Shown here: piece after piece, positions 1 through 64,000 of the stretch
Layout of the letters: every line of letters starts with the position of its first letter
Numbering within the stretch: the first letter of the stretch is position 1
NCBI RefSeq assembly: GCF_041381155.1
Contig: NC_091134.1
Coordinates: 39,267,338-39,331,337 of the forward strand
Length of the DNA stretch: 64,000 bases
Direction: 5' to 3'
Origin: Argopecten irradians
Lineage: Eukaryota > Mollusca > Bivalvia > Pectinida > Pectinidae
The notes under the pieces: model-generated
Databases searched by the model: none
What the model was told of the DNA's origin: nothing
What the model saw: only the letters and a program-made list of their open reading frames with translations
Translations under genes and position numbers: made by a program

Positions 1-775
1 ATAGAGGTTGGAAGGGTTGAGCATGATGATCAATGAATTTGGCCTGTCATACTAGACTGCACCCATATATAGTGGTAGGAAGAGTTGATCATGATGATCT
101 GACTGTCCCCTAAATAGTGTTAGGAAGGGTTGATCATGATGATCAATGAATTTGGCCTGTCATACTAAACTGTCCCCCTATATAGTGGTAGGAAGGGATG
201 CTCATGATGTTCAATGTATTTGGCCTGTCATACTAGACTGCCCCCCCCCCCTATATAGTGGTAGGAAGGGTTGATCATGATGATCAATGTATTTGGCCTG
301 TCATACTAGACTGTCCCCCTATATAGTGGTAGGAAGGGTTGATCATGATGATCTGACTGTCCCCCTACATAGTGGTAGGAAGGGTTGATCATGATGATCA
401 ATGTATTTGGCCTGTCATACTAGACTTTCCCCTATATATAGTGGTAGGAAGGGTTGATCATCATGATGATCAGTGTATTTGGTCTGTCATTCTAGACTTT
501 CCCCTATATATAGTGGTAGGAAGAGTTGATCATCATGATGATCAGTGTATTTGGCCTGTCATACTAGACTGTCCCCCTATATAGTGGTAGGAAGGGTTGA
601 TCACGATGATCAGTGTATTTGGCCTGTCATACTAGACTTTCCCCCTATATAGAGGTTGGAAGAGTTGATCATCATGATGATCAGTGTATTTGGCCTGTCA
701 TACTAGACTGTCCCCCTATATAGTGGTAGGAAGAGTTGATCATCATGATGATCAGTGTATTTGGCCTGTCATGTA
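1..775. repeat. Minisatellite, about 68-bp unit
   Basis: About eleven copies of a 68-bp unit run from the window edge to about 775. Each copy contains GTGGTAGGAAGGGTTGATCA, a short palindrome-like TGATCATGATGATCA, the phrase TTTGGCCTGTCATACTAGAC and a C-run followed by TATATAG. At least two copies are internally deleted (near 95-120 and 345-365). Some copies carry an extra CAT in the palindrome. The array is cut by the left window edge. A 70-codon open frame inside it is a by-product of the repeat. Confidence 0.93.
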
Positions 776-2377
776 GATACTAGACCAAATGGTAATAAAG
801 GTCACAGAGACAATATATCATCCAGCCAGCCAACTTCTTCTGTGTGATGATAGGTAAATACACTGGTCACAACCAGCCTGGACAACATTGCTTGATGATG
901 ACCACAGACGACACATTTATTATTACTGATCGCTTTCACCTGACAGTGAATCTTGACAAAATGTTTCATGAATTCTTCATTTCCTTCTTATACCCTATAG
1001 CAGTACTAGTTTTCTAAATATTTGTCTTTATGTACATCCACACAGGGATAACAACACTTCTTTACCTGTTAATATTGATATGCAAAATGTGACAGTATTA
1101 TATGGCTTAATGCATTTTGCCTATAGGGATGTCCCAGAAAACAATGATGACAAGCTTTCCGAATTTTCTCAATGGAAAGGAACGTCAAGCCAATATATCT
1201 TTATTTGTGTGACAAAATATGCTTCTCACAGACATATTACATGTATTTGAGGTTAGTTTTCAATATTGTCATTAGAGACATGCACTTATACCATAAGGCT
1301 ATAATTTAAAAGTTCTAGCCTATTTGCCTGTGATCATAAAAATTTCCTTCAGCTTTATTCAAATTTATTTCATCACCATACACATTGTAGCTATGATCAA
1401 GAAACAAAAAATTTAATTATAGATTCATTAAGATTACCAGTATATTTCAAGTTTGCACAACAAATATTCAAATTTCTACTTATGCAGAGAGCACAACTAA
1501 ATCTTGCACACTAAATTTCTCATATCAGTAAAATTCAAATTTCCCAGCCTCCTCCTTTTTTTCTTGTAATGGCATTAAAGTATATATAGTGCTTAAATTT
1601 TCTTTTAAATTAATTTTGAGTATAGATTGGATACACAATAACCAAAGCCCAAATGATCATGATTGGGATTGAAAAGGAAGTAATTAAATAAACAAAGCAC
1701 TGTTGCATTGACTAAGTGCATATATTCTAAGCATGGAAGATCCTATAATATGTGAATCAATGTTTCTTTCAATCACAAATGAAATGTACCTGTATAAGAC
1801 CGTATCATCTTTGCATGAATTCTGTATCATATGATCACTATATATATATAAGCTGAACTACAATAAAGTCTTTAATGCTACACAGTTATATATATACAGT
1901 GTATGCCATCAACTGTCATAATCCATCTTGCCTGTGGCCATAAATCTATTATAATCATAACAATCTTTTACTTTTATATACTTACTACATCAAAAGATGA
2001 ATTTGAAAGTAGCTACAACGCTTTCAATTTATCCTAATTCAATATGCATGTCATTTTGTATGTGAATAACAGGAAATTTCTCTGAATAATAACTTATAAT
2101 TACTTAATTTTAGCATGCCATGATTAAGCTGAAGTTAAATAGAAAATTTGCATAATGTAATATGCCAAATAAATTTCAGAAAATTATTAATTACACAATG
2201 TAATAGCATCTAGCTAAACTGATACATAAATATTCTAGTACTTACAGCTAATATACACCAGCTATAAATAACTGTGAAGCTCCATTTATCATGATCATGT
2301 ATATTTAACAAACTGTAAATTGCACTACCATATACATGTACTGACAAACTATATTTTACACTAATTAACATTCAATA
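776..2377. other. Gene-free intronic stretch
   Basis: AT-rich sequence with no exon-like frame, RNA gene or clear repeat that I can support. It presumably belongs to FOXO intron 1. Confidence 0.5.
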
Positions 2378-2379
2378 TA

Positions 2380-3373
2380 CAGTGGAACCTCCCGAAACCG
2401 AACCTTCTCAAAACCGATCACCTCTAGAAACCGAACATGGATGTCATGTACGGAATGAATTCCTCTTTATTAATAGTATATAAAAACTTCCCAAAACCGA
2501 TCCCTCCCAATTCCGAATACCGGACCGATTTTGAGATCGGAATAGTCAAATGTAACTAAAATACACTTCTGAAAACCTTAAACTTTAACTTCTGAAAAAA
2601 CTTACCTGAGCGACACCGATAGATTGCAATGAGGTCTGACCAACCGACCGTGAAATACACACGTACCTGTACCATAGTTGTCGCATGCCATGTCCTGGGG
2701 CATGTATACAGATGTGAAGGCTACAGGTACACGGTAATTATACCCGAGATAGTGATGAAATTATTTAATCATGTCTATTGTTTAGATATTTAACGAAAGT
2801 CTACCACGTGCATGCGGTTTGTTTACTGTATGAAAACAAGCAGAGCTAGTAATAAAGAGATAGTTTCGTATTCAAATCACACGGGTTTTTTTTTTATTTA
2901 CATATGTCGTATATTATCTAATGAAGAAGCCGAAGCCATGTATTGTTTTAGAAAATGACTATGTCATATAATGACCGGCATCGACTGATCATCGTGTAAT
3001 TAGACCATATAATTTGATTCTTGACGTAACCGGAAGCGATCGGCCGTATGTAGGTTAGTGCAGACGAGAACATCCATAAGAACATTCACGCAACTAACTA
3101 ACTAAACTACGTTTATAAGCGGTAACAGAATCAAGATTGTTGTTATCCATTCCTTTTAAACGTATGATTCTCTCTTTTGTGATAACATTCACATTAACAA
3201 TCAATATCGGTCGGTTAGGCATACATGCGGTACACTAGTGTAAAAAACGACTTCCGATCGATTAAATTCGGATCGTAATGAACGGTATTCGGTTCACTTC
3301 TCCAAACCGAACCCTCTCTAAACCGGCCGAAATTATGTGCACCGACCATGATCGGTTTCGGGAGGTTCCACTG
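2380..3373. mobile_element. Non-autonomous pogo/Tigger-like DNA element
   Basis: A 994-bp element is bounded by inverted ends. The left end starts CAGTGGAACCTCCCGAAACC and the right end is its reverse complement for about 22 bp. TA dinucleotides flank both sides (2378-2379 and 3374-3375), as expected for a Tc1/mariner-superfamily TA duplication. The CAGTGGAACCTC start is typical of pogo/Tigger-type termini. Phrases such as AAACCGA recur near both ends. There is no transposase frame, so it would depend on a transposase supplied elsewhere. A related truncated copy lies at 7461-7940. Confidence 0.85.
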
Positions 3374-3375
3374 TA

Positions 3376-3790
3376 TATATCAAGTGGAGAACATCAGACC
3401 ATTTTACTAGCTAATGATTATCACTGATCAGGACTATATACTATAGGAGATAGGGTGATATAGAGCATACGGTATGTACCAGATATTACATGGTAGATGT
3501 GCATAGAACCACTACATGAACATCATGCATAGAACCACTACATGAACATCATGTACAGGAAGGTTCAGAGAGATTGACTTCTGAGTGAGAATATGGTACC
3601 ATACGTATACCCTAGACCTATGGTACACCCTAGACCTAGATCTAGATCAGGATTCAGGGTGATTGACTGTGTCTAGATACTCTAGATCTGGATCCAGTGA
3701 AGAATCATGGCCAGATGCTATATAATATATTTATATATATCCTAAATACCAATAAGCAACTGAGCCAATTGCAAGGCGCTTAAAAAACTA
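3376..3790. other. Gene-free stretch with short local duplications
   Basis: No gene. A 27-bp phrase containing ATAGAACCACTACATGAACA is repeated in tandem near 3503-3552, and CTAGATCT-rich text lies at 3600-3700. Confidence 0.5.
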
Positions 3791-3871
3791 TAAGAAGAGG
3801 CCGAGAGGGCCTGTATCACTCACCTGTTTTTTTTTCTTTGAGTAAGTTTGTAACTTAGTAATTAGTTATTC

Positions 3872-4851
3872 CTCGATGTATCGAAGTTCAAGGGACCGTC
3901 AGAAAAACTTCGATACATCGAGACTTCGAATTATTCGTGGTTGAAATTAGACCGATGGTTTTTTTACCATGACCAACTGTGGTAGTTGTGTACATGTCGC
4001 CTCCGTTCCGTAAACTTTATAATCATTGTACTACAAGCAAAACAAAATAAAAACGAAGTATGCAATTAATCACGTGTATTGCTATCGTTAGCAATACATA
4101 CGTATATTATAAACAAGACTTACGTGTTCTAGGCCTAACCCATGTACAAGTGTTCGTTTGGTGACTATTTAAGTGATGGTTAATATTACGGAATGAATAT
4201 AAAAACAAATACACGTCGTAAAAACGAAACTAAAAAGGAGGAACCGAAAGCGCTACAACACCTACAAAATACTTCGATTTAGAATGATCGATTTGCTCCA
4301 GTATTTATGCCAAAGTTGTGCAATGTAACAGTTTGAGTTACTAATAATGTGACTCGCTATTTACCGTTCCGTAAATTCTACAAACCGCTACCAATGGCGG
4401 CGGCGAACATCAAAAACGACTAACTGTATCTTTGCCGTACTAATGATTTAATAACGCAGCTTGTAAAAACAAAGCACCGGGTATCGGCCTGATTAGTGAT
4501 ATTAATTATCTTGATGCTATCAAGCTAGCAACACAAGCTGTCATAATCCCTATTGTCCGGCGAAGGGCCGTCGCGAGACAGCTAGGTGTGACAGCATGCC
4601 GCGGGGTATCGGCGAACACCTGATCTGTACAGGTAAATTTTTATTCGAATCATCGAGTGTCACTTACCTATGATTCTATAACAAATGGTCCATGAGAAAA
4701 GTTCGATACATCGAGAACTTCGATTCATAAAACTTCGATTCATACATGGGTTAGTTAGTAATGTTATATAGTGAAGAAATTCGGGACCAGACAAAACGTT
4801 CGATACAACGGGAAATTCGATTCATCGAAGTTCGAATCATCGAGGTTTGAC
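3872..4851. mobile_element. Inverted-repeat DNA element with 16-bp flanking direct repeat
   Basis: The ends are imperfect inverted repeats built from CCTCGATGTATCGAAGTTC-type text, with further CGAT/TCGAA phrases inside each end (for example at 3905-3930 and 4700-4850). An identical 16-bp sequence TAGTAATTAGTTATTC lies at 3856-3871 and 4852-4867. It may be a target duplication or, in part, the terminal sequence of the element. No transposase frame was seen. The terminal style again resembles pogo/Tigger elements. Confidence 0.65.
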
Positions 4852-4867
4852 TAGTAATTAGTTATTC

Positions 4868-6285
4868 AACAAGAGATCCCAGAGGGATCTTGGCGCCCAC
4901 CAGAGAGTGATCTAGATTCTATGTCTGACAATGGAAAGAGGGATCTTTCCCCTGCTTTTCAAACTTTTTCAAACATACTACATACAAAATTTAAGACAGA
5001 TCGCTTCATTACTTTCTGAGAAACAGCGGTGAAATCCAAGATAGAGGCCGGTTGGCCATCTTGTTGACCGATCAGTCCCAAAGGTACTATGCACAACTAA
5101 GGCCCAAGGGAAACCTTTCCATGGAATTTGAGAAATATCCCTTCAGTAATTTCTGACAAATAGCGATAACTATCAAAATCCAAGATTGATCCAAAATCCT
5201 ACATATGAAATTTGAGACAGATCCTTTCAGTATTTTCTAAGAAAAAGCGGTAACAAACTTTAACTATCATAATCCAAGATGGCCGCCTGTCGGCCATTTT
5301 GTTGACCGATCGGTCCCAAAATGCAATATGCACAACTAGGGTCCTAGGGGAACTTACACATGAAATTTGAGACAGATCCCTTCAGCACTTTCTGAAAAAT
5401 AGCGGTAACAAACTTTAACTATCAAAATCCAAGATGGCCGCCAGTCGGCCATTTTGTTGACCGATCAGTCCCAAAATACCATATGCACAACTAGGGTCCT
5501 AGTGGAACCTACACATGAAATTTGAAACAGATCCCTTCAGTACTTTCTGAGAAAATGCGGTAACAAACTTTAACTATCAAAATCCAAGATGGCCGCCTGT
5601 CGGCCATTTTGTTGACCGATCGGTCCCAAAATGCAATATGCACAACTAGGGTCCTAGGGCAACTTACATATGAAATTTGAGAAAGATCACTTCAGTTCTT
5701 TCTGAAAATTAGCGGTAACAAACTTTAACAATCAAAATCCAAGATGGCCGCCGGTTGGCCATTTTGTTGACCGATCAGTCCCAAAATACAATATGCACAA
5801 CTAGGGTCCTAGGGGAACTCACATATGAAATTTGAGAAAGATCCCTTCAGTACTTTCTGAAAATTAGCGGTAACAAACTTTAACTATCAAAATCCAAGAT
5901 GGCCGCCAGTCGGCCATTTTGTTGACCGATCAGTCCCAAAATACCATATGCACAACTAGGGTCCTAGTGGAACCTACACATGAAATTTGAAACAGATCCC
6001 TTCAGTACTTTCTGAGAAAATGCGGTAACAAACTTTAACTATCAAAATCCAAGATGGCCGCCGGTCAGCCATTTTGTTGACCGATCGGTCCCAAAATGCA
6101 ATATGCACAACTAGGGCCCCAGGGGAACCTACATGTGAAATTTGAAAAAGATCCCTTCAGTACTTTCTGAGAAATAGCGGTAACAAGAATTGTTAACGGA
6201 CGGACGGACGGACGGAAGGACGGACGGACCACGGACCACGGACGAAAGGCGATTTGAATAGCCCACCATCTGGTGATGGTGGGCT
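4868..6285 (+). mobile_element. Pearl/Helentron-like element (inner) with eight 156-bp units
   Basis: The 5' end is AACAAGAGATCCCAGAGGGA followed by GCGCCCACC. Eight units follow, spaced about 156 bp (anchor CCAAGATGGCCGCC or variants at about 5035, 5186, 5274, 5428, 5584, 5740, 5896 and 6051). Each unit holds TTTTGTTGACCGATC, ATGCACAACTAGGGTCC and GATCCCTTCAGTACTTTCTGA. After these come a (GACG)n tract at about 6196-6245 and the terminal hairpin AGCCCACC...GGTGGGCT at 6260-6285. The first two units are the most diverged. There is no coding capacity. The layout matches bivalve pearl elements, which are considered non-autonomous relatives of Helentrons. Confidence 0.8.
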
Positions 6286-7460
6286 AAAAATCACAAAGAC
6301 AAATTGACCCCATGATTTGTTTAATTTTGAATCCCAATCATATAATGATGCAATAGATACCATAGGAATATGCTATCCAATACATAGTTTTGGAGAGGAA
6401 GTAATTAATATGAAAATAGTAGCCTAATTAACCATTTTGGCCCTGCACCTAAGGCCCCAGGGGGGGGGGGGGGCGGCGTGGGTGTCAGCCCCATCGTTTG
6501 TACAATTTTTAATCCCATCCGATAAGGATACTATAGCTACCATTGCATTATTAGTGCTATTCCATGCTTAGTTTCAGAGAAGAAGTTGTTTACATGGAAA
6601 CAGCCAAATTGACCCCCTTTGGCCCCGCCCCTTAGGTCCCTGGAGGGTCAGCCCAATCATTTGTACAATTTTGAATCCCCACCCTATAAGGACACTACCA
6701 TTGCATTATGAGTGCTATCCCATGCCTAGTTTCAGAGAAGAAGTCGTTTATATGGAAATAGCCAAATTGACCACTTTGGACCCCGCCCCTCAGGCACCCG
6801 GGAGGTCAGCCCATCATTTGTACAATTTTGAATCCCAAACCTATAAGGATGCTACTATTGCATCATGAGAGCTATCCCATGCTTAGTTTCAGAGAGGAAG
6901 TCATTTATATGGAAATAGCCAAATTGACTCCTTTGGACCCCGCCCCTCAGGCACCCGGGAGGTCAGCCCATCATTTGTATAATTTTGAATCCCCACCCTA
7001 TAAGGATGCTACCATTGCATTATGAGTGCTATCCCATGCTTAGTTTTGGAGAAGTCGTTTATATGGAAATAGCCAAATTGACCACCTTTAGCCCGCCCCT
7101 CTGGGGGTCAGCCCCATCTTTTGTACAATTTTCAGTCAGCAACCCATAAATATAAGGATGCTTTAGCTATACCAGACAAATTTTGTTGAATTCTGACCAG
7201 CGGTTATGGAGAAGAAGTCGATTGTTGACGGACGGCGGATGACGGACGCAACGGTATGGCATTTAAGCTCACCTTGGTCCTTCGGACAAGGTGAGCTAAA
7301 AATTTAGGGAGCACTTCTTATTATTAATGGCCTTTCACATCATAACTGAAAAACAATTATGTAAACCACAAATTAATATCCAAAATAAATAAATAAAGAG
7401 TTAAAGATAAAAAAAATTTGCGGCCTATCATAGTGGTATACAGTTGGCGACATGAACGTA

Positions 7461-7940
7461 CAGTGGAACTTCCCAAAACCGAACCTTCTCAAAACCGATC
7501 ACCTCTAGAAACCGAACATGGATGTTATGTGCGGAATGAATTCCTCTTTATTAATAGTATATAAAACTTCCAAAAACCAATCCCTCCCAATTCCGAATAC
7601 CGGACCGATTTTGAGATCGGAATAGTCAAATGTAACTAAAATACACTTTTGAAAACCGGCCTTACCTGAGCGACACTGATAGATTGCATTGAGGTCTGAT
7701 CAACCGACCGTGAAATACATATGTACCTGTACCATAGTTGTCGCATGCCATGTCCTGGGGCATGTATCTATGTGAAGGCTATAGGTAATTGGTAATTATA
7801 TCCGAGATGGTGGTGTAATTATTTAATCATGTCTATTGTTTAGATATTTAACGAAGGTCTACCACGTGCATGCGGTTTGTTTACTGTAGGAAAACAAGCA
7901 GAGCTAGTAATAAAGAGAAAGTTTCGTATTCAAATCACAC
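7461..7940. mobile_element. 3'-truncated copy of the 2380-3373 element
   Basis: It starts with CAGTGGAACTTCCCAAAACC after a TA and follows the 2380 element closely up to GTTTCGTATTCAAATCACAC. It then leaves homology at about 7940, without a right inverted end. It also carries small internal deletions relative to the longer copy. Confidence 0.85.
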
Positions 7941-8548
7941 CAGCTGATATTCAGTGATGTCGCAATTTTAGCATGTCGCTAATGTAATAGAACTAGTTAC
8001 ATGTAGTGTTGGACATCGGGTCAATCATCAGTTTTGTTTAACCAATCATCAATGATCGATTAAAATCAATCATTTTTTCCCTGATGTATAAACAAGTCTC
8101 ATACAAAATTTCCTTCAAAGGCTTATGATCACGAGGCCTCTGTGTTCATTTTCTTCACAAATCATATATGCTCATCTGAATGTGCGCTCTTCAATTGATC
8201 AATCGAAGCACCACTAGTTACGTATACCTGGAGCATTTTTCATTGGCTTCATATTTATTGTGACAGCACCATGATCACTTGATCATGACATCCATGACGT
8301 GACATCAGGATTTGAAAATGTCCTGACAAAATGGCGGCCTCCACGGAGATTCCTCAAAATGTACATATATGTTGTAGTAGTTATGTGATAAAAAGTACCT
8401 TAAATTACATTTGTGTTTAATTCATGAGATAAATGAAACTCGTGAATTTTAATTTTGCTCACCAAGGTTTGCAATTAAATAAAAACTTAAAGACCTGCTT
8501 CTATATAATCTTATATGAGATAAACGCTCAACTAAGATATATATATAT

Positions 8549-9379
8549 ACCGTATTTTCCCTATTAAGAGCGCCTCCTCTAATAAGGGCGCCCCCATGTT
8601 TTTTTCTGAAAAAAATCAACTAATTTCATACAATTTTTTGTGCCAGATTGTGACGATTTGTCTCTGCAGACCCTAATGAAAAACAGTTTTACATCAATCT
8701 GATGCCTAATCAGCTTGTATGAACACTAAATTTATTGCACTGAATAGCTTGCCAAGTATTAACACATAGAAGTAGCAAGAACGCCATGTTCAAAACAAAA
8801 CATGTCACTTGAATGTACCACACACGTGTATGGATGAAGACTAACTGGCAACAACATTTTAACGATGTCTGTACAGGTTTTATGAATACTTACTGTATAT
8901 CTATGATAAAGGTTCCTAACTAACAGTAATATTATCATTTCTAAGCATTTTATTGTGTGCTCTTGTCGGTCTATTCCCCCCATCTAGCCACAAAACGATA
9001 TTGTAGCGACTCGAAAGCAAGCCGTCCGCCATTTTTGTGTCATCCACAAGGTTATAACATAACGCGGCTAGCATTGAAAATGCAAAAATGTCCGTCAATC
9101 AGGACGATTTTTTTAACCCAATGTTTAATACTTCTGTGTGCATAACATTTTCTTCATTAATTTATCTAATTTTCAATACATATTTGACTTGAAAAACGAA
9201 AGTTGTTTATCATAAGTTCTTCAGAAAAATACGGAAACTTAAAGCATCGAAGACTTTAGGTCTGTTTCAGAAAAAATAACCTCTAAAAATGGTCTCCCAT
9301 CAATATAACCGCGACCGCTCCTCGAGTCCCCCATTTACCCCACTCGCCCGGCAGCCCCTCATTAGGGAAAATATGGGTA
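8549..9379. mobile_element. MITE with ACCGTATTTTCCCT ends, copy 1
   Basis: The left end is ACCGTATTTTCCCTATTAAG then AGCGCC. The right end is its imperfect inverse, CTCATTAGGGAAAATATGGG then TAT. No coding frame is credible. This copy carries many small insertions in its right half relative to copy 2. Confidence 0.7.
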
Positions 9380-9541
9380 TATAACAATTGGTTTGTTTAA
9401 TCCATGAATACTATCGCCAATTGCAATTGTTAATTTAATTGAAATTGATTAAAATGGCCTCCGGCAATTAAATAAAAACTTAAAGACCTGCTTCTATATA
9501 ATCTTATATGAGATAAACGCTCAACTAAGATATATATATAT

Positions 9542-10309
9542 ACCGTATTTTCCCTATTAAGAGCGCCTCCTCTAATAAGGGCGCCCCCATGTTTTTTTCT
9601 CAAAAAAATCAACTAATTTCATACAATTTTTGTGCCAGATTGTGACGATTTGTCTCTGCAGACCCTAATGAAAAACAGTTTTACATCAATCTGATGCCTA
9701 ATCAGCTTGTATGAACACTAAATTTATTGCACTGAATAGCTTGCCAAGTATTTACACATAGAAGTAGCAAGAACGCCATGTTCAAAACAAAACATGTCAC
9801 TTGAATGTACCACACACGTGTATGGATGAAGACTAACTGGCAACAACATTTTAACGATGTCTGTACAGGTTTTATGAATACTTACTGTATATCTATGATA
9901 AAGGTTCCTAACTAACAGTAATATTATCATTTCTAAGCATTTTATTGTGTGCTCTTGTCGGTATTCCCCATCTGCCACAAAACGAAAGTAGCGATCGAAA
10001 GCACCGTCCGCCATTTTGTGTCACAAGGTAAACAAACAGGCTAGCATGAAATGCAAAAATTCCGTGAAACAGACATTTTTAACCAATGTTTAATACTTCT
10101 GGTGCATACATTTCTTCATTATTATCTAATTTCAATACTTATTTGACTTGAAAACGAAAGTTGGTTATCATAAGTTTCAGAAAAATACGAAACGAAAAGC
10201 AAGATGACTAGTCTGTTTCAGAAAAAAACCTCTAAAAATGGTCTCAAATAACCGCGCCCTCCTCAGTCATTTACCCGCGCCCGGCGCCCTCATTAGGGAA
10301 AATATGGTA
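9542..10309. mobile_element. MITE with ACCGTATTTTCCCT ends, copy 2
   Basis: Same inverted ends as the 8549 copy. The right end here reads GGCGCCCTCATTAGGGAAAA and pairs better with the left end, so this is probably the truer sequence of the family. Confidence 0.7.
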
Positions 10310-10435
10310 TATACATGTGTTTAATCCATGAATACTTGCAATTGCAATTGTTAATTTAATTGATTGATTAATTGCCTTTCCGAAACAGCTTTTAATTTTT
10401 AAAATAGGAATGTACAACGATATCAATAAGCTAAA

Positions 10436-10840
10436 GGCCAAACAAAAAAATATTTTTGTTTCCGGTAACCCCACCGACCCTGTAAAATTAGTGCCTACTC
10501 AAAAACTTTTTATCAGTTTTGTCCTCAAGCAAACAAATAACAACCTAAATCTTGTTTGGTTTTTCACAAAAAAAATCCAGAATTGAGAATTTTGGTACAA
10601 ATTCTGTAAATCTAAGATACCAATAGTCTCCTGGGAATCAAAACCATGGTTTATATATTTATATCTAAGGTTGAATAGTCTACTTCAGTTTTTCACTGCA
10701 AGACTGGGATGAAGAAGAAAAATATATATCAAAAGTGTAATATATAAAAAAAAATAAAAAAAATCCCTACCTAAGTATACGGACTCTTCATTTTAAAGGC
10801 CATGGTGTTACCAGAAACAAGAATATTCTTTTATTTGGCC
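10436..10840. mobile_element. MITE with about 35-bp inverted ends
   Basis: The left end begins GGCCAAACAAAAAAATATTT then TTGTTTCCGGTAAC. The right end ends with the imperfect inverse (GTTACCAGAAACAAGAATAT then TCTTTTATTTGGCC). The element is about 405 bp with no coding frame. The flanks are AT-rich (TAAA/TAAT), so the target duplication is not certain. Confidence 0.7.
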
Positions 10841-12339
10841 TAATTTTATAGAGTTGCAAAAGTTACTAAATTACAGTTAATATTACACATATCATCGCCT
10901 TTTGATAGAGCTGTCATTGATATAAATGTTAAGTATCGGCATATTGAAAGGAAAATATCACGATATATCGATATACATCGAAACAATGGTTTTGTTGAGA
11001 AAAAGATGAATTCCGAAACAGCTGTTTTGTGTACTACATATTCCGTTCTATACACCAAAACAACACATGTCACTCAAGAACTATTGCTATTTTATACATA
11101 TTTTGGGGTAATTGTGAAAATTTCATTGAGTTAAAATGATCAGAAACCTTAATACAATTTATATACAGAAGAATCAATATTGTATATATCGGAAGATGAG
11201 AATCATTGATACATGCATGATGGATATCATTTATAACGATAACAGCTCTCTACTTTTTAGAAATTACACAATTTAATTCAAATAAATTTTATGTTAAATT
11301 TCATAATGCTGGTCATTTTATGTTTTCCCCTGTCGTCCTAAATACCACTTAGTAGTTTGACTATCACTACACCAGAAGGCAAAACAGTGAAATGAATCTC
11401 CACTTCATCATATATTATGCAGGAGATCTTGCATTTATTTGGTGTTTAATCTTAGGCCATGGACAAGTATTTTTCTTATGCTCCGGGAAGGTAGCTTATT
11501 ATAGTGGGCCTTTAAAGACTACTTCCCCAAGGCCTGTATCACAGTATATATATGCAATGTGCTGCACGCCTGTGTGAATGCCTGTATGTTTTGGGAGGCT
11601 GCAGTAGATTTGGGTTGTCTCCTTGCAATAGAAGGGTTCTTGCCCACTCTTGCATATACTGCCAATGCAAAGACAGTCAATGATACAGTCACACGCCACA
11701 CCCACATCATTTCAAATTTAAATATTTATGATTTCCTTATAAATCCTAATAACTTATTTTAACCACGCATGCTTATTGAGAGGGTTTCAAACTCGCACAA
11801 AAGATGTTGTGAATAAAAATTAAAAGCCTCTTTTCTACTATAAAGAATACATTCAGACTTGAATATTCCTCTCAAATAACAACTTGTACTGAAGCACAAA
11901 GAGCATTTAAACTGGAATAGTAAAGTGTTTCTATCAGAACACATTTAAACCATATAGGTAGTCAGCAAACCACTGAACCATATAAGGAACCACCTTTAAA
12001 TTTATACTTATCTAAAATAAATAACGTAGTAAAATCAAATATATAATACTTTTTTACCTATACTGAATATTAACACTGTATTTCATCCAATGAGCACCAA
12101 TTATGCACGTATACGTATATGGCACTTAAAAAATGAGTGAGTACTAATAACGAGACACAATTTAGCTATTTCATAAAATTTTTATAAAAGGTAATATAAA
12201 TACAAATTATATACCATATTCAAACCAATAACCACACCATCCCTATAGCTTACTTTGTGCAATAATTTTAAGAAAGACTAGCCAGTCCAAATTTGTTACC
12301 ATTAAGCGCCCTCCTTAACTTTTCAACTTTTTAAGTGTC
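10841..12339. other. Gene-free intronic stretch
   Basis: No supported gene or RNA. The short overlapping frames on both strands at about 11390-11760 have no recognisable family or splice context. Confidence 0.5.
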
Positions 12340-12633
12340 CATTGTTTTTCCTGGGCATTTTGGGAAATTGCCAATTGGCGGAAATTGGGAAATTTTGTGC
12401 CATAAAAGTATGAAATGAAAAATTTTAACGATGTTTATTGAAATTTTGCAAAAGGTAGAAATAAACGACGTTCAGACTTGGAATTTCCAGATTTTTTTTG
12501 TTTTGTCACACAAAATAGGCGTCAACTCACTGATTTGGGAAATTTAGACATAGATTTGGGGAAAAATAACAATAAATACAACTGGGAATGGGGCCTTATT
12601 TTGGTCCCAAATATATAGGCAGGAAAAACACTG
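12340..12633. mobile_element. hAT-like MITE
   Basis: The ends CATTGTTTTTCCTGGGC and GGCAGGAAAAACACTG form imperfect inverted repeats of the CAGTGTTTTTCC type seen in hAT elements. GTGTCC occurs at both borders and may be part of an 8-bp target duplication. Length is about 294 bp, with no coding. Confidence 0.6.
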
Positions 12634-15600
12634 GTGTCCTATATATAGGTGCTTACTGGGTCAAATAAGGTAATCAATTTGCATAGATATGAAAAAAGAA
12701 AAAGTAACTAAATGGTTTTTGTGTTTTATAATTAAGATTTAAACTCTGGATCCAGGTGAATGAACTTTAGGCCTTGAAAAGAGATAAGACTATAGGTCAA
12801 AATAATAAAATCTCAACCCATTCACAAAACTAGTTGATATGTATATATATACCATGTCAAAAAAAGTACATCTGAATGATATGTGTACAGTATACATACC
12901 GGTATATATATATTTTAAACTTAGTTATTGCATGGAGACTTGAGACTGCATGATCAGGCCACTATATATAGCTAGCTCCTCCTAGCTTGAAATTTAGAAA
13001 TCCAGTCATATGCATTAAATGGTGCAGAGACCAAAATCATATGAAAGCCATGTTATTGAATATCTGACTTGGATGGCTATACCGTATATACAAGTAAATG
13101 TATATATTTAAATGTGACCGTCATGTGATCAGCTTATAGACATCCCGGATCACACACACACAGGAGACCTTTTTTCTACTATAGCTGCCCCTATTATTAA
13201 TGCTCAGTGGCTAAGAACAGTTATGCAATAGAAAGAGATTTGGCTGAAATTCAAATTTCTGTCATATCCCAGGAACACATGTGTATTAGGTGTATACATG
13301 TGTATGTTAAATTCAATTCAGTGTGTAGTGCATAATACTCTAGTACAGGTACAACTGTATTATTTGCATTATGTACATACTTAAATAGCATGACATTGTC
13401 CGGATGTGTATACATATTATGCACATACATTCACCCTAAGTTAAACTTAAAAAATAAGTATAATATCAGCTGATCATGAGCCAATCCCAATTACTAAATA
13501 TCCAAATTCTTATCATATATTTTAATACAGTACAATTGCAAGGACTCAGGTGTACAGGTGTTCTGATTTGTTTACATTTGTCCTCTGTGCATGTTTACAA
13601 AATTTAGGCATACATGTACTACTACACATATATGCTCTATTTAAGCATTGATGTAATTATTTTTGAACTTCAGCAGGGTATGAAAGAATTTTTTTTTGCA
13701 AACTGTGTGAGATTTACACAAAAGTTTGCCAAGGGTCGAGCTCAAGTTATATATATATATATATAATTAGCTGACTATAGGCCCTTTTTTTTTTTATTTT
13801 TTTAACATTTACCCCCATTTATCAATTTTCTACAATGAGATATTCATTTAACCTGACTTATATTTAGTCCTTACACACAGAATCAAACCTGTACCAAAAA
13901 TCTAGTTTAATTTTTTTTTTAAACAAAAAATAGTTATTTTTATCTTTTACCTTGATGATTTTTTTTTTTTTGTGTGGTTTGATTGATACAATGTCTTTTC
14001 AAATGGCCAAAGAATAAATATGTGTGCCAGGTTCAGCAATCAGCAGGTGGAGGAAAGCTGGCCATGCATCAAGAGAATATTGGTTTAATTGCATCCTGCT
14101 GTCCATACAGCCCTACAAGATTCACACTTGCTTTTTGGGACACAGGGGGAAAGGGAATGTGGTACATTGTGTAATATGTCAGAATATCTTTTATGTAGCA
14201 TGTTTAAGGTAAAAATATTTACAAATGACCTTCAATAATTCACCAGTAGACCTACATATCAGTGTTTTTGACGTCTCAATAGTTTGAAAAAAACATATTT
14301 AATCTAATGTCCAGATTTTAAAGCACATGCATATTTGACAGAATTTGTCATATTTTTTAATTCTTCAGATTATGAAAAATGAGTTTTTAGAGTGTTTTGG
14401 AGGCCTAAGTCCTAATGAAAGTGCTGGTCGACATCATTATCATCAGCATTCATGAGGCGCTCATTGCTGCAGAGGTGGTGACCAGCTGCCAAAGTCTATT
14501 TTAAGATTTGATGATTGGTATTGTTGTACTTATGTCTTATAACATATGATATGATATATATTCCATTTAGTTGCAAAATATAAAGCTAAGCATGTCGTGT
14601 GTCCTGAAGACTGCAGCCTCATGATCATGATGAGCCCTCTCTAAGGCAAAAACATTGTCAGTAAATCAGGCGAAATAAAGAATTGCATTTTGTACTAGCT
14701 GATACATTGACACTGGTACCGGTTTCGTTTAATACACATTCTATATTTTCATCTTTGCAGATGGTGACTGACTGACTGTTCTAATAGAGTTAAATGCGAA
14801 AATATTGATACTTGGATCAATGATAATCACAACATCATGAGATCCCATAGTCCATGATAGGCCATATTGATTGACCACTTTGGAGCTATAATGAGAGAAA
14901 TATTAATAGACATATATACATATACCTCCAAAATACAGCCAGTAAATATTTCATGTCTGAATTGATCCTTTTTAATTGTTCCATGCATGTCAACTGCAGT
15001 TTAATTAAGATATATAATTTAATTATATCATGCAATTAATATTGCCATACAGACAATGTTATATCAAATGTTAAAACTAAATAGTCTCTGTCACTTATAT
15101 TAGTTGAGAGGAAAAGCTTTTGATATACATACATGTCTAAAAAAGAGTTATTATATATTAGACTAGCTAGTCTTTGATTAATTTATATATACGATATATA
15201 TTTGTGGTGCTTTTTTAGATAACGAAAATTAAGTGATAGTACTGTTAACAATACTTTTTTTACTTTTTTTTTTTTTTTAAATAGTCTTGTTCATTGGCCA
15301 AAAATACTGTATCAAACGCACACACTGACAGATGTTAATTTGGACACATTTTGTACAATTATCTTCCAATTTTTATATCTATATATATTGCTTGCAAAAA
15401 AATCTCGGAAAATAAGAATTGTTCTTTATATTAAGCATGTCAGGTCTCACGAGTCACGAAATGATATCTTTTATTAGAATCATATTTATAAATAATATTG
15501 AATGAAGTATGAAACATTTCAACTGTAAATTAATTTAACATTGCTCATCGATACATATCCAAATAATGCAACTCATCCATTGTTGTTTATATTTTCTAAA

Positions 15601-16143
15601 TACTACTTAATAAACATTAATTCTCCACTTAAGAGAGTTTGATAGTGTGGTTGCACAATGTGCATTTGATGTGTGCGGCGTGCAGACTAATTGAAATTAA
15701 ATCAACGAATGCACAGGTTTTGTTGTCACACTGCCGCCATTCAAGTTCATTATGATTAACTTACTTAATATCGAATTCTTGATAGCAATGATAACAACAT
15801 ATATATGTATTCTGCATGGCATACAAAAGGGGCGTATGCATGTGTGTTGCAAATTGAACTAGTGAAACAATTATCAACAATAATGACCACGCCCCCTTCA
15901 CAAATCAAAACAGATCGCATGCAATAAATGTCCAGATCAACAATAACAAACATTTCAGTCCATGTTAAAATCTGACATCAAATATAAGAACCGAAAGAAC
16001 AAATGTGTAGCATGTCAACCACGTGGTTTTCTTTACCAAAACAAATCGATGTATGCAATACACACATACTCGATGGTGGTAAGACTTCAGCGACAGCATA
16101 CTACGAACTTGCAATACCAGCACATGACGCGTTTTAAACTCAC
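12634..16143. other. Gene-free intronic stretch next to FOXO exon 1
   Basis: AT-rich with several poly-T runs and a TA microsatellite (about 13748-13766). No exon or RNA gene is supported. This should be the proximal part of FOXO intron 1, where enhancers may lie, but nothing specific can be read. Confidence 0.5.
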
Positions 16144-16491
16144 CTTCCAACCTGCAGAACTTGTGTTGTCCCCCTTATCTTTAAAATAAGGTACATTTTG
16201 GACCATCCAGTCGTAAATTTGCGACAGTGTAAGTCGCTGTTCAGCCGAACTTTGTATAGCTTTCGTAATTAGGTCAGCATACGAGAGATTTCCCCATGCA
16301 TTACGTCGAGATGATGTCTTCTTGTTTAAGGCGACATTCTCTTGTTTTATTGCATTTTCTGACGCACATTCGTCTGATGCTGGCGAACTTTGTGTATCGT
16401 TAATAGGATCCCGTGGCCTGCAAGGCCAAGTGTTGCTCCTGGCTCTCGTTTGTGGCTCGAAGTTCGGATCTATTTCTGGTTGTGCGTCCAT
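16144..16491 (-). CDS. FOXO: Forkhead transcription factor FOXO, coding exon 1 (partial gene)
   Basis: FOXO proteins are forkhead transcription factors acting in the nucleus downstream of insulin/PI3K-AKT signalling. This exon encodes residues 1-116. Residues 7-22 hold the conserved N-terminal block IDPNFEP and an AKT-type site RARSNT (Thr21, equivalent to Thr24/Thr32 of vertebrate FOXOs). The forkhead domain starts at about residue 62 with [18 protein letters not shown], continues through [12 protein letters not shown] and VPYFKDKGD, and ends at SSAGWK. A GTGAGT donor follows directly, at the intron position known for FOXO genes inside helix 3. The start at 16491 is preferred over an in-frame ATG at 16533 because family members begin shortly before the IDPxFEP block. 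The next exon (helix 3 onward) was not found down to position 1, so intron 1 exceeds 16 kb. Confidence 0.95.
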
Positions 16492-17633
16492 TTTGGATCC
16501 AAAGCGAGCCACAGGGAGAACGCCAGAAATCAACCAGATTTAGTGCACTTTCGTATAATCGATGTATCCCCACACAGTATCATTGATAAGATAGTAATCC
16601 AAAATCACAAAGTCTTCAGAATATAATCCATGACAGCTTCCATTACCTTCCTCCACACATGTATCACAATCAAAACATTGACAGGTACACCTCGGCTAGT
16701 AGCTGCATACAGGGGGCACCTGATGACGTATTTGTTGTCACGGGTGATTTGCATATTCTGCGCAATAGATCTTTGCGCATAGTGTAACAGGAGTTGTCGT
16801 TCTTGATTATCACAAGGGGGAGATCTCGCAATGCAACCTGTTGCTGCTGCTGCTGGTGGTACTCACTCATAATCTATGTGTACAAAATAACTGAATAAAA
16901 TTAAAAACTTATTGCCTAGATCACATTGAAAATTATCATACTATGATTTATAGACCTTATCGAAAGATGCAATTGCTAATTTAACGATTTCTTATAGATC
17001 TACTGTAATGTTTGAGCGTTAGCTTTTGCAAAGGAAGTGTTTAAAAATATCGATTTTAACATACATTTATCATGTACTGTAGGAATTTTAATTAAGACGT
17101 ATATTTTCTGATATTGAATTTATTCGAAATACATTATAAATCATATTATGTATAGATCTATATACAGATATAATAAATTAATTTTTCTGTTCTAGTTTTC
17201 TAGATTTCTATAAACTATTTTCATTAGAAACAAACAAGTCAACAATTTAAGAACTTTTCTTTAAAAGACTTTAAACATTAAGATATCTCTATAAAGATAG
17301 TCAACTTAATTTATAATTTTCCCCATTAACCAAGGTCTTTTAACGATTTGATAGGTTTCGTGGTGGAGGAAAACCGGAGTGCCAGGGGGGAAAAACGCCG
17401 ACCTACGGTCGGTACCCAACAAGTGCTCCACGTGAATTTCGAACTGGTAAGTGGCGGACTTAAGGTAATGATATTTTTAAAAAAGTAGAAATACTTAAAC
17501 ATTCGATCGATTACGAAAGAGGATAACCAGAAACATATATTAGAGAGATTTTTGGCAACTCCGTCATTTTTGCGATCGGCAGATGTACCTCTGTATGTGC
17601 TAAGGCGTTTTTTTTAGATATACTCTTAAATTG
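16492..17633. promoter_or_regulatory. FOXO upstream region, no resolved elements
   Basis: This lies immediately 5' of the FOXO start on the minus strand and should include the 5' UTR and promoter. A short CAG/CTG-type run is present at about 16845-16857. No TATA box or defined site can be assigned. At about 17351-17450 there is GC-richer text (GGTGGAGGAAAACCGGAGTG then CCAGG), which may be a dispersed repeat remnant, but I cannot classify it. Confidence 0.3.
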
Positions 17634-17973
17634 TTAAAGATGCTCCACCGCTGACAAATAGTATTTTTTTCACTATTAAAAACTGGAGCAAACGATTAGA
17701 TATTTTTCTTCAGTTACAAAAGTTACTTACTTTACACCATTACCACCATTAATTAAGTTAAAAATATAAAAATAATTAATTGCATCCCGAAAAAAAATCC
17801 GTGTCACTATATCCTATATGGAATGAAGTTCTGACTGCGCATACACCAAAAGCAAAATAAATTATCTTATACATTTTTTGTGTTTAATAGACATATACAT
17901 ACACCATTAAACACGAATTATTGTTCAAACGATGAAGATCATTTATGCTCTGTCGGCAGCGGAGCATCTTTAA
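17634..17973 (+). mobile_element. TTAA-flanked MITE, family M1 copy A
   Basis: The inverted ends are TTAAAGATGCTCCACCGCTG and its inverse, ending GCGGAGCATCTTTAA. Length is 340 bp. Internal blocks include AAAAGTTACTTACTTTACAC and TATCCTATATGGAATGAAGT. TTAA occurs at both borders, either as a piggyBac-like target duplication or as part of the termini. Other copies lie at 29965, 35435 and 41709. Confidence 0.85.
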
Positions 17974-19339
17974 ATACAAGAGAATAACTTTGATATGTTA
18001 CTAAAGTTCAGTAATTTTTAGATGGTTTGAGTACGATTTTGGAAAGAAAAAATAATATTTTGATTTATATACTAATAAAACAAAATGCACTTCCGGTTTT
18101 AAATGTCTGATTTTCGAAAAACCAGGTAAAATGGGTAATTTTCTTGCTTTCAAAAATCACATTAATCGGGACAACTGGTCATATCAAACCATGAAATAAT
18201 GTTTAAACTTTGTATTGATGTAGAAATATCATGCTTAAAAGAATACACTTAAAAGTAGTTAGCCAAAGGAAATGTCTATAAACCGGAGGTCTCGCTACTT
18301 GTCAACAAAGACAAAGAAGGAGTTTCCAATCTCTAAGTATATGTATGTTTCTGGGATAATTAATAAACCATCATAAGAAGTTTTCAATTGAACTTCAATT
18401 TTGATCCGTTTAATTGAAAATATGGGAAAGGGCGATGATAGAAACGTAATGGTATTACATATGTTTTATGGGTTCTTAAATATGCACTTGTGTCAATAAT
18501 ATGTATACATTGGTATTTACATATATATTTCCTAATACGGTATATGACTTACAGAACGTCTCCTGTGCCATGTATGTACAGAAATAAATTTTCACATGAT
18601 ATAAAACTGAACAACTAAGTAAAGTACTGTATCATTGTGTATGTACACTACTCTCAAAGTTACCAGCGAACATACAAGTATAATCTAATCTTAGTTGGTT
18701 TCTGTATAACATGTCCAGGAACTAGAACCAGATATTGTGTACATGTATAAAAAAAAGTACTACATGTAACGCGACAAACCATCCGGCCATTCATTACAGA
18801 CACGATTAATTTGACATGTAAGATAATAAGCAACAAAGGATTAAATAATTTCTTTTCTTTTTAACAGCGTAACGTAATTTGAAATGCACGTACACATAAA
18901 TAAAGCATACCTGAACATTTCTAACATACTGTATAATTATGTAGATTAAGACAGAATTACAAAAAGTAATACAATGTATAGCGGTAAGTGATATTGTGGC
19001 AGGTTGCAATGTGCTGCATAAACAATATGTGACTGTTGTTTCCTTATTGCAGTATAATGCATGTTATAGTAACACTAGGATCCAGAATTTATTTGTCAGT
19101 CTAAGTTTATTTTATCGGGACCTATCTAAATATCCCCTCGAAATCAGTTACGTGAATGTTGACCCAGTATGTCTTATATTTGTAGATATCATAATTCTCG
19201 AAGCCGTCCCCATATTATTTGTGAGCATAGAAAATGACCCCCCCCCCCTTCTTTTTTCTTCTAAAAGTCCATTCCACTTACATTAGTAGCTCCATTTTAT
19301 CAGAGTCAATTATGAAACACCCAGCGAAAATCATGCATA
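17974..19339. other. Gene-free intergenic stretch
   Basis: AT-rich with no exon-like frame, RNA or clear repeat. The short open frames at 18806-19009 and 18996-19286 have no supporting features. Confidence 0.5.
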
Positions 19340-20830
19340 TAATTCCTCAGATCAACGAAAGTGTTTTGCATGTGTGTGGGTTTAATGCATGTTTCGCTAT
19401 TGTGGTATTCGTGACGCACGCACTTGTCATTGTAGAATGCATAATTTTTATTAGTATATGTCGTATGTATGCGCAATTATGGTTAAAATGCATGTTTTAT
19501 TGTAGTTTTTGTAAGTTAAAATATTTCCATTCTCGCCATCGTGGAGGAATGCATGTGCGTTATATATGGTCACATGATGATGTTAGTTTCGACAAAATGT
19601 GACATCATGCATGTTCTTTATCTCGTGAGCACATGTTCACCGTCGTCGTAGTTAGCATATTTGTTTTAGTATTCTGACATGAAACATGTCCATCATTTCT
19701 GTTAGAATTCATATTTACAACTGCATCCTCGATACTCCAGGGGTTACTATCACTGACGTTAATAGTAACCCCTGGAGTATCAAGGGTGTTCAATTGTGGT
19801 AGAATAGATATGCGAGTTTATGTTAGAATTTTCGTTAATTAAGGTATTAGTTAATTAATTGTTGAGGTATACTACGCTATCTTTCATCGATGGGCGTTTC
19901 ATGCAGGTAGGATAAATGCTAATCATGTTCGCAGAATGGTTGTGGTAGAATGCATATATTTGCCATTTCGGTAGGATGCACTCGTTCGTTATTACAATAG
20001 GAAGGCGTAACTGCATTGTGATGGAATACATGTTCGCCATTGTGGAAGATGTTTGCTGGTTATTGTGTTACATGTATGCAGTGTACTCTTCATTTTGGCA
20101 GATTGTTAATCTTTGTCATTTCTCGGTGGATGTAAGGTGCTTTTGTTCTGTATTTGCATGATGCATGTACAATATAGTTCTTCAATAACACATTCGAATC
20201 AAAGGTCCTTATTTGTTTTATATTGCATATGTAAATCCTTTGACAAATCTCAAGATAATTGTTAATATTAAAAGAAGAACGATGGCTATAGGACGTCACC
20301 CTGAAGAAGTCAACGTCTAACACAATGGCGTTCATGCAATGACTGCATTCATATATTCTTTATTGGTGTAGGATGCGTATGATGCCATTGCGATATATAC
20401 ATATTAGGAATTGTTAAATGATGATTGCCTGCCATTTAAAATTAATTTTCGTTATTATCCAGCATGCTTTCTATTTTCATTTGATGCATGTTTTGTTTTA
20501 TGCTGCGGTGTCATTATACATGCTTGCTAGTGTTCCCCAATGCATGGTCCGTAATAGAAAATAATTTTAAGTTTGGCCGTAATTGACCCTTGCTGTCGAT
20601 GGGCCGTCAATCTTAAACATACCTTGATGTACAATGTATGTTCGTTAATGTTGCATGTTGCATTCTCGCTCTGATGGTTATACTATGTATGTTTGTAATT
20701 TTAGAATTGCGGTTACCATTTTTGTAGAATGTGTGTTCGTTATTGCGGTAAAAGTCATGCTCGTTGATTTTGTTTTGGTGGCCATGTTCCCAATAACGTA
20801 CACGCAATATCACAAGCCGATGAGAGCATG
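19340..20830. repeat. Decayed tandem-repeat region built on TGCATGTTCG/TTGTGGTAGAAT
   Basis: Across about 1.5 kb the phrases TGCATGTTCGTTATT and TTGTGGTAGAATGCAT recur in many diverged forms (for example at 19386, 19433, 19550, 19606, 19790, 19945, 20025, 20640 and 20720). It looks like an old minisatellite of about 25-50 bp that has decayed. Open frames inside it (such as 19234-19602) are not considered genes. Confidence 0.45.
19724..19788. repeat. Perfect 20-bp-stem hairpin from MITE ends
   Basis: GATACTCCAGGGGTTACTAT at 19731-19750 is followed by an 11-nt spacer and its exact inverse complement at 19762-19781. The sequence matches both ends of the M2 MITE family (21478-21777). This is therefore a fold-back reduction of that element with almost no interior. 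Confidence 0.85.
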
Positions 20831-20856
20831 GGTTCGTTCCTTCTCAGTATATGACA

Positions 20857-20905
20857 TCATCAATACTCCAAGGGTTACTGACGTTCTGGATTGGACTCTG
20901 CACTC
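20857..20905. mobile_element. Solo end of M2 MITE family
   Basis: CATCATCAATACTCCAAGGG followed by TTACTGACGTT resembles the left end of the M2 family. No partner end was found nearby. Confidence 0.45.
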
Positions 20906-21159
20906 AGTGTACGCGCACCAGGCGTCCTTTCTGCTGAAGCTCGTTTTTAACAGTTCAGCCTAAAATGAATGTTTGGCTGAGACAGAATTGAACACATATA
21001 TACAAAGCTACGTCAACCCGATCCTATATCGAACATCAAATAAAAAAGCCATCCATATAAGCTTGTTATTGAGAAGTACACGCTAACTGTATTGATCTGC
21101 ATGGTGGCTGGGTGATATGCAAATAAGATATATATGTATATTTACTCTTGGTCTCCAAT

Positions 21160-21312
21160 TTACGACTTCATGAAGGAGCATGCTTTGAAATTGGACGAGC
21201 AAATATACATGAATCCTGCATGTACCGTATGTAAATTGAAATGTAACACATGTATTGTTTGATTGACATAATCTCTTGTAAAGAGGAAATAAAGACTGTC
21301 TGTCTGTCTGTA
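21160..21312 (+). mobile_element. Possible 3' tail of a LINE or SINE
   Basis: The stretch ends in GAGGAAATAAAGACTGTCTG and a short (CTGT)n run at 21295-21311. That is the style of 3' terminus used by several non-LTR retroelements and SINEs. No recognisable protein remnant precedes it. Confidence 0.3.
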
Positions 21313-21477
21313 CTATTAGACAATTCTCTCTTTGCTAATCAAGCATGACTGTCACGGCTGCTGTGGTCGCTGGCTATAGGTGCGTCTAGATCTTTATGTA
21401 AGAAAGATAACACATGAAAGTTCAAGATGAAAAGAACGACTGGAACCATAGAGGTTTTGGAGTATTCTCCATACTCC

Positions 21478-21777
21478 CATCCTCGATATCCAAGGGGTTC
21501 CGATCACTTACGATCTTTACACCCATGGACTATTTTATAGTAAAACTGGAGGCAACAGAATAGAACAGGTAATTTAGTCCTTCGATGTGCATCAAAAGAG
21601 CCGTATAACAGTTTGTGGTTGATTGTGTGGTTATGATGTTAGGCGTCGCTCTCTCTGTAGTCTTCAAAGCCTGTTACTGGTCAAATGTTTTCCGCTGAGC
21701 TGCCTTCAATTTCACTATGAGATAGTCCAGGGGTGTAGAGATCGTAAGTGATCGGAACCCCTGGAGTATCGAGGATG
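21478..21777. mobile_element. MITE, family M2
   Basis: A 300-bp element with inverted ends: CATCCTCGATATCCAAGGGG then TTCCGATCACTTACGATCT on the left, and AGATCGTAAGTGATCGGAAC then CCCTGGAGTATCGAGGATG on the right. The arms pair over about 40 bp. Relatives lie at 19724, 20857, 29027 and 35959. Confidence 0.85.
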
Positions 21778-22000
21778 CCATACTCCATTCACCGTATATA
21801 GTATTTTCGTTGACAAGATTGTCTTCCGAGATAGTAATGCGAAATCGAAATGGGTTAATATTTCATCTGTCTTGTTGCGTGAAATTCATGATTTTTTTTT
21901 TATCCAAGGCATGGTTGTCCACAGTTCGTGAAAAGTCAACGGATGGCCTTCGTTCGCAGACGAGGCGAATTGTATGGTCAAGGTGCTCTGAATTGAAACA

Positions 22001-22388
22001 ATCTGATTAAAATACAGATCCGTGTATTATCACTATGTTGGATAAGAGGATCTGAGAACATCCCATTAGGGGTCACTTCAAGATGACCTTTTGAAATGGC
22101 CAATCAAATTGGCACTGCCAGAATCTTGACTGAGGACGAAATAGTTTGAAAAAGATGTCCAAATTATTTTCGTGTATGTAGTCATCTCGCCCGAAGTGCA
22201 CAACAAAGCTAATTGTATATGTATACTGGGGCGAAAAGACGTTTTCAATTGATGTTGTAAGGTGTAGAAACTGCATTTGCTCTGAAGTACACGTGGTATA
22301 AAGGTCATCTGGACGTGACCCTATATGGGATATTGTCAGATCCTCTATTGAACGGAGTGGTTATAAGGATCTGTGTTTTAATCTGATT
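22001..22388. mobile_element. MITE with about 85-bp inverted arms
   Basis: The left arm starts ATCTGATTAAAATACAGATC and continues to GGGGTCACTTCAAGATGACC (about 22087). The right arm starts GGTCATCTGGACGTGACCC (about 22304) and ends GGATCTGTGTTTTAATCTGA then TTGG. Length is about 388 bp. The frames at 22073-22308 are arm and loop sequence, not a gene. Confidence 0.8.
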
Positions 22389-24639
22389 GGAACTGAAAGT
22401 AAGTTTATTGAGGCGAGTTAGAACAGCAAAGAACACACGATGGCGACATAATCCATATTACTTCTCAATTATCAAATGTTTCGAATTTTTGAGATCATAT
22501 TCCGAGACATTATCATCCGACTTCAGACGTGTCATTTGGCAATAATCGCAGGCCATCTTCGCTATGATTCATTCGACCTCATAAACTTCGTTATGATCAA
22601 TTTCAGTCTTTGAAGACTTCAAATGTGTCTTCGGGATTGAATTAATTAGGTGCATTTGTATTTTCTCTAAATGTCTAGAACATCTCTGTACACCGTTAGC
22701 ATTATAATGTAGAAGTTAATGATATAATTACACTTAGTCTAATATGACTAGTACAGAGTCTGTCGCATGTCTCGGTGAGTTCACAAATGATCCGTTTTTG
22801 ACGCTCTCTTTACATAATACGTAGACATAATCGATACTGTTGATCGATGGTAGATAGTCTCTCACTCCAACAAAGCTAGGGTCTTCAAAGGCTAAAACAT
22901 GGCATGTTTTCTCGCTTTTCTACTGACATGTCTTTCAAGGGTTTCAACACGCCGATAGGCTACTGTTATCACACCGGAAGAACGTATATTTTATACCATG
23001 ACGTACAATATCAGAATCACGAGGCTTTATGGTATATAATGTTTTAGTCGTTATCAGATACCTATCAATAAGCATTTATTCGAGGTGTTTATGGCTCTGA
23101 ATATATTTAGGATATTAAGTGGTTTTAAAATCCAATTATTTTAGATAAAACTTAACAGCATTCTTCGTATTGCATATCATAGACTTATCTGCTCTTGATG
23201 AATCTGTTCACAGGGGTATCATAAATTAATTAGTTTATGTGAATATACAATGTACATTTTTACACTGGTGGGTCTAAATTCATACAAACTTTATATAAAC
23301 TAATATTATCAGACCCCTGTGCCTGTGTTGATGACGTAACGTAATAACGCGCATTTTCTAAGGGAAAAATAACGTTACGATCACTAAAAAACTGACGTTA
23401 CAGTCAATATCTACGTGAAATAGCAGATGTATGGACTAGACCTATTTATTGATCATATAATGCATATAAGCAGACGATAAGAGACGACATCGACTGCGAA
23501 GTACGCTGACATGTCACACCGTCGATCATAAAAATGCATTTCTCTACCGTATCGCTTCAGCGGCCGTCGCTTCAAGTTTCCTAGATCGATAATTGTGTAT
23601 TTGAACTAGTTCAGAATGCCCAGTAAGTATGTGCGATACGAAATACACATTACTACGAGCCCTGATCGATACCCGCCTGTACATCTGTAACCGGACATTG
23701 TGGGGCGGTGATTATACGTGGTCAGATACATGACGAGATGACGACGAGTCCCCGACTGTAACATATTGTCCATCGACGTATCTTTTCACATCCGTTTTTT
23801 TTCTCTAACCTGTGCTGCCGGTCGTTGACCTTTTGTCCTCATCGTGGGACATAGTTATAGGGGAAAGGTCTCCGACTAACCTCCTTACCCTACAGTCAAT
23901 AGAGGTAGGAAAGGCAATTTGATAAAATTACGTAAAAAAATTCTGTGCTGTCAATTTGATTTATTCATTACAGTGATCACTTGGGGTTTTAACACTTCAT
24001 GGACACGGTAATTAACCACGGATTGTGTGCATATAAAGGGAACATAAAAGTCAGCATTTTCACTTCTTTTAAGACAATTTGACGTCCCCAGCATTGGGCA
24101 TTTTATTATTGCTTCATTTCTCGAATGAAAACAACGAAGAAAAGTGTCTTAAAATGTGTTACACATTAAAAAAAAATAATAACAAAAAAAAAAAATAAAT
24201 AAAAATAATGGAAATCCCTAATTAACAAACATGCCTATGCATATTGCCTGTAACACAGGGGCTTGGTAAGGTCTGTTTTTTTTTTTTTATATTTTTGTCA
24301 TTTTTACTTATAAGGAACCATTGGAAATTTTATTATATATATATTAAGCGTTTGTTGGTAATCCATGCCAAGTTCCTAAGTTTTTGATGAAACTTTCTCA
24401 GCAGAATTCTTTACTAGATTTATTTCCCCTAGTTTGAAACATCAAACCCAATTTTAATGATGTTTTTGATGTTCTAGAGACTGGCGGCCAGTCTACCGGT
24501 ATCGTATATGTAGCTGCAATCAACTGCAATAAAAAAAATGTCTTCGTCTAATTCGGTAAAATCGAAGATCATTTTAAACATAGCAGAAACAGGCTTCAAA
24601 TGGCACAGTCAAAGGCAGGTCCCTGACAAGTGCAATGGA
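22389..24639. other. Gene-free intergenic stretch
   Basis: No exon, RNA or mobile element is supported. There are poly-A/poly-T runs at about 24170-24210 and 24275-24290. Confidence 0.5.
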
Positions 24640-24930
24640 TTCCTCTTTTCAGAGCAATTCGAAAAACATCAAAAAATCTATATAGTACTTAATTATTTAC
24701 GTTATGGAAAATGCAACAACAAACTTCATTTGTCACCCATACCGTTTACCGACCGATCACAAAACAAAGGGGCTGCCAGGTCACCTTATAGATATTGTTT
24801 CAGAAAATTATCCATTTTTTTAAAGAACAGTGCAAACAAGATTGGTTCCGGACGGAAGGGCGGACCAAAAACCACGGACGACTGCAGGCAATTTGAAAAT
24901 TTCCCGTCATCAGATGTCCTCAAAAGAAAA
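24640..24930 (+). mobile_element. Decayed pearl-like element remnant
   Basis: It contains TTTACCGACCGATCACAAAA (compare TTGACCGATCGGTCCCAAAA in the 4868 element). It then has AACAAGATTGGTTCCGGACG and a degenerate GACGGAAGGGCGGACC/ACCACGGACGAC tract followed by GCAATTTGAAAATTTCCCGT, in the same order as the 3' end of that element. The 162-codon open frame at 24538-25026 crosses this remnant and is probably fortuitous. Confidence 0.55.
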
Positions 24931-27022
24931 GGACGTTGGGCTGCTGCAGTATATGATAAATATCAATTTAAAAAGGAAATAAACTCTTGTATAATAAGTT
25001 ATAGAATAAAAAAAATGGTTAGATAACATCGGAATGTGGGAAAACAAGAAGGTCGGCGTACCTATCGAACAAAGAAGAAATTTAAATATGTGTTCAGGTT
25101 GTATACTTCCGGATCGAATGACTTGTGGGGAACTTTTGTAATACCAGATTTTTTATCGATGCAACAAAAACATCCGGGTTCACTAATTCGACAGCTCTAC
25201 TTCCTGTGACAATGGTGCTAGTCGTTACAGCAAGATCGAAGCTGCGTCAAGGGTCACACATGCCGCACTGAAGATTCATTATTTCAAATTTGCCTTCATA
25301 ACGATTAACCGATTTCTTATTTTGAAACCAGCAGATTGATAACAGCTACGGGAATTATTTTGGAAATCGTATTTAAGAATTTCATCACCCATATTAAAAT
25401 GATTTTTATATGAAATAATTCATAGCTAATGGCTTCAAGTAATGCTTTCTCATTCAACGCTGGGTCCAGCTGCTCTTTACTTAACCAAAAACAGGCAAAT
25501 TGCAAACCAAAGTGAATTAACATAAAAGCCAGTTAAAACGAAAAAGGGAAAACGAAAGAAAAGATCTACAGAATTTTTATATCAATAACAAATGAAGCAA
25601 ATGCTAGCTTACCGGTACAAAAACAGTGTACATGTGGACGAGCTGTGACCTGTATCATATGGAACAACTTAAGTTTCGCAAGTTAGCAAAATGTTAGGCC
25701 TACAGTTGATGTATACGCGCCTTTACGTCCTTATTGATTTATATATTTAACTGACCGCATATATTCTCCTCGTAATCTAGAGAATATTGGTTAATATATT
25801 CTGTATAGAGTACAATGAATCAGCTGTTTATTGCTTAAAGTCACTGCGTACTAAAGGAATTACACTCGACCTGATATAGAAAACGAGTGGTGACGTCACA
25901 TGTTGTCGACATTATAGGGACTATCCCAGTGGGAGGATGAAGGTCACCCGATGTAAACAAACATAAACGCGTGATAAACTATACACTACTGTGTGTGTGT
26001 TTGTAATATTATCACCGTTAATGATTAAATCACGATACTGGAATTTCATTAATGGAATATTTTGTGTACTTTGTTTTAAAAACTCGTGAAGCATGTCTAT
26101 ATGCATGACGATCGATATTGGGATTTTTGTTATTACGATCTTGACAACTGCGAATACCATATAATATGGACATTTATACACATGGGTCTAATGTAATGTA
26201 AGTATACAATTAACTTTCCACATGCCTATACACATGTATTAATTTCATCAGTATGATAGCATTATCATAAATGTATAAAGAATATAGACATCGTACTTCG
26301 ACCACCAGATATGTACTTGTATCAAATGTACCCGATGAACCCGGAGCCTACGTCACAAACCATAAACAAGATCAGGGTCACAAATCGGAGGTATTTAAAG
26401 ATTCTACTCTATCAGATATTCGGCCTTGATACACGTATGTTTTCGTTTGCCCCGAGAAAGGACGCAATTGTGTGGGTGGGGTCACACCCACGTACCACGT
26501 GTAACCGGAGTCAATTGTTTTCTTTCAGATAATTTGGTAGCGGCTATACAAAAATAAGAGTCAAAAGATTAAGTATAATGTTGAATGAGATGCACTCAAC
26601 CTACAAATGGACATGTCAGTTCAAGGAAATTCGGTTCTGGTTATTCAACAATTTGATAATTCTATCGTTGCATTATAAAAAGCTTTAGAGTGCAGTTCAT
26701 CCTATGAAGTGTTTTTGTTATTGAATGGGCCTCAACTTTGTACCTATGTGTACCCCCCACACACGCTGATAACGAAGACTGACACTGAGCAGATACAGTG
26801 ACATCTAATCATGGTTTATATAATGTCTGAAGTCTCAGATCTTAAAGTAAATTATTTCAAACGAATCAGGTTCTCAAATATGCTAGTGCAGAAATAAGGG
26901 AGTGTTTCCTCCGAGAACCCAACGACCCTTTGTAAAAAGAGGATAACGTAAATAAATGAAAAGGTGAACAGGTATGTTCTAGGTGACCTTACCCCCGCAC
27001 GTAACTTTATGTCTACACCAAA
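24931..27022. other. Gene-free intergenic stretch
   Basis: No supported gene. A GTGTGTGTGT tract lies at about 25990, and CACGTG-type sites occur near 26494. No other structure stands out. Confidence 0.45.
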
Positions 27023-27155
27023 TGCTTGTGCCACAGGCACCTGGCTCTATAGAAATTTTTCTTTATACATATAAATATGTTAGTATTGTGTCATATTACA
27101 TATGTATGTAAAGAAAAATGCCGATAGAGCCAAGTGCCTGTGCTTGTGCTATAAT
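27023..27155. repeat. Long imperfect palindrome
   Basis: CACAGGCACCTGGCTCTATA and following bases pair with TAGAGCCAAGTGCCTGTG about 90 bp later. The stem extends through AAATTTTTCTTTATACATA and TATGTATGTAAAGAAAAAT with a few mismatches. It is probably a short fold-back MITE. Confidence 0.75.
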
Positions 27156-27404
27156 TCAAAGAACATTGGTTTCAAAATATGCTAATGAATAGTTAAGTCA
27201 ATCAACTAGAACCCTAAATCTCGCAACTCCCCTCTATTTTAATAGAATTACTAGGCTATGGTCAACCGAAATATCATTACACTAACATTGTGATATTCTC
27301 AAAGTTATGAGTCCAGTACCCTGGTATAATGATCTTGGACCAATTACCTGATATATCAATCCAGTCACCACGTAAGTTTAATGCAAATTGCACGACATCT
27401 CTAA

Positions 27405-27545
27405 ATTGCACCACAAATGGTAACTACTAAACAAGCACCACTTATGGCGCGGTTGGTTTATAAAACAGAAGAGGCATCACATATGGTGTGGTCGGGTTAC
27501 CGCTAAGCAAACACCATTTGTGGTGCGGTTGGTTTATAGGGCACT
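27405..27545. repeat. Degenerate repeats around CACCANNNATGGTG
   Basis: Three or four copies of a CACCAxxTATGGTG-like palindromic core occur, some followed by CGGTTGGTTTATA (27418, 27440, 27480, 27508 region). The spacing is irregular. Confidence 0.5.
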
Positions 27546-28784
27546 AAACACTAGGCAGATTCCAATAATGCAGTGCCACCAACGCGGTCACTTACAAATT
27601 AGTGCATGACGGTTATGGCACCAAACGGTTGTAGCAAATATCCCGATGAAACAATCTCACTTCTTCGGTCATAAACAAATGGTCCTTAAGATTATCCTGC
27701 CACTTTATGTTATTGCTGCTTCATATGCATGTACGAATCTTTGTTTTTGAATACCTTTTTACACTACTGTACACAAAGCGAGGTGCCTATAGAGTCATTT
27801 ACGTCCTTGGTAAATGCGTTTTACTTTTTTTTTAAACAGAAGTCATAATTTTGCGTTTTTGTCCAAATGTCACCTGTTTACTGCATATGAATTACTGCCA
27901 TAATAGATTTCAAACCACAATCACGATACCAGGCTAATTATCCTAGCCACTACCCGTGCCTCCGACAGTTGAGGTGGCGAGCTCTCATAGATAGAGGTGT
28001 CACTTTATCACTTACCAACCAAACGAGGCTAATTACATTTGGATTCTATGTACTTTTGTGGCTCCATATCGACAGTTTCTCAGTACAGACAGGGTAGGGG
28101 GTCACACTAATGACAACTCTGGACCACAGGGACTAGGCAAGCAGTCCTAACACGATTAATAGTTCTTCTTTTTATAGTTGGGGGTTGGTGACAAGTTCCT
28201 GTGATTAGGAAAAGCAATAGTCTGGAATAAGCATCTTGAAGAGAAGACAAATAATCGTTTTAGATTCTGCTTATATGATATCTAGGCAGATAATTCACTT
28301 CTATGTGCTAAGAACTTTGATTCTTCTAACGATGAACGAGTAAACAAGAAACATGATTACACATCAGAATCATAATTTCTTACATAATTTCTATTTTCAA
28401 AGTCTTAGGCCTTTGGTTTTGTAAAACAAAATCCGTGGTGTCAGAAGGGAGAGCACTCGAGTACAAGGTATTATGCAATGCCCATGGCATAGTTTTACTT
28501 GTAACGACAATTCACGAGGGCGCAATTTAAAATATAAAATCGTTCATTATTGCACTTTAAGTTTCCGATCCCATTTTTCCTGTACCCAAGAAGCATGCTT
28601 TTAATCTGAATTCCATATAGAATGAATGATACGCTCACAACGTCCTGAAAGCAACAAAGTATATTACGTTGTGTCAGATGAGGCTATCCATACACAAAAG
28701 GTCGTGTGCATTTTTCTACATAAAGGAAGAGCATGGTCGCCGATTTCAAAGTGTGAAACTGGGGACGAAGGGCTTGGTCAGGAT
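27546..28784. other. Gene-free stretch 3' of the 28785-36356 gene
   Basis: This should hold the 3' UTR of the minus-strand gene ending at 28785. No other exon or RNA gene is supported. An open frame continues past the proposed stop in another reading frame to about 28645, so a different 3' end cannot be excluded. Confidence 0.4.
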
Positions 28785-31700
28785 TCATGTGTGGAACTCT
28801 GGGCGAAGTAACACAGCTCCTACAGCACAAGATTTCGACAAGATCTTGAGTAGCAATCTTCTCCTTTCATCCTCACTAAAGATAGAAAAATAAACTGTCA
28901 GAAACTGGAACCATGTCGGAATGAATTCAATTGGCTCCTTGTGAATGAAATATTTTACATGCATGGGGATGTAGATAATATATGTTTAACTAACGCTGTG
29001 AGGTATAGTATAATTACTGGTCTTCATAACTGGAGTATCGAGGATGACAAATCGCTTGTGTAAACTTTTTCTGAGTTGTTTATAATATGTAGGAGAGTAA
29101 TAATTTGAAGTTAGGGATCAAAGGTCACATGATTATAAGAAGGCCAAAATTTTATCGCAAAAGCGTGTCATGAAATATTTCACAAAGGTCATGGCACATC
29201 ACACGAACAAAATTCAGCGAAACATCAGGGGCACAAAACAGGAATTTATTGGTACTGTACTTGTCATATTCAGGTATAATAAAAAGACCCGCTCTAGCTC
29301 ATAGAGATAGGAATACTGTATTAACTGTACTTAAAACACTACTACTTACTCTTGTATGGATTTGTCCACCGTTAACATTGTCCTCGAAGCTAGAAAGAAA
29401 AAGTCGCTAAATTACATGTACGAAAAGTGAGATTTTAATAAAATAGATATCTGTTGACAGATACGATGTTTGCACGACAGATTATAGACAGAAACTCGAA
29501 TTGATGCATATGATTTTGTCGCCTTGATTACTAATGATCGACAATCATCACTTGGTTCCATCAGACATTGATTGTCCAAGCCCTATATACAAATGTATTT
29601 TGATTTCATACAGACCGTCAGACAGATCCACATTGTTTATGATAGGAGACAAAGGACTGCCCGGTACTTCTTGACTGCTGGACAGTCGGGACGATTTTCG
29701 GACAGGCGATCCCAGTGATGGATCCAGTGATGGGTCCTTTTCTACTGGTGTCGACGACTGAAATATTATAATGATAATGCATTATTAATACTTTAGATAG
29801 CTCCACTAACAATATGTATTATAAAGCAAAATACAACTAATACTTGGAATAGGACATAGTTATTTTAGCTATTTTCTTCGGATTTATACAGAGGCATCTA
29901 ACGTATGGAATAAATACATTATTAGTTTAACATTATTATTAGAATAACAGTTGATTACTAGTGTTTAAAGATGCTCCACCGCTGACAAATGGCATTTTTT
30001 CGCTATCAAAAACAGGAGCAGACGAATTAGATTTTTTTTTCAGTTACAAAAGTTACTTACTTTACACCATTACAAGTTTGAGCTTCTAATTTTATTTCAA
30101 GACAAAAATATTGAAAATAATTAATTGTATCCCGAAAAAAATCCGTGGCACTATGTCCTATATGGAATGAAGTATTGATTGCGCATGCATCAAAAGCAAA
30201 ATAAATGATTTCATATTTATTTTTTGTGTTAATTTGACATATATATACACGATTAAACACCAATTATTGTTAGATTGATGAATATCATTCATGCTCTGTC
30301 GACGGTGGAGCATCTTTAACTGTGAACAGTCCGTAGAGAACCTTTAACTTTGGAGAAACTATGAGGCAGATACCTTGAAAGCTACTTAGACCAAGGTCGT
30401 GACGGAGACAAAATTGCAATACAGAAAATAGGCTGCTGATTTCGTTCTCGCGCTGTCACTCTTTGCTTGGCGCATTGTCGCTCTTCCATGTTGCACTGTT
30501 ACTCCTTCGCATGACGGGTTCGCCAATGCCACAGTGCGACATGGTCGAAATCAGCCACAATAGTCATGCATGTTCAAAACATGTTCTTTCGAAGCCAATC
30601 TTTCCCCACTCTCATGTAATAAATGAGTATTTTATGGAGTGGGCGAAGATGGGTTACGAAACGAACATGTTTTGAACAATGCAAGACTAAGAAATGGCTT
30701 TTTGTCAGACCCATGGATGATAAGGAGTTAATACAGAAGTTAAAAGAGCTGCAAAAGGCATACGCAATCCTGAGAAAAGAGTTAAAAAAGTTGAAAGAAA
30801 GTCTCACACAATTTAATAAATGAAAGGATCGATAGAAAGAGCAAAACGTGATTGGTATAGGGCACCACTGAGAAGATATCAGAATGACATTGCCGGGACT
30901 GTTTCATCAAGGAAATAGAGTAGTTACTTGATCTATGAGGTTAGAAACAAGACCAAAAAACGGACAACGATGCAAAGCCATTGATAAGACGTCAAGACAA
31001 TTAAACAGTAAACTACAAAATGACACCAGAATAGTTTGGATGTGACTATGAAATGACACCAGAAGAGATGTGTTGGTTGTGACTGTAAAATTGCACCAGA
31101 AGAGGTAGAATGTGACTATGAAATGACACCAGAAGAGGTGAGATGTGACAATAAATTGTCACCAGAAGAGATGGGATGTGACTATAAAATGTCACCAGAA
31201 GAGATGGAATAAAGTGTACATGTCGGAGACATCGTAATGCTTATCTCGTATATATTTGAAATCATTACAATGCAATAAAACATGCTCCATTGTGAGAGGA
31301 TAATCACATGCATGGCATGTAGGAGGATCATCCCCACTTAGGAATGTGTAAATGTGCGTCCAGTTCGGAGCCGAGAGAGAACAACTTCCTCTCTGCGGTC
31401 TCTCCGACTGAAACGTTTAGGATTAAGTGTAGGTTGTATTTTAAACAGTTTATTGTTTGTTTCGGAAGACCACCTTTGTTGCCAATGGTGTTTAATGGCT
31501 GACTGAATTGAAGGTTTGATGTCGGTGTAAGGTAGTTTCAAATCTGTTTGTGATAGGCGAAGTGCAGTCTTAGCTGCTTTATTGGCCTTTTCATTCCCAC
31601 TTATACCCACATGGCTGGGAATCCAGAGATAAGTAATTTGAGTTTTAGAAGATAATCGAAATGTTCAGATCAAAAGATGCCGCAACACTATCGCCATCTT

Positions 31701-34700
31701 TTGAGCCGTCAGTGTAGATCTGAACATGATCAGGGAAAGCCCTAATGCACTCCCGAAAGGAGGATTTGTGTTCTTCGGGTAATGCACTGGACTTTGCCCT
31801 CTCATGTAGAGATAAATTGATATCAGGTGTCTGAATGAGCCATTGTGGTACATCCGACACGGTGTACTCGTCAATGGTGTCGAAATTTGTATTTGATTCC
31901 TGCAAAATTTTGAAATTCTGATGCCAAATGTTGGTATGAGCTTTTGATTTTGTGTCAATATTTCTTGATGTTGTGGGTTAAACACAAGATTAAATGCAGG
32001 GTTTTCAGGATTAGATTTGAGTTGAGCAGCATACTGTAAGGATAATTTCTTTCGTCGATCGGCTCATTAGCTTCCACATGGAGACTCTTCACAGGTGTTG
32101 TTCGAAAAGCTCCAAGTGCAAGACGCAGTCCATAATTCTGGATTGGGTCAAGCATCTGTTGATAGGAGCTGCGAGCCGATCCATAGACAATCGAGCCGTA
32201 GTCAAGTTTTGATTTAATAAGTGAAGCATTTCACGGTCTGCAACCCAATCAGAATGGGAAAGAATACGTAGAATGTTCAGCGCCTTCGAGCACTTATCCT
32301 TCAGATGTTTGATATGTGGAACAAAGGGTAGTTTCGATTCAAATATTAGTCCAGGAAATTTATTTTGTTCAACAATCATTGTGTGGTTTTCGTTTTTGAC
32401 AGAAGTGCATGCAGACAATTTTTGGTCTTGAAAATTTAAAGCCATTTTCGTCAGCCCAATTTAGTAATTTGGCTTAACATTGTTGTAGTTGTCGTTCTAT
32501 AGTGTAGATCAAGAAATCATCAACAAATAGAGACCCTTCTGTAGATTAGCCAAGGCATTTGGTTATGCTGAACTCTGAATAAGTTGAACCCGTTCGAACT
32601 TTGAAATGCCTGTCAGATATGAAATTTGAAATAAACTTTGGCAAATCACTACGTATACCGATATCATGGAGATCGTTCATGATTCAATATTGCTAAGTTG
32701 TGTCGTATGCCTTTTCCAGGTCAAAGAATACGGCCACAAGATGTTCTTTCTTGGCAAAGGCTTCCCGTATAAATGTTTCTAGCCTAACTAAGTGATCTAC
32801 CGTTCCCCTGCGGTTTCTAAAGCCACTTTGCAAAGGACTTAAAATACCAAACTAATCTAGTATTTATCTTACGTTCTAGAGTTTTACAAATGCAGCTCGT
32901 CAATGAAATAGGACGATAGTTAGTAGCATCCTTCCCGGCTTCGGAAGGGGTATGATAGTACATGTAGATTCCTTCCAAGACTCGGGAATTTTGCCAGAAG
33001 AATAAACTTGGTTAAATATAGTTAAAAGACATTTTAGTGAAGAGCCTGGTAATTGTTTTAAAAACATATATGGAATTTCGTCTGGTCCAGCTGCCGAATC
33101 CTTTGATTTCTCGAATTTTTTGGAAGATTTTTGACGGATGAATTTTTAGCAAACTTTTTGGCAAAGGCGTGAGCTATTTCGGATTTTGAAGAAAATATTT
33201 TATTTCTGTTAATGAGGTGGGAGGATGGTGTTGTTTTTCTTTTCCCACTGATTTTATCAATCATTTCCAAAACTTCGAAGATGTATTTGAAATTTTTTTT
33301 TGACGTACTCTTTCCAAGTACTTTTCTTATCGGATATGACAGACCTTCGAGCTTTTGCTCTCCAAAATTTTAAAATTGTTATAGTTGAGACGGTTGCCGA
33401 AGCCAAGTACCGTTTTAGAGCTGCATTTCTACCAGATCTATTGATAAATGAATAATTTGATAGAAGGAACTTTGTAGGTTTTGGCACGGATTTTGGTATG
33501 GTTTTTGTAGCGATAGAAGCGGTTGCTTCTGTGAAAATTTTAATGGGTTCAAAAATGTATCCTCGATGAGCTCCTCTGCGCACAAGCTTTTAAATTGAAC
33601 CCAGTCTGCCTTATGTAGATTACAATGAGGAATCGGCTCTTCAAGTTTTGGTGACCCTATGTTTTTTAGTATAATTAGAAAGTGGTCGCTCCCACAAAGA
33701 GATGTGATTGTAAAATGACTCCAGACAGAGGAGGTGGGATGTGACCATAAAATAACGCCAGAAGAGGTGGGATGTAAGTATAAAATGGCGTTACCTGACT
33801 AGCGATGACAGCCGTGTTGACTATGTATCTGACGTGAGTCTGCTGCTCTGACATCAAACCGTGTAGGAAATTCCCCATTTCGTTTAGTTTACTGTCTATC
33901 TGTCCACGGAAGAACTTACCTGCAAAGTAATGAGTTTATAACCAGAGTAAACATTGTCAGCTGCATGTAATTTACTTAACAAGTTAAGAGAGGTTTTACT
34001 CAAGTCAATTGCAACCATCTGAGATACAAACGAGTAGTGTACTCACCGAAATGATATATGAGGTCATCAATTTTGTTGTTTCCGTGCTGACATATATCTG
34101 CTTCAGCATCTGACCAGTCGATAGGGAAATTGCTCCATGAACTACCGACCTGCTTGTAAAATTAATACACTTGCACAATTCATTGCCAATTGAATAACAA
34201 ACATTTCAACGATGCATGGAACGACACTCTCTAAAAGAATGGGGAAAAGTCCCTTGGTCTTGTTTACAGAATGTATTTTGAATTGTGTCAATAATGTCAA
34301 TTGTAAATGAAAATAATTTGGGGAAGTTCTATATATCATAGCTAATATTCATTATGAAACATAACATTTCTATTAGTTATTCACCCATCGTATTTCTGTT
34401 TTATGAGTTACATGTATACCTCGTTTTCTGTGGGGCAGCTGCTGCTGGTGCTGTGGCCAGAAAAACCCTGATCTCTCTCATTTTCGGATTCGTTTGAAAA
34501 TTGACCATGATCATGAGCAAAATGGTCCATTCCATAACTAGTTTGTGAGTTGCTAGCTTGAACCAGTCTGTCTGTCTGTTCAGATTCCATCCCTATAATG
34601 TTTTGTTTATCGGCACAGTTTTCTTCACTGTGATGGAGATTGGATACTCCATGACAACTAACGCCTGTTTCAAAATGACCAGTTGTCGTATTTCCGTATG

Positions 34701-36356
34701 CTCTCTTTGAACTAGCATTTCCTGGTAGTAGTTCTTGGGATTGTTCAAGCTATAAATAAACAAAATAAATATAATATACCCTTTTAATTGTGTAAAATCG
34801 GAAAGCAAATTAATAATGATAATGTACGACCATTACAGATCGATTTGCAAATAATATACGTAGTGATTTTAGATGGAGTCAAACGCTAGTGACCATGTAG
34901 AGCATCCCGCCACTGTTAAAAAGACAATGAACAGTGGATTACATATGCACCAAAACCACTGTTATATAATCTTTCTTAAAACAAAACGCGTGTGTCTGTG
35001 CATCATTTTCTGCCCCAGAGGTACCAGATTTCATTCCCGGTCTGGTTGAACATACTATAATGACAAGGATAACTGCGAATTAGTAAACTCACCAACGAAG
35101 ACAATTCATATACCATATTTCCCGTTGTTGTAAGAAGATAATTTTGTGGAATTCTTCTATTTTTGTCTGTAGAACCTGATGTGAAACCAGGATCTCGACT
35201 TCGACGTCTAACACGTGGATTGGAATGAGTATCTGGTGAAGTTACAGGTGGAGTGAAAACGGGACCATTCGGTTGAAATGCTTCAGATCCTAAACTGGCT
35301 TCTAACCCCATTTCATCTGATGGTATTTCTTGCAAGATGCTACAAGTTAATAAACAATTGTAATTTGCTATTTTAAGATTCTTAACTTATGTCATAAATC
35401 ATTTAATTCAATTTCGACAAATTAGGTAGGTCTATTAAAGATGCTCCACCGCCGACAGAGCATAAATGATATTTATTGTTTGAACAATAATTGGTGTTTA
35501 ATCATGTATATATGTGCCTAATTAACACAAAAAATAAAATAGAATAATGTATTTCACCTTTGGTGCATGCGCAATCATTACTTCATTCCATATAGGATAT
35601 AGTGCTACGGATTTTTTTCGGGATGCAATTAATTATTTTTCATATTTTTAAGTAAAATTAGAAGTTCAAACTTTTCAATGGTGGTAATGGTGTAAAGTAA
35701 GTAATTTTTTTAACTGAAGAAAACTACTAAATCGTCTGCTTTTTTTATAGTGAAAAAAAAAATTCGTCGGCGGTGGAGCATCTTTAAGTAATAAAACAGA
35801 ATTTAGTAAATATTTTGATGCCTAGTATGGACTAATCCTAAGGGTTCTGATGTTAATAATGGCGGTATCTCCTCTGTCTATAGCAAGGTCATTAGAATGT
35901 TCCGACTTCTCACCAGTAGACAGTAGTAACATCAGAACCCTTTTGATCAAGTATGGGCCATCCTCGATACTACAGTGGTCATTTACTGACGTTATACCCA
36001 CCCTGGAATATGTCATAGCAAAATTGAATGCAACAGAAACATGTACATGTAATTCATCCAAAAGAATCGAATAACCGTACGCTGCTAGGCCTACTGCTGC
36101 TGTTCTCTCTCTAGAGTCTCTCTCTGTAATCTTCTCAGAAAGACTCAGCATATCTGTTATTAGTCAGTGTTTTCTACTGAACTACATTCAGTCTTACTAT
36201 AAGAGAGTCCAGGGTGGATATAAGGTCAGCGTTAGTTACTCCTGGAGTATTTTCATTCGACTTAAGAGGATGAGTACGGGCATGATGAAGAGTTCGTGTA
36301 ACACTTTTCGTCCTTCTACTGTACCTTTTGATTTCTTTGTCATTTGCAATCGGCAT
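28785..36356 (-). CDS. Uncharacterised serine-rich protein, about 369 aa, eight exons
   Basis: I do not recognise the family. Exons, 5' to 3' on the minus strand: 36356-36325, 35339-35093, 34749-34420, 34149-34047, 33919-33795, 29757-29616, 29389-29350 and 28875-28785. All junctions keep phase and the sum is 1110 nt. The protein starts MPIANDKEIK. Residues about 10-200 are polar and probably disordered, with basic RVRRRSRD and a serine run SGHSTSSSC. Residues about 205-277 are the best candidate for a folded, perhaps helical or coiled-coil part (FPIDWSDAEADI, IDDLIYHFGKFFRGQIDSKL, SEQQTHVRYIVNTAVIASQ). A serine/proline stretch with VRKSSRLSSS follows, and the C-terminus is basic then hydrophobic (DERRRLLLKILSK). 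The last two exons are least certain because the exon 6 donor (GTCTGT) is weak and other frames stay open. It sits head-to-head with TEX11, which suggests shared expression. Intron 5 is about 4 kb and full of repeats. Confidence 0.7.
29027..29046. mobile_element. Solo end of M2 MITE family
   Basis: AACTGGAGTATCGAGGATG matches the right end of the M2 family (21757-21777). It lies in the last intron of the minus-strand gene, with no visible partner. Confidence 0.5.
29965..30319 (+). mobile_element. TTAA-flanked MITE, family M1 copy B
   Basis: Same orientation as copy A: it starts TTAAAGATGCTCCACCGCTG and ends CGGTGGAGCATCTTTAA. Length is 355 bp. It lies in intron 5 of the minus-strand gene. 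Confidence 0.85.
30320..31018. other. Intron 5 segment with no supported gene
   Basis: Short overlapping frames occur on both strands at 30463-30823. The phrase CATGTTTTGAACAATGCA at 30665 is the near inverse of TGCATGTTCAAAACATGTTC at about 30568, giving a palindrome of about 110 bp. No gene call is made. Confidence 0.4.
31019..31210. repeat. Minisatellite, about 33-35-bp unit, left part
   Basis: About five or six copies of GATGTGACTATGAAATGACA then CCAGAAGAGGT, with variants. The same unit reappears at 33702-33790 on the other side of the retrotransposon. Confidence 0.85.
31211..33699 (-). mobile_element. 5'-truncated non-LTR retrotransposon with RNase H (I/Nimb-like), decayed
   Basis: Read on the minus strand in N- to C-order, broken over several frames. 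The end of an APE-type endonuclease is GSDHFLIILK (about 33660-33690). Next comes a pre-RT region (33058-33583). Reverse transcriptase blocks follow: NYRPISLTSCICKTLERK (about 32870-32925), QSGFRNRRGTVDHLVRLETF (about 32775-32835), FFDLEKAYDTT (about 32695-32730) and a FVDD catalytic motif (about 32500-32525). Then come VEQNKFPGLIFESKLPFVPH, an RNase H start IYTDGSKDGD (about 31690-31720), GISGNEKANKAA (about 31570-31610) and a terminal CCHC-like CHACDYPLTMEHVLLHC (about 31265-31320). RT plus RNase H plus a terminal zinc knuckle fits the I superfamily. Multiple frameshifts and stops make it inactive, and most of the endonuclease and ORF1 is missing. It lies in intron 5 of the minus-strand gene, in the same direction. 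Confidence 0.9.
33702..33790. repeat. Minisatellite, about 33-bp unit, right part
   Basis: Two to three copies of GATGTGACCATAAAATAACG then CCAGAAGAGGTGG, the same family as 31019-31210. The right boundary merges into exon 5 of the minus-strand gene at 33795. Confidence 0.85.
35435..35787 (-). mobile_element. TTAA-flanked MITE, family M1 copy C
   Basis: 353 bp, inverted relative to copies A and B, with TTAAAGATGCTCCACCGCCG at the left and CGGCGGTGGAGCATCTTTAA at the right. The ends are well preserved, so this looks like one of the younger copies. It lies in intron 1 of the minus-strand gene. Confidence 0.85.
35959..36250. mobile_element. MITE, family M2
   Basis: The left end is CATCCTCGATACTACAGTGG and the right end is TTAGTTACTCCTGGAGTATT, with interior similarity to 21478-21777 (TCCAGGGTGGATATAAGGTC). 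It lies in intron 1 of the minus-strand gene, 75 bp from its first exon. Confidence 0.7.
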
Positions 36357-36633
36357 CGCTCCAAACGAAAGTTAAACGTGTGTTAAAACAGTAGCGTATG
36401 TGTTTAAACCATTTGGCGGCTTCAAACTTTTGTGAGGAAATGACAACTTGGCGTTAAAAAGGCGCTTGGAAAAGGATCGATATAGCTCCTTCAAAGCAAG
36501 CACACGAAAGACGTCGATGGAGTATTCATTGTGTACGCAGGCGCGGGAAAATGTAAACAGACGATTCCCAGTTGATTGAACATACCATACAACTTAGGTC
36601 TATTCCTACAGTATTCAGTTGTCATAGGGGACA
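36357..36633. promoter_or_regulatory. Shared 5' region between TEX11 and the minus-strand gene
   Basis: Only 277 bp separate the two divergent start codons, so this interval must hold both 5' UTRs and probably a bidirectional promoter. It is less AT-rich than its surroundings, with GGCGCTTGG and GCAGGCGCGGGAAAA. No clear TATA box is placed suitably for either gene. Confidence 0.55.
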
Positions 36634-39600
36634 ATGATAACAGAAATTCAAACATTTATTGCACAAATTCAAGGTATAGTTATCTCTAGGAATTATTTTA
36701 TACCGAATTCCAAGAATGCCCGAAAATGGTCAAACCTCAACATGCGCCTTTGATGTAAAGTAAAAGTCTAAGAGTGTTTAAACTGTCTTATCATTCGTGT
36801 CCTTTGACAACTTAATAGACCTATTTTCCTTTCTAGCATTGCTGAAAGAAATATGCAAAGGAGAAAATGGTACGAATAAACAATGGATCGACCAGATTGA
36901 TACAGTTATGTCCCTTGTAACGGACCTGCATGATGAGTACACACTTATGTCGAAAGAGCAGAGAGCTGTTTTGTCTTTAGTAAGTTTGAAAATAACCAAA
37001 ATGATGATATAAAATGAATCATGTCGGTCTGACAGATTCATGCAACAATTATGAAGCTATTTCAGTTTTGATAAGACTTATTCAGTCTTTTCGAATATAT
37101 ATTTTTCTCAATTTTGGAATGAAAAGAAAAACCATGTTTATAACAAACACAAGTTTACAGCGAATTCATGGTTATGATTTAGTGATTTTCATTTCCTGTC
37201 AAGGTTTCTATAAGATACATGTAATGTAAGTACAATTGTATAATGAATTACATGTATGTTTTTAACAAACCATACGTTTGTTTTACTTTGCTTGACAATA
37301 TATATACATTGCAGACTGCCTTCGGTTGGCTAGTGTTGTAGTGGAAAAAGATACATATAGCCAGCCTTCTGATGGAAAAAGTCAATCAGAGGGTGATATC
37401 TTTTCCACTGCAACACTAGCTAGCCTTTGGTATACCCATAATATACTAACATATTTTTAAAACTCACATCTATAGAATTGTGAGAACTTTTGTAAATCAG
37501 GTTTCCTGTTTTATGAAATTAAAATTGTTGAAAAGACTGCTGTCTTTCTTTTCTTTTTCTAGTTGGAAACTCATGCTGTCAATCTTTGGAATGTAGCAGT
37601 TGCCCTGAAAACAAAAGAATCTATTTCAGCATTAGTAAATGCAAAATGCAAGTATTTACTAGAAATATTCAAATAGTGTACTTTATTATATTGAATATTA
37701 TTCACAATAGAAATATTGTACCTGAACCACAGTGGTAAATTTTAGTGAAAATGAAAGTTGAAAGATACACAAAAGTTTTCAAAAGCTTATGAATTAAGTA
37801 GCGGAAGTAGGAAGGATATGTTTGAATTTAATGGAAAAAGAAAAGCTTTATATACCAGCTATTTCATGTGGATCAAACCAGCCAAGACAGAGAGCTTTTG
37901 AATAGATTTGAAAACACTATGATCCATGTTAGCAAAACCAATTTATAATTTTGACAATTTCATCAGTTTGTATCAATCTTTTGAAAAGATTCATTTGAGT
38001 TATTTACTTTTAACATACTAATATACACTTTTGTATTCAACAGTGAGACACATTGCCTTTATTTTGGTGGATTGTTCAACTCCTGTTGAGTTCAATGAAA
38101 ATACATGGAAAAAGAAAATTGTGGTAATGCTTTTTCTTCCTCATCAGATAATATTTCTAACTACCACCTGGCTACTGTTGTAAACTGAGAAACTATTGAT
38201 ACTAATATTATTTCTGTTCTAGACATAAAATGGATTGATGTACTAATGTACATCAAACTAAATCAATTTTAAGACAGTCTTATTTGTTCATGTGTATAGA
38301 TTCAAGTAGGATAAAGTAACATGTTTATCAATGCTTGAACTTTTTCTTTTCTATTTCAGATGGGAATGAAGGCAGGTCGAGCATGGCTAGGTATGTTTAT
38401 AATGTTTTGTTACCAGTTTGGTCTCAGCAACTGTGGCCAAGTGGACTATTCCGCAATTTCTATATTTTGGAAATTTTTGATACGATTTCACTCTGTCCAA
38501 CTTAAAGGCTTGTCTTTGTCTTGAAATTGTCATTTCTGAGTATACTTTTAATTGAAAAATTGACCTTGCATTTTAAGAAATATTTTGAGCATTCATGTTG
38601 TACCTATTGTCCTTTTTTCTCTAAAACTGATATATCTTTTTGCTTGATAGGAAATGATAGCATGAGTAAAATATGCTTTTATGTGTTTTACAGATAGCAA
38701 AGACCCCGTTAGGGCTGATCAGGTGTTTCTTCTCACTGATCAGGTAAGTTTTAGGTATGGATTGGAACTTTCTTAGCCACTGGGGTATTGATCTTTCAGA
38801 TTATTTAATATACTGAATATCTTACAAGGAGCTGCATTGACAGAGTTTTTAAGATTTTTTACCACAAATTTCTCAGAGTTGCAAATTTGATGTAGGTGTC
38901 GGGCACTGGCAGTGTAGTAGGTCTGTGCTTCTTCTTTTTTCATCTCAGGATAAACTGAAATGAACACTGAGTGGATGCTTTCGACTCTTTCAGAATAGGC
39001 TTTTGCTGGTTCCCTTTTTAGGTCACCTGAGACGAAGTCTCAAGTGACCTATTCTAATTGTCTTTTGTTCGTCGTCGTCCATCGTGCGTCGTATGTCCGT
39101 AAACAATTTACATTTTCAACTTCTTCTCCAAAACTGCTGAAGCAATTTCAATGAAATTTTGTACAAACCTTTTAGGGCATAAGGCCAATCAAAATTGTGA
39201 ATTATATGGTCCCCCATCCCCGCAGTGGGCTGCGGGAGTGGCCAAAAGGGGTAAAATTGACTATAATTTGAAAAATCTTCTTCTCCACTCACAGATGTGG
39301 TAGAACCAAATACTCTTCATAGATAGAAAGGTCTTAAGGCCCTTTATTAAAATTGTGAATTATATGACCCTTGGGTCTCTCATTTCCCCCTGGGGAGGGG
39401 GTTAAGTTTACTATAGTTTGTATCAGGAAATTACATTTATGAGCATTATTTGGTCATTTGTTAAAGGAAATTAGTCAAATTTTGTCAGAATTATCAGTAT
39501 AAGATGGCCATTTAATCTTTTTAACAAATTTTCCATGACTGATCCCCAGGGGCCATAGTGGCGGGGTCAAAAGGGGCAAAAAGGCTAAAACTTCAAAAAT

Positions 39601-42600
39601 CGTCTTCTTAAATTCTGGAAATGGTAGAATCAAATACTTTTTATAGATAGAAAGGTCTTAAGGTCCTTTACAAAATTTGTGAATAATATGACCCTGGGGT
39701 CTCACATTTCCCCATGGGGAAGGGGTCAAGTTTACTATAGTTTATATAGGGAAAACACATTTATGAGCATTTTTTGCTCAATTTTCATAGGATTAGCCTG
39801 AGATAACATTTTAATATCATATCCATATTGGTCCTGGCCGACCCCCTTTTTTCTAAAATTCTGGAAATGGTAGAATCAAATACTTTTCATAGATGGAAAG
39901 GTCTTAAGGTCCTTTACAAATTTTGTGAATTATATGACTCTGGGGTCTTACATTTCCCCCTGGGGAGGAGGTCAAGTTTACAATAGTTTGTATCAGGAAA
40001 TTACATTTATGAGCATTTTTTGCTCAATTTTCATAGGAAATGTGTCAAACTTGTTTAGAATTATTAGCCTGAATAGCATCTTAATATCACATCCATATTG
40101 GTCCTGGCCAACCCCCTGGGGGCAGAGGGGCGGGGCCAAAAGGGGCAAAAAGGCTAAAACTTCAAAAATCGTCTTCTTAAATTCTGGAAATGGTAGAATC
40201 AAATACTCTTTATAGATGGAAAGGTCTTAAGGTGTTTTTTATAAAAATTGTGAATTATATGACCCTGGGGTCTCATGTTTCCCCTTGGGGAAGGGGTCAA
40301 GTTTAAAACTTTAGTTTATATATGAAAAACACATTTATGAACATTATTTGCTCAATTTTCATAGGAAATGAGTCAAACTTTATAAGAATTATTAGCCTGA
40401 GATATAGTTTTATATCAAGGGCCAGTATATTAGTGTTTATATGTCTTTGTTTCATTCTAAACAAACTCAGGTGACCGTTAAGGCCAATGGGTTAAGGCCA
40501 TTGGGCCTCTTGTTAAAATCATTATTTCAGCTTACTCTTGAGTTTCCCCTAATAGTTTATTTACCAATTAAATGATTTCATCATCTTCTTTTTTAAAGCC
40601 TAAATCTTTTGTGTCCATTTGGTCAGTTTGTAGCTTCAGTACAGAAGGCTGTTGTGGAGAGGAAGAACGAAGGTGCTGCTGCTAATGTGATAGAGAAACA
40701 GAGGATGGACGTACTACAGGACATGTTTAAACTCATGTGTTACAAGGCAGAAGCTGTGAGTAGATACAAAACAAAAAATACAGGACATGTTTAAACTCAT
40801 GTGTTACAAGGCAGAAGCTGTGAGTAGATACAAAACAAAAAATACAGGACAAGTTTAAACTTATGTGTTACAAGGCAGAAGCTGTGAGTAGATACAAAAC
40901 AAAAAATACAGGACATGTTTAAACTCATGTGTTACAAGGCAGAAGCTGTGAGTAGATACTAAAACAAAAAATACAGGACATGTTTAAACTCATGTGTTAC
41001 AAGGCAGAAGCTGTGAGTAGATACAAAACAAAAAATACAGGACATGTTTAAACTCATGTGTTACAAGGCAGAAGCTGTGAGTAGATACAAAACAAAAAAT
41101 ACAGGACATGTTTAAACTCATGTGTTACAAGGCAGAAGCTGTGAGTAGATACAAAACAAAAAATACAGGACATGTTTAAACTCATGTGTTACAAGGCAGA
41201 AGCTGTGAGTAGATACTAAATAAAAAAATACAGGACAAGTTTAAACTTATGTGTTACAAGGCAGAAGCTGTGAGTAGATAAAATACAAACAAAAAATACA
41301 AGATTCATTTAAATTCCATTTTTAGCATGAGTTTTATCACCAATACTTTGACTTCATATAGACAAAATTATATGCATCAATTCTTTGCTTTAGTAATTCA
41401 ATACTAAAAAGCAAACATGACTAGTGACATAATCTTACATATCAGAGAATCAAAATTCATGCAACTGAAAGTCGTTATATTCTATTTAGTGACGTGATTT
41501 TATTGTTTCAGGCTCTAGCCCAGGTAGACCAACAGAAAGCATTAGACTTGGTACTATTGGCAAAGGAGATGTTGCCAAGCTTTCCGAGAGAGGTTCATAC
41601 CATGCTTACTTACATAGTTATGTTGCTAAGATGACACAAATAAAAGATATAAATGTTTTTAAATTGATGTAAAAATGAATAATAAAACAATTCAAATTCA
41701 AAGGGGAAAATCCTTGCTCCACCGTCGACAGAGCATAAATGATATTCATCATTTGAACAATAATTTATGTTTAAAATTATAATATATTTTGCCTTTGGTG
41801 CATGCGCAATCAGTACTTAATTCCATATAGGATATAGGTCACGGAATTTTTTTGGAATGCAATTAATTATTTTATTTAAAATATTTTTAACTTGAATTAA
41901 AATTAAAGACTCAAACTTTTCAACTTTTCAATGGTGGTAATATTGTAAAGTAAGTTACTTTTGTAACTAAAGAAAAATACTGAATCATTTACTTCTGTTT
42001 CTGATAGGGAAAAAATACCAGTTGTCAGCGGTGGAGCATCTTTAAACCATCATTACAAAAACAATTTTAGAATGTTTTACTTTGTAGAAGTCTAGCTATT
42101 ATGCACAAGGTTAAAAAGATATCAAGGATTGATTGGAAAATGAATTAAAGAAACTAAATAACACATGTGCATATGTTTTAGGGTGGATATCTTTCCATGC
42201 TGTGCTACAACTTTGGAGTGGACATGTACCAACAACAGAAGTATGAACAAAGTGTCATGTGGCTGAGAGAGAGCTTTGAGTTAGGCAAAGGAAGACAAAC
42301 AATTGGATCACGAAATCAAGTAAATGAAATTGATAACAAAAGAATCACTATGATTTTTATCTGTCAGTAGTAGGAATAGTTCTGATTATATGATCGGCTG
42401 ATTATTTATGTATTAGAGGGAGATATCTAATAATTGATTAACTTCCAACATTATGAGCAGATCAGATAGTCATGCAGAACCCTTTGAACCTATTTTGTCA
42501 GTTGATTGTCAGGAGTACATAAGTTCAGGCGTGTAGCTTATAATATTGACTTGTTTACAGTTTATTGTAACAAAATACATTTGTCTCCGAACATAAGATG

Positions 42601-45600
42601 TTATACTTAGTAACTACCTGATTTCAGGCACGAACCTTGAGGTTACTCTCCAATGCCTACCTGGAATGGAATGCCAAAGAACATTGTCAGAAAGCCTTGA
42701 ATGCAGTCACACTGGCCAACACAGTAGGTATATTATGGGACAAAAATTCATCTCATGTCTATAATGATGTTCTGGTGTATTTTCCAGAAAACACAAATAT
42801 TGCAACTTACACTTAAAACATTTTTTATTTGAGATATTGTACTGAAACAGTTTTTGATTTTTGTTTCTAGGAACAACCTCATCCAGCTGGCTTCTATCTT
42901 AATCTGAGAGTACTTCTCTTTATTGGGGAGGCAGATGGACCTATTGAGAAAGGTTGAGTACTCACCATAACTAATCAGAATAATGCAGTAAGAAAGATAA
43001 AAACCTAGCTATTCTCTTTAAATGTCCCACTAATTATCATGATAGGTATGGTCTGTGTAAAATCCTTCTAATAGCCTTATGGAGCATGTGTTCTGTATTC
43101 TTGTTCTTCTCTCCTTGTACAAACTGCATATCTATTTTTTGATCATTTCATAAAATTTTAATCGATGGCTATTATGGTCACATGGTTAAAAATTCTCCTC
43201 ACATATTTCTTTTACTCAGTGTGTAGCCCTCCAACTCTTATTTATCCATTCTGAACCTATTTTGTACAGTTTTCAAGTACTCAATGTAGGTTGATGACTT
43301 TTCCTGGGGGATGCTGGATATCGATCCTCCACTTCCTGACATGTCTTTAGATGACCCTGGCTGCCAAAAAGATGTAATCAGACAAAACCTACCAAGGAAT
43401 CATGTTTAAAATGGTTATCTGCTTTTTTCCAGTATCATTAGTTATTCTTGGTAGAAACAATTTGACTTCTCTGTGAATGTTACTTGTTGCAGCCATTGAA
43501 GACATTCTACATCAGTCAGATGTTACTGTTGATCTTGGGCTGAATGTTGTGCAGCTTGTCTCTCAACATAACAGGTGTGTATTATCCTTCAATATAATGT
43601 CTCTCAACATAACAGGTATGTTTATTCCTTTAATGTCTCTCAACATAACAGGTATGTTTATTCCGTCAATGTCTCTCAACATAACAGATATGTATAATCT
43701 GTCAATCTCTCTTAACATAACAGGTATGTATAATCTGCCAATGTCTCTCAACATAACAGGTATGTGTAATCTGTCAATGTCTCTCAACATAACAGGTATG
43801 TGTAATCTGTCAATGTCTCTAACCATAACAGGTACATGTATAATCCTTCAATGTCTCTCAACATAACATTTGTATACTCCTTCAAGGTCTCTCACCATAA
43901 AAGTTTGTATAATCCTTAAATATGAATATCCATAGCCTTTCCTATTATTATACCTCTGTTCTCATTTCTGAAGCTTTTAAGACATGCAAGTAATAATGTA
44001 TGCTTAAATACATACGCCGATACAAGATCTCCTAGTAAATTAACTAAGGCATTTAAAGTTTTCAATGTTTGAAAAAGTCAATAGATCAATAGCTATATCT
44101 CAGTTGTTTAGTTCATAATCATCAATACCTTGATAATGCAACCATTGGATACAAAACTGATGATTTTGTGTAATTAAATTGATTTGTTAGTGTTCAAATA
44201 TCTCTTGATATAGGACCCAAATCGCTATGGAGGTCACTAAGACTTTATTGATGAACTTTGAGAAGTCTCCTGAGGTAGGGCGGATCATCATCAGCCAGTT
44301 AGAGTTACTGATACAGATGGGGAAAGTCAAGGAAGCCAAGGAATTTGTAGAGGAATCTATCACTGGTAGGTAGTTTATTTAGTGCACAGTGTGTGCCCTA
44401 TTGTGACTTAAAATTCATGTTATATACAGTGGACCAGCAATAATCTGGACGCTGATAGTCTGGAAAACTCACAATCCGGACGGAGATGTCAGGGAACAGA
44501 TTTCCGTAACGTTATTTATACTCACTAGTCCGTAAATTCAGTTTCTGAATCCGGAGCTTATTTTCTATAAAACTTTTAAGTTGCATAAATTGAGTAAGAG
44601 AAGAGTTTAAAGACAATGCATGCATCGGTATTGTGGATGTTTCAGCTCACAATACAGGCAAGCCTTTGGATGTTACAGTTAAGAAAAGGTTTCACCTGGT
44701 CCTATGGGAGCAGGCAGCTTTGGCATATGAGGTAGACTAGCTTTGATTTCCTTTGTGTGTAACTGTTACATTTTACCTGCCTACTAATGACCATTCAAGG
44801 TTTAAAATGGTTGATTATTTGTCCTGTAATACTTCCTGTTGACTGTTATGTCTAATGATTCATGAAAAACTTTATCGACCATTGTATCATATTTTTCATT
44901 AACTCTGGAATCAAACTTTTCCCCATCAAATCAAACCTTTCATAAACTATTGAATGAAAGATTCCATAAGATCTTTATCAACCATTGAATGACAGTTTTC
45001 ATCAACTGATTAACACAAAAAAAAATTGACTGTTGGACTTCAGTCAATTATTGAATCAAATTTTATTGAACATTGAATCAGCTTGTCATTTAATCCTTGG
45101 TCTGCTGGAAACTTCATAGAACAACAATCAAAAATTAATCATCAGTCTTTATTGGATACTGATTTTTTGCTGAAAATTTGTGAACTTGTATATTTGATAT
45201 TGTTCCATATTTAGTTATTAATGTTGGGTAGTGTATGGTATGATTTGTAGGCCAAAGACTATAGGGAAGCCCTTGAGTGGTATAACTACTCACTGAGTCT
45301 GTTTTCTCAGTCGGATGTGGAGGCACATAATCTGGCCAAGTTGTACAGGAACATGGCCTCATGTTACTTACATGTGGAGGAGCAAGACAAGGCATGTAAA
45401 AATTTGTACTATAATGTGATAACTTTAAATTTCATATTTGACTTTTTAAGGAAACAATTTACTTAAGTGAACTGTTTCTGGTGCATGTTTTGATGAGATA
45501 GCACTGTAAAATGGGCATGAGTTTCGACTATAGTAAAGAGATACAACACAACATAATACACAAGAGACAGTCACACAACATAATACACAAGAGACAGTCA

Positions 45601-48600
45601 CACAACATAATACACAAGAGACAGTCACACAACATGATACACAAGAGACAGTCACACAACATTATACACAAGAGACAGTCATACAACATTATACACAAGA
45701 GATAGCCACACAACATTATACACAAGAGACAGTCACACAACATGATACACAAGAGACAGTCATACAACATGATACACAAGAGACAGTCGCACAACATGAT
45801 ACACAAGAGACAGTCACACAACATGATACACAAGAGACAGTCATACAACATGATACACAAGAGACAGTCATACAACATTATACATAAGAGACAGCCATAC
45901 AACATGATACACAAGAGACAGCCATACAACATGATACACAAGAGATAGCCACACAACATGATATACAAGAGACGTCATACAGATACACAAGGACAGTCAC
46001 ACAACATGATACACAAGAGACAGTCATACAACATGATACACAAGAGACAGTCACACAACATTATACACAAGAGACCAGTCCCACACAACATTATACACAA
46101 GAGACAGTCATACAACATGATACACAAGAGACAGTCATACAACATATACACAAGAGACAGTCATACAACATTATACACAAGAGACAGTCATACAACATGA
46201 TACACAAGAGACAGTCATACAACATATACACAAGAGACAGTCATACAACATTATACACAAGAGACAGTCATACAACATATACACAAGAGACAGTCATACA
46301 ACATGATACACAAGAGACAGTCATACAACATATACACAAGAGACAGTCATACAACATTATACACAAGAGACAGCAACAACATGATACACAAGAGACAGTC
46401 ATACAACATGATACACAAGAGACAGTCATACAACATGATACACAAGAGACAGTCACACAACATGATACACAAGAGACAGTCACACAACATGATACACAAG
46501 AGACAGTCACACAACATGATACACAAGAGACAGTCATACAACATGATACACAAGAGACAGTCCACAACATATACACAAGAGACAGTCATACAACATGATA
46601 CACAAGAGACAGTCACACAACATGATACACAAGAGACAGTCATACAACATGATACACAAGAGACAGTCATACAACATGATACACAAGAGACAGTCATACA
46701 ACATGATACACAAGAGACAGTCATACAACATGATACACAAGAGACAGTCATACAACATGATACACAAGAGACAGTCATACAACATGATACACAAGAGACA
46801 GTCACACAACATGATACACAAGAGACAGTCATACAACATGATACACAAGAGACAGTCGTACAACATGATACACAAGAGACAGTCATACAACATGATACAC
46901 AAGAGACAGTCACACAACATGATACACAAGAGACAGTCATACAACATGATACACAAGAGACAGTCATACAACATTATACACAAGAGACAGCCATACAACA
47001 TGATACACAAGAGACAGTCACACAACACATGATACACAAGAGACAGTCCACACATACAACATGATACACAAGAGACAGTCATACAACATGATACACAAGA
47101 GACAGTCATACAACATGATACACAAGAGACAGTCATACAACATGATACACAAGAGACAGTCATACAACATGATACACAAGAGACAGCCATACAACATGAT
47201 ACACAAGAGACAGTCACACAACATGATACACAAGAGACAGTCATACAACATGATACACAAGAGACAGTCACACAACATGATACACAAGAGACAGTCATAC
47301 AACATGATACACAAGAGACAGTCATACAACATGATACACAAGAGACAGTCATACAACATGATACACAAGAGACAACAGATACACAAGAGACATACAACAT
47401 TAATACACAAGAGACAGTCATACAACATTATACACAAGAGACAGTCATACAACATGATACACAAGAGACAGTCATACAACATGATACACAAGAGACAGTC
47501 ATACAACATGATACACAAGAGACAGTCATACAACATGATACACAAGAGACAGTCATACAACATTATACACAAGAGACAGTCATCACACAACATATACACA
47601 AGAGACAGTCATACAACATGATACACAAGAGACAGTCACACAACATGATACACAAGAGACAGTCACACAACATGATACACAAGAAGAGACAGTCACACAA
47701 CATGATACACAAGAGACAGTCATACAACATGATACACAAGAGACAGTCATACAACATGATACACAAGAGACAGCCACACAACATGATACACAAGAGACAG
47801 TCACACAACATGATACACAAGAGACAGTCACACAACATGATACACAAGAGACAGTCATACAACATATACACAAGAGACAGTCGTACAACATGATACACAA
47901 GAGACAGCCATACAACATGATACACAAGAGACAGTCATACAACATGATACACAAGAGACAGCCATACAACATTATACACAAGAGACAGTCATACAACATA
48001 ATACACAAGAGACAGCCACACAACATGATACACAAGAGACAGCCACACAACATGATACACAAGAGACAGCCACACAACATGATACACAAGAGATAGCCAC
48101 ACAACATGATACACAAGAGACAGCCACACAACATGATACACAAGAGATAGCCACACAACATGATACACAAGAGACAGTCATACAACATGATACACAAGAG
48201 ACAGCCACACAACATTATACACAAGAGACAGTCATACAACATGATACACAAGAGACAGCCATACAACATGATACACAAGAGACAGTCACACAACATGATA
48301 CACAAGAGACAGTCATACAACATGATACACAAGAGACAGTCACACAACATGATACACAAGAGACAGTCATACAACATGATACACAAGAGACAGTCACACA
48401 ACATTATACACAAGAGACAGCCATACAACATGATACACAAGAGACAGTCACACAACATTATACACTATACACAAGAGACAGTCGTACAACATTATATACA
48501 AGAGACAGTCATACAACATGATACACAAGAGACAGTCATACAACATTATACACAAGAGACAGTCGTACAACATGATACACAAGAGACAGTCATACAACAT

Positions 48601-51600
48601 TATACACAAGAGACAGTCGTACAACATTATACACAAGAGACAGTCATAACAACATGATACACAAGAGACAGTCACACAACATTATACACAAGAGACAGCC
48701 ATACAACATGATACACAAGAGACAGTCACACAACATTATACACTATACACAAGAGACAGTCCGTACAACATTATATACAAGAGACAGCCATACAACATGA
48801 TACACAAGAGACAGTCATACAACATTATACACAAGAGACAGTCATACAACATGATACACAGAGACAGTCACACAACATTATACACTATACACAAGAGACA
48901 GTCGTACAACATTATATACAAGAGACAGATACAACATGATAACAAGAGACAGATACACAAGAGACAGTCATACAACATAATATACACAAGAGACAGTCAT
49001 ACAACATGATACACAAGAGACAGTCACACACAACATGATACACAAGAGACAGTCACACAACATTATACACAAGAGACAGTTACAACATGATACACAAAGA
49101 GACAGTCATACAACATTATACACAAGAGACAGTCACACAACATGATACACAAGAGACAGTCATACAACATGATACACAAGAGACAGTCACACAACATGAT
49201 ACACAAGAGACAGTCACATACAACATGATACACAAGAGACAGCCACACAACATGATACACAAGAGACAGTCGTACAACATTATACACAAGAGACAGTCCA
49301 TACAACATGATACACAAGAGACAGTCGTACAACATGATACACAAGAGACAGTCACACAACATGATACACAAGAGACAGTCACACAACATTATACACAAGA
49401 GACAGTCATACAACATTATACACAAGAGACAGCCACACAACATGATACACAAGAGACAGTCATACAAACATGATACACAAGAGACAGTCACACAACATGA
49501 TACACAAGAGGACGGTCATACAAACATGATATACACAAGAGACAGTCACACAACATGATACACAAGAGACAGTCATACAACATGATACACAAGAGACAGT
49601 CACACAACATGATACACAAGAGACAGTCATACAACATGATACACAAGAGACAGTCACACAACATTATACACTAAGAGACAGCCATCTACAACATGATACA
49701 CAAGAGACAGTCATACAACATGATACACAAGAGACAGTCACACAACATGATACACAAGAGACAGTTCATACAACATGATACACAAGAGACAGTCATACAA
49801 CATGATACACAAGAGACAGTCATACAACATGATACACAAGAGACAGTCACACAACATGATATACAAGAGACAGTCATACAACATGATACACAAGAGACAG
49901 TCACACAACATGATACACAAGAGACAGTCACACAACATGATACACAAGAGACAGTCACACAACATTATACACAAGAGACAGTCACACAACAACACTATAC
50001 ACAAGAGACAGTCGTACAACATTATACACAAGAGACAGTCATACAACATGATACACAAGAGACAGTCATACAACATTATACACAAGAGACAGTCGTACAA
50101 CATGATACACAAGAGACAGTCACACAACATTATACACTATACACAAGAGACAGTCGTACAACATTATATACAAGAGACAGTCATACAACATGATACACAA
50201 GAGACAGTCATACAACATAATACACAAGAGACAGCCACACAACATGATACACAAGAGACAGCCACACAACATTATACATTATACACAAGAGACAGTCATA
50301 CAACATGATACACAAGAGACAGTCACACAACATGATACACAAGAGACAGTCACACAACATGATACACAAGAGACAGTCACACAACATGATACACAAGAGA
50401 CAGTCACACAACATGATACACAAGAGACAGTCACACAACATGATACACAAGAGACAGTCACACAACATGATACACAAGAGACAGTCATACAACATGATAC
50501 ACAAGAGACAGTCATACAACATGATACACAAGAGACAGTCACACAACATGATACACAAGAGACAGTCATACAACATGATACACAAGAGACAGTCACACAA
50601 CATTATACACAAGAGACAGTCATACAACATGATACACAAGAGACAGTCACACAAATGAACACAACAGACGCATACACATGATACACAAGAGACAGTCACA
50701 CAACATATACACAAGAGACAGCAACAACATGATACACAAGAGACAGTCTACAACATGATATACACAAGAGACAGTCTACAACATATACACAAGAGACAGT
50801 CATACAACATGATACACAAGAGACAGTCATACAACACATGATACACAAGAGACAGCTACAACATGATACACAAGAGACAGTCATACAACATGATACACAA
50901 GAGACAGTCATACAACATGATACACAAGAGACAGTCATACAACATGATACACAAGAGACAGTCACACAACATGATACACAAGAGACAGCCATACAACATG
51001 ATACACAAGAGACAGTCGTACAACATTATACACAAGAGACAGCCCTACAACATGATACACAAGAGACAGTCATACAACATTATACACAAGAGACAGTCAT
51101 ACAACATGATACACAAGAGACAGTCACACAACATTATACACTATACACAAGAGACAGTCGTACAACATTATATACAAGAGACAGTCATACAACATGATAC
51201 ACAAGAGACAGTCATACAACATAATACACAAGAGACAGTCACACAACATGATACACAAGAGACAGTCACACAACATGATACACAAGAGACAGCCACACAA
51301 CATGATACACAAGAGACAGTCATACAACATTATACACAAGAGACAGTCATACAACATGATACACAAGAGACAGTCATACAACATGATACACAAGAGACAG
51401 TCACACACAACATGATACACAAGAGACAGTCACAACATGATACACAAGAGACAGTCATACAACATGATACACAAGAGACAGTCACACAACATATACACAA
51501 GAGACAGTCATACAACATGATACACAAGAGACAGTCATACAACATGATACACAAGAGACAGTCATACAACATTATACACAAGAGACAGTCATACAACATG

Positions 51601-54600
51601 ATACACAAGAGACAGTCACACAACATGATACACAAGAGACAGTCATACAACATATACACAAGAGACAGTCATACAACATTATACACAAGAGACAGTCATA
51701 CAACATTATACACAAGAGACAGTCATACAACATGATACACAAGAGACAGTCATACAACATGATACACAAGAGACAGTCATACAACATGATACACAAGAGA
51801 CAGTCATACAACATTATACACAAGAGACAGTCATACAACATGATACACAAGAGACAGTCATACAACATGATACACAAGAGACAGTCATACAACATGATAC
51901 ACAAGAGACAGTCTACACACAACATATAATACACAAGAGACAGTCATACAACATTATACACAAGAGACAGTCATACAACATAATACACAAGAGACAGTCA
52001 CACAACATAATACACAAGAGACAGTCATACAACATATACACAAGAGACAGTCATACAACATTATACACAAGAGACAGCACACATACACAACATTAATACA
52101 CAAGAGACAGTCATAACAACACATTATACACAAGAGACAGTCATACAACATGATACACAAGAGACAGTCATACAACATGATACACAAGAGACAGCACACA
52201 CATACAACATGATACACAAGAGACAGCAACATAATACACAAGAGACAGTCACACAACATTATACACAAGAGACAGTCATACAACATAATACACAAGAGAC
52301 AGTCACACAACATTATAACACAAGAGACACATACAACATTATACACAAGAGACAAAACATATACAAGAGACAGCCACACAACATAATACACAAGAGACAG
52401 TCATACAACATTATACACAAGAGACAGTCATACAACATGATACAAAGAGACAGCCACACAACATTATACACAAGGAGTAACATAGAATCTATTCTGTTTT
52501 GATGTCAAATACATTTTAATTGGATCTAATAACAACTCTTTAATATTATTTTGAATCCGACAACGAGGAAACTTTGTTTACACTTCATGCAGTAGGCCAA
52601 CCGAGTAGGCTAATGACGAGCATGATATTGTCTGCCGCCTAAGGATCAGTCTTAAGAACAAATAGAAGACCGAAATCGTTTTTTAGTTTATTATTAATTC
52701 AAAGCAAATCTGTCATCTATGAAAAGGTGAAATGTACATTAAGTAATTAAAGTTTATTTAGATTATCATATGACGCAAAACCTTACCGAAGCGTGAACTA
52801 GAAGTAGTCGATCCTACTCTGGGTTTGTGTTCATACGTCGTTCAGTTTACGCTAATTTGAACGCAACTCCCCTCCCATTGACTATATAGGGGCATATGTA
52901 AATATAAGAGACAGCCATACAACATTATACACAAGAGATAGCCACACAACATTATACACAAGAGACAGCCATACAACATTATACACAAGAGACAGTCATA
53001 CAACATAATACAAAAGAGACAGCCACACAGTGCATACAAGGGAAGCTGTCCCTAAAAGACCTTTACAAATACAGTGTACAGATTTAAATTCAAATAAACC
53101 AATACCAATGAAGGCTAAGCAGAGACGGATCAAATTCTTATTTCGTTTCTCACAGCGGATCACAATAAACTTGTGTTACCATTGTGTCACTTGATCAATC
53201 TTTATTTACAAAATCATTCATTTAGACAACAAGCTTTCTGTATCATAATAGCTAAATTCTGCCTTTAGACTAAACATGTAAGGTGTCATGTTTTAATTTC
53301 AAATTTTTGGAAATCTGGTACTAGGCAGTAGAGACAGCTGAGCAGGCAGAACGTTGGGAACCAAGGTCTATCCATACCCAGTTCATCCTCTATAAAGTTT
53401 ATCTCGCTGGAGCAGATGTTGATAAGGGTAAGAAAGCAGATACCATATGTCATTAGTTCCAACTATCAAATATTAGCTTCAAAGTTAAAAATCTAAGAAC
53501 GGGATATCTTGTCTATAATTATTTGAAATAGCATCTGTAAGAAGAAGAGGAAGCAAGAAGTAAATATGAAATACGAGAAATAAGATGAAGACACAACAAA
53601 AATCTTATATTTTTTCATCAGCTATACATCATTACCATTAGGCTACATTATGCAAAGACCTCATTAATTACCCAGTACCCATGCCACTTACACTCTGGAT
53701 ATATAGCTTATCCTTAAAGAGTTCTAACTAAAAAATGTTTGCAATGAAAACATTGAATCTTAAGACCCTTGGCATGCAATTGGGTATGCTCACTGAAATC
53801 AGGTGTTTGTTCTCAATTGTTTAAATAATTCGATGGTGTTTTGAAAGTTAAGATGATTTTTGTGTTGTCAGCCAAGTGTGTGCTACAGAAGATGTGTAAG
53901 ATGGTATCTAGTCCTGACCTTGGGGATGACAATACTGACACACATGACATCATGTGTCTTGCAGCTCAAATGGCATTCGAGGTAACCAGGTTTTATAACA
54001 ACAATGTGTCAAGAAGCACACAAAATGTTTAACAATGGTCAATGGATGAGCGTTTTATGCCCACTTAGGTCCTGATCCATAGTGATTTTGTAAAAGGAGC
54101 GGGTCGGTGTGGTTTATACATTGTGTTAAATGCGGTCTCTGTCACTCAGCTGACGGAGCATGCTTCTTTGACTCGGTTGGTAGAGTCGTAGATTTCCAGG
54201 CCAATTCAAAATACCATGCTACACTGGGTTTGATTCCTGGTCGGGGCACTCGACAGGAACGTATATTTTCTCTGTTCTTCTACAATTTTGACTGATCCAA
54301 GGTCAAATACTTTCAATGGCTCCAAGGCCAAGGTCAAGGTCACTGTTATAGTAAGAAATTAAGTCAGAATAGTTATGATATGGATGCTTCAGGTTTATAT
54401 CTAAATACTTAAATTGATTCCTAATGAAGGTGGCATCATTTTACTATAGTGATTTTATACCCAATCACATTATCATGCTCAGTGGTGGCCTTTTGTAATT
54501 CAGTAAAAGCTTGAGCATTCAAATCCTAAAATCATTTGCTGTTGATGTGTTGTTTTACGTTGAAACCTGTTTATGTAAACATGGTATTTTACATTGAAAC

Positions 54601-57600
54601 TTACCAACATACAGACAAGATGAAAGTTTACCTACAATCAAAATGGTTTCCATGAGGTTGAGAATTTTCATTTAGATTAATTAATCTGTTGTTAAATTGT
54701 TTGTTGAAGGAGAATCACCAATTAATTGCCTCCTTGGCCCTGGAGTGTGTAGCTAATAGTGGCTCTGATCCCTGGCAGGTCCTAACAGCCCTTCGCTGTC
54801 TCATCAGACTTAGACTTACCTCTCAGGATAGAGACCCAAGGTAAATCAGATCTTATACATGTCCTCACAGCTCTCTGTTGTGTCATCAGACTTAAACTTA
54901 CCTCTCAGGATAGAGACCCAAGGTAAATCAGATCTTATACATGTCCTCACAGCTCTCTGTTGTGTCATCAGACTTAGACTTACCTCTCAGGATAGAGACC
55001 CAAGGTAAATCAGATCTTATACATGTCCTCACAGCTCTCCACTGTCTCATCAGACTTAGACTTACCTCTCAGGATAGAGACCCAAGGTAAATCAGATCTT
55101 ATACATGTCCTCACAGCTCTCTGTTGTGTCATCAGACTTAGACTTACCTCTCAGGATAGAGACCCAAGGTAAATCAGATCTTATACATGTCCTCACAGCT
55201 CTCCACTGTCTCATCAGACTTAGACTTACCTCTCAGGATAGAGACCCAAGGTAAATCAGATCTTATACATGTCCTCACAGCTCTCTGTTGTGTCATCAGA
55301 CTTAGACTTACCTCTCAGGATAGAGACCCAAGGTAAATCAGATCTTATACATGTCCTCACAGCTCTCCACTGTCTCATCAGACTTAGACTTACCTCTCAG
55401 GATAGAGACCCAAGGTAAATCAGATCTTATACATGTCCTCACAGCTCTCTGCTGTGTCATCAGACTTAGACTTACCTCTCAAGATAGAGACCCAAGGTAA
55501 ATCAGATCTTATACATGTCCTCACAGCTCTCTGTTGTGTCTTACCTCTCAGGAAATACACCCAAGGTAAATCTGATCTTATACATGTCCTCACAGCTCTC
55601 TGCTGTGTCATCAGACTTAGACTTACCTCTCAGGATAGAGACCCAAGGTAAATCAGATCTTATACATGTCCTCACAGCTCTCTGCTGTGTCATCAGACTT
55701 AGACTTACCTCTCAGGATAGAGACCCAAGGTAAACCAGATCTTATACATGTCCTCACAGCTCTCCACTGTCTCATCAGACTTAGACTTACCTCTCAGGAT
55801 AGAGACCCAAGGTAAAGCAGATCTTATACATGTCTTCACAGCTCTCTGTTGTGTCTTACCTCTCAGGAAATACACCCAAGGTAAATCTGATCTTATACAT
55901 GTCCTCACAGCTCTCTGTTGTGTCAGCAAACAACTCATTTAGAGTCTGAAAATTAGTATACAACTGTTTTTGGAGACACTGAATACACTAGTCATACCTG
56001 TAGAAATGAAGACGTCTGAAAATCCAACCAACATGGCTTCTTTGGCCCCTATGGATCAACTTAATAGGGATTTGGGCCCTTTCTGAAAAGACATCAATTT
56101 TCTAGTTTTGTATAGGATTATCTGTAGCAATAAAGGTGTTGATTAATTAGTGATATTCTTTCTATTTTCAGGACAGATCCTTCCAATATCGATAGAAGTA
56201 TTCAAACTGGTGAGTTGTTTTATATAAACTCGAATTGCATTTATTATCAGATCATATTTCACTAACTTCCTCCCACAATTGATTGCTTCTACTTGCTGGT
56301 AATATAGGAACATCTCTAAGCAGCAAGTAATTACTATGGTTTTGCTATCAAGTGATATTTAGCAGAGCATCATCAAGTTCGATATGGTGTCATATATTTA
56401 TAATCAATTCAAAATGGCTTTAGAGAAGTAGGAATAACATGAAGTGCTATTTTCTTCTTATTTTTATTTTTCAGAAATCATACATGCTGCTATCTCCATG
56501 ACTTAACTTTAATATCGTGTAAAAAATGTTGCTGTTTCAGCCTATCACAAATTACTGCAACTTCAAAATGAAAGCAAAGAAAACCATTGTCAGGTCCAAA
56601 ATGAAGCCAGCTGGTTTATTAAAATAGGTAATTTCTTATACTGTATTTGTTCTAAGTGCCCAGACTATTAAAACGATAGAATAAAAAGAAAAATGTTTGA
56701 TAAGTAATTATAAGAAATTACATAGGTGATTACGTAGGCATGATATTTTCTATTGAATTTGCCACCACAGCATCAGTAGTGTCGGGTCCCAAATTACCAT
56801 TTATAACACAACTTGACCACTTTGCTACAGAGATCACTTTTTCCTTGTCCCTTGGGTTTGAGTGTAGTTTTGATATCTGCAGGAATTTTAGAAGGAAATA
56901 GAACAGTTTGGGGGGGGGGGGTGGTAACTATTTCTGTCTGTCTTATACAGAGGATTCCGCTTATTTGAATAAGTCATTTTCCAGAAGAAAATATGCAAAT
57001 AACTGGAGTATTCGAGTCTGATACATTATCTTACATTAATACAGCCTGGAACCTAGCCTTGCAGTGTGAGGAGAGTCCACATAGGATGAAAACACTCTTC
57101 TCTCTCTGTCAGCAGGTAAAATGGTGCCAGAATGCGTAGGTGTTTCAAAACTTATTATTGCACTTTTACTCAACAAATAGAGCTCGGTCCCAATGCAAGC
57201 ATGACTGAAATATAATGACACTGAATAAAATTTTCAAACAGAAATAACAATAGAAAAATCACAAAAAAAAAACCAAAATGTTATGATAATGACACTATAT
57301 GCATTGTAATGAAAATGCCTTTAATGTAATATTGAAAAACAGAAACCTGTAAAGACTTTTGATATCATGATTCCTCATAGAAGTCCTGACGTCAGTTCAT
57401 GATATACCTACAGTTGTAGAACTAAGATTTTGATAGCATGATTCTTCGTATTGTCTCGTAAATTATATCATAATATCTATTAATAGTTCAAATAGACATT
57501 GTTTACCCCTAGCTGTCGTCGCTGTGTCCCTGTGACAACAGTAACCTGACCAGACAGAAGACGTGTATGTTGATGGCAGCAGCTGCCAGTCTACAGGTGG

Positions 57601-60600
57601 CCAGGCTATCTACAGAGGAGGCAGAGAAGGTAGGGTCTTGCTCTTATACTGCTGACATATTAACAACTATAAAAAAGGGAAATGTCTCAAAGTATTTTAA
57701 CCACTTGCAAAATATCATTAAAACATAAAGAAACCAAAGTTTAACATATTCAAGTATCCATGTCAATAAATGTTTCTTGTGGAAAAGGCTGTTGGTTTGA
57801 GTTTACAAATAATGCCCTAGAAACCTCTAAATTGCATTTATCAATTTCTGCATTAGCAAATTTATCCTTCATTATGTCTTTGTTTTGTTATCTCGGACAA
57901 TTACTAAAATATAAAATTGCATTACAGAAATATTGTCTGGAAGAGGCTTTACAGCATGTGAAGAACTGTAGAGGTCTAATTAACCAGTTACAGCAGAACG
58001 CACTGGTCACGGCAGGTACAGTTGTCTCCCCTTACTGGTCATGCCAGGTACAGTTGTCACCCCTTACTGGTCATGGCACATACAGTTGTTTTCCCTTACT
58101 GGTCATGGCAGGTACAGTTGTCTCCCCTTACTGGTCATGGCAGGTACAGTTGACTCCCCTTATGACAGGCACAGTTGTCTCCCCTTACTGGTAATGGCAG
58201 ATACAGTTGACTTCCCTTACTGGTCATGGCAGGTACAGTTGTCTCCCCTTACTGGTCATGTCAGGTACAGTTGACTCCCCTTATTGACAGGCACAGTTGT
58301 CTCCCCTTACTGGTTATGGCAGATTCAGTTGATTTCCCTTACTGGTCATGGCAGGTACAGTTGACTCCCCTTACTGGTCATGGCAGGTACAGTTGACTCC
58401 CCTTACTGGTCATGGAAGGTACAGTTGTTTCCCCTTACTGGTCATGGCAGGTACAGTTGACTTCCCTATGACAGGTACAGTTGTCTCCCCTTACTGGTCA
58501 TGGAAGGTACAGTTGTTTCCCCTTTCTGGTCATGACAGGAACTGTTGTCTCCCCTTACTGGTCACATCAGGTACAATTGTCTCCCCTTACTGGTAATTTC
58601 AGGTATAGCTGACTCCCCTTACTGGTCATGGCAGGTACAGTTGACGCCCCTTACGACAGGCACAGTTGTCTCCCCTTACTGGTCATGGCAGGTACAGTTG
58701 ACTCCCCTTACGACAGGCACAGTTGTCTCCCCTTACTAGTTATAACAGACACAGTTGACTCCCCTTAAGACATACAGTTGTCTCTCCTTACTGGTCATTG
58801 CCGGTACAGTTGACTCCCCTTACTGCAGGTATAGTTATCTCCCCTTACTTGTCATGGCAGGTACCCCTTACTGGTCACCACAGGTGCAGTTGTCTACCCG
58901 TCAACACAGCTACAGTTATCTCCCCTAACTGGCCACCACAGGTACTATTGTCTCCCCTAACTGTTTACAAAAAAAACTGTGGTGTCTCCCCTCACAGGTC
59001 AACACATGTACAGTCCCCCCTCTTTACTAGCCACATCAAATCATCCCCATATTATTTAATTGGCATATTTCTCAGAATCAAATTATTGTTATTGTCATAA
59101 TAGAGAGCAAAGGAAAAGACACTACAGAGACATTATTACTGCTGTACGAGTTTGAGGCCCAAGTGAAACTCAATGATCCGATGTCAGAGCAGACCCTAGA
59201 ACAAGCCCTGCGTCTTCCCAACCCAGACCCAAAGACATTTGAAACATTGGCCGGTACAGTATTTATGGTTTCTGATCTGCATTGAAATATAGATATACTA
59301 ATAGGCTAAAATTGTATCTTGTGTATCAGTACAATTAAACAAGAAACGGGAATCATTTCTTGTTTAAGTTTAGACGTGTTAAAGACTGTAGAGGTGTCTA
59401 GTAGACAAGTAGGAATAATGGGAATTATGTATACAGCATTAACTTTACAGGAATTGTTAAAAGAATTTACAGAAAAATCATGCATGTAGATTTAATAAAT
59501 CAGATTTACCTAATAAAAGAGTCATATAATTTCAGCCCTGGCCATGGAGCCCCCTGCTCAAAGTAAGAATTTGAGTGTAAGAGCAATCAAGGTCGCCATA
59601 AGGAAACACCTACAGCTGCCACAGCCTGATTTTACCAAATGCAGGTATGTCAGGGTGTTCTGAACTTTTACTCCCCATTTATTGGAATTGAATGTGTATT
59701 TAAATGCATCACTTCATTAACTAAGACTCCTTTCTTCACCACAGCAAACTTTTCCACAGTCTGGTACAGCTTTCTCTTTCTGTGGATTCAGGAACCAGGG
59801 AGGAGGCTCTCACATACTACTCTGAGGTCCTAGAGGTCATTGATAAAAGGTCACAGGTAAGTACATTTATGTTATGGCCAAAGGTCAAAGGTAGGTACAA
59901 AGGTCATCAACAAAAAGTCAAAGGTAAGTACATAGAGGTCATTAATAAAAGATCACAGGTAAATACATAGAGGTCATTGACAAAAGGTCAAAGCTTATTA
60001 CATTTGTACATAGAGCTCTTAAACAGAAGCACTGACAAAAGATCACAGGTGGGTTTTTTTTCTCTCTAGTTTTCACCCGACATAGACATTTCAAAAGGCT
60101 TAAGTTCCATGCCATCTGACAAAAAATGATAATTTCTGGTAAGCTCTTAATTAATAACTACACTTTATACAGATCATTGGCCAGGTACTGTTATTAATAC
60201 AAAGACAGTCTCTGCATATGTCAGATGACACCAACATCACAAGTTTTGGAAATCATACAATATTGTCATTTATAGCCATCTACAGTTCAAACCTGAATAC
60301 ATAAATACAATGATTTTAGCAGAAATTATTTGTATCAAACAGGGTCAGTATCCAGAAATGGAGGTCCTCTGGCTTATGACTAAAGCATGGAACTGTGGAA
60401 TCAACTTTTACAGGTAAACTCATAGATTCATGTACATCTTAAAATAATTTTAGAAATCTATATTTTGCTATTTAATTTAATGGAAAAAAATAATTTGCTG
60501 CCTTCAAAATTTACTTTAAATTATTTAAAGTATTGAACATCATATTCCTATTTTCAGTTCTGGTCGATGTGATGAAGCTGAGCGTTGGTGTAGCACCAGT

Positions 60601-61070
60601 CTAAAGCTCCTTAAGTACCTCGACACCATGAGGGCAAATTATGAGGAACATGTAAGTCGTTGATGTGCCATGGCCATCTAAGCATTTCACCCATACTGTA
60701 ATCTTTGATCTAAATTAGAGAAGTAAATTTTTCTTCAATTCTTTTTTCCCTCCACATCACTGAAAGTATGTTACGTGCCTGGGCTCTTTCACTTGTTGAA
60801 TTTAAGTGGAATCAACATTTTCAAGAATGTATCTTGTGTAAAGTAATGTGTGCTTATTAAATTTGACACCTGGCACATTTTGTTTCGTATTGCATTTATC
60901 CAGTTTTTTAAGTCAAAATGTATTGAGCAATCACTAGATGTTAATGGAAAGTTTCATTTTTTTATTTACTTATTTGTCTGTTGTTTAAGATGAACACCAC
61001 ATATGGACAAATTTTGGCAAGGATGGAAAGACTGGGAAACCGGAATCAAGGGAAAAACCTCCAGGAGTAG
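36634..61070 (+). CDS. TEX11: TEX11 (meiotic ZIP4/SPO22 family protein), complete, 29 exons, 925 aa
   Basis: TEX11 is the animal ZIP4/SPO22 protein, a TPR scaffold on meiotic chromosomes needed for crossover formation. Exons: 36634-36673, 36837-36979, 37563-37647, 38044-38123, 38360-38390, 38694-38743, 40627-40755, 41512-41592, 42182-42319, 42628-42723, 42871-42952, 43493-43574, 44214-44365, 44646-44731, 45251-45395, 53329-53427, 53872-53981, 54710-54840, 56172-56209, 56541-56627, 57045-57115, 57513-57629, 57928-58015, 59104-59253, 59536-59644, 59745-59856, 60343-60413, 60558-60651, 60990-61070. Phases agree throughout and the 2778-nt sum ends in TAG. The length is close to mammalian TEX11 (about 940 aa). 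Diagnostic blocks are GGYLSMLCYNFGVDMYQQQK, NEASWFIKIAWNLALQCEES, PEMEVLWLMTKAWNCGINFY and TPR-like helices (DKALETAEQAER, CDEAERWCSTSLKLL). Intron 3 has a GC donor. The exon 8 donor (GTTCAT) is weak. The exon 15/16 junction is chosen so that both sites are GT-AG and the frame reads KALETAEQ. Several introns begin with arrays copied from the preceding exon end. Confidence 0.93.
37318..37433. repeat. Fold-back element in TEX11 intron 2
   Basis: GGCTAGTGTTGTAGTGGAAA then AAGATA pairs with TATCTTTTCCACTGCAACAC then TAGCTAGCC. The arms are about 33 bp and the loop about 50 bp. Confidence 0.75.
39020..40515 (-). mobile_element. Pearl/Helentron-like element in TEX11 intron 6
   Basis: On the minus strand it begins AACAAGAGGCCCAATGGCCT (40515 downward), with the motif GGTCACCTGAG at about 40476-40467. 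It then has four or five diverged tandem units of about 270 bp (anchors GGTCTTAAGGTCCTTTACAA and ATGACCCTGGGGTCTCACAT). It ends with a GACGACGAAC-type tract (about 39065-39100) and a terminal hairpin AGGTCACCTGAG...CTCAAGTGACCT at 39020-39050. There is no coding. The end style is the same as in the elements at 3791-7297 and 4868-6285, but the core is different. Confidence 0.75.
40756..41300 (+). repeat. 64-bp tandem array copied from exon 7 end plus its splice donor
   Basis: Eight further copies (starts near 40781, 40845, 40909, 40974, 41038, 41102, 41166 and 41231) follow the original, which begins inside exon 7 at 40717. Each copy repeats the last 36 coding bases of exon 7 (GACATG...GAAGCT, 12 codons), the donor GTGAGT and the first bases of the intron. 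Each is preceded by ATACAG, which could act as an acceptor. Copies are 95% or more alike. Variants are CAAG for CATG in copies 3 and 9, and TACTAAA insertions. Confidence 0.93.
41709..42045 (-). mobile_element. TTAA-flanked MITE, family M1 copy D
   Basis: Orientation as copy C. The left end is decayed (CTTGCTCCACCGTCGACAGA), while the right end GCGGTGGAGCATCTTTAA is intact. It lies in TEX11 intron 8. Confidence 0.8.
43575..43915 (+). repeat. 36-bp tandem array copied from exon 12 end plus its splice donor
   Basis: About nine copies follow the original end of exon 12. The unit is GTCTCTCAACATAACAG then GTATGTTTATTCCTTTAAT and variants. Thus the last coding bases (VSQHN and the split Arg codon) and a GT donor are repeated. 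Most copies keep ACAG followed by GTATGT or GTGTGT; the last two have lost it. Because 36 is a multiple of three, long open frames arise on both strands by chance. Confidence 0.92.
44427..44560. mobile_element. Fragment of a pogo/Tigger-like element end
   Basis: After a TA comes CAGTGGACCAGCAATAATCT, then GGACG and repeated TCTGGA/TCCGGA phrases, the style of Tigger-type termini. The opposite end is not visible. It lies in TEX11 intron 13. Confidence 0.5.
45540..52480. repeat. Roughly 7-kb minisatellite array, 27-bp unit, TEX11 intron 15
   Basis: The unit is ACAACATGATACACAAGAGA followed by CAGTCAT, about 255 copies in one direction. Common variants are ATTATAC for ATGATAC, TCACACAA or TCGTACAA for TCATACAA, and CAGCC for CAGTC. 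Short insertions and truncated units become frequent after about 48.4 kb and again at 52.0-52.4 kb. A compound block (CATTATACACTATACACAAG, then GTCGTACAACATTATATACA) recurs at about 48463, 48735, 48876, 50122 and 51133, which shows higher-order duplication. Since 27 is a multiple of three, stop-free frames of up to about 295 codons arise on both strands; none is a gene. Confidence 0.97.
52481..52904. other. Unique 424-bp segment interrupting the 27-bp array
   Basis: Non-repetitive AT-rich sequence lies between the main array and a small outlying cluster of the same units. No coding frame, inverted ends or target duplication was recognised. Confidence 0.6.
52905..53032. repeat. Outlying copies of the 27-bp unit
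   Basis: About five diverged units (AAGAGACAGCCATACAACAT then TATACAC). They end at about 53030, 300 bp before TEX11 exon 16. Confidence 0.9.
54106..54300 (+). mobile_element. Possible tRNA-derived SINE in TEX11 intron 17
   Basis: GACTCGGTTGGTAGAGTCGT resembles a tRNA D-arm/A-box, and GGGTTTGATTCCTGGTCGGG about 60 bp later resembles a B-box/T-arm. The spacing suits an RNA polymerase III internal promoter. No cloverleaf can be completed, so this is not a functional tRNA gene. The tail is undefined. Confidence 0.5.
54841..55937 (+). repeat. 82-bp tandem array copied from exon 18 end plus its splice donor
   Basis: About thirteen copies follow the original exon end. Each unit carries the 3' part of exon 18 (CTTAGACTTACCTCTCAGGA then TAGAGACCCAAG), the donor GTAAAT and a 20-nt linker ending CCTCACAG. 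Two sub-types (CTCTCTGTTGTGTC and CTCTCCACTGTCTC) alternate in the left half, giving a 164-bp dimeric order. Two copies (near 55540 and 55855) are shortened, with GGAAATACACCCAAGG. Confidence 0.93.
56210..57044. other. TEX11 introns 19-20, ordinary sequence
   Basis: No repeat array or extra gene beyond exon 20 (56541-56627). A G-run lies at about 56910-56921. Confidence 0.5.
58016..59000 (+). repeat. 32-bp tandem array copied from exon 23 end plus its splice donor
   Basis: About thirty copies of GTACAGTTGTCTCCCCTTAC then TGGTCATGGCAG follow the exon end CACTGGTCACGGCAG/GTACAG. The exon's last bases and donor are therefore the parent of the unit. Copies decay to the right, with deletions such as CTTATGACAGGCACAG. 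Each junction reads CAG/GT and so looks like both an acceptor and a donor. Confidence 0.92.
59857..60055 (+). repeat. Short array copied from exon 26 end plus its splice donor
   Basis: About four or five diverged copies of AGAGGTCATTGATAAAAGGT then CACAGGTAAGTACAT follow exon 26 (spacing 35-45 bp; examples near 59905, 59940, 59975 and 60035). Several keep AAAG or ACAG before GTAAGT, GTAAAT or GTGGGT. Confidence 0.85.
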
Positions 61071-62485
61071 GATAATTGTTTTATTATTTTGTAAAGCTTC
61101 GGAGATGATAAATCGCCTTGCAATTTACTTTAAACATTGACGTACATGCAGTCAGATTATTAACAGCATTCAATTAAAAAACAACAGTTACAACTGATAT
61201 TCAAAGTGTATCCGAAGGACCATTTTCCTCAAAGTGTCATGAATTTATTTTACAAAGAGCCAAATGAATTGTAATAATTTTATTTCATGAAGAGCTTTAG
61301 GAATTATTTCGTTTTATTTCAACAACAGCTATATGAATTATTCTTTTATTTTATGGAGAGCTAAAAGAATTGCTATTGTTTTATTTCACCAAGAGCCATA
61401 TGAATTATTATTTCATTTTATGGAGAGCTGTATGTATTGTTATACCGTAGTTTAATTTCTGTAAGAGCAATTGCTTTTGTTTATATGACATTAATATTAT
61501 TATCGTTACTTAAATGAATTGTGTAGAAATTGCGTTTTGATAAATTGTTATTATTATATATTATGTACTGAAATTTCAAATTCTGACAGATTGCTAAAAT
61601 ATACCAGCTATATAAAACCAGTGTTGTTTGTTATTATCTGATAATAAATACTTTAGGATCTCTCAATCTTCATCCTCTACCAAATGTTGGAAAAAGAAAT
61701 GTACTATAAAGAAACTATTCTGATATTACATATGCATTTTGTTCATGAAATTTTCACTTATAGTAAAATTAAAGTATGTCACTTTGATTAAAGTATGCCA
61801 CTTTAATTCCCCCAAATAAAATGATTTAAAACTAAAGCTGACAAAATCAGAAATTGTTTGCTCAAATGTGAACATTGCATTGTTAAATTTATTTTCTGTA
61901 AACCATTAATACATGTACAGTACATATTGTAGCTACATATACTAGGAAGATTAATCCTTTGTTTAAAAAGCATTGCTCTATTACTGTAACATACATTCAT
62001 TTTAAAAATGTATAGTTATTTTTTATATCAACAAAGTTAGGGAGTATACTGGAATAAGCTTGTCCGTCTGTCCTTAGAGAGAGAAAATGCTGTTAAGTGT
62101 TAGCCACTGACTTACAATTCTAGTTTGGCTTATGGATTTAATTGCTTCCGTCTACACATTTGGTGCTAAGGATCACTGGCAAGGATGAAAAATTTGTATT
62201 ATGCAGGCTAACATCCAAAGGCTCGGATTAAAATTTCTCCTATACTTAACAGGGTTATCCCACGGTTGCTAGGGAAAAGATAACTATCTATTACAGGAGT
62301 AGGGAAAGGACAATTCACACGCGCTAAACAATGACGTGACGTCATCAATACATGTGGTGCCTATTGTCGTTGAGGTCATTAATTTTGACGCACTGTGACG
62401 TTCCTATGATGGCGGCGCTTTGGAATTATTTATAAAAACTGCATTTTAATATGTTTCGTAAAAGTATGGGAGAAAAATAATCAAA
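61071..62485. other. TEX11 3' UTR and intergenic sequence
   Basis: AT-rich. A phrase near AAGAGCTATATGAATTATT recurs four or five times at about 61255-61450, giving a degenerate repeat of about 55-60 bp in the 3' UTR. No other gene was found. Confidence 0.5.
61643..61648 (+). other. Candidate polyadenylation signal of TEX11
   Basis: AATAAA about 570 bp after the TEX11 stop codon. It is the first canonical hexamer I see on this strand in the 3' region; usage is unproven. Confidence 0.4.
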
Positions 62486-62627
62486 CATGGGTCTATCAAG
62501 TGGACAGGGATATCTCAACCCACGTGAAAGACATTGGCCGCCAACCTTGAGATCGGCAAGCCTCAGGTTGACCAGCCAAAATCTTTCACTCAGGTTGAGA
62601 TTTCCCTGTCCACTTGACAGACCCATG
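62486..62627. repeat. 142-bp palindromic element
   Basis: CATGGGTCTATCAAGTGGAC then AGGGATATCTCAACC pairs with GGTTGAGATTTCCCTGTCCA then CTTGACAGACCCATG. The arms run about 45 bp with few mismatches. It looks like a fold-back MITE in the intergenic gap. Confidence 0.85.
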
Positions 62628-62724
62628 TAAGATTATATTAGTCTTTTGTTCAATTCTATATTGTTGTTAAGTTGATTCGTAAGTAAAATATTAAAGAAAT
62701 CATTGTTTTGTTTGTAAAAAATAC

Positions 62725-62730
62725 TTTATT
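62725..62730 (-). other. Candidate polyadenylation signal of the 3' gene
   Basis: AATAAA on the minus strand about 450 bp beyond the proposed stop at 63176. Confidence 0.35.
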
Positions 62731-63175
62731 TATATTTAAATATTCAAAAGGTGATAAATGAAAACTAGATGATGGTAATAAAAGAACATTGTCCAGTAAC
62801 ACATTAAATGGATGTGAACACAGAACAACAAAATAAATGTGCTAATAAAAATGTCTGCATGTGCACCAAAACATAACTCTTACTTACGTCACTTTCTCTC
62901 AACGTTTGTGCATGATTATCGTTTAACAAAAACACCATTTCAAACATCTAGACGCTAGACTTCATTCACTCCAAGAAACTTGAACAGTTTTATTGAAGCC
63001 AATCACATAGAAGACTAGAATAGATGGTGGCATCATTTCTTTTTTCTGTCTTGTTCTGATAACATTACTAAGACTGCTTGAATTTCTCATCAGATATTCA
63101 CTCAAGTTTATCAAAAAGTTAATTCTGCCAAAGAGTAACATTTATATACATTAATCATCTTCCCTGTAAATTCTT

Positions 63176-64000
63176 TTAGGAAGGATTCAACACATGTAAA
63201 TATTGTCTATAACTTGTTTGCCAGTGACCTCTGCCTCCTATGATGTCTCGATATTCCTGCCAGCTTTCATGTAGTTCATCCAGTTGCTACTAAGGCATTT
63301 AGCCTCCTGAAAACAAAATCACATATAATTTAATTAATAATATTCTATACAAATAGGTTCTGAAAAGGAAGATACTGTATTCGACCCAATATGTGCCTGG
63401 GCGTTCAGAAAGCTGAAAAAATGAAAAGGTGCAACAAGACGAAAATTATTGCAAATCTATACAGTTTTGTGTAGTTTTGGTATTCATCTATGCCTGGGTA
63501 AATGAGATTGAGGCCTCAAAAAGGGGGAGGGGCAATTATAGGGACATCCGCATTTATTGGGTCGAATACAGTATGTATAATTTCCAGTATTCAAAATTTG
63601 TAAAAAGGGGTGAAATTGTAGATCTTATGAAACTTATACACATTACAATACTTACAATGACCTTGGTCTTAGTCCTAATTTCGTCCATGGTGAGAGGCAG
63701 TGGTACAGCTTTGGGCCGATTTGATTCTCTAGACTGTAATCTTCTGTACAAAGGAAAGTAAAACGGGTTGTTAATACTACATGTATATACGTGTATGAAC
63801 CTGTCATTTGATGGTGAAGGAAAACTGCTGTGTCTACAAATCTGAGTCAATTAATCATTGTGTTCATCAGAACCAAATGTTTATAGTACGTACTTGTAGT
63901 AGTATAGTAGTCCAGAAAAGAACTAGTTACCTGCGAAAACCTGATGTCTTGCTCCCCCTTGACTGTAGACTTCCACGAGATGCCAGACTACTCCTTGATT
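63176..64000 (-). CDS. 3' end of an unrecognised gene, three exons visible
   Basis: Exons on the minus strand: 64000-63931 (continues beyond the window), 63743-63656 and 63286-63176. Phases agree. The visible protein ends with a Ser/Arg-rich stretch (SRSSLASRGSLQSRG), then RESNRPKAVPLPLTMDEIRT, then DELHESWQEYRDIIGG and a C-terminal GRGHWQTSYRQYLHVLNPS. I cannot name the family. An alternative and stronger-looking acceptor (TTTTCAG, exon start about 63306) would give a different C-terminus of 22 residues in another frame, stopping at about 63241. The gene is convergent with TEX11. Confidence 0.6.

Follow-up and report, generated by a model that had tools for sequence, protein, structure and literature searches.

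Five introns of the TEX11 gene in the bay scallop Argopecten irradians open with a tandem array whose unit covers the end of the preceding exon together with its 5' splice site (exons 7, 12, 18, 23 and 26). The arrays match the "mirages" named in lancelet, which are minisatellites lying across exon/intron boundaries, and we consider it probable (roughly 0.8) that they are minisatellites of this type, produced by high array turnover and tolerated by splicing. Mirages are already known from lancelet, and the novelty of the present case is that they occur in a mollusc. Junction arrays recur in this minisatellite-rich genome, with TEX11 at the extreme. The stretch of DNA analysed, referred to here as the window, is 64,000 nucleotides long.

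The TEX11 gene model of 29 exons was built by hand, and the first-pass annotation was right about the identity of the gene, the numbering of the five exons and the host being a bivalve. The predicted protein matches the Pfam SPO22 family (E 1.1e-55), and comparison of Pecten maximus TEX11 with the bay scallop protein gives 86%. Protein P0001, an uninterrupted 925-aa frame on an assembled contig of 3224 bases, is equal to the model at 923 of 925 residues and differs at residues 132 and 163 alone. Because a contig of 3224 bases stands for a gene of 24 kb, it represents spliced RNA. The exon 15 donor is GC, as P0001 demands; a GTAAAA donor at the joint of exons 15 and 16 was dropped, since it does not fit P0001.

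Table. Features of the window, with the exon end at which each TEX11 junction array sits
Feature	Position	Strand	Exon end	Description
TEX11 (SPO22/ZIP4-like) gene	36634..61070	+		29 coding exons, 925 aa; meiosis gene
Exon 7 donor array	40715..41293	+	40755	64-bp unit (41 exonic + 23 intronic), 9 copies (TRF 9.0)
Exon 12 donor array	43557..43920	+	43574	36-bp unit (18 + 18), ~10 copies (TRF 9.9)
Exon 18 donor array	54779..55925	+	54840	82-bp unit (62 + 20), ~14 copies, several variants
Exon 23 donor array	58002..58925	+	58015	32-bp unit (14 + 18); degenerate continuation
Exon 26 donor array	59831..60055	+	59856	35-bp unit (26 + 9); 3' end ragged (by eye)
27-bp array, TEX11 intron 15	45548..53029	+		~250 copies; interruption 52475-52905; not junction-derived
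Neighbour gene array	33690..33794	-	33795	~33-bp units from donor of exon 33919-33795; exonic part little or none

We located the TEX11 arrays with TRF and decomposed them into units. Each consists of about 5 to at least 25 copies, arranged head to tail and running into the following intron, and the founder copy sits at the 5' edge, at the exon; the arrays begin 41, 18, 62, 14 and 26 bp inside exons 7, 12, 18, 23 and 26, respectively, before crossing the donor. In the exon 7 array the identity of copies to the founder is 0.94-1.0, and in the exon 12 array the founder donor reads GTGTGT and most copies read GTATGT. TRF ends the exon 7 and exon 12 arrays at 41289 and 43915, and for the exon 18 array it reports 13.3 copies up to 55855. 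The exon 23 array was decomposed into 25 copies to 58766 (TRF 32 bp x 28.6 to 58864, with degenerate rows after), and the exon 26 array into 5 diverged copies to 60002 (TRF 35 bp x 4.7 to 59993). Four of the unit sizes given earlier therefore stand, and the fifth, for exon 26, is 35 bp rather than about 40.

Additionally, we compared every TEX11 exon end (25 exonic and 12 intronic bp) with the 1 kb of intron that follows it and with 200 shuffles; in the acceptor version of this junction test the comparison was with the preceding 1 kb. Tandem copies were found for 5 of the 28 donors; none of the 28 acceptors had any. Donors 7, 12, 18, 23 and 26 scored 37, 24, 37, 24 and 29, where 99% of shuffles reached at most 16, 14, 15, 14 and 15. 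The remaining 23 donors and all 28 acceptors scored no higher than 12, and the closest to an exception among those donors was donor 11, whose score of 12 was equalled by 3 of 200 shuffles. TRF, unit decomposition and the junction test thus agree with the initial observation of five arrays built from exon end and donor. The units were also said to be mutually unrelated, and this holds: among seven units (the five junction units, the 27-bp unit and that of the neighbour gene) no similarity exceeds that of shuffles, the best of 21 pairs being matched by 3 of 200.

In P0001 all five exon ends are joined at the first, founder donor. As the contig is spliced RNA encoding the same protein, the first donor was used at all five arrays in this one protein from one assembled contig. 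The contig may derive from an individual with different array lengths. We examined 46 downstream GT-bearing copies: splicing at 44 of them would cut the protein short, and at the other 2 it would not, so use of the first donor matters. We propose that a short tandem duplication of an exon/intron junction would be followed by expansion into the intron through slippage or unequal exchange. By exon definition, the spliceosome would then match each acceptor to whichever donor lies nearest on the other side of its exon; this donor is the founder copy, and all later copies would therefore be intron and decay as neutral DNA. The origin of junction arrays would lie in a very high rate of tandem array formation in the bay scallop genome, and their survival in the lack of any disturbance to splicing. 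PMC9225289 states that, among alternatives in large introns, preference goes to the splice sites at the shortest distance across the exon, and the lancelet accounts, in the portions available, describe splicing as undisturbed by mirages (PMC3087553, PMC3902484).

The copied donors carry no special conservation and drift no differently from the remaining unit positions: over the five arrays the AG/GT core is mismatched at 18 of 236 positions, versus 213 of 2656 elsewhere in the unit (P 1.0). This bears on the idea that the arrays are functional, with selection favouring numerous U1 binding sites as a control on TEX11 splicing or premature polyadenylation. Downstream copies do retain GT: in the exon 7 array 8 of 8 do so, and in the exon 18 array 14 of 14 when aligned, or 13 of 14 when judged by position; however, these two arrays vary little at any position, only 15 of 24 copies retain GT in the exon 23 array, and acceptor junctions bear arrays as well, which argues against a U1-site function. 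With the core mutating like other positions, we regard selection of this kind as very improbable.

The first-pass annotation also suggested that new introns or splice sites are being gained here through tandem duplication of AGGT-bearing segments. AG/GT is present in the units of exons 12, 18, 23 and 26, and PMC4974935, in the part at hand, cites other genes in which tandem duplication gave rise to an intron, among them the potato RdRp gene, where a segment with a splice signal was likewise duplicated (PMC4974935). Unlike that case, TEX11 gives no indication of intron gain: the assembled message passes over every array copy, and none of the 28 acceptors resembles its own intron beyond shuffles (best equalled by 10 of 200). 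Intron gain is not supported because the acceptors bear no relation to the units and the donor copies drift, and we hold it to be most improbable. Tandem arrays are also prone to error in assemblies, and the arrays might be false; the distinct variants of the exon 18 copies, the graded decay, and the finding of similar arrays on several contigs all speak against this, and an artefact is extremely improbable.

In order to place TEX11 in its genome, we examined 149 boundaries of kinase exon matches, picked without regard to arrays (kinase exons form the whole boundary sample; PF00005, with 25 matches, and PF00067, with 100, were left out). Junction arrays were found at 2 of 82 donor sides (L047, L069) and 4 of 67 acceptor sides (L050, L062, L082, L061), in each case extending across the junction by 11 or more exonic and 14 or more intronic bases. 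One of these is a decayed two-copy case; with it the count is 6 of 149 boundaries, and leaving it aside 5, with 1.3 to 3.7 expected. Two further acceptor candidates (L085, L086) were dropped as their arrays do not span the junction on alignment, and two candidates scoring just under or at the cut-off (L040, L037) were left out of the count. As such arrays recur in the kinase sample, TEX11 is the extreme and not an isolated case; its rate over all boundaries (5/56) is not significantly higher than that of the kinase sample (P 0.14). The random sample (200 kb, evenly spaced, one chromosome-size contig) holds 44 arrays over 44,555 of 200,000 bases (22%).

Two points stand against plain high turnover: the arrays of TEX11 are on donors only (5/28 versus 0/28 acceptors, P 0.051) and more frequent than on kinase donors (P 0.011), and tandem copies of donor motifs are in excess across the genome. 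It is therefore possible, although unlikely in our judgement, that exon/intron junctions, donors above all, are preferred sites of tandem duplication, for instance by way of DNA damage coupled to transcription or splicing; the genome would then produce mirages in excess, beyond simply tolerating them. Three tandem copies of AGGTRAGT have 12,586 matches in the genome against 2,299 for the reversed motif (5.5x), while the single motif has 80,328 against 62,109 (1.29x); pattern matches are not, however, independent arrays. In the random sample a donor of at least 6 bits occurs in 13 of 25 array families versus 5.7 for permuted matrices (equalled in 4 of 400; unit shuffles 0 of 200), but at a stricter cut-off of 9 bits this falls to 3 of 25 versus 0.8, equalled by 25 of 400. 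The kinase count exceeds the 1.31 expected from random-sample array density (P 0.011) and the 1.6-2.1 expected from its own flanks (P 0.026-0.060), but its excess over the 3.65 obtained when periods up to 170 bp are counted is not significant (P 0.3), and kinase donors alone (2 of 82) have an expectation of 0.7-2.0. Non-spanning arrays in the kinase flanks have edges 6 to ~215 bp from the junction with no donor peak, and edges within 50 bp are more often on the acceptor side. Within TEX11, randomly seeded single units would place at least 5 of 6 on donors with P 3.3e-5, but the gene was chosen after the pattern was noticed. The earlier assertion that chance location would not explain the arrays is thus borne out for TEX11 taken alone and by the tandem donor motifs, and is overstated in light of the kinase boundaries, acceptors included. 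These results suggest, and do not settle, that junctions are favoured birthplaces of arrays. That transcription or splicing helps seed junction duplications, so that several per cent of exon ends, and by extrapolation thousands per genome, would carry mirages, is rather doubtful.

When arrays were taken as the starting point, an exon clearly ending in the array was seen at L021 alone among 20 array edges, so for many donor-like arrays an adjoining exon is not evident; of two arrays from the motif-pattern list, L023 adjoins a likely exon and L022 does not. The tandem pattern of TTTYCAGG shows no excess in raw counts (1,001 matches versus 2,372 reversed). A donor-only reading drawn from it was overturned by the acceptor arrays of the exon sample, and we hold this pattern uninformative for that reason. 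Acceptor-like sites are somewhat frequent in the random sample (at least 7 bits in 7 of 25 families versus a shuffle mean of 4.5; 9 of 200 shuffles equalled the summed score; a control matrix whose core was changed to GA gave 1 of 25).

The lancelet mirages, as far as the available parts of the reports go, occur in Adh3, troponin C, the globins BflGb6 and BflGb9, and PGBD5, with many copies bearing splice signals at 5' or 3' boundaries and regular splicing kept (PMC3087553, PMC3902484); haplotype and somatic instability is also described there. TEX11 shares a unit spanning the boundary, at its five donors, and a regular message undisturbed by copied signals in the P0001 contig; the kinase sample shares the involvement of both 5' and 3' boundaries. 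The scallop case differs from lancelet in its mollusc host, in having five arrays in one gene, and in the restriction to donors in TEX11. Human CBS has a 31-bp VNTR at exon 13/intron 13, across the exon end and donor, at a single locus. Ordinary intronic minisatellites have unit size, tandem expansion and decay in common with the TEX11 arrays, whose unit, in contrast, includes exon and splice site and whose founder is under coding constraint. The portions consulted of a study of C. elegans minisatellites near alternative exons (PMC4039745) and of one on Daphnia tandem repeats (PMC3152781) contain nothing on junction-spanning units.

A junction array holding several to about 25 donor copies is a natural experiment in splice-site competition: use of the first copy points to exon definition, and use of the last to intron definition. 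The one assembled TEX11 message has the first copy throughout. If the rate in the kinase sample holds, there would be many such tests per genome, and a lancelet curiosity would become a wider feature of array-rich animal genomes. If junctions are indeed preferred sites of duplication, each mirage would test the choice of the spliceosome among identical neighbouring sites. Gene annotation and short-read assembly are also liable to be misled by junction arrays.

A sixth TEX11 array, of 27 bp (45548-52474 and 52906-53029), is far bigger than the five at junctions. Its donor score is 8 and its acceptor score 12; it was considered as an acceptor array, as it and exon 16 have AGAGACAG in common, but a match as good occurs in 10 of 200 shuffles. 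In the minus-strand neighbour gene a longer first exon was rejected because annotated protein P0121, with which the exon end at the array is consistent, is without that stretch. The ~33-bp array of this gene resumes at 31012-31207, past an RT-like insertion.

TEX11 lies on contig C1 (75,513,862 bases of an 845.8 Mb genome) and its product is 86% identical to the TEX11 of Pecten maximus. The protein P0001, derived from an assembled contig of 3224 bases (source label 'lgn'), differs from our gene model at two residues only, 132 and 163; since the gene covers 24 kb, this contig must represent spliced RNA. P0001 demands a GC donor at the joint of exons 15 and 16. Two introns, 3 and 15 (window 37648 and 45392), seem to have GC donors.

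In order to identify junctions that had been copied in tandem, all 56 TEX11 junctions were compared with up to 1 kb of their own introns and with 200 shuffles. Five of the 28 donors are tandemly copied, with scores of 24-37, while every other junction scored 12 or less; donor 11, at 12, was matched by 3 of 200 shuffles and each other remaining junction by at least 10. The five donor arrays claimed by the first-pass annotation, at exons 7, 12, 18, 23 and 26, are thus real, and their units are unrelated to one another, as it had also stated: across 21 pairs, which also took in the 27-bp unit of intron 15 and the unit of the neighbour gene, we detected no likeness beyond shuffles (the best was matched by 3 of 200). 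A sixth array, with 27-bp units in intron 15, has no relation to any junction by the same test. The probability that at least five of six randomly dropped one-unit seeds would fall on donors is 3.3e-5, for a gene chosen after the fact.

Features of the window (window coordinates)
Feature	Position	Strand	Details
TEX11	36634-61070	+	29 exons, 925 aa; Pfam SPO22 E 1.1e-55
Exon 7 array			starts 41 bp inside exon; unit = exon end + donor + 23 bp intron
Exon 12 array			starts 18 bp inside exon; unit = exon end + donor + 18 bp intron
Exon 18 array			starts 62 bp inside exon; unit = exon end + donor + 20 bp intron
Exon 23 array			starts 14 bp inside exon; unit = exon end + donor + 18 bp intron
Exon 26 array			starts 26 bp inside exon; unit = exon end + donor + 9 bp intron
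27-bp array, TEX11 intron 15	45548-53029		about 7 kb; no junction origin
Uncharacterised gene	28785-36356	-	divergent to TEX11; protein has 4 homologues with E of 0.001 or less
RT-like element	31216-33689	-	weak RNase H match, 20.1 bits (Pfam cut-off 25.8)
Forkhead-domain exon	16087-16539	-	Pfam Forkhead E 5.5e-13
~340-bp element, 3 copies	about 29970-30310, 35440-35790, 41710-42045		dispersed

The name mirage was coined in lancelet Adh3 for tandem repeats that cross exon/intron boundaries; such repeats, at boundaries of both the 5' and the 3' kind and with regular splicing undisturbed, are also described from globins, troponin C and PGBD5 (PMC3087553, PMC3902484). The scallop arrays show every feature described there that is open to testing here. 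No report of mirages outside lancelet was found in the literature searched, most subscription papers being beyond its reach. The TEX11 arrays are a striking molluscan example of this known kind, and one that recurs in the bay scallop genome.

At exon 7 the identity of copies to the founder (the true exon end and donor at the 5' edge of the array) is 0.94-1.0, and at exon 26 it is 0.71-0.91. The AG|GT core showed neither special conservation nor special loss in copies relative to other columns (mismatches 18/236 versus 213/2656; Fisher P 1.0). GT stands at the expected place in 46 decomposed downstream copies, 44 of which would truncate TEX11 if used; the remaining two (exon 23 +96, exon 26 +102) would give extra in-frame residues. 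In P0001 all five array exons are joined at the founder donor; the array introns measure 486-1331 bp. This fits a preference, when alternatives sit in large introns, for pairing whichever splice sites lie nearest each other across the exon (PMC9225289). Intron gain via tandem duplication, suggested by the first-pass annotation and proposed for lancelet too, lacks its expected mark, in that TEX11 acceptors bear no relation to the array units, and is not borne out. The best account of the junction arrays is that tandem duplication would be very frequent in this genome and that arrays at junctions would be tolerated because splicing favours the founder site.

A random sample of twenty evenly spaced 10-kb stretches of C1 contained 44 arrays covering 44,555 of 200,000 bases (22%). 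Similar satellite units of about 145-160 bp occur in separate stretches of this sample. For junctions elsewhere, we hand-picked 82 of 142 PF00069 (kinase) matches for ends within the domain, blind to arrays and leaving out the other 60, and fetched them with about 350 bp on either side (80 stretches). These ends are match ends rather than verified junctions, with a stop codon inside 9 of 82 matches and the frame open for at least 90 nt past the match, at the 3' end in 14 of 82 cases and at the 5' end in 8 of 67; true junctions are therefore fewer than counted, and array rates are, if anything, underestimated. Junction-spanning arrays were found on the donor side of 2/82 matches (L047, 39 bp; L069, 95 bp) and on the acceptor side of 4/67 (L050, 46 bp; L062, 50 bp; L082, 85 bp; and L061, decayed to two copies). 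Counting only the five whose arrays TRF found, 5/149 boundaries compare with 1.31 expected from random-sample density at periods 14-125 (P 0.011), 1.6-2.1 from the array density of kinase flanks (P 0.026-0.060), and 3.65 when periods up to 170 are allowed (P 0.3). TEX11 exceeds the kinase sample for donors (5/28 versus 2/82, P 0.011); over all junctions its rate is not significantly higher (5/56 versus 5/149, P 0.14). It is less likely than not that exon/intron junctions are a true hotspot for tandem arrays. In stretch L040 (C13:1542682-1543648) a kinase exon has an array on either side (34 bp and 30 bp); upstream, the unit holds GAGGGTAAGA, which may stem from the donor of the preceding exon.

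Genome-wide, three tandem AGGTRAGT motifs at periods 24-54 gave 6602 + 5984 matches versus 1051 + 1248 for the reversed pattern, although such matches are not arrays, the first ones listed deriving from two arrays; single motifs gave 39,880 + 40,448 versus 31,030 + 31,079. When array families of the 200-kb sample are counted, 13/25 hold a donor scoring 6 bits or more, versus 5.7 with permuted matrices (4/400 reach 13), and 3/25 hold one at 9 bits, versus 0.8 (25/400 reach 3). This is the best evidence that donors occur in arrays more often than by chance, whatever the cause.

In the minus-strand neighbour gene, whose four homologues are all taken to be from scallops, an array begins right at a donor consistent with the annotated protein P0121, and is divided by the RT-like element within it; that its unit includes an exonic part is doubtful. 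The ~340-bp element has, by eye, inverted ends (GATGCTCCACCG...CGGTGGAGCATC) and is MITE-like. The Forkhead-domain exon presumably resembles FOXO.
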